Assembly: GCA_030142905.1 (NCBI GenBank)
Contig: JASJOG010000295.1
Coordinates: 62,001-126,000 of the forward strand
Length of the DNA stretch: 64,000 nt
Direction: 5' to 3'
Origin: Heliopora coerulea
Taxonomy: Eukaryota; Cnidaria; Anthozoa; Scleralcyonacea; Helioporidae
Under the pieces are notes generated by a model. The model ran no database searches. It saw only the letters and a list, made by a program, of their open reading frames with translations, and was not told where the DNA came from. Shown here piece after piece: positions 1 through 64,000 of the stretch (position 1 is the stretch's first letter; every line of letters starts with the position of its first letter). A program made the translations under genes and the position numbers.

Positions 1-324
1 ATCATGATCTCCAACTTCTGATCATCAAAATCATCACCATTATCTGATCTTTATCATCATCATCAACATCATCATAATCTGGTTATTGCTATAATCATCA
101 TCATCAATATCTGTTTGTTGTGTTCATAATTATCATCATCATGATTTGGTCATTTTCACCATCTAGTAATCGTCATCATCTGGTCATCATCATCTGGTCA
201 TCATCATAATCTGGTCATCATCACCTTCAACATCATCATCATCTGGTCGTCGTCATCATCACAATCATCATCATCTGCTCATCCTCATCATCAGTTCACG
301 GTCAGTCAGTCAGTCTGCGGTTTC

Positions 325-450
325 ATTTTTTGCTGACTCAGCAGTTTCACTTTTCCCACACTCAGCAGTTTCATTTTTTGATCACTCAGCAGTTTCATTT
401 TTCGCTGACTCAGCATTTTCTTTTTTTGCTGACTCATCATCATCATCATC
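325..450. repeat. 24-bp minisatellite block with MARE-like palindrome (copy 1, first block)
   Basis: Tandem units of about 24 bp, each a T-rich stretch plus GCTGACTCAGCAGTTTCA. The core TGCTGACTCAGCA is a perfect 13-bp palindrome identical to the known Maf recognition element (T-MARE). The equivalent block in copy 2 is at about 2078-2203. Confidence 0.85.
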
Positions 451-829
451 ATCAGGTCGTTGTCTTCATTATCCTCATCATCATCATTTGGTTTTTCCCA
501 TCATCATCATCATCGACATCATCATCTGGATGTTGTCATCATCATTACCATTATCTGGTCTTTATCATCATAAACATCATCTGGTTATCATCATCATCAT
601 CAACATAATAATCATCTGGTCTTCATTATCATCATCATAATAATCTGGTCTTCGTCGCATCATCATCATCTTATGGTCGTCTTCATTATAATCATCATCA
701 TCTTTTGGGTTTTGTCATCATCATCAGCATCATCTTCTGGTTGTCGACATCATTATCATCTGGTCGTTCTCATCATCATCATCATCATCATTTGGTCCTC
801 TTCATTATCGGTTGACTGTCAGTCAGTCA

Positions 830-1290
830 GTCAGCGGTTTCATTTTTCGCTGACTCAGCAGTTTAATTTTTTCATGGCTCAGCAGTTACATTTATCGCTG
901 ACTCAGCAGCTTCCATTTTTGTTTACTCAACAGTTTCATTTTTTGCTGACTCAGCAGTTTCTTTTATGTTAACTCTGCAGTTTCATTTTTGCTTACTCAG
1001 CAGTTTCATTTTCCCTGACTCGGCAGTTTCATCTTTTGCTGACTTAGCAGTTTTATTTTTCGCTAACTCAGAATTTACAACTTTTGCTGACTGAGTAGTT
1101 TCATTTTTCGCAGCCTCAGCAGTTTCACTTGTTGCTGACACAGCAGTTACATGTGTCACTGACTCAGCATTTTCAGTTTTTGCTTACTAAACACTTTCAT
1201 TTTTTGCTGACTCAGCAGTTTCATCTTTTGCTAAATCAGCAGCTTCATTTTTTGCTCACTCAGCAGTTTTATTTTTTGCTGACTCATCAT
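830..1290. repeat. 24-bp minisatellite block with MARE-like palindrome (copy 1, second block)
   Basis: About 19 tandem, partly degenerate units of the same ~24-bp minisatellite. Several keep the full TGCTGACTCAGCA palindrome and others carry CGCTGACTCAGCA or point changes. The equivalent block in copy 2 is at about 2583-3020. Confidence 0.85.
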
Positions 1291-3244
1291 CATCGTCTGC
1301 ATCATCATCTGGTCGTCGTCTTCATTATCATCATCATCATCTGGTCGTCGTGATCATCATCATGATTCTGATCATCTGCTCTTCCTTATCATCATCATGT
1401 GGTCCTCGTTGTCATCATAATCATCACAATATCCTCCTCATCATCAGCATCAACATCGTCTGGTTCTTGTCATCATCATCATCATCATTATCTGCTCGTC
1501 ATTATCATGATCTCCATTATCTGATCATCATCATCATCATCACCATTATCAGATCGTTATCATCATCATCATCATCATCATCTTGTTGTTGTCGTCATTA
1601 TCATCATCACCATCATCTGTTTGTTGTCTTTATTATTATCATCATCAACATCTGGACATCGTTGTCATCATAATCATCACTATGTCTTCAACATCATCAG
1701 CATCAACATCGTCATGTTCTTGTCATCATCATCATCATTATTTGCTCGTCATTATCATGATCTCCAACTTCTGATCATCAAAATCATCACCATTATCTGA
1801 TCTTTATCATCATCATCAACATCATCATAATCTGGTTATTGCTATAATCATCATCATCAATATCTGTTTGTTGTGTTCATAATTATCATCATCATGATTT
1901 GGTCATTTTCACCATCTAGTAATCGTCATCATCTGGTCATCATCATCTGGTCATCATCATAATCTGGTCATCATCACCTTCAACATCATCATCATCTGGT
2001 CGTCGTCATCATCACAATCATCATCATCTGCTCATCCTCATCATCAGTTCACGGTCAGTCAGTCAGTCTGCGGTTTCATTTTTTGCTGACTCAGCAGTTT
2101 CACTTTTCCCACACTCAGCAGTTTCATTTTTTGATCACTCAGCAGTTTCATTTTTCGCTGACTCAGCATTTTCTTTTTTTGCTGACTCATCATCATCATC
2201 ATCATCAGGTCGTTGTCTTCATTATCCTCATCATCATCATTTGGTTTTTCCCATCATCATCATCATCGACATCATCATCTGGATGTTGTCATCATCATTA
2301 CCATTATCTGGTCTTTATCATCATAAACATCATCTGGTTATCATCATCATCATCAACATAATAATCATCTGGTCTTCATTATCATCATCATAATAATCTG
2401 GTCTTCGTCGCATCATCATCATCTTATGGTCGTCTTCATTATAATCATCATCATCTTTTGGGTTTTGTCATCATCATCAGCATCATCTTCTGGTTGTCGA
2501 CATCATTATCATCTGGTCGTTCTCATCATCATCATCATCATCATTTGGTCCTCTTCATTATCGGTTGACTGTCAGTCAGTCAGTCAGCGGTTTCATTTTT
2601 CGCTGACTCAGCAGTTTAATTTTTTCATGGCTCAGCAGTTACATTTATCGCTGACTCAGCAGCTTCCATTTTTGTTTACTCAACAGTTTCATTTTTTGCT
2701 GACTCAGCAGTTTCTTTTATGTTAACTCTGCAGTTTCATTTTTGCTTACTCAGCAGTTTCATTTTCCCTGACTCGGCAGTTTCATCTTTTGCTGACTTAG
2801 CAGTTTTATTTTTCGCTAACTCAGAATTTACAACTTTTGCTGACTGAGTAGTTTCATTTTTCGCAGCCTCAGCAGTTTCACTTGTTGCTGACACAGCAGT
2901 TACATGTGTCACTGACTCAGCATTTTCAGTTTTTGCTTACTAAACACTTTCATTTTTTCCTGACTCAGCAGTTTCATCTTTTGCTAACTCAGCAGCTTCA
3001 TTTTTTGCTGACACATCATCATCGTCCGCATCATTATCTTGTCGTTGTCTTCATTATCATCATCATCATCTGGTCGTCGTGATCATCGTCATGATTCTGA
3101 TCATCTGCACTTCCTTATCATCATCATCTGGTCGTCGTTGTCATCATAATCATCACAATATCGTCCTCATCATTAGCATCAACATCGTCTGGTTCTTGTC
3201 ATCATCATCATCATCATTATCTGCTCGTCATTATCATGATAATT

Positions 3245-6200
3245 TTAATGTCAAACTCGCCAAAAACGCTTTATCTCCATGAGATTGGACGATTAGTAAA
3301 ACAAACAGTGAAACTACTGTGGATGCATCAAATAGTTTTTCTCGAAAGTTTGCGAAATCTCGCCAATGCTTATAAAATGGACACTTCGGGTCAGAGAAGA
3401 AATAAAAGTATTATTTCATTGATTGGAGTACTATTTCAGAAAATATGGTAATGTATAGAAAATGGCCCCTTTAGCCTTATACGGCCAAAAGGTGTAATAA
3501 TGTTTAGTATTGGTTCTAAAAGCAAAACGTGCCCTAAAATCTCCCAAATTTCCTAAAATGCACATTTCCACCCTTACATCATAAAACAAATCGAATTTTG
3601 TTGAATGGACGAGGTTGTGTGAGAATTTGTCAAACTCGTCAAAAACTCTTTATCTCCACGAGATAAGACGATTCGTGAAACTTGCAGTGAAACTACTGTG
3701 GTTGCAATGAGTAGTTTTGAGCGAAAGTTTGCGAAATCTTGCCAATGTTTCTAAAGTGATCTATTCGGGTCAGAGAAGAGAATAAAAGCATTAGTTCTTT
3801 GGTTTGGAGTACTATTTCAGAAAATATGGTAATATTTATAAAATGGCCCTTATGGCTTTATACTGCCAAAAGGTATAATAATAGTTAGAATTTGTTCCAA
3901 AAGGAAAATGTGTCCAAAATTCTCCCAAACCTCAAAAAATGCTCCAATCCACCCTTACATCAAAAAACAAATCGAATTTTGTTGAATCGACGAGGTAGTG
4001 TGAGCATTTGTCAAACTCGTCAAAAACGCTTTATCTCCACGAGATAAGACGATTAGTGAAACAAACAGTGAAACTACTGTGGATGCATCAAGTAATTTTC
4101 CTCAAAATTTTGCCCAATCTCGCCAATGCTTTTAAAATGGACTATTCAGGTTAGAAAAGATAATAAAAGTATTATTTCATTGATTGGAGTACTATTTCAG
4201 AAAATATGGTAATGTTTAGAAAATGGCCACTTTAGCTTTATACGGGCAAAAGGTATAATAATGGTTAGAATTGGTTCCAAAAGAAAAACGTGTCCAAAAA
4301 TCTCCCAAACCTCCTAAAATACACCTTTCCACACTTACATCATAAAACAAATCGAATTTTGTTGAATCGACGAGGTGCTGTGAGAATTTGTCAAACTCGT
4401 CAAAAACGCTTTATCTCCACTAAATAAGACTACTAGTGAAACGAACTGTAAAACTACTCTGGTTGCAGTGAGTAGTTTTTCTCGAAAGTTTGCAAAATCT
4501 CGCCAATGCTTCTAAAATGGTCTATTCGGGTCAGAGAAAAAAATAAAAGAATTAGTTCATTGATTGGAGCTTTATTTCAGAAAATATGGTTAGATTTAGA
4601 AAATGGCCACTTTAGCCTTCTACAGCAAAAAGGTATAATAATGGTTAGAATTGCTTCCATAAGAAATACGTCTCCAAAAGTCTCCCAAACCTACTTAAAT
4701 GCACCTATCCACCCATACATCATAAAACAAATTGAATTTTGTTGAATGGACGAGGTGCTGTGAGAATTTGTCAAACTCGTTAAAAACGTTTTATCTCCAC
4801 GGGATAAGACGATTAGTGAAACGAACCGTGAAACCACTGTTGATGCATTAAGTAGTTTTTCTCGAAAGTTTGCACAACCTCGCCAACGCTTCTAAAATGC
4901 TTTATTCGGGTTAGAGAAGATAATAAAAGTATTAGTTCATTGATTGGAGTACTATTTCAGAAAATATGGTAAGGTTAAGAAAATGACCGGTTTAGCCTCA
5001 TACACAAAAAATGCATAATAATAGTTAGAATTGCTTCCAAAAGAAATACTTGTTCAAAAATCTCCCAAACCTCCTAAAATGCACCTTTCCATCCTTACAT
5101 CATAAAACAAATCGAATTTTGTTGAATGGACGGGGTGCTATGAAAATTGGTAAAACCCGTCAAAAACGCTTTATCTCCACGAGATAAGACGATTAAATTA
5201 ACGAACAGTGAAACTACTGTAGATGCACTAAGTAGTTTTTCTCGAAAGTTTGCACAACCTCGCCAATGCTTCTAAAATGATCTATTCGGGTCAGAGAAGA
5301 GAATAAAAGTATTAGTTCATTGACTGGAGTACTATTTCAAAAAATATGGCAATGATTAGAAAATACCCTCTTCAGGCCCAAATGTCCAAAACGCATAATA
5401 ATAGTTAGAATTTGTTTGGGCAAATATAGGTGAGTAAAACTTTCCCAAACCTCCTAAAACGTTCCTTTCCACCTGCACATGATAAAACAAATCGAATTTC
5501 GTCGATTCGACGAGGTGCTTTGAGATTTTATCAAATTCGTCAAAAACACTTTATCTCCACGAGATAAGACAATTAGTGAACGAACAGTGAAACTACTGTG
5601 GATGCATTAAGTAGTTTTTCTCGAAAGTTTGCACAACCTCGTCAATGCTTCTAAAATGCTCTATTCGGGTTAGAGAAGATAATAAAAGTATTAGTTCATT
5701 GATTGGAGCACTATTTCAGAAAATATGGTAATGTTAAGAAAATGACCGGTTTAGCCTCATACGCAAAAAATTCATAATAAAAGTTAGAATTTGTTCCAAA
5801 AGAAATACGTGTTCAAAAATCTCCCAAACCTCTTAAAATACACCTTTCCACCCTTACATCATAAAACAAATCGAATTTTTTTGAATGGACGAGGTGCAGT
5901 GAAAATTGGTAAAACCAGTCAAAAACGCTTTATTTCCACGATATAAGACGATTAGAGAAACGAACAGTGAAACTACTGTTGATGCATTAAGTAGTTTTTC
6001 TCGAAAGTTTGCACAACCTCCCCAATGCTTCTAAAATGGTCTATTCGGGTTAAAGAATATAATAAAAGTATTAGTTCATTGATTGAAGCTTTATTTCAGA
6101 AAATATGGTTAGGTTTAGAAAATGGCCAGTTTAGCCTTATACAGCCGAAAGGTATAATAATGGTTAGATTGGGTTCCAAACGAAATACGAGTCCAAAAAT

Positions 6201-9200
6201 CTCCCAAACTTCCTTAATTGCTCCTATCCACCCATACATCATAAAACAAATTGAATTTTGTTGAATCCACGAGGTGCTGTGAGAATTTGTCAAACTCGTC
6301 AAAAACGCTTGATCTCCACGAGATAAGACGATTAGTGAAGCAAACAGTGAAACTACTGTGGATGTTTCTTAAATGATCTATTGGGGTCAGAGAAGAGAAT
6401 AAAGGCATTAATTCATTGATTTCGAGTACTATTTCAAAAAATATGGTAATATTTAGAAAATGGCCCCCATGGCTTTATACCGCCAAAAGGTATAATAAAT
6501 AGTTAGAATTGGTTCCAAAGAGAAAATGTGTCCAAAAATCTCCCAAACCTCCTAAAATGCTCCTATCCACCCTTACATCATAAAACAAATCAAATTTTGT
6601 TAAATCACGAGGTAGTGTGAGAATTTGTCAAACTCGTCAAAAACGCTCTATCTCCACGAGATAAGACGATTAGTTAAACAAACAGTGAAACTACTGTGGA
6701 TGCATCAAGTAGTTTTTCTCGAAAGTTTGTGAAATCTTGCCAATGCTTCTAAAATGGACTATTCGGATCAGAGAAGAGAATAAAAGTATCATTTCATGAT
6801 TGGAGTACTATTTCAGAAAATATGGTAATGTTTAAAAAATGGCCCTTTTAGCCTTATACAGACAAAATTTATAATAATGGTTAGAATTGGTTCCTAATGA
6901 AATACGTGTCCAAAAATCTCCCAAACCTCCTTAAATGCACCTTTCCACCCTTACATCATAAAACAAATCGAATTTTCTAGAATCGACAACGTGCTGTGAG
7001 ATTTTGTCAAACTCGTCAAAAACGCTTTATCTCCACGAGATAAGACGATTCGTGAAACTTGCAGTGAAACTACTGTGGTTGCAATGAGTAGTTTTGAGCG
7101 AAAGTTTGCGAAATCTCGCCAATGCTTCTAAAATGGACACGTTGGGTCAGAGAAGAGAATAAAAGCATTAGTTCATTGATTTGGAGTACTATTTCAGAAA
7201 ATATGGTAATATTTAGAAAATGGACTTTATGGTTTTATACGGCCAAAAGGTATAATAATAGTTAGAATTGGTTCCAAAGGGAAAATGTGTCAAAAAATCT
7301 CCGAAACCTCCTAAAATGCTCCTATCCACCCTTACTTCATAAAACAAATCGAATTTTGTTGAATGGACGAGGTAGTGTGAGCATTTGTCAAACTCGTCAA
7401 AAACGCTTTATCTCCACGAGATAAGACGATTAGTGAAACAAACAGTGAAACTACTGTGGATGCATCAAGTAGTTTTTCTCGAAAGTTTGCGAAATCTCGC
7501 CAATGCTTCTAAAATTGTCTATTCGGGTCAGAGAAGAGAATAAAAGTATTATTTCATTGATTGGAGTACTATTTCAGAAGATATGGTAATGAATAGAAAA
7601 TGGCCCCTTTAACCTTATACGACCAAAATGGTACAATATTGGTTAGAATTTGTTCTAAAACAAAAACGTGTCCAAAAATATCTCAAACCTGCTTAAATGC
7701 ACCTTTCCACCCTTACATCATAAAACAAATCGAATTTTCTAGAATCGACAACGTGGTGTGAGAATTTGTCAAACACGTCAAAAACGCTTTATCTCCACGA
7801 GATAAGACGATTCGTGAAACTTGCAGTGAAACTACTGTGGTTGCAGTGAGTAGTTTTGAGCGAAAGTTTGCGAAATCTCGCCAATGTTTCTAAAGTGATC
7901 TATTCGGGTCAGAGAAGAGAATAAAAGCATTAGTTCGTTGATTGGAGTACTATTTCAGAAAATATGGTAATGTATAGAAAATGGCCCCTTTAGCCTTATA
8001 TGGCCAAAAGGTATAATAATGGTTAGAATTTGTTCTAAAAGAAAAACATGTCCTAAAATCTACCAAACCTCCTTAAATGCACCTTTCCACCTTTACATCA
8101 TAAAATAATGTGCTGTAAGATTTTGTCAAACCCGTCAAAAACGCTTTATCTCCACGAGATAAGACGATTCGTGAAACTTGCAGTGAAACTACTGTGGTTG
8201 CAGTGAGTAGTTTTGAGCGAAAGTTTGCGAAATCTCGCCAATGTTTCTAAAGTGCTCTATTCGGGTCAGAGAAGAGAATAAAAGCATTAGTTCGTTGATT
8301 GGAGTACTATTTCAGAAAATATGGTAATGTATAGAAAATGGCCCCTTTAGCCTTATATGGCCAAAAGGTATAATAATGGTTAGAATTTGTTCTAAAAGAA
8401 AAACATGTCCTAAAATCTACCAAACCTCCTTAAATGCACCTTTCCACCTTTACATCATAAAATAATGTGCTGTAAGATTTTGTCAAACCCGTCAAAAACG
8501 CTTTATCTCCACGAGATAAGACGATTAGTGAAACGAACAGTGAAACTACTCTGGTTGCAGTGAGTAATTTTCCTCAAAAGTTTGCCCAATCTCGCCAATG
8601 CTTCTACAATGGTCTATTAGGTTTAGAGAAGATAATAAAAGTATTAGTTCATTGATTGGAGCACTATTTCAGAAAATATGGTAATGTTTAGAAAATGGCC
8701 ACTTTAGCTTTATACGGGCAAAAGGTATAATAATGGTTAGAATTGGTTCCAAAAGAAAAACGTGTCCAAAAATCTCCCAAACCTCCTAAAATACACCTTT
8801 CCACACTTACATCATAAAACAAATCGAATTTTGTTGAATCGACGAGGTGCTGTGAGAATTTGTCAAACTCGTCAAAAACGCTTTATCTCTACTAAATAAG
8901 ACTATTAGTGAAACGAACAGTGTAACTACTGTGGTTGCAGTGAGTAGCTTTTAACGACACTTTGTGAAATCTCGCCAACGCTTCTAAAATAATCTCTTCA
9001 TGTCAGAGAAGAGAATAAAAGCATTAGTTCATTGATTAGAGTACTATTTCAGAAAATATGGTAATGGATAGAAAATGGCCCCTTTAGCCTCATACGCCAA
9101 AAATCCATAATAATCTTTAGAATTGGTTCCAAAAGAAATACGTGTTCAAAAATCTCCCAAACCTCCTAAAATACACCTTTCCACACTTACATCATAAAAC

Positions 9201-11510
9201 AAATCGAATTTTGTTGAATCGACGAGGTGCTGTGAGAATTTGTCAAACTCGTCAAAAACGCTTTATCTCCACTAAATAAGACTACTAGTGAAACGAACTG
9301 TAAAACTACTCTGGTTGCAGTGAGTAGTTTTTCTCGAAAGTTTGCAAAATCTCGCCAATGCTTCTAAAATGGTCTATTCGGGTCAGAGAAAAAAATAAAA
9401 GAATTAGTTCATTGATTGGAGCTTTATTTCAGAAAATATGGTTAGATTTAGAAAATGGCCACTTTAGCCTTCTACAGCAAAAAGGTATAATAATGGTTAG
9501 AATTGCTTCCATAAGAAATACGTCTCCAAAAGTCTCCCAAACCTACTTAAATGCACCTATCCACCCATACATCATAAAACAAATTGAATTTTGTTGAATG
9601 GACGAGGTGCTGTGAGAATTTGTCAAACTCGTTAAAAACGTTTTATCTCCACGAGATAAGACGATTAGAGAAACGAACCGTGAAACCACTGTTGATGCAT
9701 TAAGTAGTTTTTCTCGAAAGTTTGCACAACCTGGCCAACGCTTCTAAAATGCTTTATTCGGGTTAGAGAAGATAATAAAAGTATTAGTTCATTGATTGGA
9801 GTACTATTTCAGAAAATATGGTAAGGTTAAGAAAATGACCGGTTTAGCCTCATACACAAAAAATGCATAATAATAGTTAGAATTGCTTCCAAAAGAAATA
9901 CTTGTTCAAAAATCTCCCAAACCTCCTAAAATGCACCTTTCCATCCTTACATCATAAAACAAATCGAATTTTGTTGAATGGACGGGGTGCTATGAAAATT
10001 GGTAAAACCCGTCAAAAACGCTTTATCTCCACGAGATAAGACAATTAGTGAAACGAACAGTGAAACTACTGTAGATGCACTAAGTAGTTTTTCTCGAAAG
10101 TTTGCACAACCTCGCCAATGCTTCTAAAATGGTCTATCCGGGATAGAAAAGATAATAAAAGTATTAGTTCATTGATTGAAGCTTTATTTCAGAAAATTTG
10201 GTTAGGTTTAGAAAATGGCCAGTTTAGCCTTATAAAGCCAAAAGGTATAATAATGGTTAGATTGGGTTCCAAACGAAATACGTGTCCAAAAATCTCCCAA
10301 ACCTCCTTAAATGCTCCTATCCACCCATACATCATAAAACAAATCGAATTTTGTTGAATGGACGAGGTGCTGTGAGAATTTGTCAAACTCGTCAAAAACG
10401 CTTTATCTCCACTAAATAAGACTATTAGTGAAACGAACAATGTAACTACTGTGGTTGCAGTGAGTAGTTTTTAACGACTGTTTGGGAAATCTCGCCAATG
10501 CTTCTAAAATAATCTATTCGTGTCAGAGAAGAGAATAAAAGCATTAGTTCATTGATTGGAGTACTATTTCGAAAATATGGCAATGATTAGAAAATGCCCT
10601 CTTCAGCCACAAACGTCCAAAACGCATAATAATGGTTAGAATTTGTTTGTGGAAATATATGTGCGTAAAACTTTCCCAAACCTCCTAAAATGATCCATTC
10701 CACTCGCACTTGATAAACCAAATCGAATTTCGTCGATTCGACGAGGTGCTTTGAGATTTTATAAAATGCGCCAAAAACGCTTTATTTCCACGAGATAAGA
10801 AAATTAGTAAAACGAACAGTGAAACTACTGTGGATGCATTAAGTAGTTTTACTCGAAAGTTTGCACAACCTCGCCAATGCTTCTAAAATGGTCTATTCTG
10901 GTTAGAGAAGATAATAAAAGTATTAGTTCATTGATTGGAGCACTATTTCAGAAAATATGGTAATGTTAAGAATATGAGCACTTTAGCCTCATACGCGAAA
11001 AATACATAATAATGGTTAGAATTGCTTCCAAAAGAAATACGCGTTCAAAAATCTCCCAAACCTCCTAAAATACACCTTTCAACCCTTACATCATAAAACT
11101 AATCGAATTTTGTTGAATCGACGAGGTGCTGTGAGAATTTGTCAAACTCGTCAAAAACGCTTTATCTCTACGAGATAAGACTACTAGTGAAACGAACTGT
11201 AAAACTACTCTGGTTGCAGTGAGTAGTTTTTCTCGAAAGTTTGCAAAATCTCGCCAATGCTTCTAAAATGGTCTATTCGGGTTAGAGAAGATAATAAAAG
11301 TATTAGTTCATTGATTGGAGCACTATTTCAGAAAATATGGCAATGATTACAAAATGCCTTCTTCAGCCCCAACTGTCCAAAACGCATAATAATAGTTAGA
11401 ATTTGTTAAGGGAAATATAGGTGCGTAAAACTTTCCCAAAGCTCCTAAAATGTTCCTTTCCACCTGCACATGATAAAACAAATCGAATTTCGCCAATTCG
11501 ACGAGGTGCT
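3245..11510. repeat. Satellite array, ~380-bp monomer, left part
   Basis: About 22 head-to-tail monomers. The landmark TTATCTCCACGAGATAAGAC recurs every ~380 bp (for example near 3650, 4031, 4411, 4791). Each monomer contains a short inverted repeat around CTCCACGAGATAAG, a GTGAAACTACTGTGG segment, ATTGGAGTACTATTTCAG, and a CATCATAAAACAAATCGAA tail. Monomers diverge by single substitutions and small indels. Frames of about 79 codons open in several monomers, but they are by-products of the repeat and vary with monomer sequence. Confidence 0.95.
4310..5170. repeat. Higher-order satellite block A, duplicated at 9162-10020
   Basis: Monomer variants here carry private changes, such as CTCCACTAAATAAGACTACT and AAAACTACTCTGG, and recur in the same order and almost unchanged 4852 bp downstream. 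The 240-bp stretches 4506-4745 and 9358-9597 encode the same 79 residues. This shows that multi-monomer blocks, not only single monomers, were amplified. Confidence 0.8.
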
Positions 11511-12446
11511 AGTAGTATGTAATATCCGGATTCTGTCACAAGTTTTTGGTAATGAAAATAATGTTATTTTCTTTCGATAATTTCATCATTTTTACTTAAT
11601 TTTAGTTGATTTTTTCTTAAAACACGGAGCGAAGCGGAGTGTTTTGTCAATTAACTCATTTTAAGTAAATTTGATGAATATTGTATCGAAATTGAATAAA
11701 ATTTATTTAATTTATACCAAATGATGTGAATTTTATCCTATTTTACATCATTTTTTAATGATTTTTTAAAACCTTAAAAAACTTGTAAAAACTTGTCAAA
11801 ACTTATCAAAATTGGTTAAATTTAAATAGTTTTTTGTTAAAATTACTTAAATTACTAAACAAAACGCGAGACACAACGCGAAGCGGGGTGGGTCGACGTT
11901 CTAGTCACTCCAAGTATTTTTTTAACAAAAATTATTGAAAATTAACTAAAACTATGTTGAAAATTTCAAAAACTCTAAGCATGTTGTTGAAATTTAATGA
12001 TTTTTTAAAAACTTTTAAAAATTATAAATAATTTAAGATTGGTTAAAAATTTTTCAAATTTAGTCAAAATTTTTCAAATTTGACCAAAATTTTTCAAAGT
12101 GTCGTTGGGGAAAACCCTTTTTATTGATGACGCCACTTTCGGTTTCACTTACTTAACTTCCGGTCGCTTTCATGAATTTAATTACATTACCAAGAATTTC
12201 AACACATTTTAAAAAACGGGTCAAAATTTTTCAAAGTGTCACAGGGGAATACCCTCAACATTCCAAACATTCCAAACATTCCATACATGCCTAATCTCCC
12301 TAACAACCAGCCTAACTCGATGTAAACAAAAAAACTATTTTTAGTTTGCTCCGTTGTTAGGGAGATCTGGAATGTATGTAATGTGGGGAAAACCCCTCAA
12401 CGACTGGTGGAGGAATTACCTTTTTTGACAGAATTTTAAGGAAACA
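11511..12446 (+). repeat. Polinton left terminal inverted repeat
   Basis: This 936-bp repeat pairs with 28420-29355. By eye the arms differ at one base (T at 12379; the partner position 28487 does not complement it). The repeat ends at GAATTTTAAGGAAACA. It is AT-rich apart from GC-rich words built on GCGAAGCG at about 11630 and 11873. It contains a strong internal inverted repeat at 12295-12365. Confidence 0.95.
12295..12365. other. Inverted repeat (13-bp stem) inside Polinton TIR
   Basis: TCTCCCTAACAAC at 12295-12307 pairs perfectly with GTTGTTAGGGAGA at 12353-12365 across a 45-nt loop. Imperfect pairing extends outward through the ATTCCATACAT and ATGTATG...AATG words. The same structure is present in the right TIR. 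Role unknown; a replication, termination or promoter element is possible. Confidence 0.7.
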
Positions 12447-13490
12447 ACCTAGCTGATAAAGTATTTTACAATTTAAATCCAAATATATTCTCATAAGTGT
12501 CAATCATTTCATTCATGTAATGACCATATGCCAGTGTATCTATTTTATTTTCAAGTATTATTCTTTTATCATCTTTTGCTGACAATGCAATTTTTTCAAT
12601 ACTCTCAGTATACAATTCATGATTTCGGTGTCTTATTAAATTCTTCTTCAGTAAATAAACAATCTTTATAATTTTGAAATGTTAGATTTTTTTCAATAAC
12701 ATTTTTCTTAACACCTTTACATCTTTTTGACACCTTTGGTGCGTTGTCTTTTTCATCTATTTTATAAGAATATAATTTTGCTCTCAGCCCTACAAATTCT
12801 TCTATTTGTTTACCACCGCACTCATCTTTCATCATTCCAATTACTTTTTTGTTTAAACCGGTTTTAATTCCGCTTTCATGTTCTTTTGGATAATTACTTG
12901 TGTCAAACATTTTTTCAACATCTGGGGTTATATCTTTATAAAAATCTTCAGTTTTAATTTCATACATTAAACTGTCAGTATCTGTAAATAACAACCGCGC
13001 ATTTTCACCTTATTTTAATTTAATATAATTATAATGAAAATCATACATTAAAGTCTTTGATAAATCTAATATGCTCATTCCTAAATATATAGGTTTATCT
13101 AGCTTAATTTTTTTCTTATGCATATGCACAGCAATTAAATTTTCAGAAAATATTGTTCTTTTGTTAAAATTAGTTTTTGAAAATAATTTTAAAGGTTTTT
13201 CTTCTCTGTTAACTAATTGTATATCAACTCTGTTTCTAACATTCTCCATAGTTTTTCCAAACACAGAATTATTCATAAGTTTGAAAAAGTCTTTTTCAAA
13301 TTCATTTTTTGCTTCTGTTCTCAGTTTTGTGTTTAAATCAATATATTTTTTCATAAAATCGTCTTCATAAAATTTAATACCTTTATAAATTCCACTAATT
13401 TTTAATCCTAATTTTTCATATAATTTCAAATTTTCACTATGTAAAACATATTTTTCTTTATTATTCAAATTTGGTATTAATTTTTCAACA

Positions 13491-13535
13491 GCACACGAAG
13501 TGTGTGAACCGCCAGGTGATCCTGCTCCACAGGTA
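13491..13535. repeat. Mini-hairpin insertion inside polymerase gene
   Basis: CACAC-GAA-GTGTG at 13492-13504 is followed by TGAACCGCCAGGTGA. On the coding strand it makes a Gly/Ser/Cys-rich peptide (GTCGAGSPGGSHTSCA) between PLAPERLKV and EKLIPNLNN. From memory of the family these two segments are usually close together. It is in frame and GC-rich in an AT-rich gene. Confidence 0.75.
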
Positions 13536-15058
13536 CCAACTTTTAATCTTTCTGGTGCTAGCGGGTATTCGTTATGTAAATCATGGAGATCTTCAGGGTA
13601 TTCCAAGTTAACTTCTAATATACAAGAAAATTTTTCCCAATTTTGTAATTCCTTTTCATTCATCCATTTAAAATCTCTCACAGGAAGTTTTTTACCCATA
13701 GCCCACCCATAAAGATTATTTGCGTCTAAATAAGCAAGATATATATTATCTTCTTCACGATTATACTTTGAACTCATATAAGGATTATTAGCTTTTGCAT
13801 ATCGCTTTGTAATAGTGGAAATTCCTCCTCTAATTCCATTTTCAACCATAAGATACATTTGTGGGTCAGATAATAAGTCCAATTCAACTCCAGTTATTTT
13901 TAACATTGCATCCCAAGCAAGCCCTGGAGAAGTATAATACCAAGCGGGGTCTAATTTATAATTTTTTTTACAAACTTTTCTAAAATTTTCAAAAACATCT
14001 GCTAACAAAATAACATCAGTTTTTAGATATAAATCATAATACTCTCTCATATTTTTAATATTAAATTTTTTCCAAACATTTTGCGCATGTTCATAGTCTG
14101 CTTCGCTTATATTTTCATCATTTAATTTTGAATAAAATTCCTTAATATCAGGTAATTTTACTTCTTTTAATTTTTCAATACTATCAAACCAATCATATGG
14201 AAACACCCCTTTTCTAGTTAGTAATTCTCGTTCACTTTGTTCACTGTAAAATTTTTTCATGATGTTTAAATCGTTTTCATTCAAGTTGCTTACTAATTTT
14301 CCTAAACTACTTGACATAAATTTAAAACTATCAATAAATCTAATTTGTTTTTTAACATTAATCACTTCTTTGATTTTAAATTTTAAGTTGTTGTTAGAGT
14401 TGTTTTGTGTTTCAACATTTTCACCTTTTTCATTATATTCAATTTTTTCATCTTTTTCAACGTTACTTAATATCTCATATTCAATTATGTTCGATTCATT
14501 TTGTGATTTGTTTTGAAATTGTTTTTCAGTGATAATTTTTTCAGAAACAAATTTATCAACAATAATTTCCTTTGTAAATGAAATATATTTCTCCTCAGTG
14601 TTGGGTATACAATTAATTTCACCTTCTGAAACACCTAGATTTTTTATAAACAAATGACTATCATAATTTTGTAAATTGTGAAATATAACTGGAATAAATT
14701 TAGGATTTTTCATTTTTGAATTACAACTAGTACAAGCAGCACCTCGATATTTTCCTGTATAATGACAATGGTCTTTAACTTTACCGTTATCAGCAAATTC
14801 TTTTCCACATGCATAACATTTATTAGCTTTTTCAAAATCTTTTTTATCCTTTTCTCTTAATATTATCTTTTTTGAAAATTTAAATTGCTCATGAATTTTT
14901 TTAATATCATTTTCAAGCATTTCTACAAATTTTGTTGAAACATCATCATAATTATCTTTTTTTGTGTAAATAACTGATTTTGGAGGAAATAAATTATCAT
15001 CAAAACATTTTATCAAATAACAAAATCCAGAAGGTTCATGTTTTCGAAATTGTTTTGT

Positions 15059-15092
15059 ACGCGAAGCGTGTTCACCTGACGGTTCACCAATA
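15059..15092. repeat. Mini-hairpin insertion inside polymerase gene (second)
   Basis: ACGC-GAA-GCGT at 15059-15069 is followed by GTTCACCTGACGGTTCACC. Its reverse complement shares TGAACCGYCAGGTGA with the 13491 element, in the opposite orientation. It encodes GEPSGEHASRT within the exonuclease region. Confidence 0.75.
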
Positions 15093-16651
15093 TTTTTATC
15101 CTCATATTTTAAATTACATTCAAAATCTGCATAAATTACAAATGGAACATTGTGCATTTTTTCATAATTTTTAAACTTTAATTTTTCTCCTTTATTTGGA
15201 TAAACAGTTTTTCCACATTTATATTTTGAACAATATTCCAAATGATTTTTAAGAGTTTTTTCATTTCTAAAATTTTGTAAACAATAATTACAAATATGTA
15301 TTTTTTCTTTGCTTTTATTGACTTGGGTTGAAAATAATCTGTTCATATTTTTAATTAAACAATAATGTTTATCACCATTTTCATTGGTTATTAACAATAT
15401 GTTCACATGCGTGTTTGCATGTGTGTTCACATGCATGTTGATTTGTTCCAAGTCTAATTTACTCACCCTCAAAGGAAAAATTTCGTGATTTTTATTTCAA
15501 AACCTTTTTTCTTCATTATATCCAAATAAATTAATTGCAATGTTATTATTTTTTTCAAATTTATCAATATCTGTAAACCCACACGGGAATTTCATACCTT
15601 TTGTATTAAAACTCTCAGCTTTCTTGTTTAAAATTTTTGTAATTCTTCCAGGATTTTTCAAATTAGGATTAGTTTTAAAAAGTTCACAATAAACATTTTT
15701 GGTCATCATTTTGTGGATTAATAATTGCATTTTTATTTTTTAAAAATTTTGGAGTAGGAATATAAGATGATGCAAGTAATCGTTTAATTTTGTTAATATT
15801 AAGAATTATTTTTAAATTTTTATCAAATTTCCATAAACTTGAATTTCTTAAAAATTCTTCGAAACTTTGAATAATTTTATTTTTCATTTTTTCATATATT
15901 TCATCAAAATTGCTTCCATCAAAAATTTCTTCATAATAACTATGAAAATGTGCTTTATCTGTAGTTTCTTCTCCAGTTGCTGGATTTACTTTTTTCATTA
16001 AACATACAAGAGTTATTTGTTGCTTTGTACTTGGGTATTTTTTAAATTTTTTTATTACCAATGGTTTTATTTTTCCCAACAGACTCAAAGGGTCATATAA
16101 AGATAATCCGAATTTTTCCAAATCCATTTCATATCTTTTTGTTACTTTCAAAGCTTCTTTATTCAATTTAAACTTTGGTTCTGAAATATCACTATAATAT
16201 AAATCATATTCTTGGTTTCCTTGTAAATCATTAAATATATCTAAAACATTTTTTTCTAAATCATTATACCAATTTTTAGTATTTTTGTTTATTTTGTATT
16301 CATCAAATAAATGAATTGTTTCTTCTCTATATTTTTTAAATGAATTATTTATTTTTTTGAATTAATATTTGAATAATATTTTTGAGGTCTCAATATTTCA
16401 TTATAGGAATAATTAGGATTTGGAGAATCAAGTATATAACCAGTATCTGGAGTACCAAGTGTATAATTACCATCTGTAGTATCAGGTGTATCATCAGTAT
16501 CTATAGAATCAATAATATAATTATCATATGGAGAATCATAAACATCATACATATCATCATTATCTGGGTAATCAATTTCATTACCCGAATTTAAAAAATA
16601 ATTTTGGTTAAATAAAGAAGGTGCATTTTTATAAGTTAGTCTTGTGTTCAT

Positions 16652-16673
16652 TTATTTATATATATATTTTTTT
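16652..16673 (-). promoter_or_regulatory. TATATAAATAAATG start-site motif of the polymerase gene
   Basis: The minus strand reads ATATATATATAAATAA directly before the ATG at 16651. The same AAATAA or TATAAATAA run abuts the ATG of many genes in this element: 18109, 18423, 18935, 20671, 21343, 22652, 23770 and 27170. It may be a late-type promoter or short leader. Inference only. Confidence 0.5.
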
Positions 16674-16759
16674 AAATACTTTTTAAACGTGAAAAAAATT
16701 TTTTTAAAAGTGATAATATCACGTGACTTATTTATATAAAAAATAATAAAAAAATAAAA

Positions 16760-16818
16760 GGAACACTTTGTGTTCCTGAGCAAAGCAAAAGAATAAAAAT
16801 CAAACGATTTTTATTCTT
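16760..16818. repeat. Intergenic hairpin cassette A1
   Basis: GGAACAC-TTT-GTGTTCC at 16760-16776 (7-bp stem, 3-nt loop) is followed by TGAGCAAAGC, then a perfect 13-bp stem AAGAATAAAAATC (16789-16801) and its complement (16806-16818) with loop AAAC. It lies just downstream of the gene ending at 16872, so it could act as a 3'-end or terminator structure. The same cassette recurs at 17223-17313. Confidence 0.85.
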
Positions 16819-16871
16819 AATTAATAATAAATTTTAATTAAATGATATTGAAAATGTTTTTCCGTTGCTTT

Positions 16872-17174
16872 TTAAGTCTTTTTTGTTTTTATTCTATATT
16901 TTATACATTCTGCATTAATGTTAAAATTTTTTGCAGCAGAATGAAGACTAATAAAAGTTAAAATTTCACCTGTTTCTTTGTTTTTAATAATTATTGATAC
17001 TGGTTTATTAATTTTTCCTCTACAGTATTTTTCATATTTTTCATTAGGTTTTGTGATTTCAAAACCTAACATTTTTTCAAGTTCATTTTTATTATAATTA
17101 TTATAATATTTTATTTTTCTACTTTTTGCAATTTCTCTTAATTGAGAAATATTATAATTACTTTGATTATTCAT
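16872..17174 (-). CDS. SAP-like plus NUMOD1-like DNA-binding protein
   Basis: A 100-aa protein of the Polinton. Residues about 8-36 (ISQLREIAKSRKIKYYNNYN, then a KNELEKML helix) look like a SAP-type DNA-binding helix pair. Residues about 58-92 (PVSIIIKNKETGEILTFISL, then HSAAKNFNI) match the NUMOD1 module that binds DNA in phage and intron homing endonucleases. No nuclease catalytic domain is present, so a DNA-binding or regulatory role is likely. The ATG at 17174 follows CTTAAATAAAAT. Its upstream ~33 bp and downstream hairpin cassette are shared with the next gene at 17342-17641. The C-terminus is Lys-rich and may be shortened. Domain calls are by eye; the function is inferred. Confidence 0.7.
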   Translation of the reverse strand: MNNQSNYNISQLREIAKSRKIKYYNNYNKNELEKMLGFEITKPNEKYEKYCRGKINKPVSIIIKNKETGEILTFISLHSAAKNFNINAECIKYRIKTKKT

Positions 17175-17209
17175 ATTTTATTTAAGAGAAAATTTTTTAA
17201 AAGAAAAAA
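17175..17209 (-). promoter_or_regulatory. Leader shared by two MNNQ genes (copy 1)
   Basis: The upstream sequence, with core TTTTCTCTTAAATAAAA just before the ATG, matches 17642-17675 upstream of the neighbouring gene nearly base for base. The match continues into the first codons (MNNQ in both). It is a likely duplicated promoter or leader. Confidence 0.65.
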
Positions 17210-17222
17210 TGAAAAAAAAAAA

Positions 17223-17313
17223 GGAACACAAAGTGTTCCTGAGCAAAGCGAAAGAATAAAAATCAAATGAACACAAATCGTTCCTGAGTTCAACGAACAT
17301 GATTTTTATTCTT
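17223..17313. repeat. Intergenic hairpin cassette A2
   Basis: GGAACAC-AAA-GTGTTCC at 17223-17239 is followed by TGAGCAAAGC, then AAGAATAAAAATC (17252-17264) pairing with 17301-17313. The loop holds a further mini-hairpin GTTC-AAC-GAAC (17288-17298). It is the same cassette as 16760-16818 with a longer loop, and lies downstream of the gene ending at 17342. Confidence 0.85.
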
Positions 17314-17341
17314 AAATACACACACAGTCACATAGCAGCCT

Positions 17342-17641
17342 TCAATGATTAAATATAAAAATATTAAATAATGGTTTTAATCTTTTTGGTTTCAAAATAA
17401 TTTTATAATTTGTATAAATTTGTTCTTCGGTTTCATAATCAATTTCAAAATCACTAAAAATACAAAATTTTCCTTTATAATTTATAATAAATTCATGATA
17501 TGTTAATAATTCTCCTTCACCTAAAATTTTATAAATTTCTTCAATAAAAATATAATATAAATGATCTTTATCTTTATTTTTATAATCTTCATAATCTAAA
17601 AACACCTCAACAACTTTTTCTGAAACTACTTGATTGTTCAT
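17342..17641 (-). CDS. Hypothetical Polinton protein (99 aa)
   Basis: I do not recognise this protein. It is 99 aa, rich in Tyr, Glu and Lys, with alternating hydrophobic stretches (VVEVFLDYEDY, HLYYIFIEEIYKIL, FCIFSDFEIDYE) that suggest a small mixed alpha/beta fold. There is no signal peptide or membrane helix. The ATG at 17641 follows CTTAAATAAAAA. It begins MNNQ like its downstream neighbour and shares that gene's leader and 3' hairpin cassette, but the rest of the protein is unrelated. An early or accessory role is possible but not supported by any motif. Confidence 0.6.
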   Translation of the reverse strand: MNNQVVSEKVVEVFLDYEDYKNKDKDHLYYIFIEEIYKILGEGELLTYHEFIINYKGKFCIFSDFEIDYETEEQIYTNYKIILKPKRLKPLFNIFIFNH

Positions 17642-17722
17642 TTTTTATTTAAGAGAAAATTTTTTAAAAGAAAAATTTTTTTCATACAAATTTGTAAACT
17701 ATGTAACCTCGTGAAAGTCCAA

Positions 17723-18109
17723 TCAGAAAAAAGCTACATTTTGATATTCTTTCATTTCATCTGAAGGTTTATAATAATCTTCCAATTTTGGTTCATTTTC
17801 CGATGAATTATTATACTCAAGTGACAAATTTTTCTCGCGTTGATATGCTTCAGCAAGAGTTTTCAAAGACATGTTTGTTCGATTTATATCAGCATTTGCA
17901 TCAGATAATTGTTGTCTTAACCTTTCAATTTCTTCTTTTCTTTTCACTTGCTCTTCATACCATTTTTCCTTTGCTTCGCTCAGTTTTTCCATTGCTTCAT
18001 TATGTCTTTTTATCTCTTTTTCATATCCAGAATGATTTAATTTTGAAAATAAAAATCCAGCATCTGCAAAAGCAACTGCATTAAATAATCCACCAACTAC
18101 TGTTTCCAT
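17723..18109 (-). CDS. Coiled-coil protein with hydrophobic N-terminus (128 aa)
   Basis: The N-terminal ~25 residues (METVVGGLFNAVAFADAGFL) are hydrophobic and glycine-containing, as in a membrane-inserting helix. Residues about 30-110 form a long charged coiled coil (KRHNEAMEKLSEAKEKWYEE and following heptads). The C-terminus is acidic and Tyr-rich. I believe similar proteins recur in cnidarian Polintons, but I cannot name a family. A virion or membrane-associated structural role is plausible by inference. The ATG at 18109 is preceded by GAAAAATAA. The gene is intact and lies in the leftward cluster between the MNNQ genes and two small membrane proteins. Confidence 0.65.
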   Translation of the reverse strand: METVVGGLFNAVAFADAGFLFSKLNHSGYEKEIKRHNEAMEKLSEAKEKWYEEQVKRKEEIERLRQQLSDANADINRTNMSLKTLAEAYQREKNLSLEYNNSSENEPKLEDYYKPSDEMKEYQNVAFF

Positions 18110-18136
18110 TTATTTTTCTTTAATTTTTTTATTTTA

Positions 18137-18185
18137 CAGCTTCGCTGCTGACAGAATCTTTGATTCTGGATCCTTCGGTCGATCG
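18137..18185. repeat. Mini-hairpin cluster
   Basis: CAGC-TTC-GCTG (18137-18147) is followed by CAGAATC-TTT-GATTCTG (18152-18168; 7-bp stem, triloop), then GATCCTTCGGTCGATC. It is intergenic between two leftward genes. The modules and spacers match those at 21384-21464 and 25119-25181. Confidence 0.85.
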
Positions 18186-18189
18186 CTTT

Positions 18190-18423
18190 CTAAGATTTGA
18201 AAGGGTTCTCAGGAATCCACTTTTTGTCTTGTGCATATTTAATTCCAAGTGTTGATAATCCTACAGCTGCTGTAAGTTTTAAAGTAGGAACTAAACTAGC
18301 CGGAGTTGACAAACCATCACTAAATACTCTTCTTGTTATCATTCCGATTCCCACAGCACCCATTGTAATTAGTGTAGAATCATATAATTCATTCATAGCT
18401 TCTTTTCTATTCATTTCGGTCAT
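18190..18423 (-). CDS. Small membrane protein (77 aa)
   Basis: A 77-aa protein with a hydrophobic, glycine-rich central segment (about residues 16-32, STLITMGAVGIGMITRR) and a second one (about 44-62, LVPTLKLTAAVGLSTLGIKY), so probably two membrane helices. It ends in a charged tail. The ATG at 18423 follows TATATAAATAA, the start motif common in this element. It is intact. I cannot assign a family; a virion membrane or assembly role would fit its neighbours, but this is inference. Confidence 0.6.
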   Translation of the reverse strand: MTEMNRKEAMNELYDSTLITMGAVGIGMITRRVFSDGLSTPASLVPTLKLTAAVGLSTLGIKYAQDKKWIPENPFKS

Positions 18424-18456
18424 TTATTTATATACATAAAAAAATTTTTTTTATTA

Positions 18457-18507
18457 AAAACCTGTAAGGTTCTTTGGACGATCACGGTTTGCTTTCTTAC
18501 AGGTTTT
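18457..18507. terminator. Hairpin at gene end (12-bp stem)
   Basis: AAAACCTGTAAG at 18457-18468 pairs with CTTACAGGTTTT at 18496-18507. The stop codon of the leftward gene 18497-18931 lies inside the right arm. Position and structure suggest a 3'-end or termination hairpin. Function inferred. Confidence 0.55.
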
Positions 18508-18931
18508 CAATAGAACACCTTGATGGACCACCCTGCAATTGTGGACTTTTAATTTTGACCTCATTCTTTCTTACTATTTCTTTTTCTTCTCTTTGTTGCT
18601 GCAGCTTCGCTGCACGTGAGACCTCTGGTCGATGCGCTGCAGCTTCGCTGCTTTCCCTTTTGTCTTTTTTATATGCAAAGTATAATCCACCCAGCGCAGC
18701 AACAACTCCTACCCCTCCAATCAAATACCGCAAAGCGAAAGGTTCAAAATCAATGTAATTATTTATTTCTTCATTTTCTACTTCGCTTCGCTGTCTTGCT
18801 TTTCTTTCTTTTGCTTCTCTTGAAATTTTTGCTAATCTTTTTCCCAATTCTACTTTTCTTGGGTCTTTTACTTTAACAGCTTTGCTACTTTCAGATTTTT
18901 CAACTGCTGTTACTTTATCAACCTTGTTCAC
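18497..18931 (-). CDS. Single-pass membrane protein with mini-hairpin-encoded insert; start disturbed
   Basis: The protein has a basic N-terminal half (Lys/Arg-rich coiled stretch, LGKRLAKISREAKERKARQR), one clear membrane helix (about residues 69-87, YLIGGVGVVAALGGLYFAYK) and a charged C-terminal tail. The tail residues SSEAAAHRPEVSRAAKL are encoded by the mini-hairpins at 18601-18651. The only ATG placed after the usual TATAAATAA motif is at 18935, in a different frame that meets a stop after five codons. The long frame opens at a GTG (18931). A one-base change close to the start is therefore likely, and the gene may be defective. No family recognised. Confidence 0.6.
   Translation of the reverse strand: MNKVDKVTAVEKSESSKAVKVKDPRKVELGKRLAKISREAKERKARQRSEVENEEINNYIDFEPFALRYLIGGVGVVAALGGLYFAYKKDKRESSEAAAHRPEVSRAAKLQQQREEKEIVRKNEVKIKSPQLQGGPSRCSIENL
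18601..18651. repeat. Mini-hairpin cluster inside coding sequence
   Basis: GCAGC-TTC-GCTGC (18601-18613), GACC-TCT-GGTC (18620-18630) and GCAGC-TTC-GCTGC again (18639-18651), joined by CACGTGA and GATGCGCT. All lie in the 3' part of the membrane-protein gene and keep its frame. Confidence 0.9.
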
Positions 18932-19183
18932 TCATTTATTTATAATTTTATTTTTTTATTTAGAATTTATTCAAACAGCGAAGCTGAGCGCAAGCGTTAT
19001 TTACATGTTATTTATAAATAAAATTAAATAAAAGTCAAGTAAATTTTAAATAACCACAAATGTTATTTAAAATTTATTTACAATTTATTTAAAATTTATT
19101 CAAAGTTATTTATGAATAAAATTAAATAAACCTAAAAGTACTGCAAAGCAGTTCAAGTAAATCCTTAAAACAGTCCTTCCAGG
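18932..19183. other. AT-rich spacer with mini-hairpins and TTATTTA repeats
   Basis: It contains CAGC-GAA-GCTG (18976-18986), CGC-AA-GCG just after it, and ACTGC-AAA-GCAGT (19140-19152). Between them lies a run of related TTATTTAAAATTTATTTA and AAATTAAATAAA words, partly in inverted arrangement. No gene seen. Confidence 0.7.
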
Positions 19184-20671
19184 TTACAAATCATTTAAAA
19201 TAGATTCATCAAAATCTACATTAAATTTTTTACACAATGCAACATGATTTGTTAATATTTCTTTTTCGTTCATTTTTCTTTCAGTTAATATAGAAGTGAA
19301 AAAAATCTCTCCTTCAAATATAAAAGTATTTTTTGAAATATCAGATCCAAAAAGTAAATTATTTGTTCCACTTGTTATTGCTCGAGATGTAAAATCTTTA
19401 ATTAATTTTCCATTTGCCCAAAAACTTGATTTATTTGTTTTTGGATTACTTTCCGCATCAATATGAACACTTATGCAATGGACTTTGTATTTTTCAAAAA
19501 TATTTGTTTTAATTGGAAAATAACTTTGATCTATCTCATAATAGTCTGTTGTTCCTCCACCATATATAACAAATTTATTTTTATTTTTATATCCAAATCC
19601 TCTCCAATTATCTTGATCTGTATTTTTATTCCCCATTATTATTGTCATTTTGTCATTATTAAGAGTATAATCCAAAATTAAATAAACAAGGAAAAAATTT
19701 AAATAATCTTTTTTTCCTGATTGAGTATTGATGTTTAAATTTAAACTCATTTTGCTGTTAAGTCCGTGAAAGAATAAAATTTTTTTATTTGAAACATAAC
19801 TAGAATTTTTAAAAATAGGTTGTTTTGATTTGTTGGTTTCTGTAAAATTTTCATCTGAAATTTTTGATTGATTATACCAAACTTCTATTTTTTTATCTGT
19901 TCCATCATATTTTAAATAACTTGTTCGATCATAAATTTCACCATAAAAATTAAAATCCGAATTTAATATGAAACTTTGAATAAGGTTTAATTGGTGGGCA
20001 GTATTTTTAAGCGAAGTGCGCACCGTTTCGGTTTTATCATTAACAAGTTTGTCCACTTATTTTTTCCTAGTTAAATGTGTATTTTCTGTTGGATCTGAAT
20101 TTTTAATAATTTTATGATTTCCCATATTAATATCTCCAGTCATTGTTCCACCTGTTTTTGATAATTTTGTATCAACATATTTTTTTCTCGTCAAATGTGT
20201 TTGAAGTGTGGGATTTGTTGAAGAAATAATTTTATTATTTCCAATTGTTATATCACCAGTCATTGTTCCTCCAGATAAAGACAATTTTGTATCATGTTGA
20301 TCATCCACATATTTTTTTCTTGTGAGTGAATTGTCGCTGTTTGGATCTGAAGTTGTGATGATTTTATTATTCCCAATTGTGATATCACCTGTCATTGTTC
20401 CTAATGATAAAGGTAATCTGGTGTTATCTCTATCATCCACATATTTTTTTCTTGAAAGAGCATCTTTATAGTCTGGATCTTTTGAGGTTAAAACTTGATA
20501 AGTATTTGTGTAAATATCTCTTTTAATTTTACTTCTTTCAACACCCAACCAAGTGACTTTTTCCATTTTTATAAAGTTTATAATGTCTCCTGTCGTATCC
20601 CCTCCTGTAGTGGAAAGTTTTCCTGTTACATCAGATTCATGTTTGCTTTCATATCCGTAAAATAAACTCAT
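19184..20671 (-). pseudogene. Fibre protein: tail-fibre-like repeats plus lectin-like C-terminal domain, one in-frame stop
   Basis: One frame of about 495 codons, interrupted only by TAA at 20057-20059. The N-terminal third has four repeats of about 40 residues built on LSLSGGTMTGDITIGNNKI followed by an LTRKKYVD word. This resembles the shaft repeats of phage tail fibres and would form a trimeric fibre. The stop replaces the Tyr of the fourth RKKYVD word, so it is a point lesion. The C-terminal ~270 residues are rich in beta strands (KIEVWYNQ, KFVIYGGGTTDYYEID, SFWANGKLIKDF, EGEIFFTSILT) and resemble a concanavalin/LamG-type jelly roll, likely the receptor- or glycan-binding head. The ATG at 20671 abuts the stop of the preceding gene (TAAATG). 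Confidence 0.8.
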
Positions 20672-21343
20672 TTATTTAATAATAATTTCCAATAAAACAT
20701 TTCCAATTGAACCACTACCATGGTTTCCTTCTACTTTGAATATTAATTCATTATAAATTCCATTTGATAATTTTATTCCTCCTGTTTCTTCAGGCGGATA
20801 AATTTTAGAAACACTGCCTTTTAATGTTTGTTCAGATTCAATTGGAATTTGTATAAGAATGTCACTTCTTTTACCATTTACAAAATTTTTACTTTTATCA
20901 ATCATATTACAGCTTATGTTTACATATTCCAAATTATTGTTGATATTTACTTCGTTGTCACTTTCTGTTAAAGTATTTGGAGATATAACTTTATTAACGG
21001 GAAATCCTAGTATGGGTGCAAATGTTTGTAAATTTAATGTTTTATCTGATTTTATTGTACATTTTCCTGAAAAATCAATTTGTTCCTGTTCAATTTTTCC
21101 AACATTTTCAAATTCTGTTTTTAAAATATTAAAGGTATAATACCCATCTTTGAATCCAATTTTTGTATTATTATAGGTATAATGATGAATATTTGCATCC
21201 AAATTATTATAATTCCAAAAAATACTTACTGATTTTACAAACATTTTACCGCTACAATTACTTAATATAATTGGTTCATCTAATGGAATTATTTTTTCTG
21301 AGTTTTCATCTTTTGTGATGAAGATTTTTAAAGATATTGTCAT
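20672..21343 (-). CDS. Probable minor capsid (penton-like) protein
   Basis: A 223-aa protein with strand-rich sequence throughout, no membrane helix and no enzymatic motif. It starts SLKIFITKDENSEKIIPLDE, with later strands such as KMFVKSVSIFWNYNN, SDILIQIPI, YNELIFKVEG and NVLLEIII. Size and strand pattern fit the single jelly-roll penton protein that forms the capsid vertices in Polintons. Its place directly upstream of the fibre gene fits too, because fibres attach to pentons in adenovirus-like capsids. The ATG at 21343 follows TATAAAATAA; the stop codon touches the fibre ATG. The gene is intact. The penton assignment is inferred from size, composition and context. Confidence 0.55.
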   Translation of the reverse strand: MTISLKIFITKDENSEKIIPLDEPIILSNCSGKMFVKSVSIFWNYNNLDANIHHYTYNNTKIGFKDGYYTFNILKTEFENVGKIEQEQIDFSGKCTIKSDKTLNLQTFAPILGFPVNKVISPNTLTESDNEVNINNNLEYVNISCNMIDKSKNFVNGKRSDILIQIPIESEQTLKGSVSKIYPPEETGGIKLSNGIYNELIFKVEGNHGSGSIGNVLLEIIIK

Positions 21344-21383
21344 TTATTTTATAATATATATTTTGATTCAAAACTTTGTTCCT

Positions 21384-21464
21384 GCACCTTTGGTGCTGAG
21401 ACCTCTGGTCGATGACAGAATCTTTGATTCTGGATCCTCTGGTCGATCAGAGCACGTACCGTGC
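21384..21464. repeat. Mini-hairpin composite cluster B1
   Basis: In order: GCACC-TTT-GGTGC (21384-21396), GACC-TCT-GGTC (21400-21410), CAGAATC-TTT-GATTCTG (21416-21432), GATCC-TCT-GGTC (about 21434-21444), GCACG-TAC-CGTGC (21452-21464). The first three, read on the minus strand, have the same order and linkers (TCATC and TCA) as the cluster at 25119-25181. Confidence 0.92.
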
Positions 21465-21805
21465 GATTAAAATTCCACCAATTATTGATAAAGATAAAAC
21501 AATTAAATTATCACCCGTAGCAGCGTTTGTGCCGGTTTTTAATTGTTTGCTGGACCTTTGGTCCTGCACCTTTGGTGTTGCACCTTTGGTGCTGAGACCT
21601 TCCGTCGATGAGAACTTCGTTCGATGTTTTTTGTTACTTTAGCAACCAAAGGCTGTTTATTGGTCTATGGTTGTTGTTCAGTTCCTAATGTTTCTAATTT
21701 TTTCAAGTCATGCGCTCCCAGTTGTTTTTTTACAGCGCTTGCGCCGGCTACGCCGTGTTCTTTAACCCGGTAATAATTTAAATTTTTGTTAATTCCAAAA
21801 ACCAT
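21447..21805 (-). pseudogene. Small membrane protein gene, broken and carrying mini-hairpins
   Basis: The ATG at 21805 opens a basic N-terminal segment (MVFGINKNLNYYRVKEHG). It meets TAG near 21676-21678, then TAA near 21535, with a frame change near the second. Beyond that a different frame encodes a clear membrane helix (NLIVLSLSIIGGILIARYVL) before TGA at 21447-21449. The middle part is made largely of mini-hairpin DNA (21552-21622). This looks like a small single-pass membrane protein gene damaged by stops and a frame change, with palindromic insertions inside it. No family recognised. Confidence 0.55.
21552..21622. repeat. Mini-hairpin composite cluster B2
   Basis: GGACC-TTT-GGTCC (21552-21564), CACC-TTT-GGTG (21567-21577), GCACC-TTT-GGTGC (21580-21592), a degenerate GACCTTCCGTC (21597-21607) and GAAC-TTC-GTTC (21612-21622). 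Linkers TGA and GATGA match cluster B1. Nearby are GCGCTTGCGC (21737-21746) and GGC-TAC-GCC. Confidence 0.9.
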
Positions 21806-21820
21806 ATTTTCATCAGAAAC

Positions 21821-22630
21821 TTATAATTTATTATTATAACCATCAATAGGATTTTTTAAAATAATTAAAGATGATGGAATTAACCATAAAGTTGGACTTA
21901 TAGCAGTATTTAAAACAACATTTGTAGCGGTTATAGCATTATTCATATTATTTATCCATGTTGTTGTATCATAATTTACAATGGAATCTTCAACAATTTG
22001 TCTAAAAACTTTTTGTGTCTCCAATGCTGAAGCTCTATTTGAAACAATACTTTGTCTAGTCCTAGCTTGTGCTCCAAGGATTGAATAAATATATGCTTCA
22101 ATGCTTTTATTCAATAATTCAGTTCCCTTCTTGATTAATCCATCTGAAATTTTTGGAACAAATTTTTTATAATCATTTTGAGTATCTTTAAGTTGACCAG
22201 GACCATGTTGATAACCAGGCCATGGTGTGGTTGTATCAATTGCATGATGATCTCCAATGTTTCTTTTTTTCTGTGTAATTTCTTGCCATGTCCATTTTGG
22301 ATAGTGATCTTTTAAAAACCCAGCATTAAATTTATTAAAGACTTTATCATCACCATTTCTCAGTTGCCACATAATTCTTCTAACTGTAAAATATAGATGA
22401 AATCTCATAAATGATGTAAAAACGAATTATTTTTAAACCAAATATGATAACCTTGAAAAACAGCATTTTTATCAAAATCAGCTTCGAAGGTAAACCTTGA
22501 CATGTCTGCATAGGGATATTTTTTTTTTAAAATATTTTTTCTCCAATTCAACATCTTCTTTAATATTTTTCATAACATAATCATAATTTTTCCCATAATA
22601 TTTTCTTTCAAATTTTTCAGTTGAATTCAT
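21821..22630 (-). pseudogene. Unrecognised Polinton gene, two frame changes
   Basis: The ATG at 22630 opens a charged segment (MNSTEKFERKYYGKNYDYVM). The frame changes in the A-run near 22520-22530, continues as MSRFTFEADFDKNAVFQGYH, and changes again near 22408. The last 195 codons (22408-21821) are then open: a Trp/Lys-rich segment (RRIMWQLRNGDDKVFNKF, YPKWTWQEITQKKRN), a helical region with LLNKSIEAYIYSILGAQART, and a hydrophobic C-terminal part (SPTLWLIPSSLIILKNPI). I do not recognise the family. It starts back-to-back with the integrase gene, the two ATGs separated by about 20 bp of symmetric AT-rich sequence, so they probably share a divergent promoter. Confidence 0.6.
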
Positions 22631-22651
22631 TGTTTATTTTAATAAAAATAA
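22631..22651. promoter_or_regulatory. Divergent promoter between two Polinton gene blocks
   Basis: Only about 21 bp (TGTTTATTTTAATAAAAATA) separate the leftward ATG at 22630 and the rightward ATG at 22652. The sequence is nearly symmetric and AT-rich, with an AATAAA-type word facing each start. It marks the switch from the leftward to the rightward gene block. Confidence 0.5.
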
Positions 22652-23764
22652 ATGAACAAAGTTAGCGACAAAGACAACATGATTGTTATTGAACAAGAGT
22701 TAAGAGACATTTACTAAAACCCAGAAACAGGTTATCAATCTGCTGAAAGACTTTATCAAAAAGCAAAAGAAAAGGGATTAAATGTTAGTAGAAAAATTGT
22801 GCAAGACTGGTTAAAAACACAAGATACTTTTACAAGATACAAACCAATTGTTAAAAGGCATAAATTCCAAAGAACATTTGTCAAAGATTTAGCTGATCAA
22901 ATACAAATGGATTTGGTTGATATGGGAAAATACAAAAACCAGAACAAAGGATATTATTGGATACTGACAGCTGTTGAAATTTTAAGTAGATTTGCATTCA
23001 CTATTCCTGTTTACAGAAAAGATACTAAAAACATGACAAAAGCTGTGGATGACTTATTAAAACAATTTAAAGAAAGATTTGGTAAATACCCAAAAGTCGC
23101 TCAATTTGATGAAGGAAAAGAATTTTACAATGTAGGTGTAAAAGAACTATTCTAAGAACATAATGTTGAATATTTTTCTACAAACTCTAATAGAAAAGCA
23201 GCTATAGTTGAAAGATTTAACAGAACTCTAAAAACATCCATGTGGAAATATTTCTATAGCAAGGGAACTTATAATTGGATTAACATTTTGAGTAACCTTG
23301 TGAATAATTATAATAATACTAAACAAAGTAGTATATTAATGAAACCTGCTGATGTGAACAAGTCTAACAAAGACCAAGTGTGGATTACACTATATGGTTA
23401 CCCATTAGGAGATTTACCTTTACCTAAATTCAGAATTGGTGATACTGTTAGAATTTCTAAATATAAGAATATCTTTACTAAAGGTTATGAAGCTAATTTT
23501 ACAGAAGAAATTTTTAAAATTGTAAAAGTATTTAGAGGTGATCCAAACATGTATGAAGTGGAAGATTTAGAAGGAGAACCAATCATTGGAAAATTTTATG
23601 AACAGGAACTATCTGCTGTGGATAAAAAGGATGATATATATAAAGTAGAGAAAATATTAAAAAGAAAAAAAGTGAAAGGAAAAAATATGGTGTTGGTAAA
23701 GTGGTTAGGTTATGATAACAAACACAATTCTTGGCTACCAGAAGAAAATATTCAAAACATATAA
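22652..23764 (+). pseudogene. Polinton integrase (rve core plus chromodomain), two in-frame stops
   Basis: One frame of 371 codons from the ATG at 22652, interrupted by TAA at 22715-22717 and 23153-23155. It would catalyse integration of the element. The rve/DDE core shows the first Asp in LADQIQMDLVDM, the second in AQFDEGKEF and the Glu in AAIVERFNRTLKTSMW. The second stop falls between the second Asp and the Glu. The C-terminus is a chromodomain (IYKVEKILKRKKVKGKNM, LVKWLGYDNKHNSWLPEEN), typical of Polinton integrases and probably targeting chromatin. The N-terminal part (YQSAERLYQKAKEKGLNVS) fits the family's helical leader. With these stops the protein cannot be made whole. The two stops replace unlike residues, so codon reassignment is not a good explanation. 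Confidence 0.92.
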
Positions 23765-23769
23765 AATAA

Positions 23770-25092
23770 ATGGATGAAGGTTTTGATGATATAGAAATGA
23801 GAAATAGAAATAATGAAGAAGAAGAAGAAGACCGTGAGGACGAAGAAGGGGAAACAAGTTTTGGTGGGGATGACCCTGATGATCATAATAGAAGTATTGG
23901 TATAATAAACACAGAAAATACAAGAAGAAAATTTAATAGAGTGTCTCCTATGAGACTATCAAGAGTCAGATTGGATAGAAGACTTAAAGGAATAACATAT
24001 GGAGAAAGAATAATAAAATTTAAAAATATATTTGATATTGATCTTGATAAAAATGCAGGACCAAATAATAGTATCTTGTTGGATAATACAAAATTTCGTG
24101 AAAACAATAAAGGAAATATTTCTATAATTTACAAAGATAGAAAAATTGGTGATTTTAATTATAAAGACGGCGAACCAAAGTTTTTTCCCAAAAAAAATAA
24201 GAACTTTATTAAAGAATTTAAAAGTAATATGAAAAAAGCAAGAAAAGAATATGAAAAAACACCAAATTCTGCGATAAATGAAAAAATATCTAGAGATGAG
24301 AATTTTGAAATGGAAGAGATTGAGAGAAGAAATATCACTGATGATTCTATTTTAGAAATTCAAACTAAAATTGATAATATAATTGGTGAAAATAACTTAA
24401 AAAAATTCGTTGATAATGAACAGGATCCAAGACGAACATTATTTGAAAGAAATGAATTAAGAGAATTTAGAGGACTAGTATATTTGGAAGGTATTGACTC
24501 CACGCTGTCAGAAAATGAAAAAAAAGAAGTTATACGTGGAAAAATTGAGGGATTTGATAAAGAGCATCAACATTGGAAAATGAAAGCTGAATTGCAACCA
24601 GACAACACTCCACAAAAAGATATATACAAAGCTTTTTCAGAAATTGCAAAACTTCAAGCAGATAAAATGAGACTTGAAAATAATGAAAGACCAATTAGTG
24701 AAGAAGGAATACAGATTTTAAATGAAAATGCTGAAGAATCTGACTTTGGAAGATTAGAAAGATTTAAAAAATGGGCAAAAGAAAATTTATTAGGTTTATC
24801 AGCAGTTGCCATTTCTGTAGCAGGTATAATTACAACAATTGTTATGGGAGCAAGAAACGCATTAAAACAAGGTGCGAAAGCGGTTGGAAATTTAGGAAAA
24901 GCAATTGCAAATATAGGTAAAAATTTTGGTGCAGTCATTTCAGCAGTTTTAAATTTAATTTCTCAAATATTATCATGGGGTGCAAAAGGTATTGCTTTTC
25001 TAGCTAAAAATTTATGGATATTAGTTATTGCAATTACTTACTTTTTATACAATGAATATAAGTACAGCAAAGCTGCTAAAGTACAAACATAG
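23770..25092 (+). CDS. 440-aa protein with acidic N-terminus and hydrophobic C-terminal tail
   Basis: An intact frame starting five bases after the integrase stop, with TATAAAATAA before the ATG. Residues 1-40 are very acidic (NNEEEEEDREDEEGE), and the middle is charged and helical (KKARKEYEKTPNSAINEK and beyond). Residues about 340-425 hold two or three membrane-type segments (LLGLSAVAISVAGIITTIVM, AVISAVLNLISQILSWGAKG, LWILVIAITYFLYNEY), with a Gly/Ala/Lys amphipathic linker between. The last residues YSKAAKVQT are encoded by a mini-hairpin (CAGC-AAA-GCTG, 25065-25075). I do not recognise the family. A virion membrane or internal protein is plausible from its place before the capsid gene. 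Confidence 0.65.
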   Translation: MDEGFDDIEMRNRNNEEEEEDREDEEGETSFGGDDPDDHNRSIGIINTENTRRKFNRVSPMRLSRVRLDRRLKGITYGERIIKFKNIFDIDLDKNAGPNNSILLDNTKFRENNKGNISIIYKDRKIGDFNYKDGEPKFFPKKNKNFIKEFKSNMKKARKEYEKTPNSAINEKISRDENFEMEEIERRNITDDSILEIQTKIDNIIGENNLKKFVDNEQDPRRTLFERNELREFRGLVYLEGIDSTLSENEKKEVIRGKIEGFDKEHQHWKMKAELQPDNTPQKDIYKAFSEIAKLQADKMRLENNERPISEEGIQILNENAEESDFGRLERFKKWAKENLLGLSAVAISVAGIITTIVMGARNALKQGAKAVGNLGKAIANIGKNFGAVISAVLNLISQILSWGAKGIAFLAKNLWILVIAITYFLYNEYKYSKAAKVQT

Positions 25093-25259
25093 AAAGAAAA
25101 CACATCTACCGGAGGATTCAGAATCAAATATTCTGTCATCGACCGAAGGTCTCAGAAGCGAAGCTGCAGCACCAAAGGTGCAGCAGTTAAGCTGCAGCTC
25201 TTCTGATAAACAACCATAAGTTGGTAAAACAAAAATTTTTAATTTTTATATAATAAAAA
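25093..25259. repeat. Mini-hairpin composite cluster B3 between two genes
   Basis: CAGAATC-AAA-TATTCTG (25119-25135, one mispair), GACC-GAA-GGTC (25141-25151), AGC-GAA-GCT (25157-25165) and GCACC-AAA-GGTGC (25169-25181), then GCAGTTAAGCTGC. Module order and linkers match cluster B1 read on the opposite strand. The rest is an AT-rich leader ending TATAATAAAAA before the capsid ATG. Confidence 0.9.
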
Positions 25260-26499
25260 ATGAATAGAGTAAACGAATTATATCCAGGATATAAAAGATC
25301 AAAAATGAGTGAAATTAAAGGAAACAGAACGAGGCGTGTTGTAACTTTGAATCCGAATTCAGCAAATCCTGAAGAAGATCTTTACATAGATATTCCCAAA
25401 CTAAATCCAAATTTGTGTTTGGTTCCCGATAGTTTAAGATTGTCATTTAATTTCAAAAATTCAAATACCAAATCTTGGTTTTTAAATAATTTATCAAAAC
25501 TTTTAAAGAAAAGATTAATTGTTAAAATTGCATGGGGACATTGTTTACGACAATACCGGAGAATCTTTATTGGAAATTTACAAAGATTTGTGGAAACCTG
25601 AATATGAAAGAGCGGATATGATTGAATACGGAATCGCGAGAGAGAATCTAAGAAAATTAATTTCAAAGGATGATAGTGGAGCAACAAGTGGAAATGCACA
25701 AAACGTTAGTGATAAATTAATGTTTGATACTTACGGAACAAAACAATGTTTGAAATTAGAAAAAATACTTTCGGATCATGGATTATATGCTCCTTACGGA
25801 ATGATTAACAATTTTCAATACATTTTAACTTTACCAAAATCTAGTGAAATTATGGTTGCACAAAGTGGTGAAAATGTCGGTAATTATACTTTAGAAAATT
25901 TAGAATTGGAGTATGAAACTATTGAAAATTTAGATTTAACAAATGATGTTTTATCAAATTATTCCACAGGAAGATCACTATCATATAATTATGTAACTTT
26001 GATGAAAACAGTAGAATGGAAAAAAGATGCGACTTTACATAATGAAACCATAAATATTCCGCGGAAGAGTATGAAAGCAGTTGTGCTGTTATTTAGAAAT
26101 AAAACTATCACAGATAGTGAACAATTTGTTTACCCAAATATAACTAATGTAAAAATCAGTGTTGAAGGAATTCCAAATTCTATTTATTCACAAGGATTTC
26201 CCAAACGGAGATTTTTCGAAGAAGCGTTTAGAATATTTCATTGTGGATATGCAAAATGTGATTCGGTCATGAGTGTTGAGAAATTTTACAAAGACTCATT
26301 TGCATTATGTATTGATTTGAGAACATTTGATGATAATTTTGTTTATGGGAATGGAAAAAAATTGGTAAATACACAGTCTGGACTATTGCTAGAAATTGGA
26401 AAAACTGCTATTTCTGCAAATGTAATGTGTTATATATTTGTGATAAGTGATGGATTGTTAAACATTGTAAATAAAGATTTGTCTTCAATTCAATTTTGA
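25260..26499 (+). pseudogene. Major capsid protein (double jelly-roll type), one frame change
   Basis: About 412 codons in two frames: 25260 to about 25525, then about 25525 to 26499, with the change at a short A-run in GTTAAAATTGC. The first part has RRVVTLNPNSANP and VPDSLRLSFNFKNSN. The second has GDIVYDNTGESLLEIYKDLW, DHGLYAPYGMINNFQYILTL, NLELEYETIENL and FVISDGLLNIVNKDLSSIQF. These words and the length match, as I recall them, the Polinton/adintovirus major capsid (hexon) family that builds the icosahedral shell. The gene lies immediately before the packaging ATPase, as expected for a virion module. The frame change prevents full-length product unless it is an assembly error. Confidence 0.75.
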
Positions 26500-26532
26500 A
26501 AACAAAAATCAAGGATTTTTGAAAAATAAAAA

Positions 26533-27177
26533 ATGAATGACAGCAAAGCTGAACACGAAGTGTGTAACAAAAAACCATTTAATATGATAATTGTTGGAAT
26601 GACTGCTTGTGGAAAAACAAAATATCTTTTAGATTTTATAGAAAATAAATATAAAAATTATTTTGATTATATTTTTTTAATTTGCCCGACATTTGAATTG
26701 AATAAAACTTATGAAAATTGGAAATATGATAAAGATGAAGATTTTATTGCTATTCCTTGTGATCAAGATAATGTTGAAGATTGGTTAAAATTTATAGTTG
26801 ACTTTTCAAAAGGAAGTAAAAGTTTAATCATATTGGATGATTGTGCAAGTGGAAAAAATGTTAAAAATAGAACAAGTGAGTTGGTTAAATTAGGATTTAG
26901 TGCTAGACATTATAATCTTTCTGTTGTAGTTATAACGCAGCAGTTGACATCTATTGCTAAACCATTTAGAGAAAATATTTCAAAATTAGTCACATTTTAT
27001 AATCCGAATAAAAAAGATATGACAACAATAATTCAAGAATATTTAGACCTACTGTCCGCAAGCGGTGTAGGCGACCGCAAAGAATTGGAAAAAATTTTAG
27101 AAACTTTGAAAACAAAAAAATATTCATGTTTAGAAATAAATTTAATTTTTCCATTTGGTTATAAAATAAATGAGTGA
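26533..27177 (+). CDS. Genome-packaging ATPase (A32/FtsK-HerA type)
   Basis: 214 aa, intact. It would drive viral DNA into the preformed capsid. The Walker A motif GMTACGKTKYL is at about residues 22-32 and the Walker B motif SLIILDDC at about 97-104. The downstream segment SVVVITQQLT (about 136-145) supplies the sensor-like Gln. This layout is typical of the A32-like packaging ATPases of Polintons and large DNA viruses. The N-terminal SKAEHEVC residues come from two mini-hairpins (26541-26563), and SGVGDRK near residue 177 overlaps another (27056-27065), both placed outside the conserved core. The stop overlaps the next gene's start by 8 bp, suggesting co-expression. Confidence 0.9.
   Translation: MNDSKAEHEVCNKKPFNMIIVGMTACGKTKYLLDFIENKYKNYFDYIFLICPTFELNKTYENWKYDKDEDFIAIPCDQDNVEDWLKFIVDFSKGSKSLIILDDCASGKNVKNRTSELVKLGFSARHYNLSVVVITQQLTSIAKPFRENISKLVTFYNPNKKDMTTIIQEYLDLLSASGVGDRKELEKILETLKTKKYSCLEINLIFPFGYKINE
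26541..26563. repeat. Mini-hairpin pair at ATPase N-terminus
   Basis: CAGC-AAA-GCTG (26541-26551) is followed directly by ACAC-GAA-GTGT (26553-26563). Both are in frame and lie between the start codon and the conserved ATPase sequence. A third, CCGC-AA-GCGG, is at 27056-27065 near the C-terminus. Confidence 0.85.
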
Positions 27178-27688
27178 AAATAGTGAACATGTAGAAGTCC
27201 CGCAAATTGAGACAAGTACAACCGCAAGTGAAGAAAAGCAAACGCAAGATGTTAAAAAAGAAGTAATGAAAAAACGAGAAGAATTAATAAAATTATCTGA
27301 AGATGGGGAAATTAGTCAATCAGTACAAAATTTGAAAAAATCAAGTGATAAAGTTATATTAAAAATTTATTCTGAATATGAAGTAAAACAAGCAGAAAAA
27401 GCAAATTCATTTTTAACAGATTTACTAATTAGTAAATTTGCAGATTTATTAGGTGGGTTAGAAGCAATTGAAAACAGTAAAGAATTGGAAAAAGAACCGG
27501 TGAAAGATGAATTATTAAAAAGAGATGTAAAATCTGTAGTTGAAAAATTAAGTCCATATTTACCATATCTTGGAATATTATCTGGTGGAGTTACAGTTGG
27601 AAAACATGTTATTAAAAAACATAGCAAAAAAGACGACATCAGAGCTGGTCGTCAACAAGTGAGTGAACAAGTTAGTCAAACTGAATAA
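27170..27688 (+). CDS. 172-aa Polinton protein with hydrophobic segment near the C-terminus
   Basis: An intact frame overlapping the ATPase end by 8 bp, with ATAAAATAA before the ATG. The N-terminal ~100 residues are charged and helical (KKEVMKKREELIKLSEDGE, ENSKELEKEPVKDELLK). Residues about 128-146 (LSPYLPYLGILSGGVTVGKH) form a hydrophobic glycine-containing segment followed by basic residues, like a membrane-interacting helix. I do not recognise the family. Its place directly after the packaging ATPase suggests a virion or assembly role, by inference only. Confidence 0.65.
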   Translation: MSENSEHVEVPQIETSTTASEEKQTQDVKKEVMKKREELIKLSEDGEISQSVQNLKKSSDKVILKIYSEYEVKQAEKANSFLTDLLISKFADLLGGLEAIENSKELEKEPVKDELLKRDVKSVVEKLSPYLPYLGILSGGVTVGKHVIKKHSKKDDIRAGRQQVSEQVSQTE

Positions 27689-27722
27689 TTTTATAATATA
27701 TATTGTATTATAAAATTAAAAA

Positions 27723-28124
27723 TTATTCTGTAGATTCTGAAGATGAAGGTTTAACAATTGTGTCTTTTCTGGTTATTTTACTCATAAGTGTATTTATTAT
27801 TTTATCTTTTTCTTTTGACTCACTGTTTGTTAATTCTTCATTTTCTAAAGATTTTATCAATTTCAAATGATTATTATTTTCTGAAAACTGAATTTCATGT
27901 ATATTATTTTTCCCAAACGTCATTCCAGCTTCAAAATCTTTCATTCCAACATCAACATGAGCTCCGATTCTAAAACTACTTTTTTGAATTTTTCTAAAAT
28001 TTATTGGCGGATATCGACCGAAGGTCTCAGCACCAAAGGTGCAACCATGAAGATTTAAATCTAACTTTGTATCCTTATTGGAATTATTTTTATTATTTGT
28101 TTTTGATGATATACAATTTCCCAT
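27723..28124 (-). CDS. Predicted N-myristoylated and palmitoylated protein (133 aa)
   Basis: It begins MGNCISSK. Gly2 with Ser at positions 6 and 7 and following Lys fits the N-myristoyltransferase consensus, and Cys4 is a good palmitoylation site. The product would be lipid-anchored to membranes. The next ~20 residues are Asn/Lys/Ser-rich, and the rest is polar with a strand-like segment (SFRIGAHVDVGMKDFEAGMT). The peptide GCTFGAETFG is encoded by two mini-hairpins (28017-28043). The ATG at 28124 follows AAAAAATAAAAA. The gene is intact and runs opposite to the virion block. Lipid-anchored proteins take part in membrane steps in several large DNA viruses; that role here is inferred. Confidence 0.7.
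   Translation of the reverse strand: MGNCISSKTNNKNNSNKDTKLDLNLHGCTFGAETFGRYPPINFRKIQKSSFRIGAHVDVGMKDFEAGMTFGKNNIHEIQFSENNNHLKLIKSLENEELTNSESKEKDKIINTLMSKITRKDTIVKPSSSESTE
28017..28043. repeat. Mini-hairpin pair inside acylated-protein gene
   Basis: GACC-GAA-GGTC (28017-28027) and GCACC-AAA-GGTGC (28031-28043) are joined by TCA and preceded by ATC. Order and linker are the same as at 25141 and, on the other strand, at 21384-21410. Both are read in frame on the minus strand. Confidence 0.92.
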
Positions 28125-28142
28125 TTTTTATTTATTATTTTT

Positions 28143-28346
28143 TTATTCTTGATAATAACTAATTTTTCCACAAATTTTACATCGAAATGTTCTAGGTTCT
28201 GAAATATAAATATAAAGCTTAAAAACATTATTCCAAAAAAATCTAAACAATTTACTAAATCTTAGGTAAAAATTTAGAATTTTCAAGCATTTTTTACATA
28301 TTGTAAATAAATATCTATTAGTATTTCTTAAAACTATATCATACAT
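28143..28346 (-). CDS. Small protein with two CxxC pairs (67 aa)
   Basis: 67 aa from the ATG at 28346, which follows TTTAAATAAAA. It has ICKKCL at about residues 17-22 and RCKICGK at about 55-61, a spacing that could form a zinc ribbon split by a hydrophobic, aromatic stretch (FYLRFSKLFRFFWNNVF). No family recognised. It lies just inside the right TIR, at the end of the leftward pair. Moderate doubt, because it is short and rich in codons that AT-rich DNA yields by chance. Confidence 0.4.
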   Translation of the reverse strand: MYDIVLRNTNRYLFTICKKCLKILNFYLRFSKLFRFFWNNVFKLYIYISEPRTFRCKICGKISYYQE

Positions 28347-28419
28347 TTTTATTTAAAACAAAATTCTTGAAATTAATGTATCTTTATAGCGTTATTAGAG
28401 TTTTTACTTTTGTCTAAAA

Positions 28420-29355
28420 TGTTTCCTTAAAATTCTGTCAAAAAAGGTAATTCCTCCACCAGTCGTTGAGGGGTTTTCCCCACATTCCATACATTCCAGA
28501 TCTCCCTAACAACGGAGCAAACTAAAAATAGTTTTTTTGTTTACATCGAGTTAGGCTGGTTGTTAGGGAGATTAGGCATGTATGGAATGTTTGGAATGTT
28601 TGGAATGTTGAGGGTATTCCCCTGTGACACTTTGAAAAATTTTGACCCGTTTTTTAAAATGTGTTGAAATTCTTGGTAATGTAATTAAATTCATGAAAGC
28701 GACCGGAAGTTAAGTAAGTGAAACCGAAAGTGGCGTCATCAATAAAAAGGGTTTTCCCCAACGACACTTTGAAAAATTTTGGTCAAATTTGAAAAATTTT
28801 GACTAAATTTGAAAAATTTTTAACCAATCTTAAATTATTTATAATTTTTAAAAGTTTTTAAAAAATCATTAAATTTCAACAACATGCTTAGAGTTTTTGA
28901 AATTTTCAACATAGTTTTAGTTAATTTTCAATAATTTTTGTTAAAAAAATACTTGGAGTGACTAGAACGTCGACCCACCCCGCTTCGCGTTGTGTCTCGC
29001 GTTTTGTTTAGTAATTTAAGTAATTTTAACAAAAAACTATTTAAATTTAACCAATTTTGATAAGTTTTGACAAGTTTTTACAAGTTTTTTAAGGTTTTAA
29101 AAAATCATTAAAAAATGATGTAAAATAGGATAAAATTCACATCATTTGGTATAAATTAAATAAATTTTATTCAATTTCGATACAATATTCATCAAATTTA
29201 CTTAAAATGAGTTAATTGACAAAACACTCCGCTTCGCTCCGTGTTTTAAGAAAAAATCAACTAAAATTAAGTAAAAATGATGAAATTATCGAAAGAAAAT
29301 AACATTATTTTCATTACCAAAAACTTGTGACAGAATCCGGATATTACATACTACT
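28420..29355 (-). repeat. Polinton right terminal inverted repeat
   Basis: The 936-bp inverted partner of 11511-12446, ending ATCCGGATATTACATACTACT. It is followed by satellite beginning AGTGCTTTGAG, the right half of the interrupted monomer. Confidence 0.95.
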
Positions 29356-31138
29356 AGTGCTTTGAGATTTTATCAAATTCGTCAAAAACGCTTATCTCCA
29401 CGAGATAAGACAATTAGTGAACGAACAGTGAAACTACTGTGGATGCATTAAGTAGTTTTTCTCGAAAGTTTGCACTACCTTGCCAATCCTTTTAAAATGG
29501 TCTATTCGGGATAGAGAAGATAATAAAAGTATTAGTTCATTGATTGGAGCACTATTTCAGAAAATATGGTAATGTTAAGAAAATGGCCTCTTTAGCCTTA
29601 TACGCCAAAAATGCATAATATTGTTTAGAATTGGTTCCAAAAGAAATACGTGTTCAAAAATCTCCCAAACCTCCTAATATACACCTTTCCACCCTTACAT
29701 CATAAAATAAGGTGCTGTAAGAATTTGTCAAACCCGTCAAAAACGCTTTATCTCCACGAGATAAGACGATTAATGAAACGAACAGTGAAACTACTGTGGT
29801 TGCAGTGAGTAGTTTTTAACGACTGTTTGGGAAATCTCGCCAATGCTTCTAAAATAATCTATTCGTGTCAGAGAAGAGAATAAAAGCATTAGTTCATTGA
29901 TTGGAGTACTATTTCGAAAATATGGCAATGATTAGAAAATGCCCTCTTCAGCCACAAACGTCCAAAACGCATAATAATGGTTAGAATTTGTTTGTGGAAA
30001 TATATGTGCGTAAAACTTTCCCAAACCTCCTAAAATGATCCATTCCACTCGCACTTGATAAACCAAATCGAATTTCGTCGATTCGACGAGGTGCTTTGAG
30101 ATTTTATAAAATGCGCCAAAAACTCTTTATTTCCACGAGATAAGACAATTAGTAAAACGAACAGTGAAACTACTGTGGATGCATTAAGTAGTTTTTCTCG
30201 AAATTTTGCCCAACCTCGCCAATGCTTCTAAAATGGTCTATTAGGGTTAGAGAAGATAATAAAAGTATTAGTTCATTGATTGGAGCACTATTTCAGAATA
30301 TATGGTAATGTTTAGAAAATGGCCCGTTTAGCCTTATACAGCTAAAATTTATAATAATGTTTATAATTGGTTCGAAACGAAATACGTGTCCAAAAACCTC
30401 CCAAACCTCCTTAAATGCTCCTATCCACCCATACATCATAAAACAAATCAAATTTTGTTGAATCGACGAGATGCTGTGAGAATTTGTCAAACCCGTCAAA
30501 AAAGCTTTATCTCCACGAGGTAAGACGATTAATGAAACGAACAGTGAAACTACTCTGGTTGCAGTGAGTAGTTTTAAGCGAAAGTTTGCGAAATCTCGCC
30601 AATGCTTCTAAAATGATCTATTCGTGTCAGAGAAGAGAATAAAAGTATTAGTTCATTGATTGGAGTTTTATTTCCAAAATATTGCAATGATTAGAAAATG
30701 CCCTCTTCAGCCACAAACGTCCAAAACGCATAATAATTGTTAGAATTTGTTTGGGGAAATATAAGTGCGTAAAACTTTCTCAAACCTCCTAAAATGATCT
30801 ATTCTACTCGCACTTGATAAAACAAATCGAATTTGGTCGATTCGACGAGGTGCTTTGAGATTTTATCAAATTCGTCAAAAACGCTTTATCTCCTCGAGAT
30901 AAGACGATTAGTGAAACAAACAGTGAAACTACTGTGGATGTATTAAGTAGTTTTTCTCGAAAGTTTGCACAACCTCGCCATTGCTTCTATAATGATCTAT
31001 TCGGGTTAGAGAAGATAATAAAAGTATTAGTTCATTGATTGGAGCACTATTTCAGAAAATATGGTAATGCTAAGAAAATGGGCGCTTTAGCCTCATACGC
31101 CAAAAATACATAATAATGGTTAGAATTGGTTCCAAACG
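29356..31138. repeat. Satellite array, ~380-bp monomer, right part
   Basis: About 4.7 further monomers of the same family as 3245-11510, in the same orientation. The segment at about 29790-30100 is nearly identical to 10430-10740, showing shared variants across the insertion. The array ends abruptly at the transposase gene near 31139. Confidence 0.95.
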
Positions 31139-32055
31139 AAAAAATCCAGTGGAGTCAAATCTGGAGATCTCGGTGGCCATTCTACGGGACGGTTTAAGGC
31201 AATAACTCGGTTTCCAAACAATTGTTCCAAACGCTCAGAAACAATTCGTCTCCTGTGAGGTGGTGCTCCGTCTTGTATCCACCAAAGCCGCTGAAACCGG
31301 CCATTTTCGTTCGGAGTGAAACGGCGTATTTCCCTCAATTCAGGAACCACTTGCTCATTTATCATTTGCAGGTAGTCATCGCCGTCTATGTTCTGCCGAA
31401 AGAAGAAAGGACCAATGATAGTTCCATTGCCAATCAACCCAACCCATACAGTTACCTTGTGACGGTCATCATGTCGCTGATACTCAAAGTCTATGGGTTG
31501 TTGACCACGGGGACAGTACTGTCGGATGTTATGGGTATTGACAGAGGTATTAAGGGCAAATCCTGCTTCGTCTCCAATAAGTACGTTTTCAAGAAAACGG
31601 GCTGGTCGGTTCAGAAGGCCCTGGCAAAACCGTTCTCGCCGTTGGTAATCACCTGGAAGCAATTGATGGCGCAGTATCATTTGGAATGGGTGAAATCGTA
31701 AGTCCAACCGTGTGATACTATTAAAGGCCGCAGATGATAAATCAAGACCATTCCGTCGAGCGCTTATTCTCTCCTCATCTGGCCTCTGATTTTCGATCTC
31801 ATTTCGTACGGCTTCGATGTTTTCTTGAGTCCTTGCTGTTCTCAGACGTCCTGATCTTCCCCTGTTGAGGTTGCAACTTGTCCCATTGGCACTGTACTTA
31901 GCCACATTCTTGTAAACTGCAGCTCGAGATGGACAGCGCACATCAGGGTACTGTTCTCGAAACCTTTCCAGCACTCTCGTCACGTTCCTGTTATTACAAT
32001 GGTATTCTGTCACCAAAAAAGCTCTCTGCTGTGGAGTGTACTGCGGCCTTACCAT
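31120..32055 (-). CDS. Mariner/IS630-like transposase, 3' end lost
   Basis: 311 aa from the ATG at 32055, which opens MVRPQYTPQQRAFLVTEY, a helix-turn-helix DNA-binding region (about residues 1-75). A basic linker follows (NLNRGRSGRLRTARTQEN), then a DDE/D catalytic core: VLIGDEAGFAL (first Asp), WWIQDGAPPH (second Asp) and WPPRSPDLTPLDFF (third acidic region, 37 residues later). The Trp-Pro-x-Arg-Ser-Pro-Asp-Leu-Thr-Pro word is a hallmark of the Tc1/mariner/IS630 superfamily. The frame reads through the junction into satellite DNA and ends a few codons later, so the normal C-terminus is lost. The frame is otherwise open, suggesting a fairly recent insertion. Full activity is doubtful. Confidence 0.85.
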   Translation of the reverse strand: MVRPQYTPQQRAFLVTEYHCNNRNVTRVLERFREQYPDVRCPSRAAVYKNVAKYSANGTSCNLNRGRSGRLRTARTQENIEAVRNEIENQRPDEERISARRNGLDLSSAAFNSITRLDLRFHPFQMILRHQLLPGDYQRRERFCQGLLNRPARFLENVLIGDEAGFALNTSVNTHNIRQYCPRGQQPIDFEYQRHDDRHKVTVWVGLIGNGTIIGPFFFRQNIDGDDYLQMINEQVVPELREIRRFTPNENGRFQRLWWIQDGAPPHRRRIVSERLEQLFGNRVIALNRPVEWPPRSPDLTPLDFFVWNQF

Positions 32056-32614
32056 TTTTCAAATGTTTGATATGAAAAACAAGCTAGAAAATGAATTTGA
32101 TTCACAATTCCTAAACCGGACATCCCTCTTGCATTCCCCCAGGAGTAATTAACATAGCCTTTTATTAAACAAAAGAATGAAAAAAGAGTATTCACTCTTA
32201 GCTTAGTCATCCGAGCAATCACTCATGAATGAAACCATTCGTGCATGAAAAATGTTACGCGAGCTACGAGTTAAACAGAAAAAAAGTCCAAATTTACGCA
32301 GTTGTGCGGCCAACTTAATGTTCATCAAATTTTCTGAAATTTTGATACTTTGTAAAAAATTACTCAAACTTTCAGCCCATTGATTCAAATTGGATTTTAA
32401 TCCCCTCATTCATGTTTGCACAAGCCATTCAAAATGACGCTTCCACAAACCGCTCTCCCTTTTTTCGAGGTTAAATTTTCTGTTTATTTTTAGTGTTAGA
32501 TTGACCTGAAGATGCTAAAGTACCTGTACTAACATAAATCCATGAGATATTTTGATAAATCTATAGTTTTCTAGACATTTCAAAATTGTCTACTTTTTTT
32601 TGATACACCCTGTA
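31139..32614 (-). mobile_element. Mariner/IS630-like transposon, truncated at the satellite
   Basis: The 5' end is intact: the minus strand starts with TA then CAGGGTGTATCA (32612-32601), an end also seen in shorter form at 36207. The 3' end is missing because the element stops at the satellite junction near 31139. It carries one transposase gene. Confidence 0.8.
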
Positions 32615-32818
32615 TAAACATACATATATATATAAGTAAATTTCATCATACTAAGTGTAGATGTTTTTGTAAGCTTGGATATATATGATGAAAAGTTTGT
32701 TCTCAAGTTTTTAACTCAGAAATTTCCCGAGATAAAAGCTTGAGAACAAACTTTTCATCATATATATATATATATTGTAAAAAGGCTTAGTGTGGCAAAA
32801 GAATATGTTAGTATATTC
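32056..32818. other. Transposon 5' region, then AT-rich spacer with a 27-bp palindrome
   Basis: The 5' non-coding part of the mariner-like element reaches about 32614. Beyond it, 32681-32707 and 32739-32765 are perfect 27-bp inverted copies (ATATATGATGAAAAG...) around a 31-nt loop, perhaps a MITE-like unit. TA-rich DNA follows. No gene seen. Confidence 0.7.
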
Positions 32819-33028
32819 TAACCACTCATATCAAGTTGTCACACAAACGTTTTCGATTTATCAGCTTTTCAGCTGCAAAGGATTTACTGAGTGGTATCTG
32901 GTATTTATATTTACAAGTTTGAATTATTTAACGTCTTGTTATTTGTTATGGTAATTATGTGAATAGTGTAGTTATGAGTCATCTAATATTTACATAGTTT
33001 ATTGTCATAAATAGGTAACAAACAAGTG

Positions 33029-33866
33029 CTAATTGAAGATCAAATTGGTATTTAAATCTGGTTGAAGTATATTTATGATTTCTAGTTCTTTTGTTTCCCT
33101 AAATGGTCGGGTGGAGTTTACACATTGGTATATAGGCATAATGTTGAAATGTCCATTGCTGCATTTCGCTATGTATTCACTGATGTCTAAATGTCGATAT
33201 TCTTCCTGCTTAATTTGCTCCTTGAGATGGGTAACTCTTTTCCGAAAATTTTTAGTTTGGCTCACGTAAGAACTTTCGCATTCTGGACAAATTATTACAT
33301 AAATAACGTTTTTAGACTTGCAGTCCATTGCAGTTTTTATTTTCCAATGTTTTCCGTTTTTCAGCGTTAACGAATTTCCATTAATCATGACATCGCATGT
33401 GCCGCATCTCGATTCATGACAGTTCGATATGCTTGTAGTAAGTTTCTCCGAGGTAAAATGTGCGTCAAGTGCTGTTTTAAGTTCTTTGGCGGGCGTCCGT
33501 TGATGATCAAATTTGTTTTGGCCAGTATGCGCTTCATTTTATTAGAGTTGTTGAGGAATTTTAGGTCTTCTTTGATATTTTCGATGATTTGGGGATTATT
33601 GGGATTGTGAGTTATGACTAATGGGAATGAATCTTTCTTTTCTATTGTCCTCTTTGTCGATTTCAGTTCCATTACAGTCAGGAACGTTGCTTTCTCGATG
33701 CCCTTTGAAATTATATTTTTGGAATAATTTTGTTTCCTTAAAAAATGTTCACGTTCCACCAATCTTCTTCTTCTAACGTCTGGTTCGGATACGATGAGGA
33801 ATATTCGTCGCGCAAGTATGAATTATAAGTGACAAGAATTATAGTTTAAATACTGGTGTGTGTCCC

Positions 33867-33908
<42 letters not shown>

Positions 33909-35583
33909 GTTATTTAATCTTATTTAAAACACGGTAGCATTTCAGCGATGCTGATTTTCAAATGGCCGTGTATCACTAATAAAACTAACATTAACATTCT
34001 ATTTTATACTTAGACGTACACAATTATTCTAATTATTAACAAAATAAAATTTATAGATTTGGAATTCTACTCAAAAACTACTTCTAATATTCATAAGAGT
34101 GCTTAATTTACTATATCTAATTTCTTACAAAAGGGTTTTTAATAAACGATTTGAATGATGTTAGTGACATATTACCTTTTATGACATTGTCGATTACTTT
34201 CTTAGGTAATTTGTTCCAGGACACAGCTCCTTGATACGAGAAACTCTTCTTTAAAAAATTTGTGCGAGGTTTAGGCAAATGAAGATATCGATTGTTACTA
34301 CGAAGTTCGTGACTGGTATTGCAGTTTAGATTAAATAACTGAGTTAGGTACTTTGGGCTTAGTCCTCGTAGTGCTTTGAACGTCATTACCAATTGCCTTT
34401 CCTCTAAGATTTCTTTAATGGATTTCCAGTTCAACATTTCAAAAATTTGGGATGACCTTTCATCATAAGTAGACCTTGTTATCACACGTGCAGCTCTTTT
34501 TTGTAATTTGTGTAGTTTGTTAATATGATCAGTGTGAGAATTTTGCCATACCGTAGAACAGTATGTAAAGTGGGGCAGAACGAGTGAGTTGTACATTGTT
34601 ACCAAGACATCTTGTATAACAAAGTCTCGAGCTCTTCTTAATAATCCAATGCATGAGGATAAAGTTTTACATTGTTTTGCATTATGTTCATGCCATTTAA
34701 GTTTTCATTGTAGAAAATGTCCGTGTGTAGCTTTCCTCCGTTCGTGTATAATAAAATGTCTAGAAATGGAAGGTTTTGTTGCCTTTTTCTATGGTAAATT
34801 TAATTTTTTCGTGGAGGTCGTTCAGCAAGTCGTAGAATTTCATTAAATCCTTCTCAGATCTTTTCCGAATTATAAAACAATCGTCCAAAAATCTCTTGAA
34901 AAGTTTTATAAAATCGTCTTTGTTTTCGTTTCCAAAAGTGTCTTCGTACCTTGAATATAGTTCTTTCTCAAGGTAACTCGTCATTAGTGTTGCATATGTG
35001 GGGCCACTTTATTTTCCATAGCTGTTCCTTGAATTTGTCTTTAAAATTTTCCATCAAAGTGAAATGTATGTTCTTTTAACACAATGGAAATTGCTGCGAG
35101 GATAAATTCTTTGGAGAATGGTCAGGCTATCGGGCATTTGTGGTTGTTCAGCCAGTATTTCACCGCTGTTAATCCAAGTTCGTCGGGAGATGTTCGTATA
35201 TAAGCTGACAACATCAAAAGATACTAAGAGTGAATTTTCATCAATTTCTGACGGCATTTGTTGAAGAAAATCTATATCATCTCGAAAGAAGCTTGTAACG
35301 TGTTTACACAGTGGTTTTAGAATTAAGTCAATAAAGTTGCTTAGTCGATGTGTTGGTGACGATGGTCCAGCTACTATGGGCCTCATTTTCAAATCAGTTG
35401 GTGGTGGTAGTTTGATGTATTCTGTATTTTGCTCTTGTATTGCTTCTTCGATATGCTGGGATTTGTGAATTTTGGGTAAACCACAAAAATTTGATGTTTT
35501 CCAAGTAAAATTTTGGATATAGTCTTTTTCCTTGTAAATATTATGTGATTAAATATTAGATGACTCATAACTACGCTATTCAC
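33029..35583 (-). pseudogene. Penelope-like reverse transcriptase and GIY-YIG endonuclease, fragmented
   Basis: Minus-strand pieces are 35583-35389 (KHQIFVVYPKFTNPSISKKQ), 35392-35054 (RPIVAGPSSPTHRLSNFID, SLLVSFDVVSLYTNI), 34984-34760 (FKRFLDDCFII, the RT catalytic Asp pair), 33762-33385 (linker with FPLVITHNPNNPQI) and 33388-33029 (GIY-YIG-type region, KNVIYVIICPECESSYVSQT). The order is that of Penelope-like elements: RT then a C-terminal GIY-YIG endonuclease. Several frame changes and stops separate the pieces, and a non-LTR element sits between the RT and the linker. In the GIY-YIG core the second motif reads YVSQT rather than the usual YVGQT. It is not functional. Confidence 0.85.
33869..34710 (-). 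mobile_element. 5'-truncated non-LTR retrotransposon nested in the Penelope-like element
   Basis: The minus strand encodes the C-terminal part of a CR1/L2/jockey-like reverse transcriptase: LRRARDFVIQDVLVT, then MYNSLVLPHFTYCSTVWQN, LHKLQKRAARVITRS, RGLSPKYLTQLF and AVSWNKLPKKV, open as 162 codons at 34605-34117. The 3' end, on the minus strand, is an (AAT)n tail at 33908-33869, the microsatellite tail typical of such elements. Penelope-like coding sequence stops at one side and resumes at the other. Confidence 0.85.
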
Positions 35584-35808
35584 ATAATTACCATAACAAA
35601 TAATAAGACGTTAATTAATTCAAACTTGTAAATATAAATACCAGATACTACTCAGTAAATCTTTTGCCGCTGAAGAGCTAATAAAGCGAAAACGTTTGTG
35701 CAACAACTTGATATGAGTGGTTAATATACTATTGCATATTGCTCCTTTCTGTTGCTTCACTAAATCTTTTAACTATATTTTTAACTGGGTTTACAACTAA
35801 AAGAATTA

Positions 35809-35811
<3 letters not shown>

Positions 35812-35887
<76 letters not shown>

Positions 35888-35888
35888 C
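35812..35888. repeat. (CT)n-(TA)n microsatellite
   Basis: About 27 CT units are followed by about 10 TA units. Another TA/TG-rich tract lies at about 35958-35998. Confidence 0.98.
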
Positions 35889-36013
35889 ATACCGGCATGT
35901 TTCCTCAAAGTTGGAACATTTCTATGATTAAAATAAGAGGCCAAAAATGAGAAACATCATATATATATATATATAGTATATATGTGTGTGTGTGTGTGTT
36001 AATGTGTTCAATC

Positions 36014-36053
36014 TGCAGACGTACGTTTCGCTGTACCACAGCTCATCTGTGCT
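36014..36053 (-). ncRNA. Hammerhead ribozyme motif (type I, short stem III)
   Basis: The minus strand reads CAGATGA (core box 1), then a perfect stem II GCTGT-GGT-ACAGC, then GAAA (core box 2), then palindromic stem III CGTACG, then T and the cleavage base C at 36018. The stem I strands GCA and TGC pair on either side. This matches the hammerheads reported in Penelope-like elements and retrozymes of animals. One core base departs from consensus (CAGATGA instead of CTGATGA), which would be expected to reduce or abolish cleavage. Confidence 0.75.
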
Positions 36054-36206
36054 TGGAACGAACATTGATTGATAAGGGAACAGAGCGCTCAAACCACTAT
36101 TCGGGCGGCGAGCATTGCTAAACGCTATTGGTTGCCATTAAATATTCATAGAGTGTTCAACAACATCGAGATGTGGGAGTGTATATATGTTCAATCTCCA
36201 TATATA

Positions 36207-36782
36207 CAGGGTGAGTCAAAAGTAGCGCCCAACACCTGTTTTAGGATTGTCAGTTTGTTGTTTGTTTGATATTTATATTACAGTGTGCAAGAAGGTAGAA
36301 ATAAATGAAAGACACGTTTTCAAATTATTTATTTTAATTATTCCATTTCTTCAGGGAATAAAGAATTGTAACAGGCTGTTTTGCTTGCAATGTTCAAAGT
36401 GTCGTCCCTCGTGATCAATGTATAATTGTAATCGAGCAGGCATAGAGTGACACACATGCTTGCAGAGTTCGCTATCAATTTCCTCAAACTTTTCAGTGAT
36501 TTTAGCTTTCAATTCCTGAAAAGTACGAGGTTTTTCACGATAAACAAGGTCTTTCAGGGTCCCCCCAAACAAAGAAATCTGCATGTGTGAGGTGTCGAGA
36601 GCATGCCGGCCACTCAATTGGGCTGCGTCGTCCGATCCACTTTCCAGGAAGGTTTTCATCAAGCCACTGGCAAACATGTCTTGCATAAAGAGGTGGGGCT
36701 CATTAAGGTAACATATTAAAAACATCAACAACAACATTAGCATAACTTCCTAGTAACTGTGCGCTACTTTTGACTCATCCTG
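36207..36782 (-). mobile_element. Internally deleted mariner/IS630-like element with TA target duplication
   Basis: The ends CAGGGTGAGTCAAAAGTAGCG (left) and CGCTACTTTTGACTCATCCTG (right) form inverted repeats flanked by TA. It is 576 bp long. The inside holds only the C-terminal part of a transposase related to the one at 31120-32055: an EWPAC...ADFFVWG segment in one frame, then LVYREKPRTFQELKAKITEK and HVCHSMPARLQLYIDHEGRH in another (minus strand, 36743-36351). It is a relic. Confidence 0.8.
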
Positions 36783-36786
36783 TACA

Positions 36787-36849
<63 letters not shown>

Positions 36850-37551
36850 GGGTGAGTGAAATTCTTCTCGAAGTTCATACTCAACATATTCAATGCATTA
36901 CATAAAACAAGAGCCGCGTTTCCTTCCATTTGAATACGAGGCGATGTGCATGTGTCATAGATTGGATAAAGTGCATCCACCATTGCGTCATGGTCTAATG
37001 AACAATTCATTACATTATGAGTTCCTGATTTTGGCGGCGCATTAAGTCAGCATAAAAAATTATAAACTAGTGTCTACGATTCAATCGATTTTCTGGACCA
37101 TCAGTTAATAATTTTTTCCGCGGAGTTATACCGGAGCCAAAAACAGTTAAGAACTCATTTCTTACTGGTTCGTGCCAGTGGTGAGCATGTTTCGTCACCT
37201 GAAGAGTTAAAAAACGGTATAATCCAGGTGCAACAGTGGCCTCCTCTTAACCTTCGCCAGTGACGATGTGTACTCTACTACTTTGCTCTGGTTTACGCCA
37301 GAGGATCTTATTCGTCAAGGGGAGGACTCCAGTTGCGAAAGTCTTAAAAGTAATCTTCTCAATCAACTTTACAATCAACCATTTATGTTGCTGTGGAAGA
37401 AAATCCACATCTTATGTAACAGTTATCTTACCATTCTTACTCCACCTCTTCTTATTTTTACCTCGTAATTTCCAAATTCATTATTGTTAAATTGATGTCA
37501 GTCGTTGATCTTTGCACACTAGTAAATCTATAATGTTAATTTCCTCTTTAG
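36783..37551. other. TA microsatellite and intronic or intergenic DNA upstream of the lectin exon
   Basis: A (TA)n tract with short TATG/CATA variants covers 36783-36850. The rest has no open frame with recognisable similarity. A polypyrimidine tract precedes the AG at 37550-37551. Confidence 0.6.
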
Positions 37552-37946
37552 ATGCTTTGAAAAGTACGTTCTGCCCTCTCGGCTGGGTTTGTCTTCATTC
37601 TCAATGCTACTACTTTAGTAAACGTAAAACCGATTTGCATAGTGCAAATTCAACATGTCGCAGTCTTAGCGGGAACTTGGTTGTTCCGAGGAATAGCAAG
37701 GTTGAAAGCTTAATCAGGAGCATGATTAATCAATACGGCCTGCATTATCCCTGGATTGGTATAAAAAGACACAATGATGGTCAATTTTATACTGTTTATG
37801 ACACAAAGCCCTCTTATACAGACTGGGCACAGGGAGAACCGAATGATGGAGGTGGAAACGAGGATTGTGGACATTTTTTTTATACTTCCCTAAAGTGGAA
37901 TGACATTCCTTGTTCGAATCACTATCATTTCATTTGCGAGTATTAA
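37552..37946 (+). CDS. C-type lectin domain exon (terminal exon)
   Basis: The exon starts after the acceptor TTTCCTCTTTAG and ends at TAA (37944-37946). It encodes a nearly complete C-type lectin-like domain: CPLGWVCLHSQCYYFS, a helix with HSANSTCRSLSGNLVVPRN, WIGIKRHNDGQFY, the sugar-binding EPN motif in WAQGEPNDGGGNEDCG, the WND motif in SLKWNDIPCSNHYHFICEY and the closing Cys residues. EPN plus WND predict Ca2+-dependent mannose-type binding. The product is likely a secreted or membrane lectin of the host, perhaps in microbe recognition. Upstream exons with a signal peptide are not visible nearby. A poly(A) signal AATAAA lies near 38171. Confidence 0.85.
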
Positions 37947-39380
37947 AAATTTAACTTTGAAAAGTACAAGAGATCAGTCTGTAATGGAACAAGTAAGCTT
38001 GGAAGAATTGGTTTTCAATCAGAATCTTGGACTTTGTAAGATTTGATCTTCGGGCAGTGTTTTGTTTCGTATATTTATGAGTCAAAAATAATGATTTTCT
38101 TCGTTTTAATCAGAAACCTGCTAATACATATCCTTTATCAACACTTGTAATCTTATCAACATATGATTAAATAAAGCAAATTTCGCACCACGGGTTGATA
38201 TGTTTTAACCCTCAGCTAAATATTGGGATGTATACGACCAACTGTTTTTTCGTCGAAATTTTATCCATATGAATTAACTCAACAAATCAAGCGAAAAGCA
38301 TTTATTTCAAACTGTTTTCCTTATAAATTGTTTAAGAAGGACAAAACAAGCGATAAAAAGAACCCCATTTTCTGCTCCTCTCCCCTACTCCACTAAAGGG
38401 ACAGTAAGTTCACAAGAGCAGGGTGTCTGCATAGTCCCAACCACACCAGTGAACTCAAACAGCATACCAAGTGGGTTGAATTAAAAGACCTCAAAAATAA
38501 TCTTCCCTAAAGAATTAGATTGCACATACTTTTACACTTCTTACTTAGAAACGTTTTTCTGAACCCCTGACAAGAATCTAAACCGTTACCTTCTGATCGC
38601 CAGTGATCATTCAAAATTATCTCTTCTCATACCACGAAGCAAGCACTTCATTTTCGGATTACCACAGGCTTGTACCGAGGGGTCAATGACAGTGTGGGCA
38701 ATGGATTCTGTTTACACTCATTATCAATCGTATGTACGTTTTCAACCTCCTCAATTGCTTCCTGTCTCTTGTCATACTATTTTCCTGCAAATTTCTGGGG
38801 GATCCAGCCTGCCCCACTGCCCCCCGTCAGGTACGGATCTGATGTAGGATGATTTTTTTTAAGATTACTAATTGCTTGGACACCTGTCCATCTTACGCTG
38901 TTCCTCAGTTCCTTCAAGAGGGCGGCCGAGTGACGAGGGTCTGAATGGGGTTGGGATTATAAGATTGGCAGTGATTCGTTTGTTGCAATTCTTATATTTT
39001 TATCAATGCAATGTAGACAAAACATAGAAGTAGATTATTGGATGCAAATCCCGTTGTGTCTCAGGGGTGTAAGAAGCTAGTTAAAGTAATGCATGGGCGT
39101 TTTCCGGCAAATCTTTACGTCGCCTTTATCGGACAATACTGAGGCAATACTTACAGATTTAACTCTATGATAAGGAATATTGCAATGGATTGCTATATTA
39201 TCCATTAAAAGACTAAATACGATTATAAAATGCTGCAGCTTTTTTAATCTTTAATTTTGGCGATACTATAAGTGATCAAAGATTTATCTGAGTTTTAAAG
39301 ACATCTCCATTTAACTCTAAAGTATAGTAAAGTATCAACCATAGTTAACACTATGCACAGTAGATTAGATTTTTATACAT
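37947..39380. other. Lectin 3' UTR and spacer without recognised gene
   Basis: It contains an AATAAA near 38171, likely the lectin poly(A) signal, then unique sequence. No open frame with recognisable content. A GC-richer patch at about 38800-38950 could be an old repeat, but I see no paired ends. Confidence 0.5.
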
Positions 39381-39539
39381 TGTTGTGTTGAATGATCGGA
39401 TCTGGATAGTCACGTGAGAGACTCGTGGCCTCGACCAGGGGCCGAGAAGGTTGGCGGGAGTTTTTGAGTAAGAATTGAGGAGACTGTAAAACTCTAGAGA
39501 TTAGATCGGTCACTAATAAATACGATAACTAACACAACA
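39381..39539 (+). repeat. Gypsy 5' LTR
   Basis: It starts TGTTGTGTTG and ends AACACAACA, an extended inverted terminal repeat. It differs from the 3' LTR only in GATCGGATC versus GATCTGATC. Confidence 0.97.
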
Positions 39540-39557
39540 TGGTGTCAGGAGTGGGAT
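39540..39557 (+). promoter_or_regulatory. Primer-binding site, probably tRNA-Leu
   Basis: TGGTGTCAGGAGTGGGAT directly follows the 5' LTR. The TGG start is the complement of CCA-3', and the sequence fits the 3' end of metazoan tRNA-Leu from memory. Confidence 0.75.
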
Positions 39558-39650
39558 CTCCAAAGACCGCGTGAAGGTAAGCTACGCGCTACAATTTGTT
39601 TTACTGAGAAAATACGGGATTGTGTAGCAGTAAAATCGACGAGTATCGTT

Positions 39651-42600
39651 ATGTCAATGGAGACGTCAACTGAAGGTACGAGCAGCCCTACCAGCCCAAA
39701 TATGGAAGGAATCCGGCCTATTTTACCGGTGAAACCACCAAAACCGTTTGATTTCACAAAGCACGAGGAATGGCCTCGCTGGATAAAAAGATTCGACCGC
39801 TATCGCGTCGTATCGGGCCTTTACAAGCAAAACGAAGAACTTCAGGTGAACGCCTTCTTGTACGCCATGGGGGGCGAAGCCGAAGATATTATGTCTAGTT
39901 TTGCCTTTCCTGAACCCTCCGACGCAAAGAAATACGACGTAGTAAAAGGGAAATTTGACAAACACTTTGTCGCCAAGAAGAATGTTATTTATGAACGTGC
40001 AAAGTTCAACCAACGTGTACAAAATCCAGACGAACCCGTTGAGAACTTTATTACCGCTCTCCATTGTTTAGCTGAGTTTTGTGAATATGGCCCGCTAAAG
40101 GAAGAAATGATACGTGACCGCCTCGTCGTAGGACTCAGGGACATGAAACTTAGCGAAAAGTTGCAGATGAACGCAGCCCTTACGTTGGAAAACGCCGTTC
40201 AACAAGCCAGACAAAGCGAGTCCGTAAAGAAGCAACAAGAGGTAATCCGAAACCTCCAAAGTCAAGGTCAAGGCCAGGGTCAAGGCAACATAGACAATGT
40301 CGAAAAAGATCAATTCGAGCGATCTCCCAAAAAGCGATCACAGTGGAAACCTAAGAAATCACCAAGCACAAAGGATAGTAGACCCGGGTCTACTCAGCGA
40401 CGTTCTACGTGCGGAAGATGCGGATCAATAACGTCAAAGCATAGCCAACACACATGCCCGGCAATGAATTCCAAGTGTCATCACTGTGGTAAACAAGGTC
40501 ACTTCGCCAAGGTATGTCGCTCACGAAATATCGATGAAGTGGAAGATGAGGACGATTCTAGCTCAGATTCAGACATATTTCTTGGTGAGGTGACATCGAA
40601 GAGTCGGGAACCATGGATGGCAAACATCACTGTCAACAACAATGAAACTGTGTTCAAACTCGACAGTGGCGCGGATGTTACAGTTGTTCCCAGACAGACA
40701 TACGAAGATATGGCCGATCGACCGACCTTGTTAAAGACGTCCAAAACTTTGTACGGTCCATGCCGGTATCGACTGAGATGCATGGGAAAATTTAAAGCGA
40801 TATTGGTGCATCAAAACAAGTCATGCGCTGAAGAAATTTACGTATTGGATAACCTGGATCGACCACTATTAGGCCGCACCGCTTGTCACAAGTTGGAAAT
40901 CATCAAGAAAATTGACGAAGTTCGTTCCCCGGTTAATCTTGGAGACGTGAAGAAAACACATCCAAAGCTCTTCAAAGGACTAGGATGTATTCCTGGCGAA
41001 TATAACATCGAGCTTAAGGATGACGTAACACCGTTTAATATCACTGCGCCACGGAGAATTCCAATACCTTTGCAGGAAAAAGTGAAAAATGAACTGAAAC
41101 GGATGGAAAAATTGGACGTCATCGAGAGAGTAGATCAACCAACTGATTGGTGCTCACCTGTGGTAGTAGTTCCTAAAAAGAATGGTGCAGTCAGAATCTG
41201 TGGGGATTTTATCAAACTAAATAAAGCGGTGAAACGAGAAAACCATCCCATGCCGACAACCGAACAAACACTTGCCAAGCTCGCCGGTGCCAAAGTCGTC
41301 TCAAAGCTAGATGCTAACTCTGGGTTTTGGCAGAGAAAGCTCAGCGCCAAATCTAAGCTTTTCACAACCTTCATAACACCTTGGGGACGATATTGCTACA
41401 GACGACTTCCGTTTGGCATATCGTCAGCACCAGAACACTTCCAGAAGACCATCCAGCAGATACTGGAGGGATTGGACGGAATAGAATGTCAAATGGACGA
41501 CATTCTAGTGTTCGGAGAATGCCAAGAACAACACGATGTTCGCTTGGAAGCCGTTTTCCACCGTCTTGAAGAGTATGGGGTCACCTTAAACCCGGAGAAG
41601 TGTGAATTTTCCAAAGAAAAAATTAGTTTCCTAGGACACATTATCGGTAAAGACGGAATTGAAGCTGATCCAATGAAAGTTGAAGCAATACAGCAAATTA
41701 AGGTTCCTGTGGATGTATCAGAATTGAGAAGATTCTTGGGCATGGCAAACCAGATGGGCAAGTACCTCCCTAACCTGGCTGAGACCAGCAAGCCTCTCAG
41801 GGACTTGTTGAGCAAAGAAAGTGCCTGGATTTGGCAGAACCCTCAGCAAAAAGCTTTTGAAGAAATCAAGAAGAAGCTAACCTCGGCTCCAGTCCTAGCG
41901 ATCTATGACCCACAGTTAGAGACAACGGTCTCAGCAGATGCATCTTCATATGGAATTGGAGCTGTATTGACCCAGAAGCAATCGAACGGGGATTGGAAAC
42001 CCGTCGTCTTCATATCCAGAGCCCTGACGAACACTGAGCAAAGATACGCTCAAATTGAGAAAGAGGCTCTAGCCACGACATGGGCATGCGAAAGAATGGC
42101 GGACTATCTAGTCGGAAAAACATTCCATATTGAAACGGACCACAAGCCTCTCGTTCCGTTGCTGGGGTCGAAGAACCTTGATGAAATGCCACCAAGGATC
42201 CAGAGACTCCGAATGCGGCTTATGCGATTCAATTACACGATTTCTCACGTCCCGGGTAAAGATCTGGTAACCGCGGATACCCTGTCGCGAGCACCGTTGT
42301 CAACTACGGCCGACCGTAGACATGAAGAAGAAATCAATCTGTATGTGGAAAATGTACTGCTTCATCTTCCAGCCTCCGACAAGCGATTAGAAGAAATTTC
42401 CGCCAGACAGAAGGAAGATCCTTTGTGCCAGAAACTGGCAGAATACTGCGAAGAAGGATGGCCAGACATCGCCAAGCTTCCCAACTCAATGCGTGCCTAT
42501 TGGAGCTCCCGAGGTGAGATTTCCCGGGTACGAGGACTTCTCCTTAAAGGTTGTCAGATTATCATTCCTTCAAGCATGCAGCTGGAAATCTTAGAAAGGA

Positions 42601-43628
42601 TCCACGAAGGGCACCAAGGCATCGTCAAGTGTCGACGACGTGTCAGAGAATCAGTTTGGTGGCCTGGAGTCAGCAAGCAAATTGCCGACATTGTCACGAA
42701 CTGTCGTAAATGCATCGAGTACCGACTTCCTGCTCGTGAACCTATGATACCAGCAGCTGTTCCCGAGGGTCCGTGGAAGACCCTTGGCACCGACCTTTTC
42801 TACTTAAAGGGAAGAACGTACCTATTGGTGGTCGACTATTTCTCACGCTATGTGGAGGTATCACCCCTGCTGACTTCGCAGAAATCTAGTGAAGCAATAC
42901 GTGCATTGAAGTCCATCTTCGCGCGACACGGCATCCCGGAGACCTTGAGATCGGACAATGGACCACAATTCGCCTCTACGGAATTCGACCAGTTCTCTAA
43001 AGAGTTCGCCTTTACTCACATAACATCAAGCCCAAAGCTACCGCAGTCGAATGGTGAGGCCGAACGTGCCGTCCAGACTGTAAAGAATGCCTTGAAGAAA
43101 GAAGATGACCCTGCGAAAGCCCTGATGTCCTATAGAGCTACACCGCTGGAAAATGGCTACAGCCCTGCAGAAATGCTCTTCGGTCGCAAAATCCGGACAA
43201 CTCTCCCGGTCTCTCCTGACCGACTAAAGCCATCATGGCCAGACGTAGAGAAGATCTGGGAACACGAACAAAAGAACAAGATAAGTCAAGTGTATCGTTA
43301 CAACGCCAAGTACCGATGTAAAGATCTGCCTGAACTGAAAGCCGGGGATTCTGCATGGGTTGTCGACCAGAAAACACCGGCTGTCGTCACGAAGAAGGAT
43401 ATTACACCAAGGTCGTATACAGTAGAGACGGAAGATGGCACCCCTATCAGGCGAAATCGCAGACATCTTGTACCAATGCCTGCAAATGACAGCGTTATAG
43501 AAGTACCAGTTCCGCAGGCGGAAATTCCGGTGAAATCACCGGAGGTTAAACACGAGACAGGAACAGGAACAGCGATGACAAGATATGGAAGAATTGTTAA
43601 ACCACCAGCTAGACTGGGATTTACTTAG
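39651..43628 (+). CDS. Gypsy gag-pol polyprotein (1325 aa)
   Basis: A single uninterrupted frame. Gag comes first (about 1-270), with FTKHEEWPRWIKRFDRYRVV and a zinc-knuckle region (CGRCGS...CHHCGKQGHFAKVC, about 255-292). The protease is near 336 (LDSGADVTVVP). Reverse transcriptase covers about 430-700, with CQMDDILVFG as the catalytic Asp pair near 614. RNase H covers about 750-870 (SADASSYGIGAVL, IETDHKPLVPLL). Integrase has the HHCC finger (HEGHQGIVKCRRR...NCRKC, about 985-1022) and DDE core (LGTDLFYLKG, RSDNGPQF, SNGEAERAVQTVK). A basic C-terminal tail follows. Gag and pol share one frame, as in many animal Gypsy elements. All catalytic residues appear present, so it may be competent to transpose. 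Confidence 0.97.
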   Translation: MSMETSTEGTSSPTSPNMEGIRPILPVKPPKPFDFTKHEEWPRWIKRFDRYRVVSGLYKQNEELQVNAFLYAMGGEAEDIMSSFAFPEPSDAKKYDVVKGKFDKHFVAKKNVIYERAKFNQRVQNPDEPVENFITALHCLAEFCEYGPLKEEMIRDRLVVGLRDMKLSEKLQMNAALTLENAVQQARQSESVKKQQEVIRNLQSQGQGQGQGNIDNVEKDQFERSPKKRSQWKPKKSPSTKDSRPGSTQRRSTCGRCGSITSKHSQHTCPAMNSKCHHCGKQGHFAKVCRSRNIDEVEDEDDSSSDSDIFLGEVTSKSREPWMANITVNNNETVFKLDSGADVTVVPRQTYEDMADRPTLLKTSKTLYGPCRYRLRCMGKFKAILVHQNKSCAEEIYVLDNLDRPLLGRTACHKLEIIKKIDEVRSPVNLGDVKKTHPKLFKGLGCIPGEYNIELKDDVTPFNITAPRRIPIPLQEKVKNELKRMEKLDVIERVDQPTDWCSPVVVVPKKNGAVRICGDFIKLNKAVKRENHPMPTTEQTLAKLAGAKVVSKLDANSGFWQRKLSAKSKLFTTFITPWGRYCYRRLPFGISSAPEHFQKTIQQILEGLDGIECQMDDILVFGECQEQHDVRLEAVFHRLEEYGVTLNPEKCEFSKEKISFLGHIIGKDGIEADPMKVEAIQQIKVPVDVSELRRFLGMANQMGKYLPNLAETSKPLRDLLSKESAWIWQNPQQKAFEEIKKKLTSAPVLAIYDPQLETTVSADASSYGIGAVLTQKQSNGDWKPVVFISRALTNTEQRYAQIEKEALATTWACERMADYLVGKTFHIETDHKPLVPLLGSKNLDEMPPRIQRLRMRLMRFNYTISHVPGKDLVTADTLSRAPLSTTADRRHEEEINLYVENVLLHLPASDKRLEEISARQKEDPLCQKLAEYCEEGWPDIAKLPNSMRAYWSSRGEISRVRGLLLKGCQIIIPSSMQLEILERIHEGHQGIVKCRRRVRESVWWPGVSKQIADIVTNCRKCIEYRLPAREPMIPAAVPEGPWKTLGTDLFYLKGRTYLLVVDYFSRYVEVSPLLTSQKSSEAIRALKSIFARHGIPETLRSDNGPQFASTEFDQFSKEFAFTHITSSPKLPQSNGEAERAVQTVKNALKKEDDPAKALMSYRATPLENGYSPAEMLFGRKIRTTLPVSPDRLKPSWPDVEKIWEHEQKNKISQVYRYNAKYRCKDLPELKAGDSAWVVDQKTPAVVTKKDITPRSYTVETEDGTPIRRNRRHLVPMPANDSVIEVPVPQAEIPVKSPEVKHETGTGTAMTRYGRIVKPPARLGFT

Positions 43629-43697
43629 AAAAATGACCTCTTTAGCGTTCATCTTTATATTTACTGAAAAACTATTTTAATATGTCTTACGTTCCTT

Positions 43698-43710
43698 AAA
43701 AGAAGGAAGA
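43698..43710 (+). promoter_or_regulatory. Polypurine tract
   Basis: AAAAGAAGGAAGA lies immediately before the 3' LTR, the expected plus-strand primer site. Confidence 0.85.
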
Positions 43711-43869
43711 TGTTGTGTTGAATGATCTGATCTGGATAGTCACGTGAGAGACTCGTGGCCTCGACCAGGGGCCGAGAAGGTTGGCGGGAGTTTTTGAGTA
43801 AGAATTGAGGAGACTGTAAAACTCTAGAGATTAGATCGGTCACTAATAAATACGATAACTAACACAACA
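43711..43869 (+). repeat. Gypsy 3' LTR
   Basis: 159 bp, TGTTGTGTTG...AACACAACA, one mismatch to the 5' LTR. Confidence 0.97.
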
Positions 43870-43874
43870 TACAT

Positions 43875-44518
43875 TTTCTATTTTAATTTTTCAAATGCAA
43901 GTTCATGCGATTGATGTTTTTAAATATATCCGATTTTTGTCGAAAAATTATTTTTGCAGTTCAAGCATAGGCAATTGTTGATTTACAGCAATTATTGCTA
44001 AGTTTGACAGATTGTATCTTGTTCTTTGTGATGTATGTGATTAACTCACTCAGATTCTTCAGGACATATTACTACATTAGTAGGTGAATCGCAACTAGTA
44101 ATTGGCGATTGAGAACAACATTGCATACGCCAAGACTGACAATCTTATCGTAAATGAGACTACAAAGATACGTAAAAGAATGGTATAAGTGGAAACTCAC
44201 GCGTCATTACATGACGACTTTCAACTCGGGCGGATGTTTATGCTTGATATGTGGTAATTCATCTACCTTAAATGCTGAACCAGAAATGAGCATTCACCAA
44301 AATGTTTTCATTGCATTTGCATGGAATCAAATACATGCCTTAATTTGACATAGTGCCCACATACGATTAAATTCCTTCATGTCCGTAAAATGCTTTGAAA
44401 TATTTAACGGATTTTTGCCAAAAATATAAACAAGGTCCACTGTAAACAACAATGGAACAATTAGACATGTTTTAACTCGAACGCATGGGTCTTCATAGCT
44501 TGACCGTATTTCAACTTT
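43875..44518. other. Spacer without recognised gene
   Basis: Unique-looking AT-rich sequence. No open frame with recognisable content, no repeat pairs seen. Confidence 0.5.
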
Positions 44519-44526
44519 ATCACAAA

Positions 44527-45040
44527 CAGGGGCGGGTCCAGCCAGGAAAGAATAGGGTGCTAAGTTGCAATTCTCCCTGGGAATTTTGAATTTCTACAGA
44601 GTATCTAAATTGGTATTTCCTGAATTTTAAAAACATTTCCAAAAAAACGTAAACATTTTAAGTCATTTTGATACATCTTTGTATATAAGTATATGCCTTC
44701 GTTTACAAAAACAGTAATGCTTTCAAGAAAGATCTAAATTTTTTTAGTCTCTAAAATGTTACATTCATTATTTCTATTTGTCAGATGTATTCCGCAAATT
44801 AAATCAATGCCAATAAAAAATTTATTCTGCTATGTAACATATTTTCAATGATGTCGTTTTAGTAGCAAATTATAGACATGCCATTCTCATTACAATGTCG
44901 GAAACAAAATGTTATGTTTATAAAGATGTTTATACCTATAATGTATACGGCCCTAGCTGCAGGAAATTCTGTGACATGACAATTCTATATTAAAAAAGGC
45001 GGCTATAACCCCAAAAGCCCCTTCCTTGGGTCCGCCCCTG
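44527..45040. mobile_element. hAT-type non-autonomous element
   Basis: 514 bp. It starts CAGGGGCGGGTCCAGCC and ends GGGTCCGCCCCTG, inverted ends of hAT type. The flanking 8-mers are ATCACAAA (44519-44526) and ATTACAAA (45041-45048), seven of eight matching. No coding capacity. Confidence 0.85.
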
Positions 45041-45048
45041 ATTACAAA

Positions 45049-46356
45049 GTCATAGGCCAAGGGACTACTACAAGTAACAAGATTAATTCGTACACACCAT
45101 TAATTAATATGATATCATCAATGAAACAGAAAGCTCGAATTACAGTTCATGTTTTATTATATATTGTACCTTTTTTAACCCTTTAACGCCTGAATTTGGT
45201 TTCTTCTGTTCTATATGCTCTCTTTGCTTTTCTTTTGTTCACTCACTGGTTTGTTTGTCCTTTGCCAGGTCATTTTGACCCCTTATGGTACACAAAGGGT
45301 TAATTTTCGGGTAGAAATGCCTTTGGATGTTCTAGCTCCTTCGCCGAAGTCAATGAAGCATTTGAAGCGATCTCTGGGTTTCGATGTTGTGATAATAAAT
45401 TACATTTCCCTTCATCTCAATACTTCAAATATTCTGTTTACTGGCTTTTAAATTTATAGTTTACAGGAGTCTTGCCACAACTCCATTTCCATAAAATAAA
45501 GAAAAAGTAACGTTCTCGATTTTCTTTTAAGAAATAAAAGAAAACTTGCCAAAAGCATAAGCCCAGAATGCTGAGGGAAGTTCGTGAATGGCTTACCTGC
45601 ATTTCAGGACATTTCAGGACAGCATATGAGTTAATAATAAGGTATAATTTCGAGTCATTATTTTATTTAAAGCCCGTTAACCATACCAGTATTCTAAATG
45701 GGATGATATATTATGTTGTTTAAGTATACTCTGCCGGAGCATATACGCAGTGACGCATCTAATCAGTATCTTCTATAATTTTTTTTACCTAATCAATCAA
45801 GGGAATTTTTTCAAACAATTTTATTGGAGACAGAGGAAAACATTCACCCCTCGTCAAAAGCCTATGGGCAATCAAATCTAAATATAATTTTTAAAAATTA
45901 CTATTTATGTTCAACACTTCTGCACTGTAAACATATTTAACTTCTTCAGTTTGACAGCTTTTCCTTAAACCGAAAAAACTAAGTACCTTAGAAGTTTGCG
46001 TTTTCACAACAAAAATCATGAAGAGTGCCATGCCTTAAAAGTTTCGGGAATGGGGTCCAAATTTAGGAAAGCCGCACAAAAAATTCTTGCCGTGTAAACG
46101 GGGTCATGGGAGCCAAACTTTTTTAAAACATCAAAACAGATCTCTGTTCCTTGCTTTGTCTATTCGACAAATCCCAACCGACGTATACCAAAAACAATAT
46201 TTACAATTAAAATGAGAAATCCCTAAGGTTCAAACCTTTCAGAACAAAGGTATCTAATTTATATGTCCAAAAGCCTCCTCTAAACGCAGGGTCATTTACA
46301 TTTGTACGATTGATTATCTTCACTTGAATATCTTCAATTCTCTTATGTCCTTCTTC
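45049..46356. other. Spacer without recognised gene
   Basis: AT-rich, with several stop-dense frames. I see no feature I can support. Confidence 0.5.
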
Positions 46357-46841
46357 ATAAAAATCAGTGGCGGTGGAACTGGGGGGCTAGGGGGGTTTTA
46401 GCCCTCCCCCAAAGTAAAAGTGGGGGGGCTTAGCCTCCCCAAAATATTTACTGGAAAAACATAAAATTATGAAATAAACAATATAACAGACATTGTGATT
46501 CATTGAAGATTTGAATAAGCAAAAAGTGTATTTAAATTGATCTTTTTTTACCTATCTTTACCTTTCAATCTGAAGCATTGATGAAAAGTTCATGAGTGAA
46601 GATAGTTAATATTGTCTTACATCTCGAAACTTCCAACCCCATCTTGCATAAATTGAATTCGTTTATTTGGAGTAAATTCTTCATGTAAAACTGAAACTCA
46701 GAGATCTAAGGATAACAATGAATTTCGTTACCGATCCAAAGCAAGTCATAATCCTTCTAAACAAATCCACGCGGTGCGAGAAAAAAGTAAAAAAAACTGC
46801 ATGAATATTAAAATAATTTTAATAAAAGTAAATAGTGATCA

Positions 46842-46979
46842 ATGGAGCAGTCAAAACTGTTTAAGTTCTTTTCACCTCTACCACGGAAGCGGCAAAGGGG
46901 TGAAGAAAACCAAAATTCTGAATACAGGAAAAACGAAGCATTAGCTGTAGAAAGTGAAAGTGGTCTTATATTTGAATAA
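46842..46979 (+). pseudogene. Probable N-terminal remnant of a hAT transposase
   Basis: A 45-codon frame inside the hAT relic: MEQSKLFKFFSPLPRKRQRG, then acidic residues, ending at TAA. The KLFKFF start followed by a basic nuclear-localisation-like run resembles the N-terminus of hAT (ZMYM-like) transposases. It is cut short just before the nested MITE. Confidence 0.5.
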
Positions 46980-46983
46980 AACC

Positions 46984-47492
46984 ATGGCCCAGAGGGCTCA
47001 CAGTTTAGTTTTAGATATTAGCAGTTCAGTTTTATATTTTCACACTTCAGTTTTACATTTTTACAGTTCAGTTTTATATCGGGGCACAGTTCAGTTTTAG
47101 ATTTTGAACACAGTTCACTTTTTAAAACATATACTCTTAACCTTAACCCTAACCATAACCCTAACCCTAACCCTAACCCTAATCTTAACCTAACCTAACC
47201 GAAACCCTAACCCTAACCTTGTTGTTTTCTAAGCTCCTCTTGTACGGCTTGTTTGATTATGGCGTCCATGTTTCTATTAGCAAGTGCGTGTGTACTGAAC
47301 ACATGTTAATGACTGGTAACTAGTTCAAAATCTAAAACTGAACTGTGCCCCGATATAAAACTGAACTGTAAAAATGTAAAAATGAAGTGTGAAAATATAA
47401 AACTGAACTGCTAATATCGAAAATTAAACTGTGTGAAAATATAAAACTGAACTGCTAATACCTAAAACTAAACTGTGAGCCCTCTGGGCCAT
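46984..47492. mobile_element. MITE with long inverted repeats enclosing telomeric repeats
   Basis: The left arm begins ATGGCCCAGAGGGCTCACAG and the right arm ends with its complement. The arms extend over 125 bp through repeated CAGTTCAGTTTTA words and TATCGGGGCACAG. The middle holds about 86 bp of CCCTAA repeats and about 100 bp of unique sequence. I could not see a clear target duplication. Confidence 0.8.
47135..47220. repeat. Interstitial telomeric repeat (CCCTAA)n
   Basis: About 14 units of CCTAAC/CCCTAA with some degenerate units (CTTAAC, CCATAAC). It corresponds to the TTAGGG telomere repeat of most animals, on the minus strand, and is enclosed by the MITE arms. Confidence 0.92.
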
Positions 47493-47732
47493 CGTAGAAT
47501 AAATGTTTTTATTTGGCTTATGCTAATATATCTTGTTAATGATTGTCTGAATGCAAAGAAAAATCCATTTAGACTTTATGTATACGAAACAACCGGGCAC
47601 TATTTTTATGTTCGGTTGCGCATTAAGAAATGTTTCATAGCTAATACTCCAAACTCAATTAAAATTTTTCTTTGGCTTAGCTGAAAATTAGCCCCCCAAA
47701 ATAAATGTTGTTCCGCCGCCCCTGATAAAAAT

Positions 47733-48222
47733 GAGCATACAAATGCTCCCCCTCAATCCCTCTTTGACCTTTTCCAAACCGTTTCAAAATACTTTTATGG
47801 TCATTAAAATCTCTTTCGGAAGGATGTAACTGTACTACCCACGTATATTTTTGAACATCTCTTACAAGTTAATAGGTAAATCACCTCTGCCGAATCGCAA
47901 TCAAAACTAAAATTTATGTATAGGTTATATATCGCTTAAACGCCGAGGTCTAAGGTATATAACCGGCTTATATCATCATTCGGTGAAGTTGACTCAATAA
48001 CCGCTTTGACTCTTTAGTGAGAGCGATGCGAAGAAAAAGTGTTAAGATTTCGTTTTGTTGACTTGATGGGCATATGTTGCTATAGCATAACTAATCATGC
48101 AAATTACTCGAAATGGTATTGGATTGAGGACAAAAGAACTGTTATGCATCAATACCTTTATCTAGCATTGGCATTTGACTTGCTGGAAAACTTTTTCATG
48201 TTCAGTGTTTGTTCATGTTAGC
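47733..48222. other. Spacer without recognised gene
   Basis: No supported feature, though the Crypton-like gene's promoter may lie here. Confidence 0.4.
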
Positions 48223-49685
48223 ATGGAGGCTGAAAGTGACGAAGATTTATTTATTACACAGAGTGTTTTTAGTAATAATAAGGGTTTGAGGAATGATTTT
48301 GAGCTAGATTTAGATGGGGTGGAATAGCTGGTTGACAGTAAAAGCAGAAACGAGAGTGAGGTGAGAAAACCTGGCTTTCAGGAGCTGCCTTAAGATGCTT
48401 CGACTAAACGGTTTGGCGGGGCATTGATGATTATGGGCTACAGAAGCACATACAATCTCGCATTCCGAAAAATATTGTCAGTCAAACTGAGTGGGCTGTT
48501 CGTATTTGGTCTTCCTAGGCAACTACAAGAAATGGCTCAGCTGTTTACTCTGCAAACGACCGTTTCAAGACAGTTCCGATTGAAATTGAAAACCGAGAAA
48601 TGGGTCACTAAGAGAGATCGTACTGGCTAAGTAAATTCGTGGTTGAACTGCGTAAAGAAAACGGCGAGTTGTACACGTTGAGCAGTCTGCAGCAAATTGC
48701 TTGTGAACTGCAGCGTTATATCCGAGAAAATGGCTACGGAGATTTAAATATATTTAGTAATCCTTTGTATAAGACTTTTAGTGATAGTTTGAACAGTCAG
48801 ATGAAAGAGTTGCCGTCTAAAGTGATTGGCGTTTATACGAGGAAAGCCGAGCCATTTTCCTACGATGAAGAGGAAACGCTGTGGCGAGAGGGCGCCCTTG
48901 GCACAGCCGAACCTCAGAAACTTTTGAACACGCTGTTGTTTTTGATCGGCAAAAGCTTCTGCATACGTGGTGGCGAAGAGCATCGTGCTCTGAGGCCTTC
49001 ACAGTTAACAGTGATTCCTGCAAGAAACTCTGAAATAGAAAAACTCCGCTTCACTGGTTTCGTTGAGAAGACACATCAGGGAGGTCTGAAGCATCGAAAA
49101 GTCGATCAAAGAGTTGTTGAACAGCACGAGAGAGAAGAAAGAGGGGAATGATGTGTTGTCGAGGTTTTTAACAAATATATGGCCAAGCGTGACAAAGACA
49201 GTGCAAGTGACGTGCTATACCTAAAGCGAAGGGAAAATGTGAAGGAAGAAGGTGCCGTGTGGTATTACAAAACACCTGTTGCTCATAATACTCTCAGCAA
49301 GGTGGTTAAAAATTTGTGCGCACAAGTTGGTATACTGGGGTACAAGACGAACCACTCATTGCGAGCCACAACAGAAACTCGTGGAATAGAGATGGGTGTA
49401 CCTGACAAGTTAGTGATGGCAAGAACTGGTCATAGAAGTCTCGCATCTCTGCACTCCTACCAACATCCATGTGAGAGATCGAAAGAAATTGCATCAGATA
49501 TAATCGCAGGAACTAGCAAGAGCACAGAAGATGATATAAACGGTAGTTTAAGATTTAAAAGAAAGAGTTCAACAGCTGAGGAGAGTGACGAGAGTGAAAA
49601 TAGAGTTCGTGATAAAGCAACGTCTCGCAAGCGAAGGTTGTCGTTTGAGTTTGCGAATTGCAAAGTCGTCATCAACAACTCCTAA
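48223..49685 (+). pseudogene. Crypton-type tyrosine recombinase (QRICH1/ZMYM/KIAA1958-like domain), broken
   Basis: The ATG at 48223 opens MEAESDEDLFITQSVF and meets TAG near 48326. Frames shift in 48330-48640, then 48639-49151 is open (LRKENGELYTLSSLQQIACEL, IRGGEEHRALRPSQL) to a TGA at 49149-49151. The same frame continues from there to 49685. The later part holds the tyrosine-recombinase signature: NHSLRATTETR (His and Arg), RTGHRSLASLHSYQHP (His-x-x-Arg-like word and the nucleophile Tyr). These domains descend from Crypton DNA transposons, which insert by recombination rather than by DDE chemistry. The catalytic Tyr and Arg are still present, so the stops are fairly recent relative to overall decay. 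Confidence 0.75.
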
Positions 49686-49820
49686 TCAGATCTCAAACAA
49701 TTGTGGATGTAAATTGAGTGTGTTTTTTGAGTAGTATCATTGAGTGAATAATTCTGATGTTAAGTAAAATTCAAGGAAGTTAGAGCGTTTTTTAGTCTGT
49801 GTTGTTGCTTAACAATTTGG

Positions 49821-49917
49821 GGGTTGATATATATTAATCAACCCCGTTTAGAGGTTGATATGTATTAATCAACCTCATTAATATATTTATGAGGTTGATT
49901 AATGCATATCAACCCCA
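49821..49917. repeat. Repeated TTGATATATATTAATCAACC palindromes
   Basis: Three near-palindromic units of about 22-25 bp (GGTTGATATGTATTAATCAACC and variants), separated by short TTTATGAGG-type linkers. Each can fold on itself and pair with the others. Function unknown. Confidence 0.8.
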
Positions 49918-49934
49918 AAGTTTGGTGGGTTCTT

Positions 49935-51004
49935 TCAGCCTCGCTCTCCCCTGGAAATATTCAAAAGCCGCGCCCTGCTTTTCAGATAGTTAGCTGGTGC
50001 TTGCAGGTGTATTCGCTTGATATCAACTTTCAGAGAACAATAGAAACTGAACCAATGATGATATAAATAACACATATGCCCCCGACCATCCCCAAAACTA
50101 CTTCCCTCTTCTACAAAGTTGTAAATCTGGCAGCGTGATTTACCACATTTCCTCATTCCTTTATCCCCTATATCTCCCATCCTAACCCTTGACCTCACCA
50201 AACTATCTCTTAAATTTCTAGGCCTAAGGTACACTATCTCAGGTTTTTCGTTAAATATTTTAGCCGTCCCATCCGACGCCTGCAAAATCGGCGAAAGTGA
50301 ATCAATATATATCAATAATATATATTGTTAATGATAAGGTTTCGTGCTGCAAATCTGAGTTTCACGTTCTTCGGCGATCTTCAGGCAACTAATGAAGTTC
50401 CGCTTCGGTTGGTGTTTATAATTTCTGGCATACATGGGATGACTGGTTGATGGGTAAACAGAAATGACATCACAGCATTCTTTCATCGGCATAAGTTCTT
50501 GACATAAAATCTGTTTTTATAGCGACATTTACAAATTATTTCTGTCAGTTTGTTTAATAAATTTCTTCTGTCGGCCTTCATTATCATCAGTTTTTCTTCT
50601 ACACAAAGGTTACATCGTTTTCCTCGAGCTGAGTATGTTGCCGCACATTTCAAAGCTGAGCAAGTTAATGAAAATTGTATGTTCTACTTTTTTAAGTCCC
50701 AAATGAGTTTAGAATGTTCCGTCCCATTTGTGTATTTCTCGTTTCGAAAAGATTTCAAATGGTAGCTATATCGTTATTTGAAGCTGTTGGCGGTCATTCC
50801 TATTTATTATTTCGTGTTCGTTCCGTCGATAGTTGTCACGTTGGCTTGGTAAATGATTCCTTCGGCTAAGCAGTCTCCTTTCAGAGGGCATTTCGCTTTG
50901 TTCTTACATTTACATTTCGTTTTAGCTATTGATTTTCTGGGCGGAAAGCGTAATCGTAATAAAAAGATCAGAGCCCAGCTCAGAATTCTTAAGTGTATCG
51001 CCAT
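49935..51004 (-). pseudogene. Penelope-like element fragments
   Basis: The minus-strand piece 50315-49935 has YLRPRNLRDSLVRSRVRMG and KCGKSRCQIYNFVEEGSSF, the linker that precedes the GIY-YIG domain in Penelope-like elements. The piece 51004-50807 has CKCKNKAKCPLKGDCLAEG and IIYQANVTTIDG, the start of a GIY-YIG region with its Cys cluster. Between them, near 50335-50395, is a hammerhead-like CTGAAGATCGCCGAAG stretch. At least two damaged copies are implied. Confidence 0.7.
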
Positions 51005-51258
51005 AGTGAAATAGGCAAGTCAAAAAGTTTTAAAACATGTTTACTGACGTTTCGTTGCCACGTGCTACATCTTCAGAGTGTAGGTTTACAGGGATGAGAA
51101 AAAACTATATATGTATATATATATATATATGAATCTATAATTACATATTGGAATAATTAGACGGCTAACCAATAGAAAGCTGGGAGACGCGACAGGAAGT
51201 GACACGCATACGGAAGAGGAAAGCATTAGAATAGAGAAAGAGGAGTGGAAGAGATATT

Positions 51259-52254
51259 TTAGTTGAGAGACGGTTTGTATTTAGAAATAAGTAAACTCTC
51301 ACGAATGAGGAATTCAAAGTTAGAGGAAGACCTGCAGGAAGAAATAATGGAAAAATCGTTGGGAGAAATGGCGTGATTAGTCTGGCGAGTATGAACCTGG
51401 ATACTTGAAGTAGGAAACGGAGTGGTTGCTCGTTTTTTACCCGTCAAAGGCGAAACCCCCATGTGTTCTGAGATACGCGTGTGTAAGTGGCGCCTTGTTT
51501 GGCCCAAATACAATGCTCCACAGCATTGACACGTATATTTGTAGACAACACGCGATCTCATTAACATGGGGGTCCGGTCCTTAAAAGGGAAGAAACCAGA
51601 CAATCGTCTTCCAGACTGAAAAATAAAACGCAAAGTAACTTGTGGGAAAGCAGATGAACATAGTTTAGAGACCTGTGTTCGGATCTGTAGAGCATGTGAT
51701 CCTGTGAAAGGAAGCTTAAAATAGATGATATTTTTCGGAGGAGAATCAGAATCTTTTGTGGGGGGACAAAACAGACGATCAAGAAAAAGACGGATGCAGC
51801 GATCAATAAAAATCTCAGGATAACCATTCCTAAGCAAGAATTTCTTAAGTTTAAGAACTTCATCGTGAAAGTGGTGAAAGGAAAAGCATATTTTAAAGTA
51901 GCGATCAAGTAGAGTATAGACGAGACCACGTTTATACGATAACGGAACAAAACTATCAAAACTAGTGAACAAACCGGTAAAAGTAGGTTTCCGATAAACC
52001 GAAGTGGAAAAATCATCAGAACGATCAATCAAAGTGTCCAAAAAAGGAAGTGTAGAATCAATTTCTAACTCACAAGTAAACGTAATGTTCGGATGCTGTG
52101 AGTTGAGATAATCTAGAAAAGGACGAACATGATTACGAGAGCGAAAAACAACAAAATAATCGTCAATATAACGACGAAAGAAAAGATGTTTAAATTCTAG
52201 AAGGCAGTTGGTTAACCAACTAGTTAGAAATTGAGTTAGAAATTGATTCTTCAC
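51259..52254 (-). CDS. Penelope-like RT C-terminal part plus GIY-YIG endonuclease (left copy)
   Basis: 331 open codons, truncated at the N-terminus. RRYIDDYFVVF is the RT catalytic box with the Asp pair. It is followed by FLDTLIDRSDDFSTSVYRKP and the thumb region, then the GIY-YIG domain (VVYKYTCQCCGALYLGQTRR, HLHTRISEH). It ends ESLLISKYKPSLN, the usual Penelope-like C-terminus. The frame is open throughout, so the copy is young, but the RT fingers and palm N-terminal part are missing. It cannot encode a complete reverse transcriptase. Confidence 0.88.
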   Translation of the reverse strand: MKNQFLTQFLTSWLTNCLLEFKHLFFRRYIDDYFVVFRSRNHVRPFLDYLNSQHPNITFTCELEIDSTLPFLDTLIDRSDDFSTSVYRKPTFTGLFTSFDSFVPLSYKRGLVYTLLDRYFKICFSFHHFHDEVLKLKKFLLRNGYPEIFIDRCIRLFLDRLFCPPTKDSDSPPKNIIYFKLPFTGSHALQIRTQVSKLCSSAFPQVTLRFIFQSGRRLSGFFPFKDRTPMLMRSRVVYKYTCQCCGALYLGQTRRHLHTRISEHMGVSPLTGKKRATTPFPTSSIQVHTRQTNHAISPNDFSIISSCRSSSNFEFLIRESLLISKYKPSLN

Positions 52255-52262
52255 TTCCTTTA

Positions 52263-53045
52263 TTGGACACTTTGATTGATCGTTCTGATGATTTTTCCAC
52301 TTCGGTTTATCGGAAACCTACTTTTACCGGTTTGTTCACTAGTTTTGATAGTTTTGTTCCGTTATCGTATAAACGTGGTCTCGTCTATACTCTACTTGAT
52401 CGCTACTTTAAAATATGCTTTTCCTTTCACCACTTTCACGATGAAGTTCTTAAACTTAAGAAATTCTTGCTTAGGAATGGTTATCCTGAGATTTTTATTG
52501 ATCGCTGCATCCGTCTTTTTCTTGATCGTCTGTTTTGTCCCCCCACAAAAGATTCTGATTCTCCTCCGAAAAATATCATCTATTTTAAGCTTCCTTTCAC
52601 AGGATCACATGCTCTACAGATCCGAACACAGGTCTCTAAACTATGTTCATCTGCTTTCCCACAAGTTACTTTGCGTTTTATTTTTCAGTCTGGAAGACGA
52701 TTGTCTGGTTTCTTCCCTTTTAAGGACCGGACCCCCATGTTAATGAGATCGCGTGTTGTCTACAAATATACGTGTCAATGCTGTGGAGCATTGTATTTGG
52801 GCCAAACAAGGCGCCACTTACACACGCGTATCTCAGAACACATGGGGGTTTCGCCTTTGACGGGTAAGAAACGAACAACCACTCCGTTTCCTACTTCAAG
52901 TATCCAGGTTCATACTCGCCAGACTAATCACGCCATTTCTCCCAACGATTTTTCCATTATTTCTTCCTGCAGGTCTTCCTCTAACTTTGAATTCCTCATT
53001 CGTGAGAGTTTACTTATTTCTAAATACAAACCGTCTCTCAACTAA
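52263..53045 (+). CDS. Penelope-like GIY-YIG part (right copy)
   Basis: 260 open codons, essentially identical to the last 260 of the left copy (one Ala/Thr difference seen in GKKRATTP versus GKKRTTTP). It starts inside the RT at the word DTLIDRSDD, after the catalytic Asp pair, so it carries only the thumb and endonuclease. It is the mirror partner of 51259-52042. Confidence 0.88.
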   Translation: MDTLIDRSDDFSTSVYRKPTFTGLFTSFDSFVPLSYKRGLVYTLLDRYFKICFSFHHFHDEVLKLKKFLLRNGYPEIFIDRCIRLFLDRLFCPPTKDSDSPPKNIIYFKLPFTGSHALQIRTQVSKLCSSAFPQVTLRFIFQSGRRLSGFFPFKDRTPMLMRSRVVYKYTCQCCGALYLGQTRRHLHTRISEHMGVSPLTGKKRTTTPFPTSSIQVHTRQTNHAISPNDFSIISSCRSSSNFEFLIRESLLISKYKPSLN

Positions 53046-53338
53046 AATATCTCTTCCACTCCTCTTTCTCTATTCTAATGCTTTCCTCTTCCGTATGCGT
53101 GTCACTTCCTGTCGCGTCTCCCAGCTTTCTATTGGTTAGCCGTCTAATTATTCCAATATGTAATTATAAATTCATATATATAGTTTTTTCTCATCCCAGT
53201 AAATCTACACTCTGAAGATGCTGCACGTGGCAACGAAACGTCAGTAAATATGTTTTAAAACTTTTTGACTTGCCTATTTCACTATGGCGATACACTTAAG
53301 AATTCTGAGCTGGGCTCTGATCTTTTTATTACGATTAC

Positions 53339-54181
53339 ATTTCGTTTCTTTCGATTCGGTTCTTTCCTTCTTTAAAAGCACACGAAAATCGTGTTTTGAA
53401 ATTATTCTCTTGACATTGTCCATCCAACTGTAACTTACTTTGATTGTATTTCTGGTGAAGATTCTATGTAGGGTGGTAGATTTGAAGTGGCGGTGGATTA
53501 GGTTAAGAAATTTACGTCCAACGTTCGTGTTTACGTTTTTAGATTAAGGTGGGTTAAACCATATGATATTCCTTTTCCTCTTTCGTTGTGTTGATGGTGT
53601 ATGCTGTAGGGTGTTCAAAGTGCAGGTTCGAAGTGCAGGTTGTCATCAAAGTGGCTGCGTTCTAGTGCGTCTTCGTAGATAGGAGGTGCAGTATTGAATG
53701 ATCGAATCATATCCTTATAAATTATTACCCAGTGTTCTTCTTATTGCCTGTTAGGTGTTGAAGTACTGATACTTGGTGATGTTCCACAGTGGATGACAGG
53801 CTGTTCTGAGGTACCACCATTCGGTTTTCCAAAACGGTTCAGCATTAATTTTCTGCATGGTTGCCAGGAAAAATGCTGGTGCCGGCCAACTGTTTCTACC
53901 TGTGACATGTGTATCAAAATGCGCATGTCAGCAGTGAAGATGGCATGAAAGAGTTGCTTTTTTCAGCAGTTAAGGACTCCCATGGATTTGGAAATATTTA
54001 ACATTATTTAAAGAATCCACTGCATTCATACGTACTATTTAGTTCCAGTTTGCACTTATCAGTGTACTACCTTAGATTAAGTCAAAAGAAAATGCTGAAT
54101 GCAACCTGAACACAATTTTTAATTTTTTAATGAAACTAGTGTCTCAAATAGTTGCAATGCTTCAGTTTCATTTGCTGGAGA
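53339..54181. other. Spacer without recognised gene
   Basis: No supported feature. Some frames open for about 60 codons without recognisable content. Confidence 0.4.
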
Positions 54182-54600
54182 TTATAGTTCAAGTTCTTCC
54201 ATGACATGAGTAAAGTACTCTGTGTAAACATCTTTTTCAATTTCGCAATGGGGAACCATTTCCCGTATTTTGGCACCAGTTAAAGGTACAAGGCGGTCAT
54301 GCTCATCAACATATTCTGGCAACCAGCATAAAATGCCAGGAATACCTGATATTGTGTCAAAATGGCACTTTCTAATGTAGTGGCTATTCCATTGATCTTT
54401 TACTTTGTCAAGATCATTTTGCAGCATGTTTGAAAGACAAAACCATAGGCATTGCATATGAAATTCATTTCCCACAATCAGAACATTTGATGTTACCATG
54501 TCCTTAAACGAATCCATCCACCAACCAGCACGGTTAGGTCTGAGGAAAGACCACCAGCCTTCAATAGCAACGTTCCTATAGCGACGTTCCCATAGAAACG
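54182..54600 (-). pseudogene. Fragment of an integrase-core transposon protein
   Basis: About 135 codons on the minus strand: AIEGWWSFLRPNRAGWWMDS, FHMQCLWFCLSNMLQNDLDK, VKDQWNSHYIRKC and SGIPGILCWLPEYVDEHDRL. This pattern is that of the C-terminal half of the integrase-core proteins common in cnidarian and fish genomes (Ginger-like, as I recall). It is a 5'-truncated remnant; upstream sequence turns into a simple tandem repeat. Assignment by eye. Confidence 0.55.
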
Positions 54601-54690
54601 CCTTATAAAATTGCAGCAACACCATATAAAATTGCAGCAACACAATATAAAATTGCAGCCACATAATATGAAATTGTAGCAACGGTTGCA
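54600..54690. repeat. Short tandem repeat, ~21-24 bp unit
   Basis: About four units of TATAAAATTGCAGCAACAC with variants. They are read as VLLQFY-type repeats in one minus-strand frame, which is an artefact. Confidence 0.85.
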
Positions 54691-54819
54691 GCAACACCAT
54701 GTAAAGTATAAGACGCTGCAAATTTGTTAAAAATAACAGTATAAAACGTGTACATTTGCAGCAATTCGACATAACTCTGTATAAAATTGAAGCAACTCTG
54801 TTTTTGCAGCATGTCCCTT

Positions 54820-55235
54820 ATGGGCTTTCGTAGAATATTCATCGGTTAATGCTTGCCAAGTTATAACTCAAAAATACTCCAAAGTTTAATTTTTATTCCA
54901 TTCTACAATAATATTGATATCACTTTACCTCGGATATAGCTTATTTGCGTTATTAAAGAGTTTGCATGATCTACTATTATAGAACAGTATGCCAATTCTA
55001 CCGGTTAAAGAACTTTATCCGAATTATTTTGAGCACTTAAACATGATGTACGAACTAAGGGAAGATTTCACATTCACTTATAATGGCGACTTCCGTTCTT
55101 TATTAGCTCAGCTGACGGTTTTTCGCTCGTATTTTAAAAGCTCCACAAGAATCATACACATTACACAGTTTAGTCATGTTATACTCTGGAAATATACCAA
55201 AAATCGAGTGAGTTGGTAAAGTTGGAGCGGGACGA
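54820..55235. repeat. Dispersed repeat, copy 1
   Basis: The segment shares long stretches with 56755-57130 in direct orientation, such as CCAATTCTACCGGT, AATGGCGACTTC and CAGTTTTTCGCTC-type words, at perhaps 75 percent identity by eye. An unclassified interspersed repeat. Confidence 0.65.
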
Positions 55236-55606
55236 TTGGTTTAGTTCACATGGAAAGACTCACGTGTTTTGTCGTATTTGATTCCTAATGTAAACAAACG
55301 AGGACTCAGATTATTCGTGTTTATTGCCATGCTTAACTCTTAAAGCGAATAAGCCCTTGAGTTTGAAGTTTTCGTGTAGCTGAACAGCACCTAAAAGTGA
55401 TACTTCAAGCGCAATCTAATAAATATTGGTGTTTGGTAGTAATTGATTTGACTTAATGTGATGTAAACAATGAAGGAGCGTGCTACGAGACTGTTGCTAA
55501 TTTAACAGGAAGGACGCGAACGAAAAGTTGTCCTCGCTGTGGAGTATTTACACAAATATTCCTATTTTGAACGTCAAGTAATTATATCAAATTATTTATA
55601 AACGTG

Positions 55607-56164
55607 CAGGGCCGGCTCTAGGAGGTGTGGGGCCCCAATGAAAACAATAGGGCGCGGCCCCTAAAACATTGTGTTTATGACGATAATCCAAGGAAAGTGT
55701 ATTTTAAAAATATTTATTTTATTAATATCAGCTAAAATATATCTTACATGCACAAATATCATGAAGATTGTATTTAAAAGTAAATACAAGTAATATAAGA
55801 AAAGATTTGTGTAAATCTAAAATCACCATCAATGGTTCACAATACATCAAAAAGACACTACTGTACTCACACTAAATGGCAACACTTGTTTTCACTGTCT
55901 AGGACCCATGTAGTTGTAGGAAATGTCAATATAACAGTTTAACTGTTTCTTCACTTGCTACATGCTCCTTCGCCTCCCACGTGGCATGTACAACAGCATG
56001 GGTAAGAGTGCACCCCTACTTGACCCCAGTGGTGTTCCAACTCACTGAGGTGCTGTATCGTGGCGCCCTCTAATTAATATGTGTAATGTTACTACCACCG
56101 CGGCCCCCCCAGGCGTGGGGCACAATTTGGTGAAATCGGTTAAATTGGCCTAAAGCCGGCCCTG
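55607..56164. mobile_element. hAT-type MITE (CAGGGCCGGC ends)
   Basis: 558 bp with ends CAGGGCCGGCTCTAGG and CCTAAAGCCGGCCCTG. Target duplication TAAACGTG (55599-55606) and TGAACGTG (56165-56172), seven of eight matching. Non-coding. Confidence 0.9.
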
Positions 56165-56754
56165 TGAACGTGCAAGTATGGGAATTTTAAAACTTGGATC
56201 TTTAATAGGTTGCATCTGACTCTGACGTCACTATCCTACTAGCACCCCTTAACGTGACAGTAACATTGACTGATTGAATTTCACATTAGTCTTCCGATGT
56301 TAAAGAATGACTGATAAGGACTTCTAATCACATATTTTACTCAGCAAAGATTCGGAAATCAAGATTTTTTGAGTACGAGCTCATAAAGAAGCACAATCAC
56401 ACAAATAAGTGTTAACGCACCGTCTGTTCACATTAGGAGTCAATCACTGAAAAACACCTACAGTTAGGTCGCCCACTATTATTGAAAAAATTCAAGGACG
56501 ACTACGAAATTTGGACCACTGTTTTATCACATTCGGAAGCTTTAAATGTGAAAATTTCGGATCAGTCCGACCTATCCCACAGACCAATTTTACCCCTTGA
56601 AAACAAGGATCTACCAAAAGTTGACATAATTTAGACCCCTATTTTGAGGATGCCCTTTGTTTTACCATGTTATCACAACTAGAGTATATAGTTCTGTGTC
56701 CTGTCATTTTGTATGCGTATTTTGGACGTTGCCATGGTAATACTTACCGAGTTA

Positions 56755-57130
56755 TTGTTACTCATAAATGCTCCATAATTGAATTTCGGCCATTCTGGCA
56801 TAATATTGACGTTACTCCTTCTTGAACATCATCGATTACGAAGTTTATGTGACTTATTCTTTTAAAAGAACAATACCAATTCTACCGGTGAAAAAATTTT
56901 GGTCGGAATATGTTGAGTACTTAACGAAATAATCAAGCACGAACTATGCGAAAATTTCAGATTCGCTTAAAATGGCGACTTCTGCTCTTTATCAGCTGAC
57001 AGTTTTTCGCTCACATTTTAAAGTATACTCAATACCATCCGGTAAAAATCCATATGCAGTTTAATATATTATCATCTGTAAATGCACCAAAAATCAGCTC
57101 AGTCTGCAAAGTTGGATTGTATTTCTGGTA
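56755..57130. repeat. Dispersed repeat, copy 2
   Basis: Partner of 54820-55235. Contains no open frame of note. Confidence 0.6.
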
Positions 57131-57622
57131 AGCAGCGGCGTATATAACAATTTCTGGAGGTGGGGGCGAGATTTGAAAGATTTCCGACAAAAGTTAACCT
57201 AAATTGGGTTACCTGAACAAACGGCCAAAGCATTTTTAGTAGTCATTTAGAGTTAAGAATTAGTAACAGCAGTCTAGTCTTGGCTGTAGTACGCGGACAC
57301 AGCGGCGCCAACTACCATTACTGACTGGCTTCTTTTCAGAACACAAAATGTTACCAACAATTTTATAGGCTATTTTGATTACACGATTTTTTTGTCTGTA
57401 CTACCGCATTTGCAATTGACTGTGCAATGTGCGTTAATTAACGCGATTTCAAAATTAAAACGTTGAAATTTATAGGACGAAACTTTGACGTTGCTATGAG
57501 CAGACTTCACGTTGTTAGGCGCCTGTCAACACGAACCGCGAAGAATGAATCTTCTCACGCTAATTTGTAGGCAGACGGTTGCCATATTTCAAAAGAAAAC
57601 GTTCGGCTTTCTGCATTCGGTT

Positions 57623-57812
57623 CAGTGGTGTAACGGACTATGGTCAGGGTTAGAACAACTTCTAAGGGTCCCTGTCCTCTAAGAGGCTCATGATGAATGG
57701 GTAAAGACAATTGAGATTGAACTCTTAAAATATATGTCTATACTAAGGCGAATGGCGGGCCTCCCCGAACGAAAATCTCCTAAGGGCCCCTAGTAGTTCC
57801 ATTACGCCACTG
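57623..57812. mobile_element. Short hAT-type MITE
   Basis: 190 bp. Starts CAGTGGTGTAACGGAC and ends TTCCATTACGCCACTG, with a perfect 8-bp duplication ATTCGGTT on both sides (57615-57622, 57813-57820). Confidence 0.92.
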
Positions 57813-57820
57813 ATTCGGTT

Positions 57821-59604
57821 TAGGTTAAAGATGTTTAAATTTGTTTCAAATTTTCATTTACCGCAATTTAGTATCATTTTTATGTTCTACAAATGTCCAA
57901 TTTTTGACGTTTCTAGTCCTGAAGGTTTTATGACTTCTCAGCAAACGAAATATAGTAAGGTATCCTCCCTCAAATTTTCCGACAAGGTTAGCGATACTGA
58001 AATCCTGCTATGCATTCAGTACCTTAACGCCTAAAAAAAGTTGAACAATAGCTGGAGCAGTTGCGTAGGAAGCTAGTTGAACTTAGGGGGTCCGGGAACA
58101 AAACTTTAGCCCAGGGTGGGCCATTTATAATTAATTTATAATTTAATTGCTTCACCGTCATAGTACAAAGCAGTAATTAAGTAAGTACAATAAAATATAT
58201 ATAAATAAACAATATATAAACAAACATTACTAAGACTAGAGGACGGTAGGGTAACCGCAACAGCGTAAGCCAATTACTGCGGGCCCAGATTTATAAAACT
58301 ATATAACAAGCTCATGCATTATATTAATTAATAAAACCTAAAAACAACAAGTAATTGGATATTTAAGACTGCGCGTTATATTACATTTACAACAAATGGG
58401 TGTTTTTTCGTAGATGTTTTCATCGTCTATATTGCTGAAAATACTGGGACAAAACTTGCAATTTTACATCTATGGTAAAGCACATTTCGCGCTTAGTAGA
58501 AAAGAATGTTGCAGTGGATTAGTAATTTATAACTTAAAAGGCTAAACACAATTACAAAATGTCGTGGCTTTTCAACCCTTAGTGGGTACGTTACTGGTAC
58601 ATACGTACAATGTAACACAGTTTATGGCTGGGCTAGGTATGAGTAATAGTCCAAATAGTCAATAACAATGCATTCATAAACGACTGACTTGTGTAAAAAC
58701 TTTACAAGCTAAATCGGAACTATAATTGTCAAAAACTAGTGATTAAGAATAAAATAGGGATAAGGTAAGCGCAACTAACGATACAAATGTATCTAAAAGT
58801 GTAAATGTTATTGGTACACGAACACTAACACAACAATAAACTCTACATATTATTTTTACAGCTACTACAGTACACATAAACCTGGACTCTGATTTATTGG
58901 TCTTGTAACTATATTCCTTAAATTTAGATTAGATAATTGGAACTCAGCTGGGAAATGATGCACTTTCTGGTTAAAACTGCAACAAATTTCTTGAAAAAGC
59001 CTGGATATCAGGACTTTTCTACAGTCAATTAGAGGAATTAGGTGACTAACTTCCAAAGCTTTGAAGTAAGTGGCCGATGGAAAATTTTTCAGTAGGGCAC
59101 GTTTCTACTATTTTTCTATAGCTTTCGAGAGACACTTCAGTAAACCATTACGAAAAACGGAACCGGCGCACTCAGTCATGGGACGAATGCAAGTAACATA
59201 AAAAGTTAAAAATTCCTTCGTCTTTTGCTTTCTTAAGTTGCCTAAGAAAATGCAGCCGGCTTTGACATCCTCTCACCTATCATGATGTTGATTTACCATT
59301 AGGCGTCCGTAGCGTCCGAACGCTTACAAAATTTACAACGAGGCCCGTGATTCAATAACTTTAGCAAAGTATGCCATAGTCGACCAATTCACCGCCGCAT
59401 GTAGTATCATAATGTATTCTTAAAATTGATCTCATGACATCGACATATCATTTAATTGATATTAGCCGTTTGTTCCTTGAATCCACCTCAGCTGTATCTG
59501 GAGTAAACAGAAAACACTGTCGACCATGACTTGACAGTAAGTTTAGTTTAAAGCTATAATCTTGAAATAGAGGAATGTTACCCAGTACCAAAAACTAAAA
59601 ACAT
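57821..59604. other. Intergenic DNA without recognised gene
   Basis: AT-rich, stop-dense. A GGGGGTCCGGG patch near 58090 could be one end of another hAT-type MITE, but no partner end is visible. Confidence 0.45.
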
Positions 59605-59882
59605 TTAAAATCCAGGAGGTCGAATTTTCATGTCGGCTTTCTTCAGAGAGTAATGGAAACCTTTCCACGTTGACCACTGAATACCCTGGCCTTCGCTCGT
59701 TCGCATTCGATAAGGAGCAATGATATGATAATAAATGCCGTTCAAGTTGGATTTGTGACACCAGCTATACCACCAAGCACCTACGTAATTCCTGGCACAC
59801 TGCCAAGGGGAAACGTAATTATCTCTGTCTTTGGTAGAAAACGCGAGTTGGTTGTGAGAAGCAAGGGAATCACCAGCATCAC
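59605..59882 (-). CDS. Fibrinogen-related protein, last exon
   Basis: On the minus strand the exon starts after the acceptor TTTCAG at 59883 and ends with TAA at 59605-59607. It encodes the C-terminal part of a fibrinogen-like domain: DAGDSLASHNQLAFSTKDRD (with the DxD-type Ca2+ site), WQCARNYVGAWWYSWCHKSN, LNGIYY, GIQWSTWKGFHYSLKKADMK and the closing IRPPGF. The last disulphide pair is present. Joined in phase to the exon at 62040-62419, it completes a ficolin/FREP-like domain, probably an extracellular pattern-recognition or adhesion protein. The intron between is about 2.2 kb and holds repeats. Confidence 0.93.
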
Positions 59883-62039
59883 CTGAAATAGATTATCAGC
59901 CTTCAGCTTCAAGTTCAACTTCATTTAATCTCGATTACATGAAGCTTATTAGGACTCCAGCAAATAAATGCTAATTTTTAAAGAAAGTTAAAATTAAAAT
60001 CAAAAATTTGAATCAAAAATTCTTGAGAAATGATATTTTGACAATCAGTGCGAGGGTTGTCCAATACTGTCGAACGTAGACGAGCCGTTCGACTCGTGGA
60101 ATTAGCTTTGTTAGCCATCGTTGAAAAAACTCTTGTCATGGGGAATGTCATTGACCACACTCATCTATCTCACTCTGCTCTTGAGATCTTTTTTCTTGAA
60201 AGATATTCTAAATAAGGTAACCCAGGACTTAAATCATGTCAAACTTGTCCACAATCGGAATCATAAAAGTAGCCATTCCCATTTCACAACAGCTGTTGTC
60301 AAGTTACCCATGAACTTACAGCCTCTTTTTCACTACAAAAAGACTTTCTTATTTCTGTCATTTCAAGAAAAATGTTTTTTATTAAAAAATATGCGTGATA
60401 TTAGCTGTAACAGATAGATATACCAAACTGATGAATAATGATTGAATGCCGTGGCAAACAAGAAACTCTTTTTTCCATTACGAGAGGGCCTGGAAACTAA
60501 CTTATTTATAATGCAACCACGATTCGAGGTTAGTTAGTGCATTCTTAATGATCCCTATCCATGTGTCAAGTTTTGTATCATTTATTAAAATGACTTCGAA
60601 TATAAACTGAATCAACAAATAAAGAAAAATACAGCATGATCGTTTTTCACGATACGTTATTTCATTTGCATATCTCTGTAAACGAAATATCTCGAGAGCC
60701 ATGCAAGACATAGATGATTAGTTGATCGCATCTTGAGTATCTATTTAACGAAGACATATTTAATTTTTGTTCCATATAAACTTTTAAATACTAAAAAATT
60801 TAACAAACAAATGGCGGAGAATCTGTACTTGTGTGTGTAAGAGAGAGGTGGTTAATTTTTCGAAACAAAAAGATCTGGCACGTTGCTATTCCTATGCCTG
60901 GAAACTAATTACGAGAAAAGCTAGTATTTCCTGGAAAACATAATCATCCTGACCTTAGGTAGAGTCTTCTGTTTTAATAATTTGCAAGGTATAATCGTTT
61001 CGCTGTTCACACAACAACATCTTTGGAGATTAAACTGACGTTTTGACAGTTGCCAGTGGTCCCGCTAGAATTTTTTTTTGAGGTGGTAAAATCCGTATAC
61101 TTTACGTTATTTGTGACGACACATTTGTAGGGGAGTCCGGGAGCATGCTCCCCACAAAATGTTTGAATTTTAGGTCCCTGAAATGGCGTTTCCTGCATTC
61201 TGAGGGAAGTCGGGAGCAAAATATAAAGGTCTTCAATCACATTTTAAATCATCATCGGATTTGGACGGACCTAAAATCCTACTCTGGAATACATTAGGAG
61301 GCCGCCACCCCCGCTCCCTTATGCCGGCGCCACCGACAGTCACCCAAGTTTAAAATTTCAAAGATATGGTATTGACCAATGAGGCTGAGAGATTAAAATA
61401 AGTGGAAAGAATACAGGACCTACGATAGCACAGAACAAATAGATAGAATTGATAATCAAAAAAAAAAACGATAGAGTTACCGGAACCTGTATTAGCATTC
61501 AAATTAAAAGGGTCTGAGCTTGCTAATTAAACAGCATTCATGTAAACGTAGCTAAATTTTAAAGGAGCACGAATAAATTATTTTGAGGACATCGATTAAA
61601 ACAGGATGTCCTACGTAATTGTTGTACTACAACTGCGTCAAAGGTTTGCGCGTTCGTTACCAGCTAATGGCAACTACACGATGTTGTCTGAGACTCATGT
61701 GTGGAGGTGCCTACAAGTCCCAATGACATACGGAACACAACAGCTTAAACACTTAAAAAATTTATAAAATACTCATTAATAATTCACGAAGAAAAATAAT
61801 TAACGAGTTTCGAGTTATTTAGAAATCGGAGGAAGAACACTTAACAAGTGTTTGAAATTACTTCTCGAAAGAACCAGAATTTTAGGCAGAAATCCAGCCG
61901 AAAGTTAGCAAACTTCAGCTGTAATCTTCCTCCGATTTCTAAATACTGATTAATTATGGATTTCTTTTGTTCCAGCTTTATGAAATATTTATTTCTGAAA
62001 TATTTATGAGTTTGAGAAAGTAAGTCAAAAGACACTCAC
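59883..62039 (-). other. Intron of the fibrinogen-related gene
   Basis: Bounded by the donor GTGAGTG (62039 side) and acceptor TTTCAG (59883 side) on the minus strand. It contains AT-rich unique sequence and one hAT-like MITE (61054-61335). A 22-24 bp inverted pair around AAATCGGAGGAAGA occurs near 61826 and 61929. Confidence 0.8.
61054..61335. mobile_element. Possible hAT-type MITE in the intron
   Basis: Starts CAGTGGTCCCGCTAG and ends GCCGGCGCCACCG. The ends pair only in part. The flanking 8-mers ACAGTTGC and ACAGTCAC match at six of eight positions. An old, eroded element is likely. Confidence 0.5.
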
Positions 62040-62419
62040 CAGAATAATCTCCAACAGTTAATCTGTAATAGTCTGATTCATTCGCGATAGCGAATTTGTT
62101 GTACACAGCATAACTTGTCTCCTTTTCAAAATCTTCCAAATCAACTCTCAAAACATTTAGACCACTTTTTGACAATCGATGTATTTTGTCCAGACCAAGC
62201 CAGAACTCGCCATTGAGATCACCAAATCCTTTTCTGTACTCAGACCATACGCGATAGAAATCTACACTTCCGTCTAATCGTCTTTGAAGGACAGTCCATC
62301 CACCTCCTGCGGTAGTCATATCACATCTGACCTGGAATACGCCCTGACTATCGGGGTTGATAGTGTAGATGCCATCTTCTCTTAATCCACAATTGTACCA
62401 GTCAGCACAATTTTTGGGA
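62040..62419 (-). CDS. Fibrinogen-related protein, internal exon
   Basis: 380 bp on the minus strand between the acceptor TGCTTTCTTATAG and the donor G|GTGAGTG. It encodes the N-terminal two thirds of a fibrinogen-like domain: NCADWYNCGLREDGIYTINP, VRCDMTTAGGGWTVLQRRLD, WSEYRKGFGDLNGEFWLGLD, VLRVDLEDFEKETSYAVYNK and ESDYYRLTVGDYSG. The conserved Cys pair and the GGGWTVLQRR hallmark are intact. The exon boundary falls in the YSG/DAGDS word, and phase matches the exon at 59605-59882. Earlier exons (signal peptide, any coiled-coil or collagen part) must lie beyond 62419 and are not identifiable here. Confidence 0.93.
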
Positions 62420-62934
62420 CTATAAGAAAGCATTGGGATTTAAAAAAACACATGTACAGTATATCGGGCTTAGAATCAGGTGTTTATCTCTTTGTGTTTT
62501 GGGTCACACTTGCAGTGGAAGAACCAGTCTTAATCTTATATTCCCAGACTTTTTATTAATTCATGAGAATTGTCCTACCACAGAAATGTCTTACGTGAGT
62601 CGACCCAAAACCCTCGTAAAGAACTAGGCAGGGGACTTGACCTGTCCATTTTAATTTTTTTCCAGTTCAAGAACGTGGAAAAAAAATCGTAGAAGTCCAT
62701 GGACTTGAAGAAAGACAATTCAGTTCCTCTCCCAGTATATAAATGAGACCAACATCTGTTCTTAACTCTTTCCTGTTGGCAACTCTACCCTTGACGAGTA
62801 AAATAGTCTGGCGTTAGCGAAAATACAGTAATAGAAGTCTTATGTCGCCGGGAAAGAGTTCATTTTCATGGTTTCAATGTATGTAAAATAGTTTAATACC
62901 TGATTCGATTCGTTGCGTTTCGAACTTCAAATTA
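62420..62934. other. Upstream intron or flank of the fibrinogen-related gene
   Basis: No further exon recognised. Confidence 0.4.
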
Positions 62935-63553
62935 CAGTGACCTGCCCCTCAACCGAGACAGATCTCTAAGGACACCTCTCTATGATGGACACTATGTTTG
63001 GTTCCGGCCGTTTATCCATTATTTCACTATGACCAAACTCTCTCTAAGTTGGACACCTCTCTAAGACGGAATCACGTTTGGTCCCGGCCATTTATCCATT
63101 AATTCACCAACACCTCTTTAAAACGGACAACGGACACTATTCAGGTGGAAGAACGTTCAAAATACCTCCCAGGGTGGACAGGTAATAGCTGACTTATAGA
63201 TTCGGATAATGAAACTTGAATATGTCACAATAATGAAAACAAATTGCCATTTATATGCTAATGAACTTTGTAAATATTTATTCTCTGATGATGTCCTAAG
63301 ACGCGACGAAACGTTAAAAATATTAAAACCTTTTTAAAATGCCTGTTATTCGTACTTTTTGCTGGGCTTTACTGTTATTTTAAGAAAACAATATTTCGGT
63401 AGAAATATTGGCGCTACATGAGTGGCCGAAGCTTCATCGTTTTAATCCTCATGGTCGGTTTCAGATTACGTCATCACCCTCTAAGACGGACACTAGTCTA
63501 CGACGAACCTTAAAAGTGGTCCCAAAGCGACCCATTTTAGAGGGAGTTTACTG
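62935..63553. mobile_element. Possible pogo/Tc1-type MITE with nested hammerhead-like relic
   Basis: Flanked by TA at both ends. It starts CAGTGACCTGCCCCTC and ends GAGGGAGTTTACTG, which pair partly. The body contains several CTCTCTAAGACGGACAC / TTTGGTCCCGGCC repeats typical of such ends. A segment at 63283-63375 (CTGATGATGTCC...CGACGAAACGTT) resembles the terminus of a Penelope-like element. Confidence 0.55.
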
Positions 63554-63670
63554 TACTCTTCTCTGCACTCGATTTACTCTAAGTAAGAGTATCAACGAAG
63601 TTTTAAGATATCTTATGTTTTAGGACACAACAGTACTCCCGCAAATATTGACTGAACCAGTTGTTATATA

Positions 63671-64000
63671 CAGTGGCGCATCAGCAGGGTAGGTGACTTG
63701 CCCACCAGAGAAAATGATTTAGGAAAAGTTGAAAAGAGAGGAAAGAAGGAAGGATGGAAGGAACAGATCGATATGGAAAGAATTAACAAAGGAATTTACG
63801 AAGGTAAGGATTTACCGATTTGGGAAGATAATAAAGAGCTTTAGAACTATTGGAAGGGTTTTAGGAAGAATGGAAGACATCTAGGAAAAAATGAATTTAG
63901 GAAGGAATGTGTTTAGAAATGAAGGAATTTAGGAAGGAAAAATAGATCTTTAGGGAAAGAACAACTTAGGAAAAAATTGATTCAGGAAGGATTAAGGGGT
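63671..64000. repeat. hAT-like end and purine-rich repeat running off the window
   Basis: CAGTGGCGCATCAGCAGGG at 63671 looks like a hAT-type 5' end, with its partner end outside the window. The rest is rich in GGAAGGA/TTTAGGAA words, a degenerate purine-rich tandem repeat. Confidence 0.6.

Follow-up and report, generated by a model that had tools for sequence, protein, structure and literature searches.

The window, a 64,000-nt stretch of Heliopora coerulea contig JASJOG010000295.1 (positions 62,001 to 126,000), contains an element bounded by terminal inverted repeats at 11509..12446 and 28420..29357, the left one being 938 nt long and 100% complementary to the right. These repeats, together with a DNA polymerase B (by motifs only), a retroviral-type integrase, and an A32-type ATPase, place the carrier among Polinton/Maverick elements. 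The polymerase ORF, which also has an endonuclease VII-type domain, lies on the minus strand at 13010..15472 and is presumably of the B family, judged by eye from known motifs; an in-frame stop separates it from the DTDS motif, which belongs to the next ORF. On the plus strand, the integrase with its chromodomain (22718..23764) comprises two ORFs split by an in-frame stop at 23155, and its homologs in L013 carry an rve domain. The packaging ATPase follows at 26533..27177 (plus strand). A profile search of the element returned no match naming a major or minor capsid protein of the Polinton kind. Polintons generate a short, 6-bp target duplication; the flanks of this element (gaggtg and tgcttt) differ, hence no target duplication is seen, and the element is embedded in satellite DNA.

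Hairpins in the Polinton and its surroundings

The initial annotation described a family of GC-rich mini-hairpins scattered through this Polinton and missing from its flanks. Using a plain criterion (perfect stem of at least 4 bp, 3-nt loop, at least three G/C in the stem), 30 hairpins were found at 11700-29100, compared with a mean of 1.9 and a maximum of 4 in 20 dinucleotide shuffles. When the loop rule C-[AG]NA-G was added, with 10 order-1 Markov resamples as background, the element (12447-28420) contained 25 GC-rich triloop hairpins versus 0.2 expected. The family is therefore real on either count. Its absence from the flanks held with the loop rule (2 hairpins in 46.1 kb of window flanks versus 1.5 expected) but failed for satellites on the plain criterion, where both satellite flanks exceeded their own shuffles (15 versus 3.0 and 3 versus 0.5); the downstream flank at 31200-64000 had 19 versus 15.9. 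We tentatively read the satellite surplus as the same hairpin repeated with each satellite copy; in stretch L019, one such hairpin recurs at positions 6830, 7210, and 7967 of that stretch, spaced by multiples of approximately 380 bp. Five host controls and two ATPase loci of other lineages showed no clear excess of loop-rule hairpins. In 20 comparison stretches, all chosen for containing one hairpin word, 191 of 262 hairpins obeyed the loop rule.

Most hairpins previously listed were recovered to within 1 base, except those at 17288 and 27056, which the scan did not find; four perfect hairpins rather than five were counted at 21384-21464, and 25119-25181 held two with 3-nt loops plus one with a 6-nt loop rather than four. 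The hairpin at 26553, with only two G/C in its 4-bp stem, falls outside the scan criterion. Individual members include CACAC-GAA-GTGTG in the polymerase ORF (13492..13504, plus strand), which runs into a 42-nt stretch (from 13495) missing in copy L021, and, on the minus strand, the pair CAGC-GAA-GCTG and CAGAATC-AAA-GATTCTG (18137..18168, read on the purine-loop strand), a left-arm array of three hairpins (18600..18651), and an array of GGACC and GCACC hairpins whose loops read TTT on the plus strand (21552..21592).

The 30-nt double-hairpin unit

Whereas the single hairpin had been taken as the repeating object, many Polinton hairpins proved to be halves of a 30-nt pair with the design ATC-[4-bp stem, 3-nt loop]-TCA-[5-bp stem, 3-nt loop]. 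In a search that constrained neither lead nor linker, 40 of 44 units had the ATC lead and 40 of 44 the TCA linker. When the 20 stretches and the element were searched for the scaffold without demanding pairing, 43 units were recovered, and none had fewer than 8 of the 9 pairs. By the structural test, the window element has three units: an intact one at 28013..28042 (plus strand), one with a single mismatch in its second hairpin at 25138..25167 (plus strand, inside the array 25065-25196), and an intact one at 21384..21413 (minus strand, in the array 21384-21464). A fourth, with a decayed first hairpin, lies at 21580..21609 (minus strand, in the array 21552-21622). Families of 21- or 24-nt double hairpins resemble, by eye, alleles of a few sites.

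Across the 430-Mb genome, a scaffold pattern that left the inner stem letters free, and so did not demand pairing, matched 551 times, while the reversed pattern gave 0 matches. Among the first 100 of the 551 copies, the free letters paired in 94 first stems and 84 second stems. These copies comprised 59 distinct units, with the first stem paired in 54 and the second in 48; in shuffles, the first stem averaged 12.6 and reached at most 23, and the second averaged 10.6 with a maximum of 21. It is this free-letter pairing that carries the case for covariation, because pairing had been the basis for choosing the rows of the pair count; in that count, the two measures least sensitive to relatedness were weak, with 5 pairs changed on both sides (reached by 15 of 500 shuffles) and 12 further pair types (reached by 91 of 500).

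The initial annotation had also proposed that the hairpins were specific to this virus-like element, and for the part of the genome seen, restriction to its lineage was supported. Among the same first 100 copies, 74 lie on large contigs (C8-C59), 65 of them no more than 16 kb from an ATPase motif of a Polinton and 9 in stretches aligning to the Polinton set. A unit was found within 16 kb of 32/57 ATPase motifs of the window type compared with 3/42 of other types, and by eye these three also had a window-type motif nearby. The scaffold pattern matched twice in the viral metagenomes of IMG/VR, with pairing in neither match; an exact word gave no match there, and no relative of the window ATPase was found. 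Unit-coded peptides were absent from 240 homologs in other species (the best 120 of 1244 for the ATPase and the best 120 of 1171 for the integrase).

Filled and empty alleles

For 26 of the 44 units, a homolog in related Polintons lacked the 30 nt with a clean junction. Alleles filled and empty by exactly 30 nt demonstrate the mobility that had been proposed for the hairpins. Merged by hand, these cases make up 17 sites; the base directly after the insertion is A in all, as in 22/22 distinct flanks, and no target duplication beyond this single A was found. For five of the 17 sites, the target is at or within a loop belonging to an older hairpin (stem of at least 4 bp), against a background of 0.45%; for three it is the linker between the two hairpins of an older pair, and units occur inside units. 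At 28013..28042, homologous copies show three length states (0, 30, and 60 nt), the site being filled in L010 and L014, empty in six other copies, and occupied in L017 by a nested 60-nt double unit. An empty target is seen in the hairpin loop CACG^AAGTG (26553..26563, plus strand); in L020 and L027 it is filled by a unit between 26557 and 26558. Close by, where the ATPase gene starts, the hairpin CAGC-AAA-GCTG (26541..26551, plus strand) stands where L010 has a unit. Unit pairs at one site were identical in 12/15 cases; another pair differed by two compensatory changes, which we take, short of proof, to mean that units entered one linker twice independently. Among 353 clean indels, which are not independent events, the 30-nt length occurred in 25 with hairpins versus 2 without. 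Outside one terminal stretch, units follow the direction of transcription (14/14 minus in the left arm, 18/22 plus in the right).

Taken as a whole, we regard it as highly probable that the unit is a 30-nt nonautonomous mobile element spread through one Polinton lineage of the H. coerulea genome.

Alternative readings and mechanism

One alternative, which we judge improbable, is that the hairpins are cis-acting Polinton signals (for mRNA 3' ends, termination, packaging, or replication) that multiplied as copies recombined, with their orientation under selection. The agreement of orientation with transcription would fit it, as would the location of 13 of the 36 mapped units between ORFs taken as genes. 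However, 17 of the 36 lie within ORFs in the sense direction, other hairpins have units in their loops and linkers, related copies often lack a unit at the homologous site, and same-site copies are mostly identical. Replication polarity was rejected as the cause of orientation: forks from both ends meeting at the midpoint (20433) predict a switch there, yet 10 of the 14 left-arm minus units lie to its right, and orientation changes where the divergent genes meet (between 21775 and 22663).

Slightly less probable still is replication error with no defined element behind it, in which short inverted repeats prompt template switching or fold-back synthesis. Strand-displacement replication by protein-primed polymerases would leave long single strands for such errors, and perfect stems, nesting in loops, and hairpin indels of lengths other than 30 nt would fit them. 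They do not account for a fixed 30-nt length with ends ATC...C^A, for the recurrence of lead and linker in an unconstrained search, or for one kind of unit at 17 sites. Precise excision from an ancestral set of units, i.e., loss rather than gain, is very unlikely: some empty sites could be precise losses, but among the empty alleles are hairpin loops and older units that are whole there and split in the filled allele, and site 28013 is empty in six copies versus three with a single unit and one nested. Chance or composition in AT-rich DNA deserves practically no credence and is refuted by the shuffles, Markov resamples, host controls, and reversed pattern, even if the satellite excess on the plain criterion shows that repeats can inflate hairpin counts.

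For a mobile element, arrays would consist of units and nested units, and the remaining single hairpins would be older or broken copies. The mobile form would be a folded single strand, most likely of DNA, and a putative enzyme acting in trans, from Polinton or host, would cut and join the strand 5' of an A in single-stranded loops or linkers. Stem pairing would be needed for the jump rather than for any job at each site, because same-site units are mostly identical and unit families differ by paired changes. Such a unit can sit inside genes because it is 30 nt long and open in three sense frames (59, 59, and 57 of the 59 distinct units). More tentatively, and as a possibility we would not yet bet on, the unit may represent a new class of structure-coded micro-transposon, in which the two-hairpin shape and loop rule are inherited rather than the stem sequence, and in which Polinton machinery would insert the unit, folded as a single strand, into the mRNA-sense (non-template) strand at targets chosen by hairpin shape and an adjacent A. 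Strand-specific stability was rejected as the basis of the loop rule, since the two strands fold with similar energies as DNA and as RNA, the pyrimidine-loop strand being slightly better (as DNA, -6.4 versus -6.0 kcal/mol for the purine-loop strand). A motif survey of the 20 ORFs of the window element gave no clear candidate for an HUH nuclease; two ORFs contain HUH-like tripeptides, which are no evidence for such an enzyme.

A transposase-driven MITE was rejected, as only a single A is shared, with no target duplication of at least 2 bp, and the inverted repeats are internal stems. REP sequences and IS200/IS605-type transposition involve short hairpins, no long target duplication, and joining near hairpins in single-stranded DNA; the Polinton units share the first two features and, on the proposed mechanism, the third. 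No clear Y1 HUH enzyme was found by motif in the window element's ORFs. Rickettsia palindromic elements are bacterial palindromic selfish DNA of about 100-150 bp lying in frame in protein genes, and the units likewise enter protein genes, at only 30 nt. To our knowledge, few elements whose movement is directly documented by filled and empty alleles are as small as this 30-nt unit.

By analogy, the unit appears to act like the mobile GC clusters and double-hairpin elements (DHE) known from mitochondria, although its carrier is a Polinton lineage. DHE, reported from Allomyces mitochondrial DNA with DHE-like elements in Candida albicans, are two adjacent stem-loops considered mobile (PMC4618339, PMC5910586). 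Compared by description, the Polinton units share two adjacent GC-rich hairpins and presence/absence between related copies, and differ in their 30-nt length, fixed frame, occurrence also in genes, varying paired stems, and loop rule, and in location, the 74 units examined out of 551 being on large contigs, inside or close to Polintons. Yeast mitochondrial GC clusters are described as short palindromes, rich in G and C, that merge and show presence/absence turnover, all seen here too, and among them GC42 is 42 nt long and flanked by an AG duplication (PMC4478555); unlike GC42, the unit is 30 nt with a single A, its stems vary among copies, and many copies lie in ORFs. Divergent repetitive hairpin-forming elements have repeatedly invaded intergenic DNA of sponge mitochondria (PMC2800124), another case of repeated invasion in an animal host, there in mitochondria rather than a virus-like element. 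C-GNA-G loops on G-C stems form extraordinarily stable DNA mini-hairpins (PMC4686876), a design the units share, except that about half of their loops (95 of 200 in the 100 listed copies) are ANA.

How mitochondrial GC clusters move was still described as unsettled in 2015 (PMC4478555). Hundreds of unit copies with strict insertion-point rules make such questions of hairpin mobility testable, and the units that lie within viral genes offer a collection of natural insertions. The finding extends mobile hairpin elements from organelles to a virus-like element of a large genome, where a tiny hairpin unit without genes looks like a parasite of a parasite.

Hairpin excess and the repeated 30-nt unit

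Under a plain criterion (stem of at least 4, loop of 3, at least 3 G/C), 30 hairpins were found in 11700-29100 versus 1.9 in shuffles, and 19 versus 15.9 in the right flank. This criterion also picks up repeated satellite, since the left satellite held 15 hairpins where 3.0 were expected. When loops also had to fit C-[AG]NA-G (the loop rule), the Polinton held 25 hairpins versus 0.2 expected, the window flanks 2 versus 1.5, five host controls (25 kb) 1 versus 1.5, two stretches around ATPases of a different type (14 kb) 1 versus 0.4, and 20 Polinton stretches, themselves preselected for one hairpin word, 191 versus 2.9. The initial annotation had described the hairpins as GC islands in the element, where they exceeded shuffled or resampled expectation under both criteria; it had seen none in the flanks, which show no clear excess under the loop rule but do in the plain count of the left satellite. 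An 8-bp-stem hairpin, AGGAACAC / GTGTTCCT, occurs in two copies (16759-16777 and 17222-17240) in opposite orientation, with loops TTT and AAA and stems longer than those of the standard hairpins.

The word GCACCTTTGGTGCTG has 190 genome copies and its reversed form none. The surroundings of 20 among the first 100 listed copies were fetched, and aligning the element with these 20 stretches revealed indels of exactly 30 nt, with the formula ATC-GNNC-loop-GNNC-TCA-GNNNC-loop-GNNNC. Leaving lead and linker free, and requiring of two adjacent hairpins that 8 or more of 9 positions pair, that C-G close the loops and that the last loop base be A, a search recovered 44 units from the 20 stretches and the element; the lead was ATC in 40 and the linker TCA in 40. 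Genome-wide, the scaffold, in which inner stem letters are free, matched 551 times (the first 100 places being listed) and its reversed pattern 0 times. Of the 191 hairpins in the 20 stretches that follow the loop rule, no more than 82 can belong to the 41 units there, the remainder being single hairpins or older arrays.

Insertion sites and nested growth

In line with the mobile palindromes suggested by the initial annotation, comparison of filled and empty homologous insertions yielded an empty homologue with clean flanks for 26 of the 44 units. These gave 22 distinct flanks, merged by hand into 17 sites, and A directly followed the cut in 22/22. Comparing every sequence with every other yielded 353 distinct clean indels, not to be taken as independent events. 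At 30 nt, 25 bore hairpins (24 recognisable as units by eye) and 2 did not; hairpin-bearing indels also occurred at 60 nt (4) and at further lengths, including 21 nt (10) and 24 nt (8). Among related copies, site 28013 was empty (0 nt) in L012, L016, L018, L019, L020 and L025, filled with 30 nt in the window copy, L010 and L014, and occupied in L017 by 60 nt, a unit nested in a unit at TC^A.

Of the 17 sites, five fell in or at a 3-nt loop belonging to an older hairpin with a stem of at least 4 bp, one of these at the loop edge; the background was 671 of 150613 A positions (0.45%). Counting 3-bp stems as well, 8/17 lay in or at loops versus 1.3%. An older unit's linker, TC^A, was the target at two sites and a similar linker at one (by eye), two of these three also counting among the eight loop sites. 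Nested growth accounts for the hairpin arrays noted at the outset. Unit copies at the same site were identical in 12 of 15 pairs; one of the three non-identical pairs carried two compensatory changes and may represent two separate insertions into one linker.

Carrier Polinton, orientation and distribution

Within this 430-Mb genome (769 contigs), the Polinton is bounded by 938-nt terminal inverted repeats (11509-12446 and 28420-29357; 100% complementary). A satellite with a repeat of ~380 bp lies on both sides (3249-11510 and 29710-31131), and the element therefore sits within a satellite array, with no sign of a 6-bp target duplication in its flanks. Its ORFs include an integrase-like ORF followed by a chromodomain ORF, an A32-type ATPase, and an 820-aa ORF bearing an endonuclease VII-type domain together with what we take to be family-B polymerase motifs; no capsid genes were recognised among them. 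Because this minus-strand ORF stops at 13010, between conserved motifs, with the DTDS motif beyond the stop in the next ORF (12617-13009), the polymerase gene of the window copy looks broken. The integrase is split by an in-frame stop at 23155 (22718-23155 and 23156-23764), where the related copy L013 has a single continuous ORF. A 132-bp tandem duplication (20229-20480) lies inside a Polinton gene whose product resembled a phage tail-fibre protein in a profile search, and P0038, an ATPase homologue, has a repeated N-terminal motif, KPYAA, itself a further short in-frame repeat at that gene end. Elsewhere, the window holds a Gypsy-like 1325-aa ORF (39651-43628) with reverse transcriptase, RNase H and integrase domains, a telomere-like TAACCC array (47000-47478) flanked by two oppositely oriented 21-bp-repeat arrays, and a Crypton-like ORF pair (48639-49685) with DUF3504 and phage-integrase-family domains.

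Orientation was scored for the 36 of 44 units mappable to window coordinates. All 14 left-arm units were minus, and the right arm had 18 plus and 4 minus. Outside 27.70-28.02 kb, 26/26 units were oriented as neighbouring ORFs; within it, near two converging ORFs, 4 were minus and 6 plus. The switch, between 21775 and 22663, corresponds to a divergent ORF pair, not the element midpoint. Relative to ORFs taken as genes, 17 units were sense, 13 between and 6 antisense (n=36), with in-gene examples in L013 (integrase ORF), L023 (polymerase ORF) and L027 (ATPase). The sense frames were open in 59, 59 and 57 of 59 distinct units, and one antisense frame had a stop in 59/59. Unit-coded peptides were absent from 240 homologues (best 120 of 1244 for ATPase, best 120 of 1171 for integrase).

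Genomic context was examined for 74 of the 551 copies, namely those among the first 100 listed that lie on contigs C8-C59. An ATPase motif lay within 16 kb of 65/74, proximity that does not by itself place a unit within a Polinton, versus 20% of random positions on eight of these contigs; the other nine lay within stretches aligning to the Polinton set (L012, L013, L019; L036-L039 covered 79-100%). A unit was nearby for 32/57 window-type ATPase motifs versus 3/42 of other types, and searching viral metagenome contigs turned up no paired unit.

Stem pairing, loops and the nature of the unit

The scaffold fixes outer and closing letters, leaving two pairs free in stem 1 and three in stem 2. Full pairing was found in 94/100 (stem 1) and 84/100 (stem 2) of the first 100 listed copies; among the 59 distinct ones, stem 1 was paired in 54 versus 12.6 in 2000 shuffles (maximum 23) and stem 2 in 48 versus 10.6 (maximum 21). 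Counting pairs across 32 of the 44 units, 29 of them distinct, gave 98.1% of 261 cells paired, a percentage partly built in because rows were preselected for pairing, with the 5 unpaired cells spread over 4 of 9 pairs. Sliding partners by 1-3 columns lowered pairing to 26-42%, and compensatory cells numbered 43 versus 11.8, a value reached in 0/500 shuffles. Relatedness affects two of the measures least, and neither was extreme: 5 pairs changed on both sides (equalled in 15/500 shuffles) and 12 further pair types (91/500).

Surveyed with no loop constraint, 191 of 262 hairpins in the 20 stretches followed C-[AG]NA-G. Loops closed by C-G were AAA (79), GAA (63), GGA (16), AGA (11) and GTA (8), then GCA (7), AAT (6), ACA (5) and a tail. 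A T as the first base of the hairpin 1 loop gave one genome match versus 551 for any base. DNA mini-hairpins with GNA loops and G-C stems are reported to be unusually stable and to resist nucleases (PMC4686876), a statement that does not extend to ANA loops, which make up roughly half of the loops in this system (95/200, listed copies). A folding model gave no advantage to the purine-loop strand.

The titles and abstract openings covered, on Polinton hairpins or palindromes, contained no such element, which could be described elsewhere. The unit is similar in kind to mitochondrial GC clusters and double-hairpin elements (PMC4478555, PMC4618339, PMC5910586, PMC2800124). We consider the hairpin pairs very probably to be a non-autonomous, structure-defined 30-nt mobile element. 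Because same-site copies are mostly identical and unit families differ from one another by paired changes, these data suggest that folding is needed for movement, not at the insertion site.
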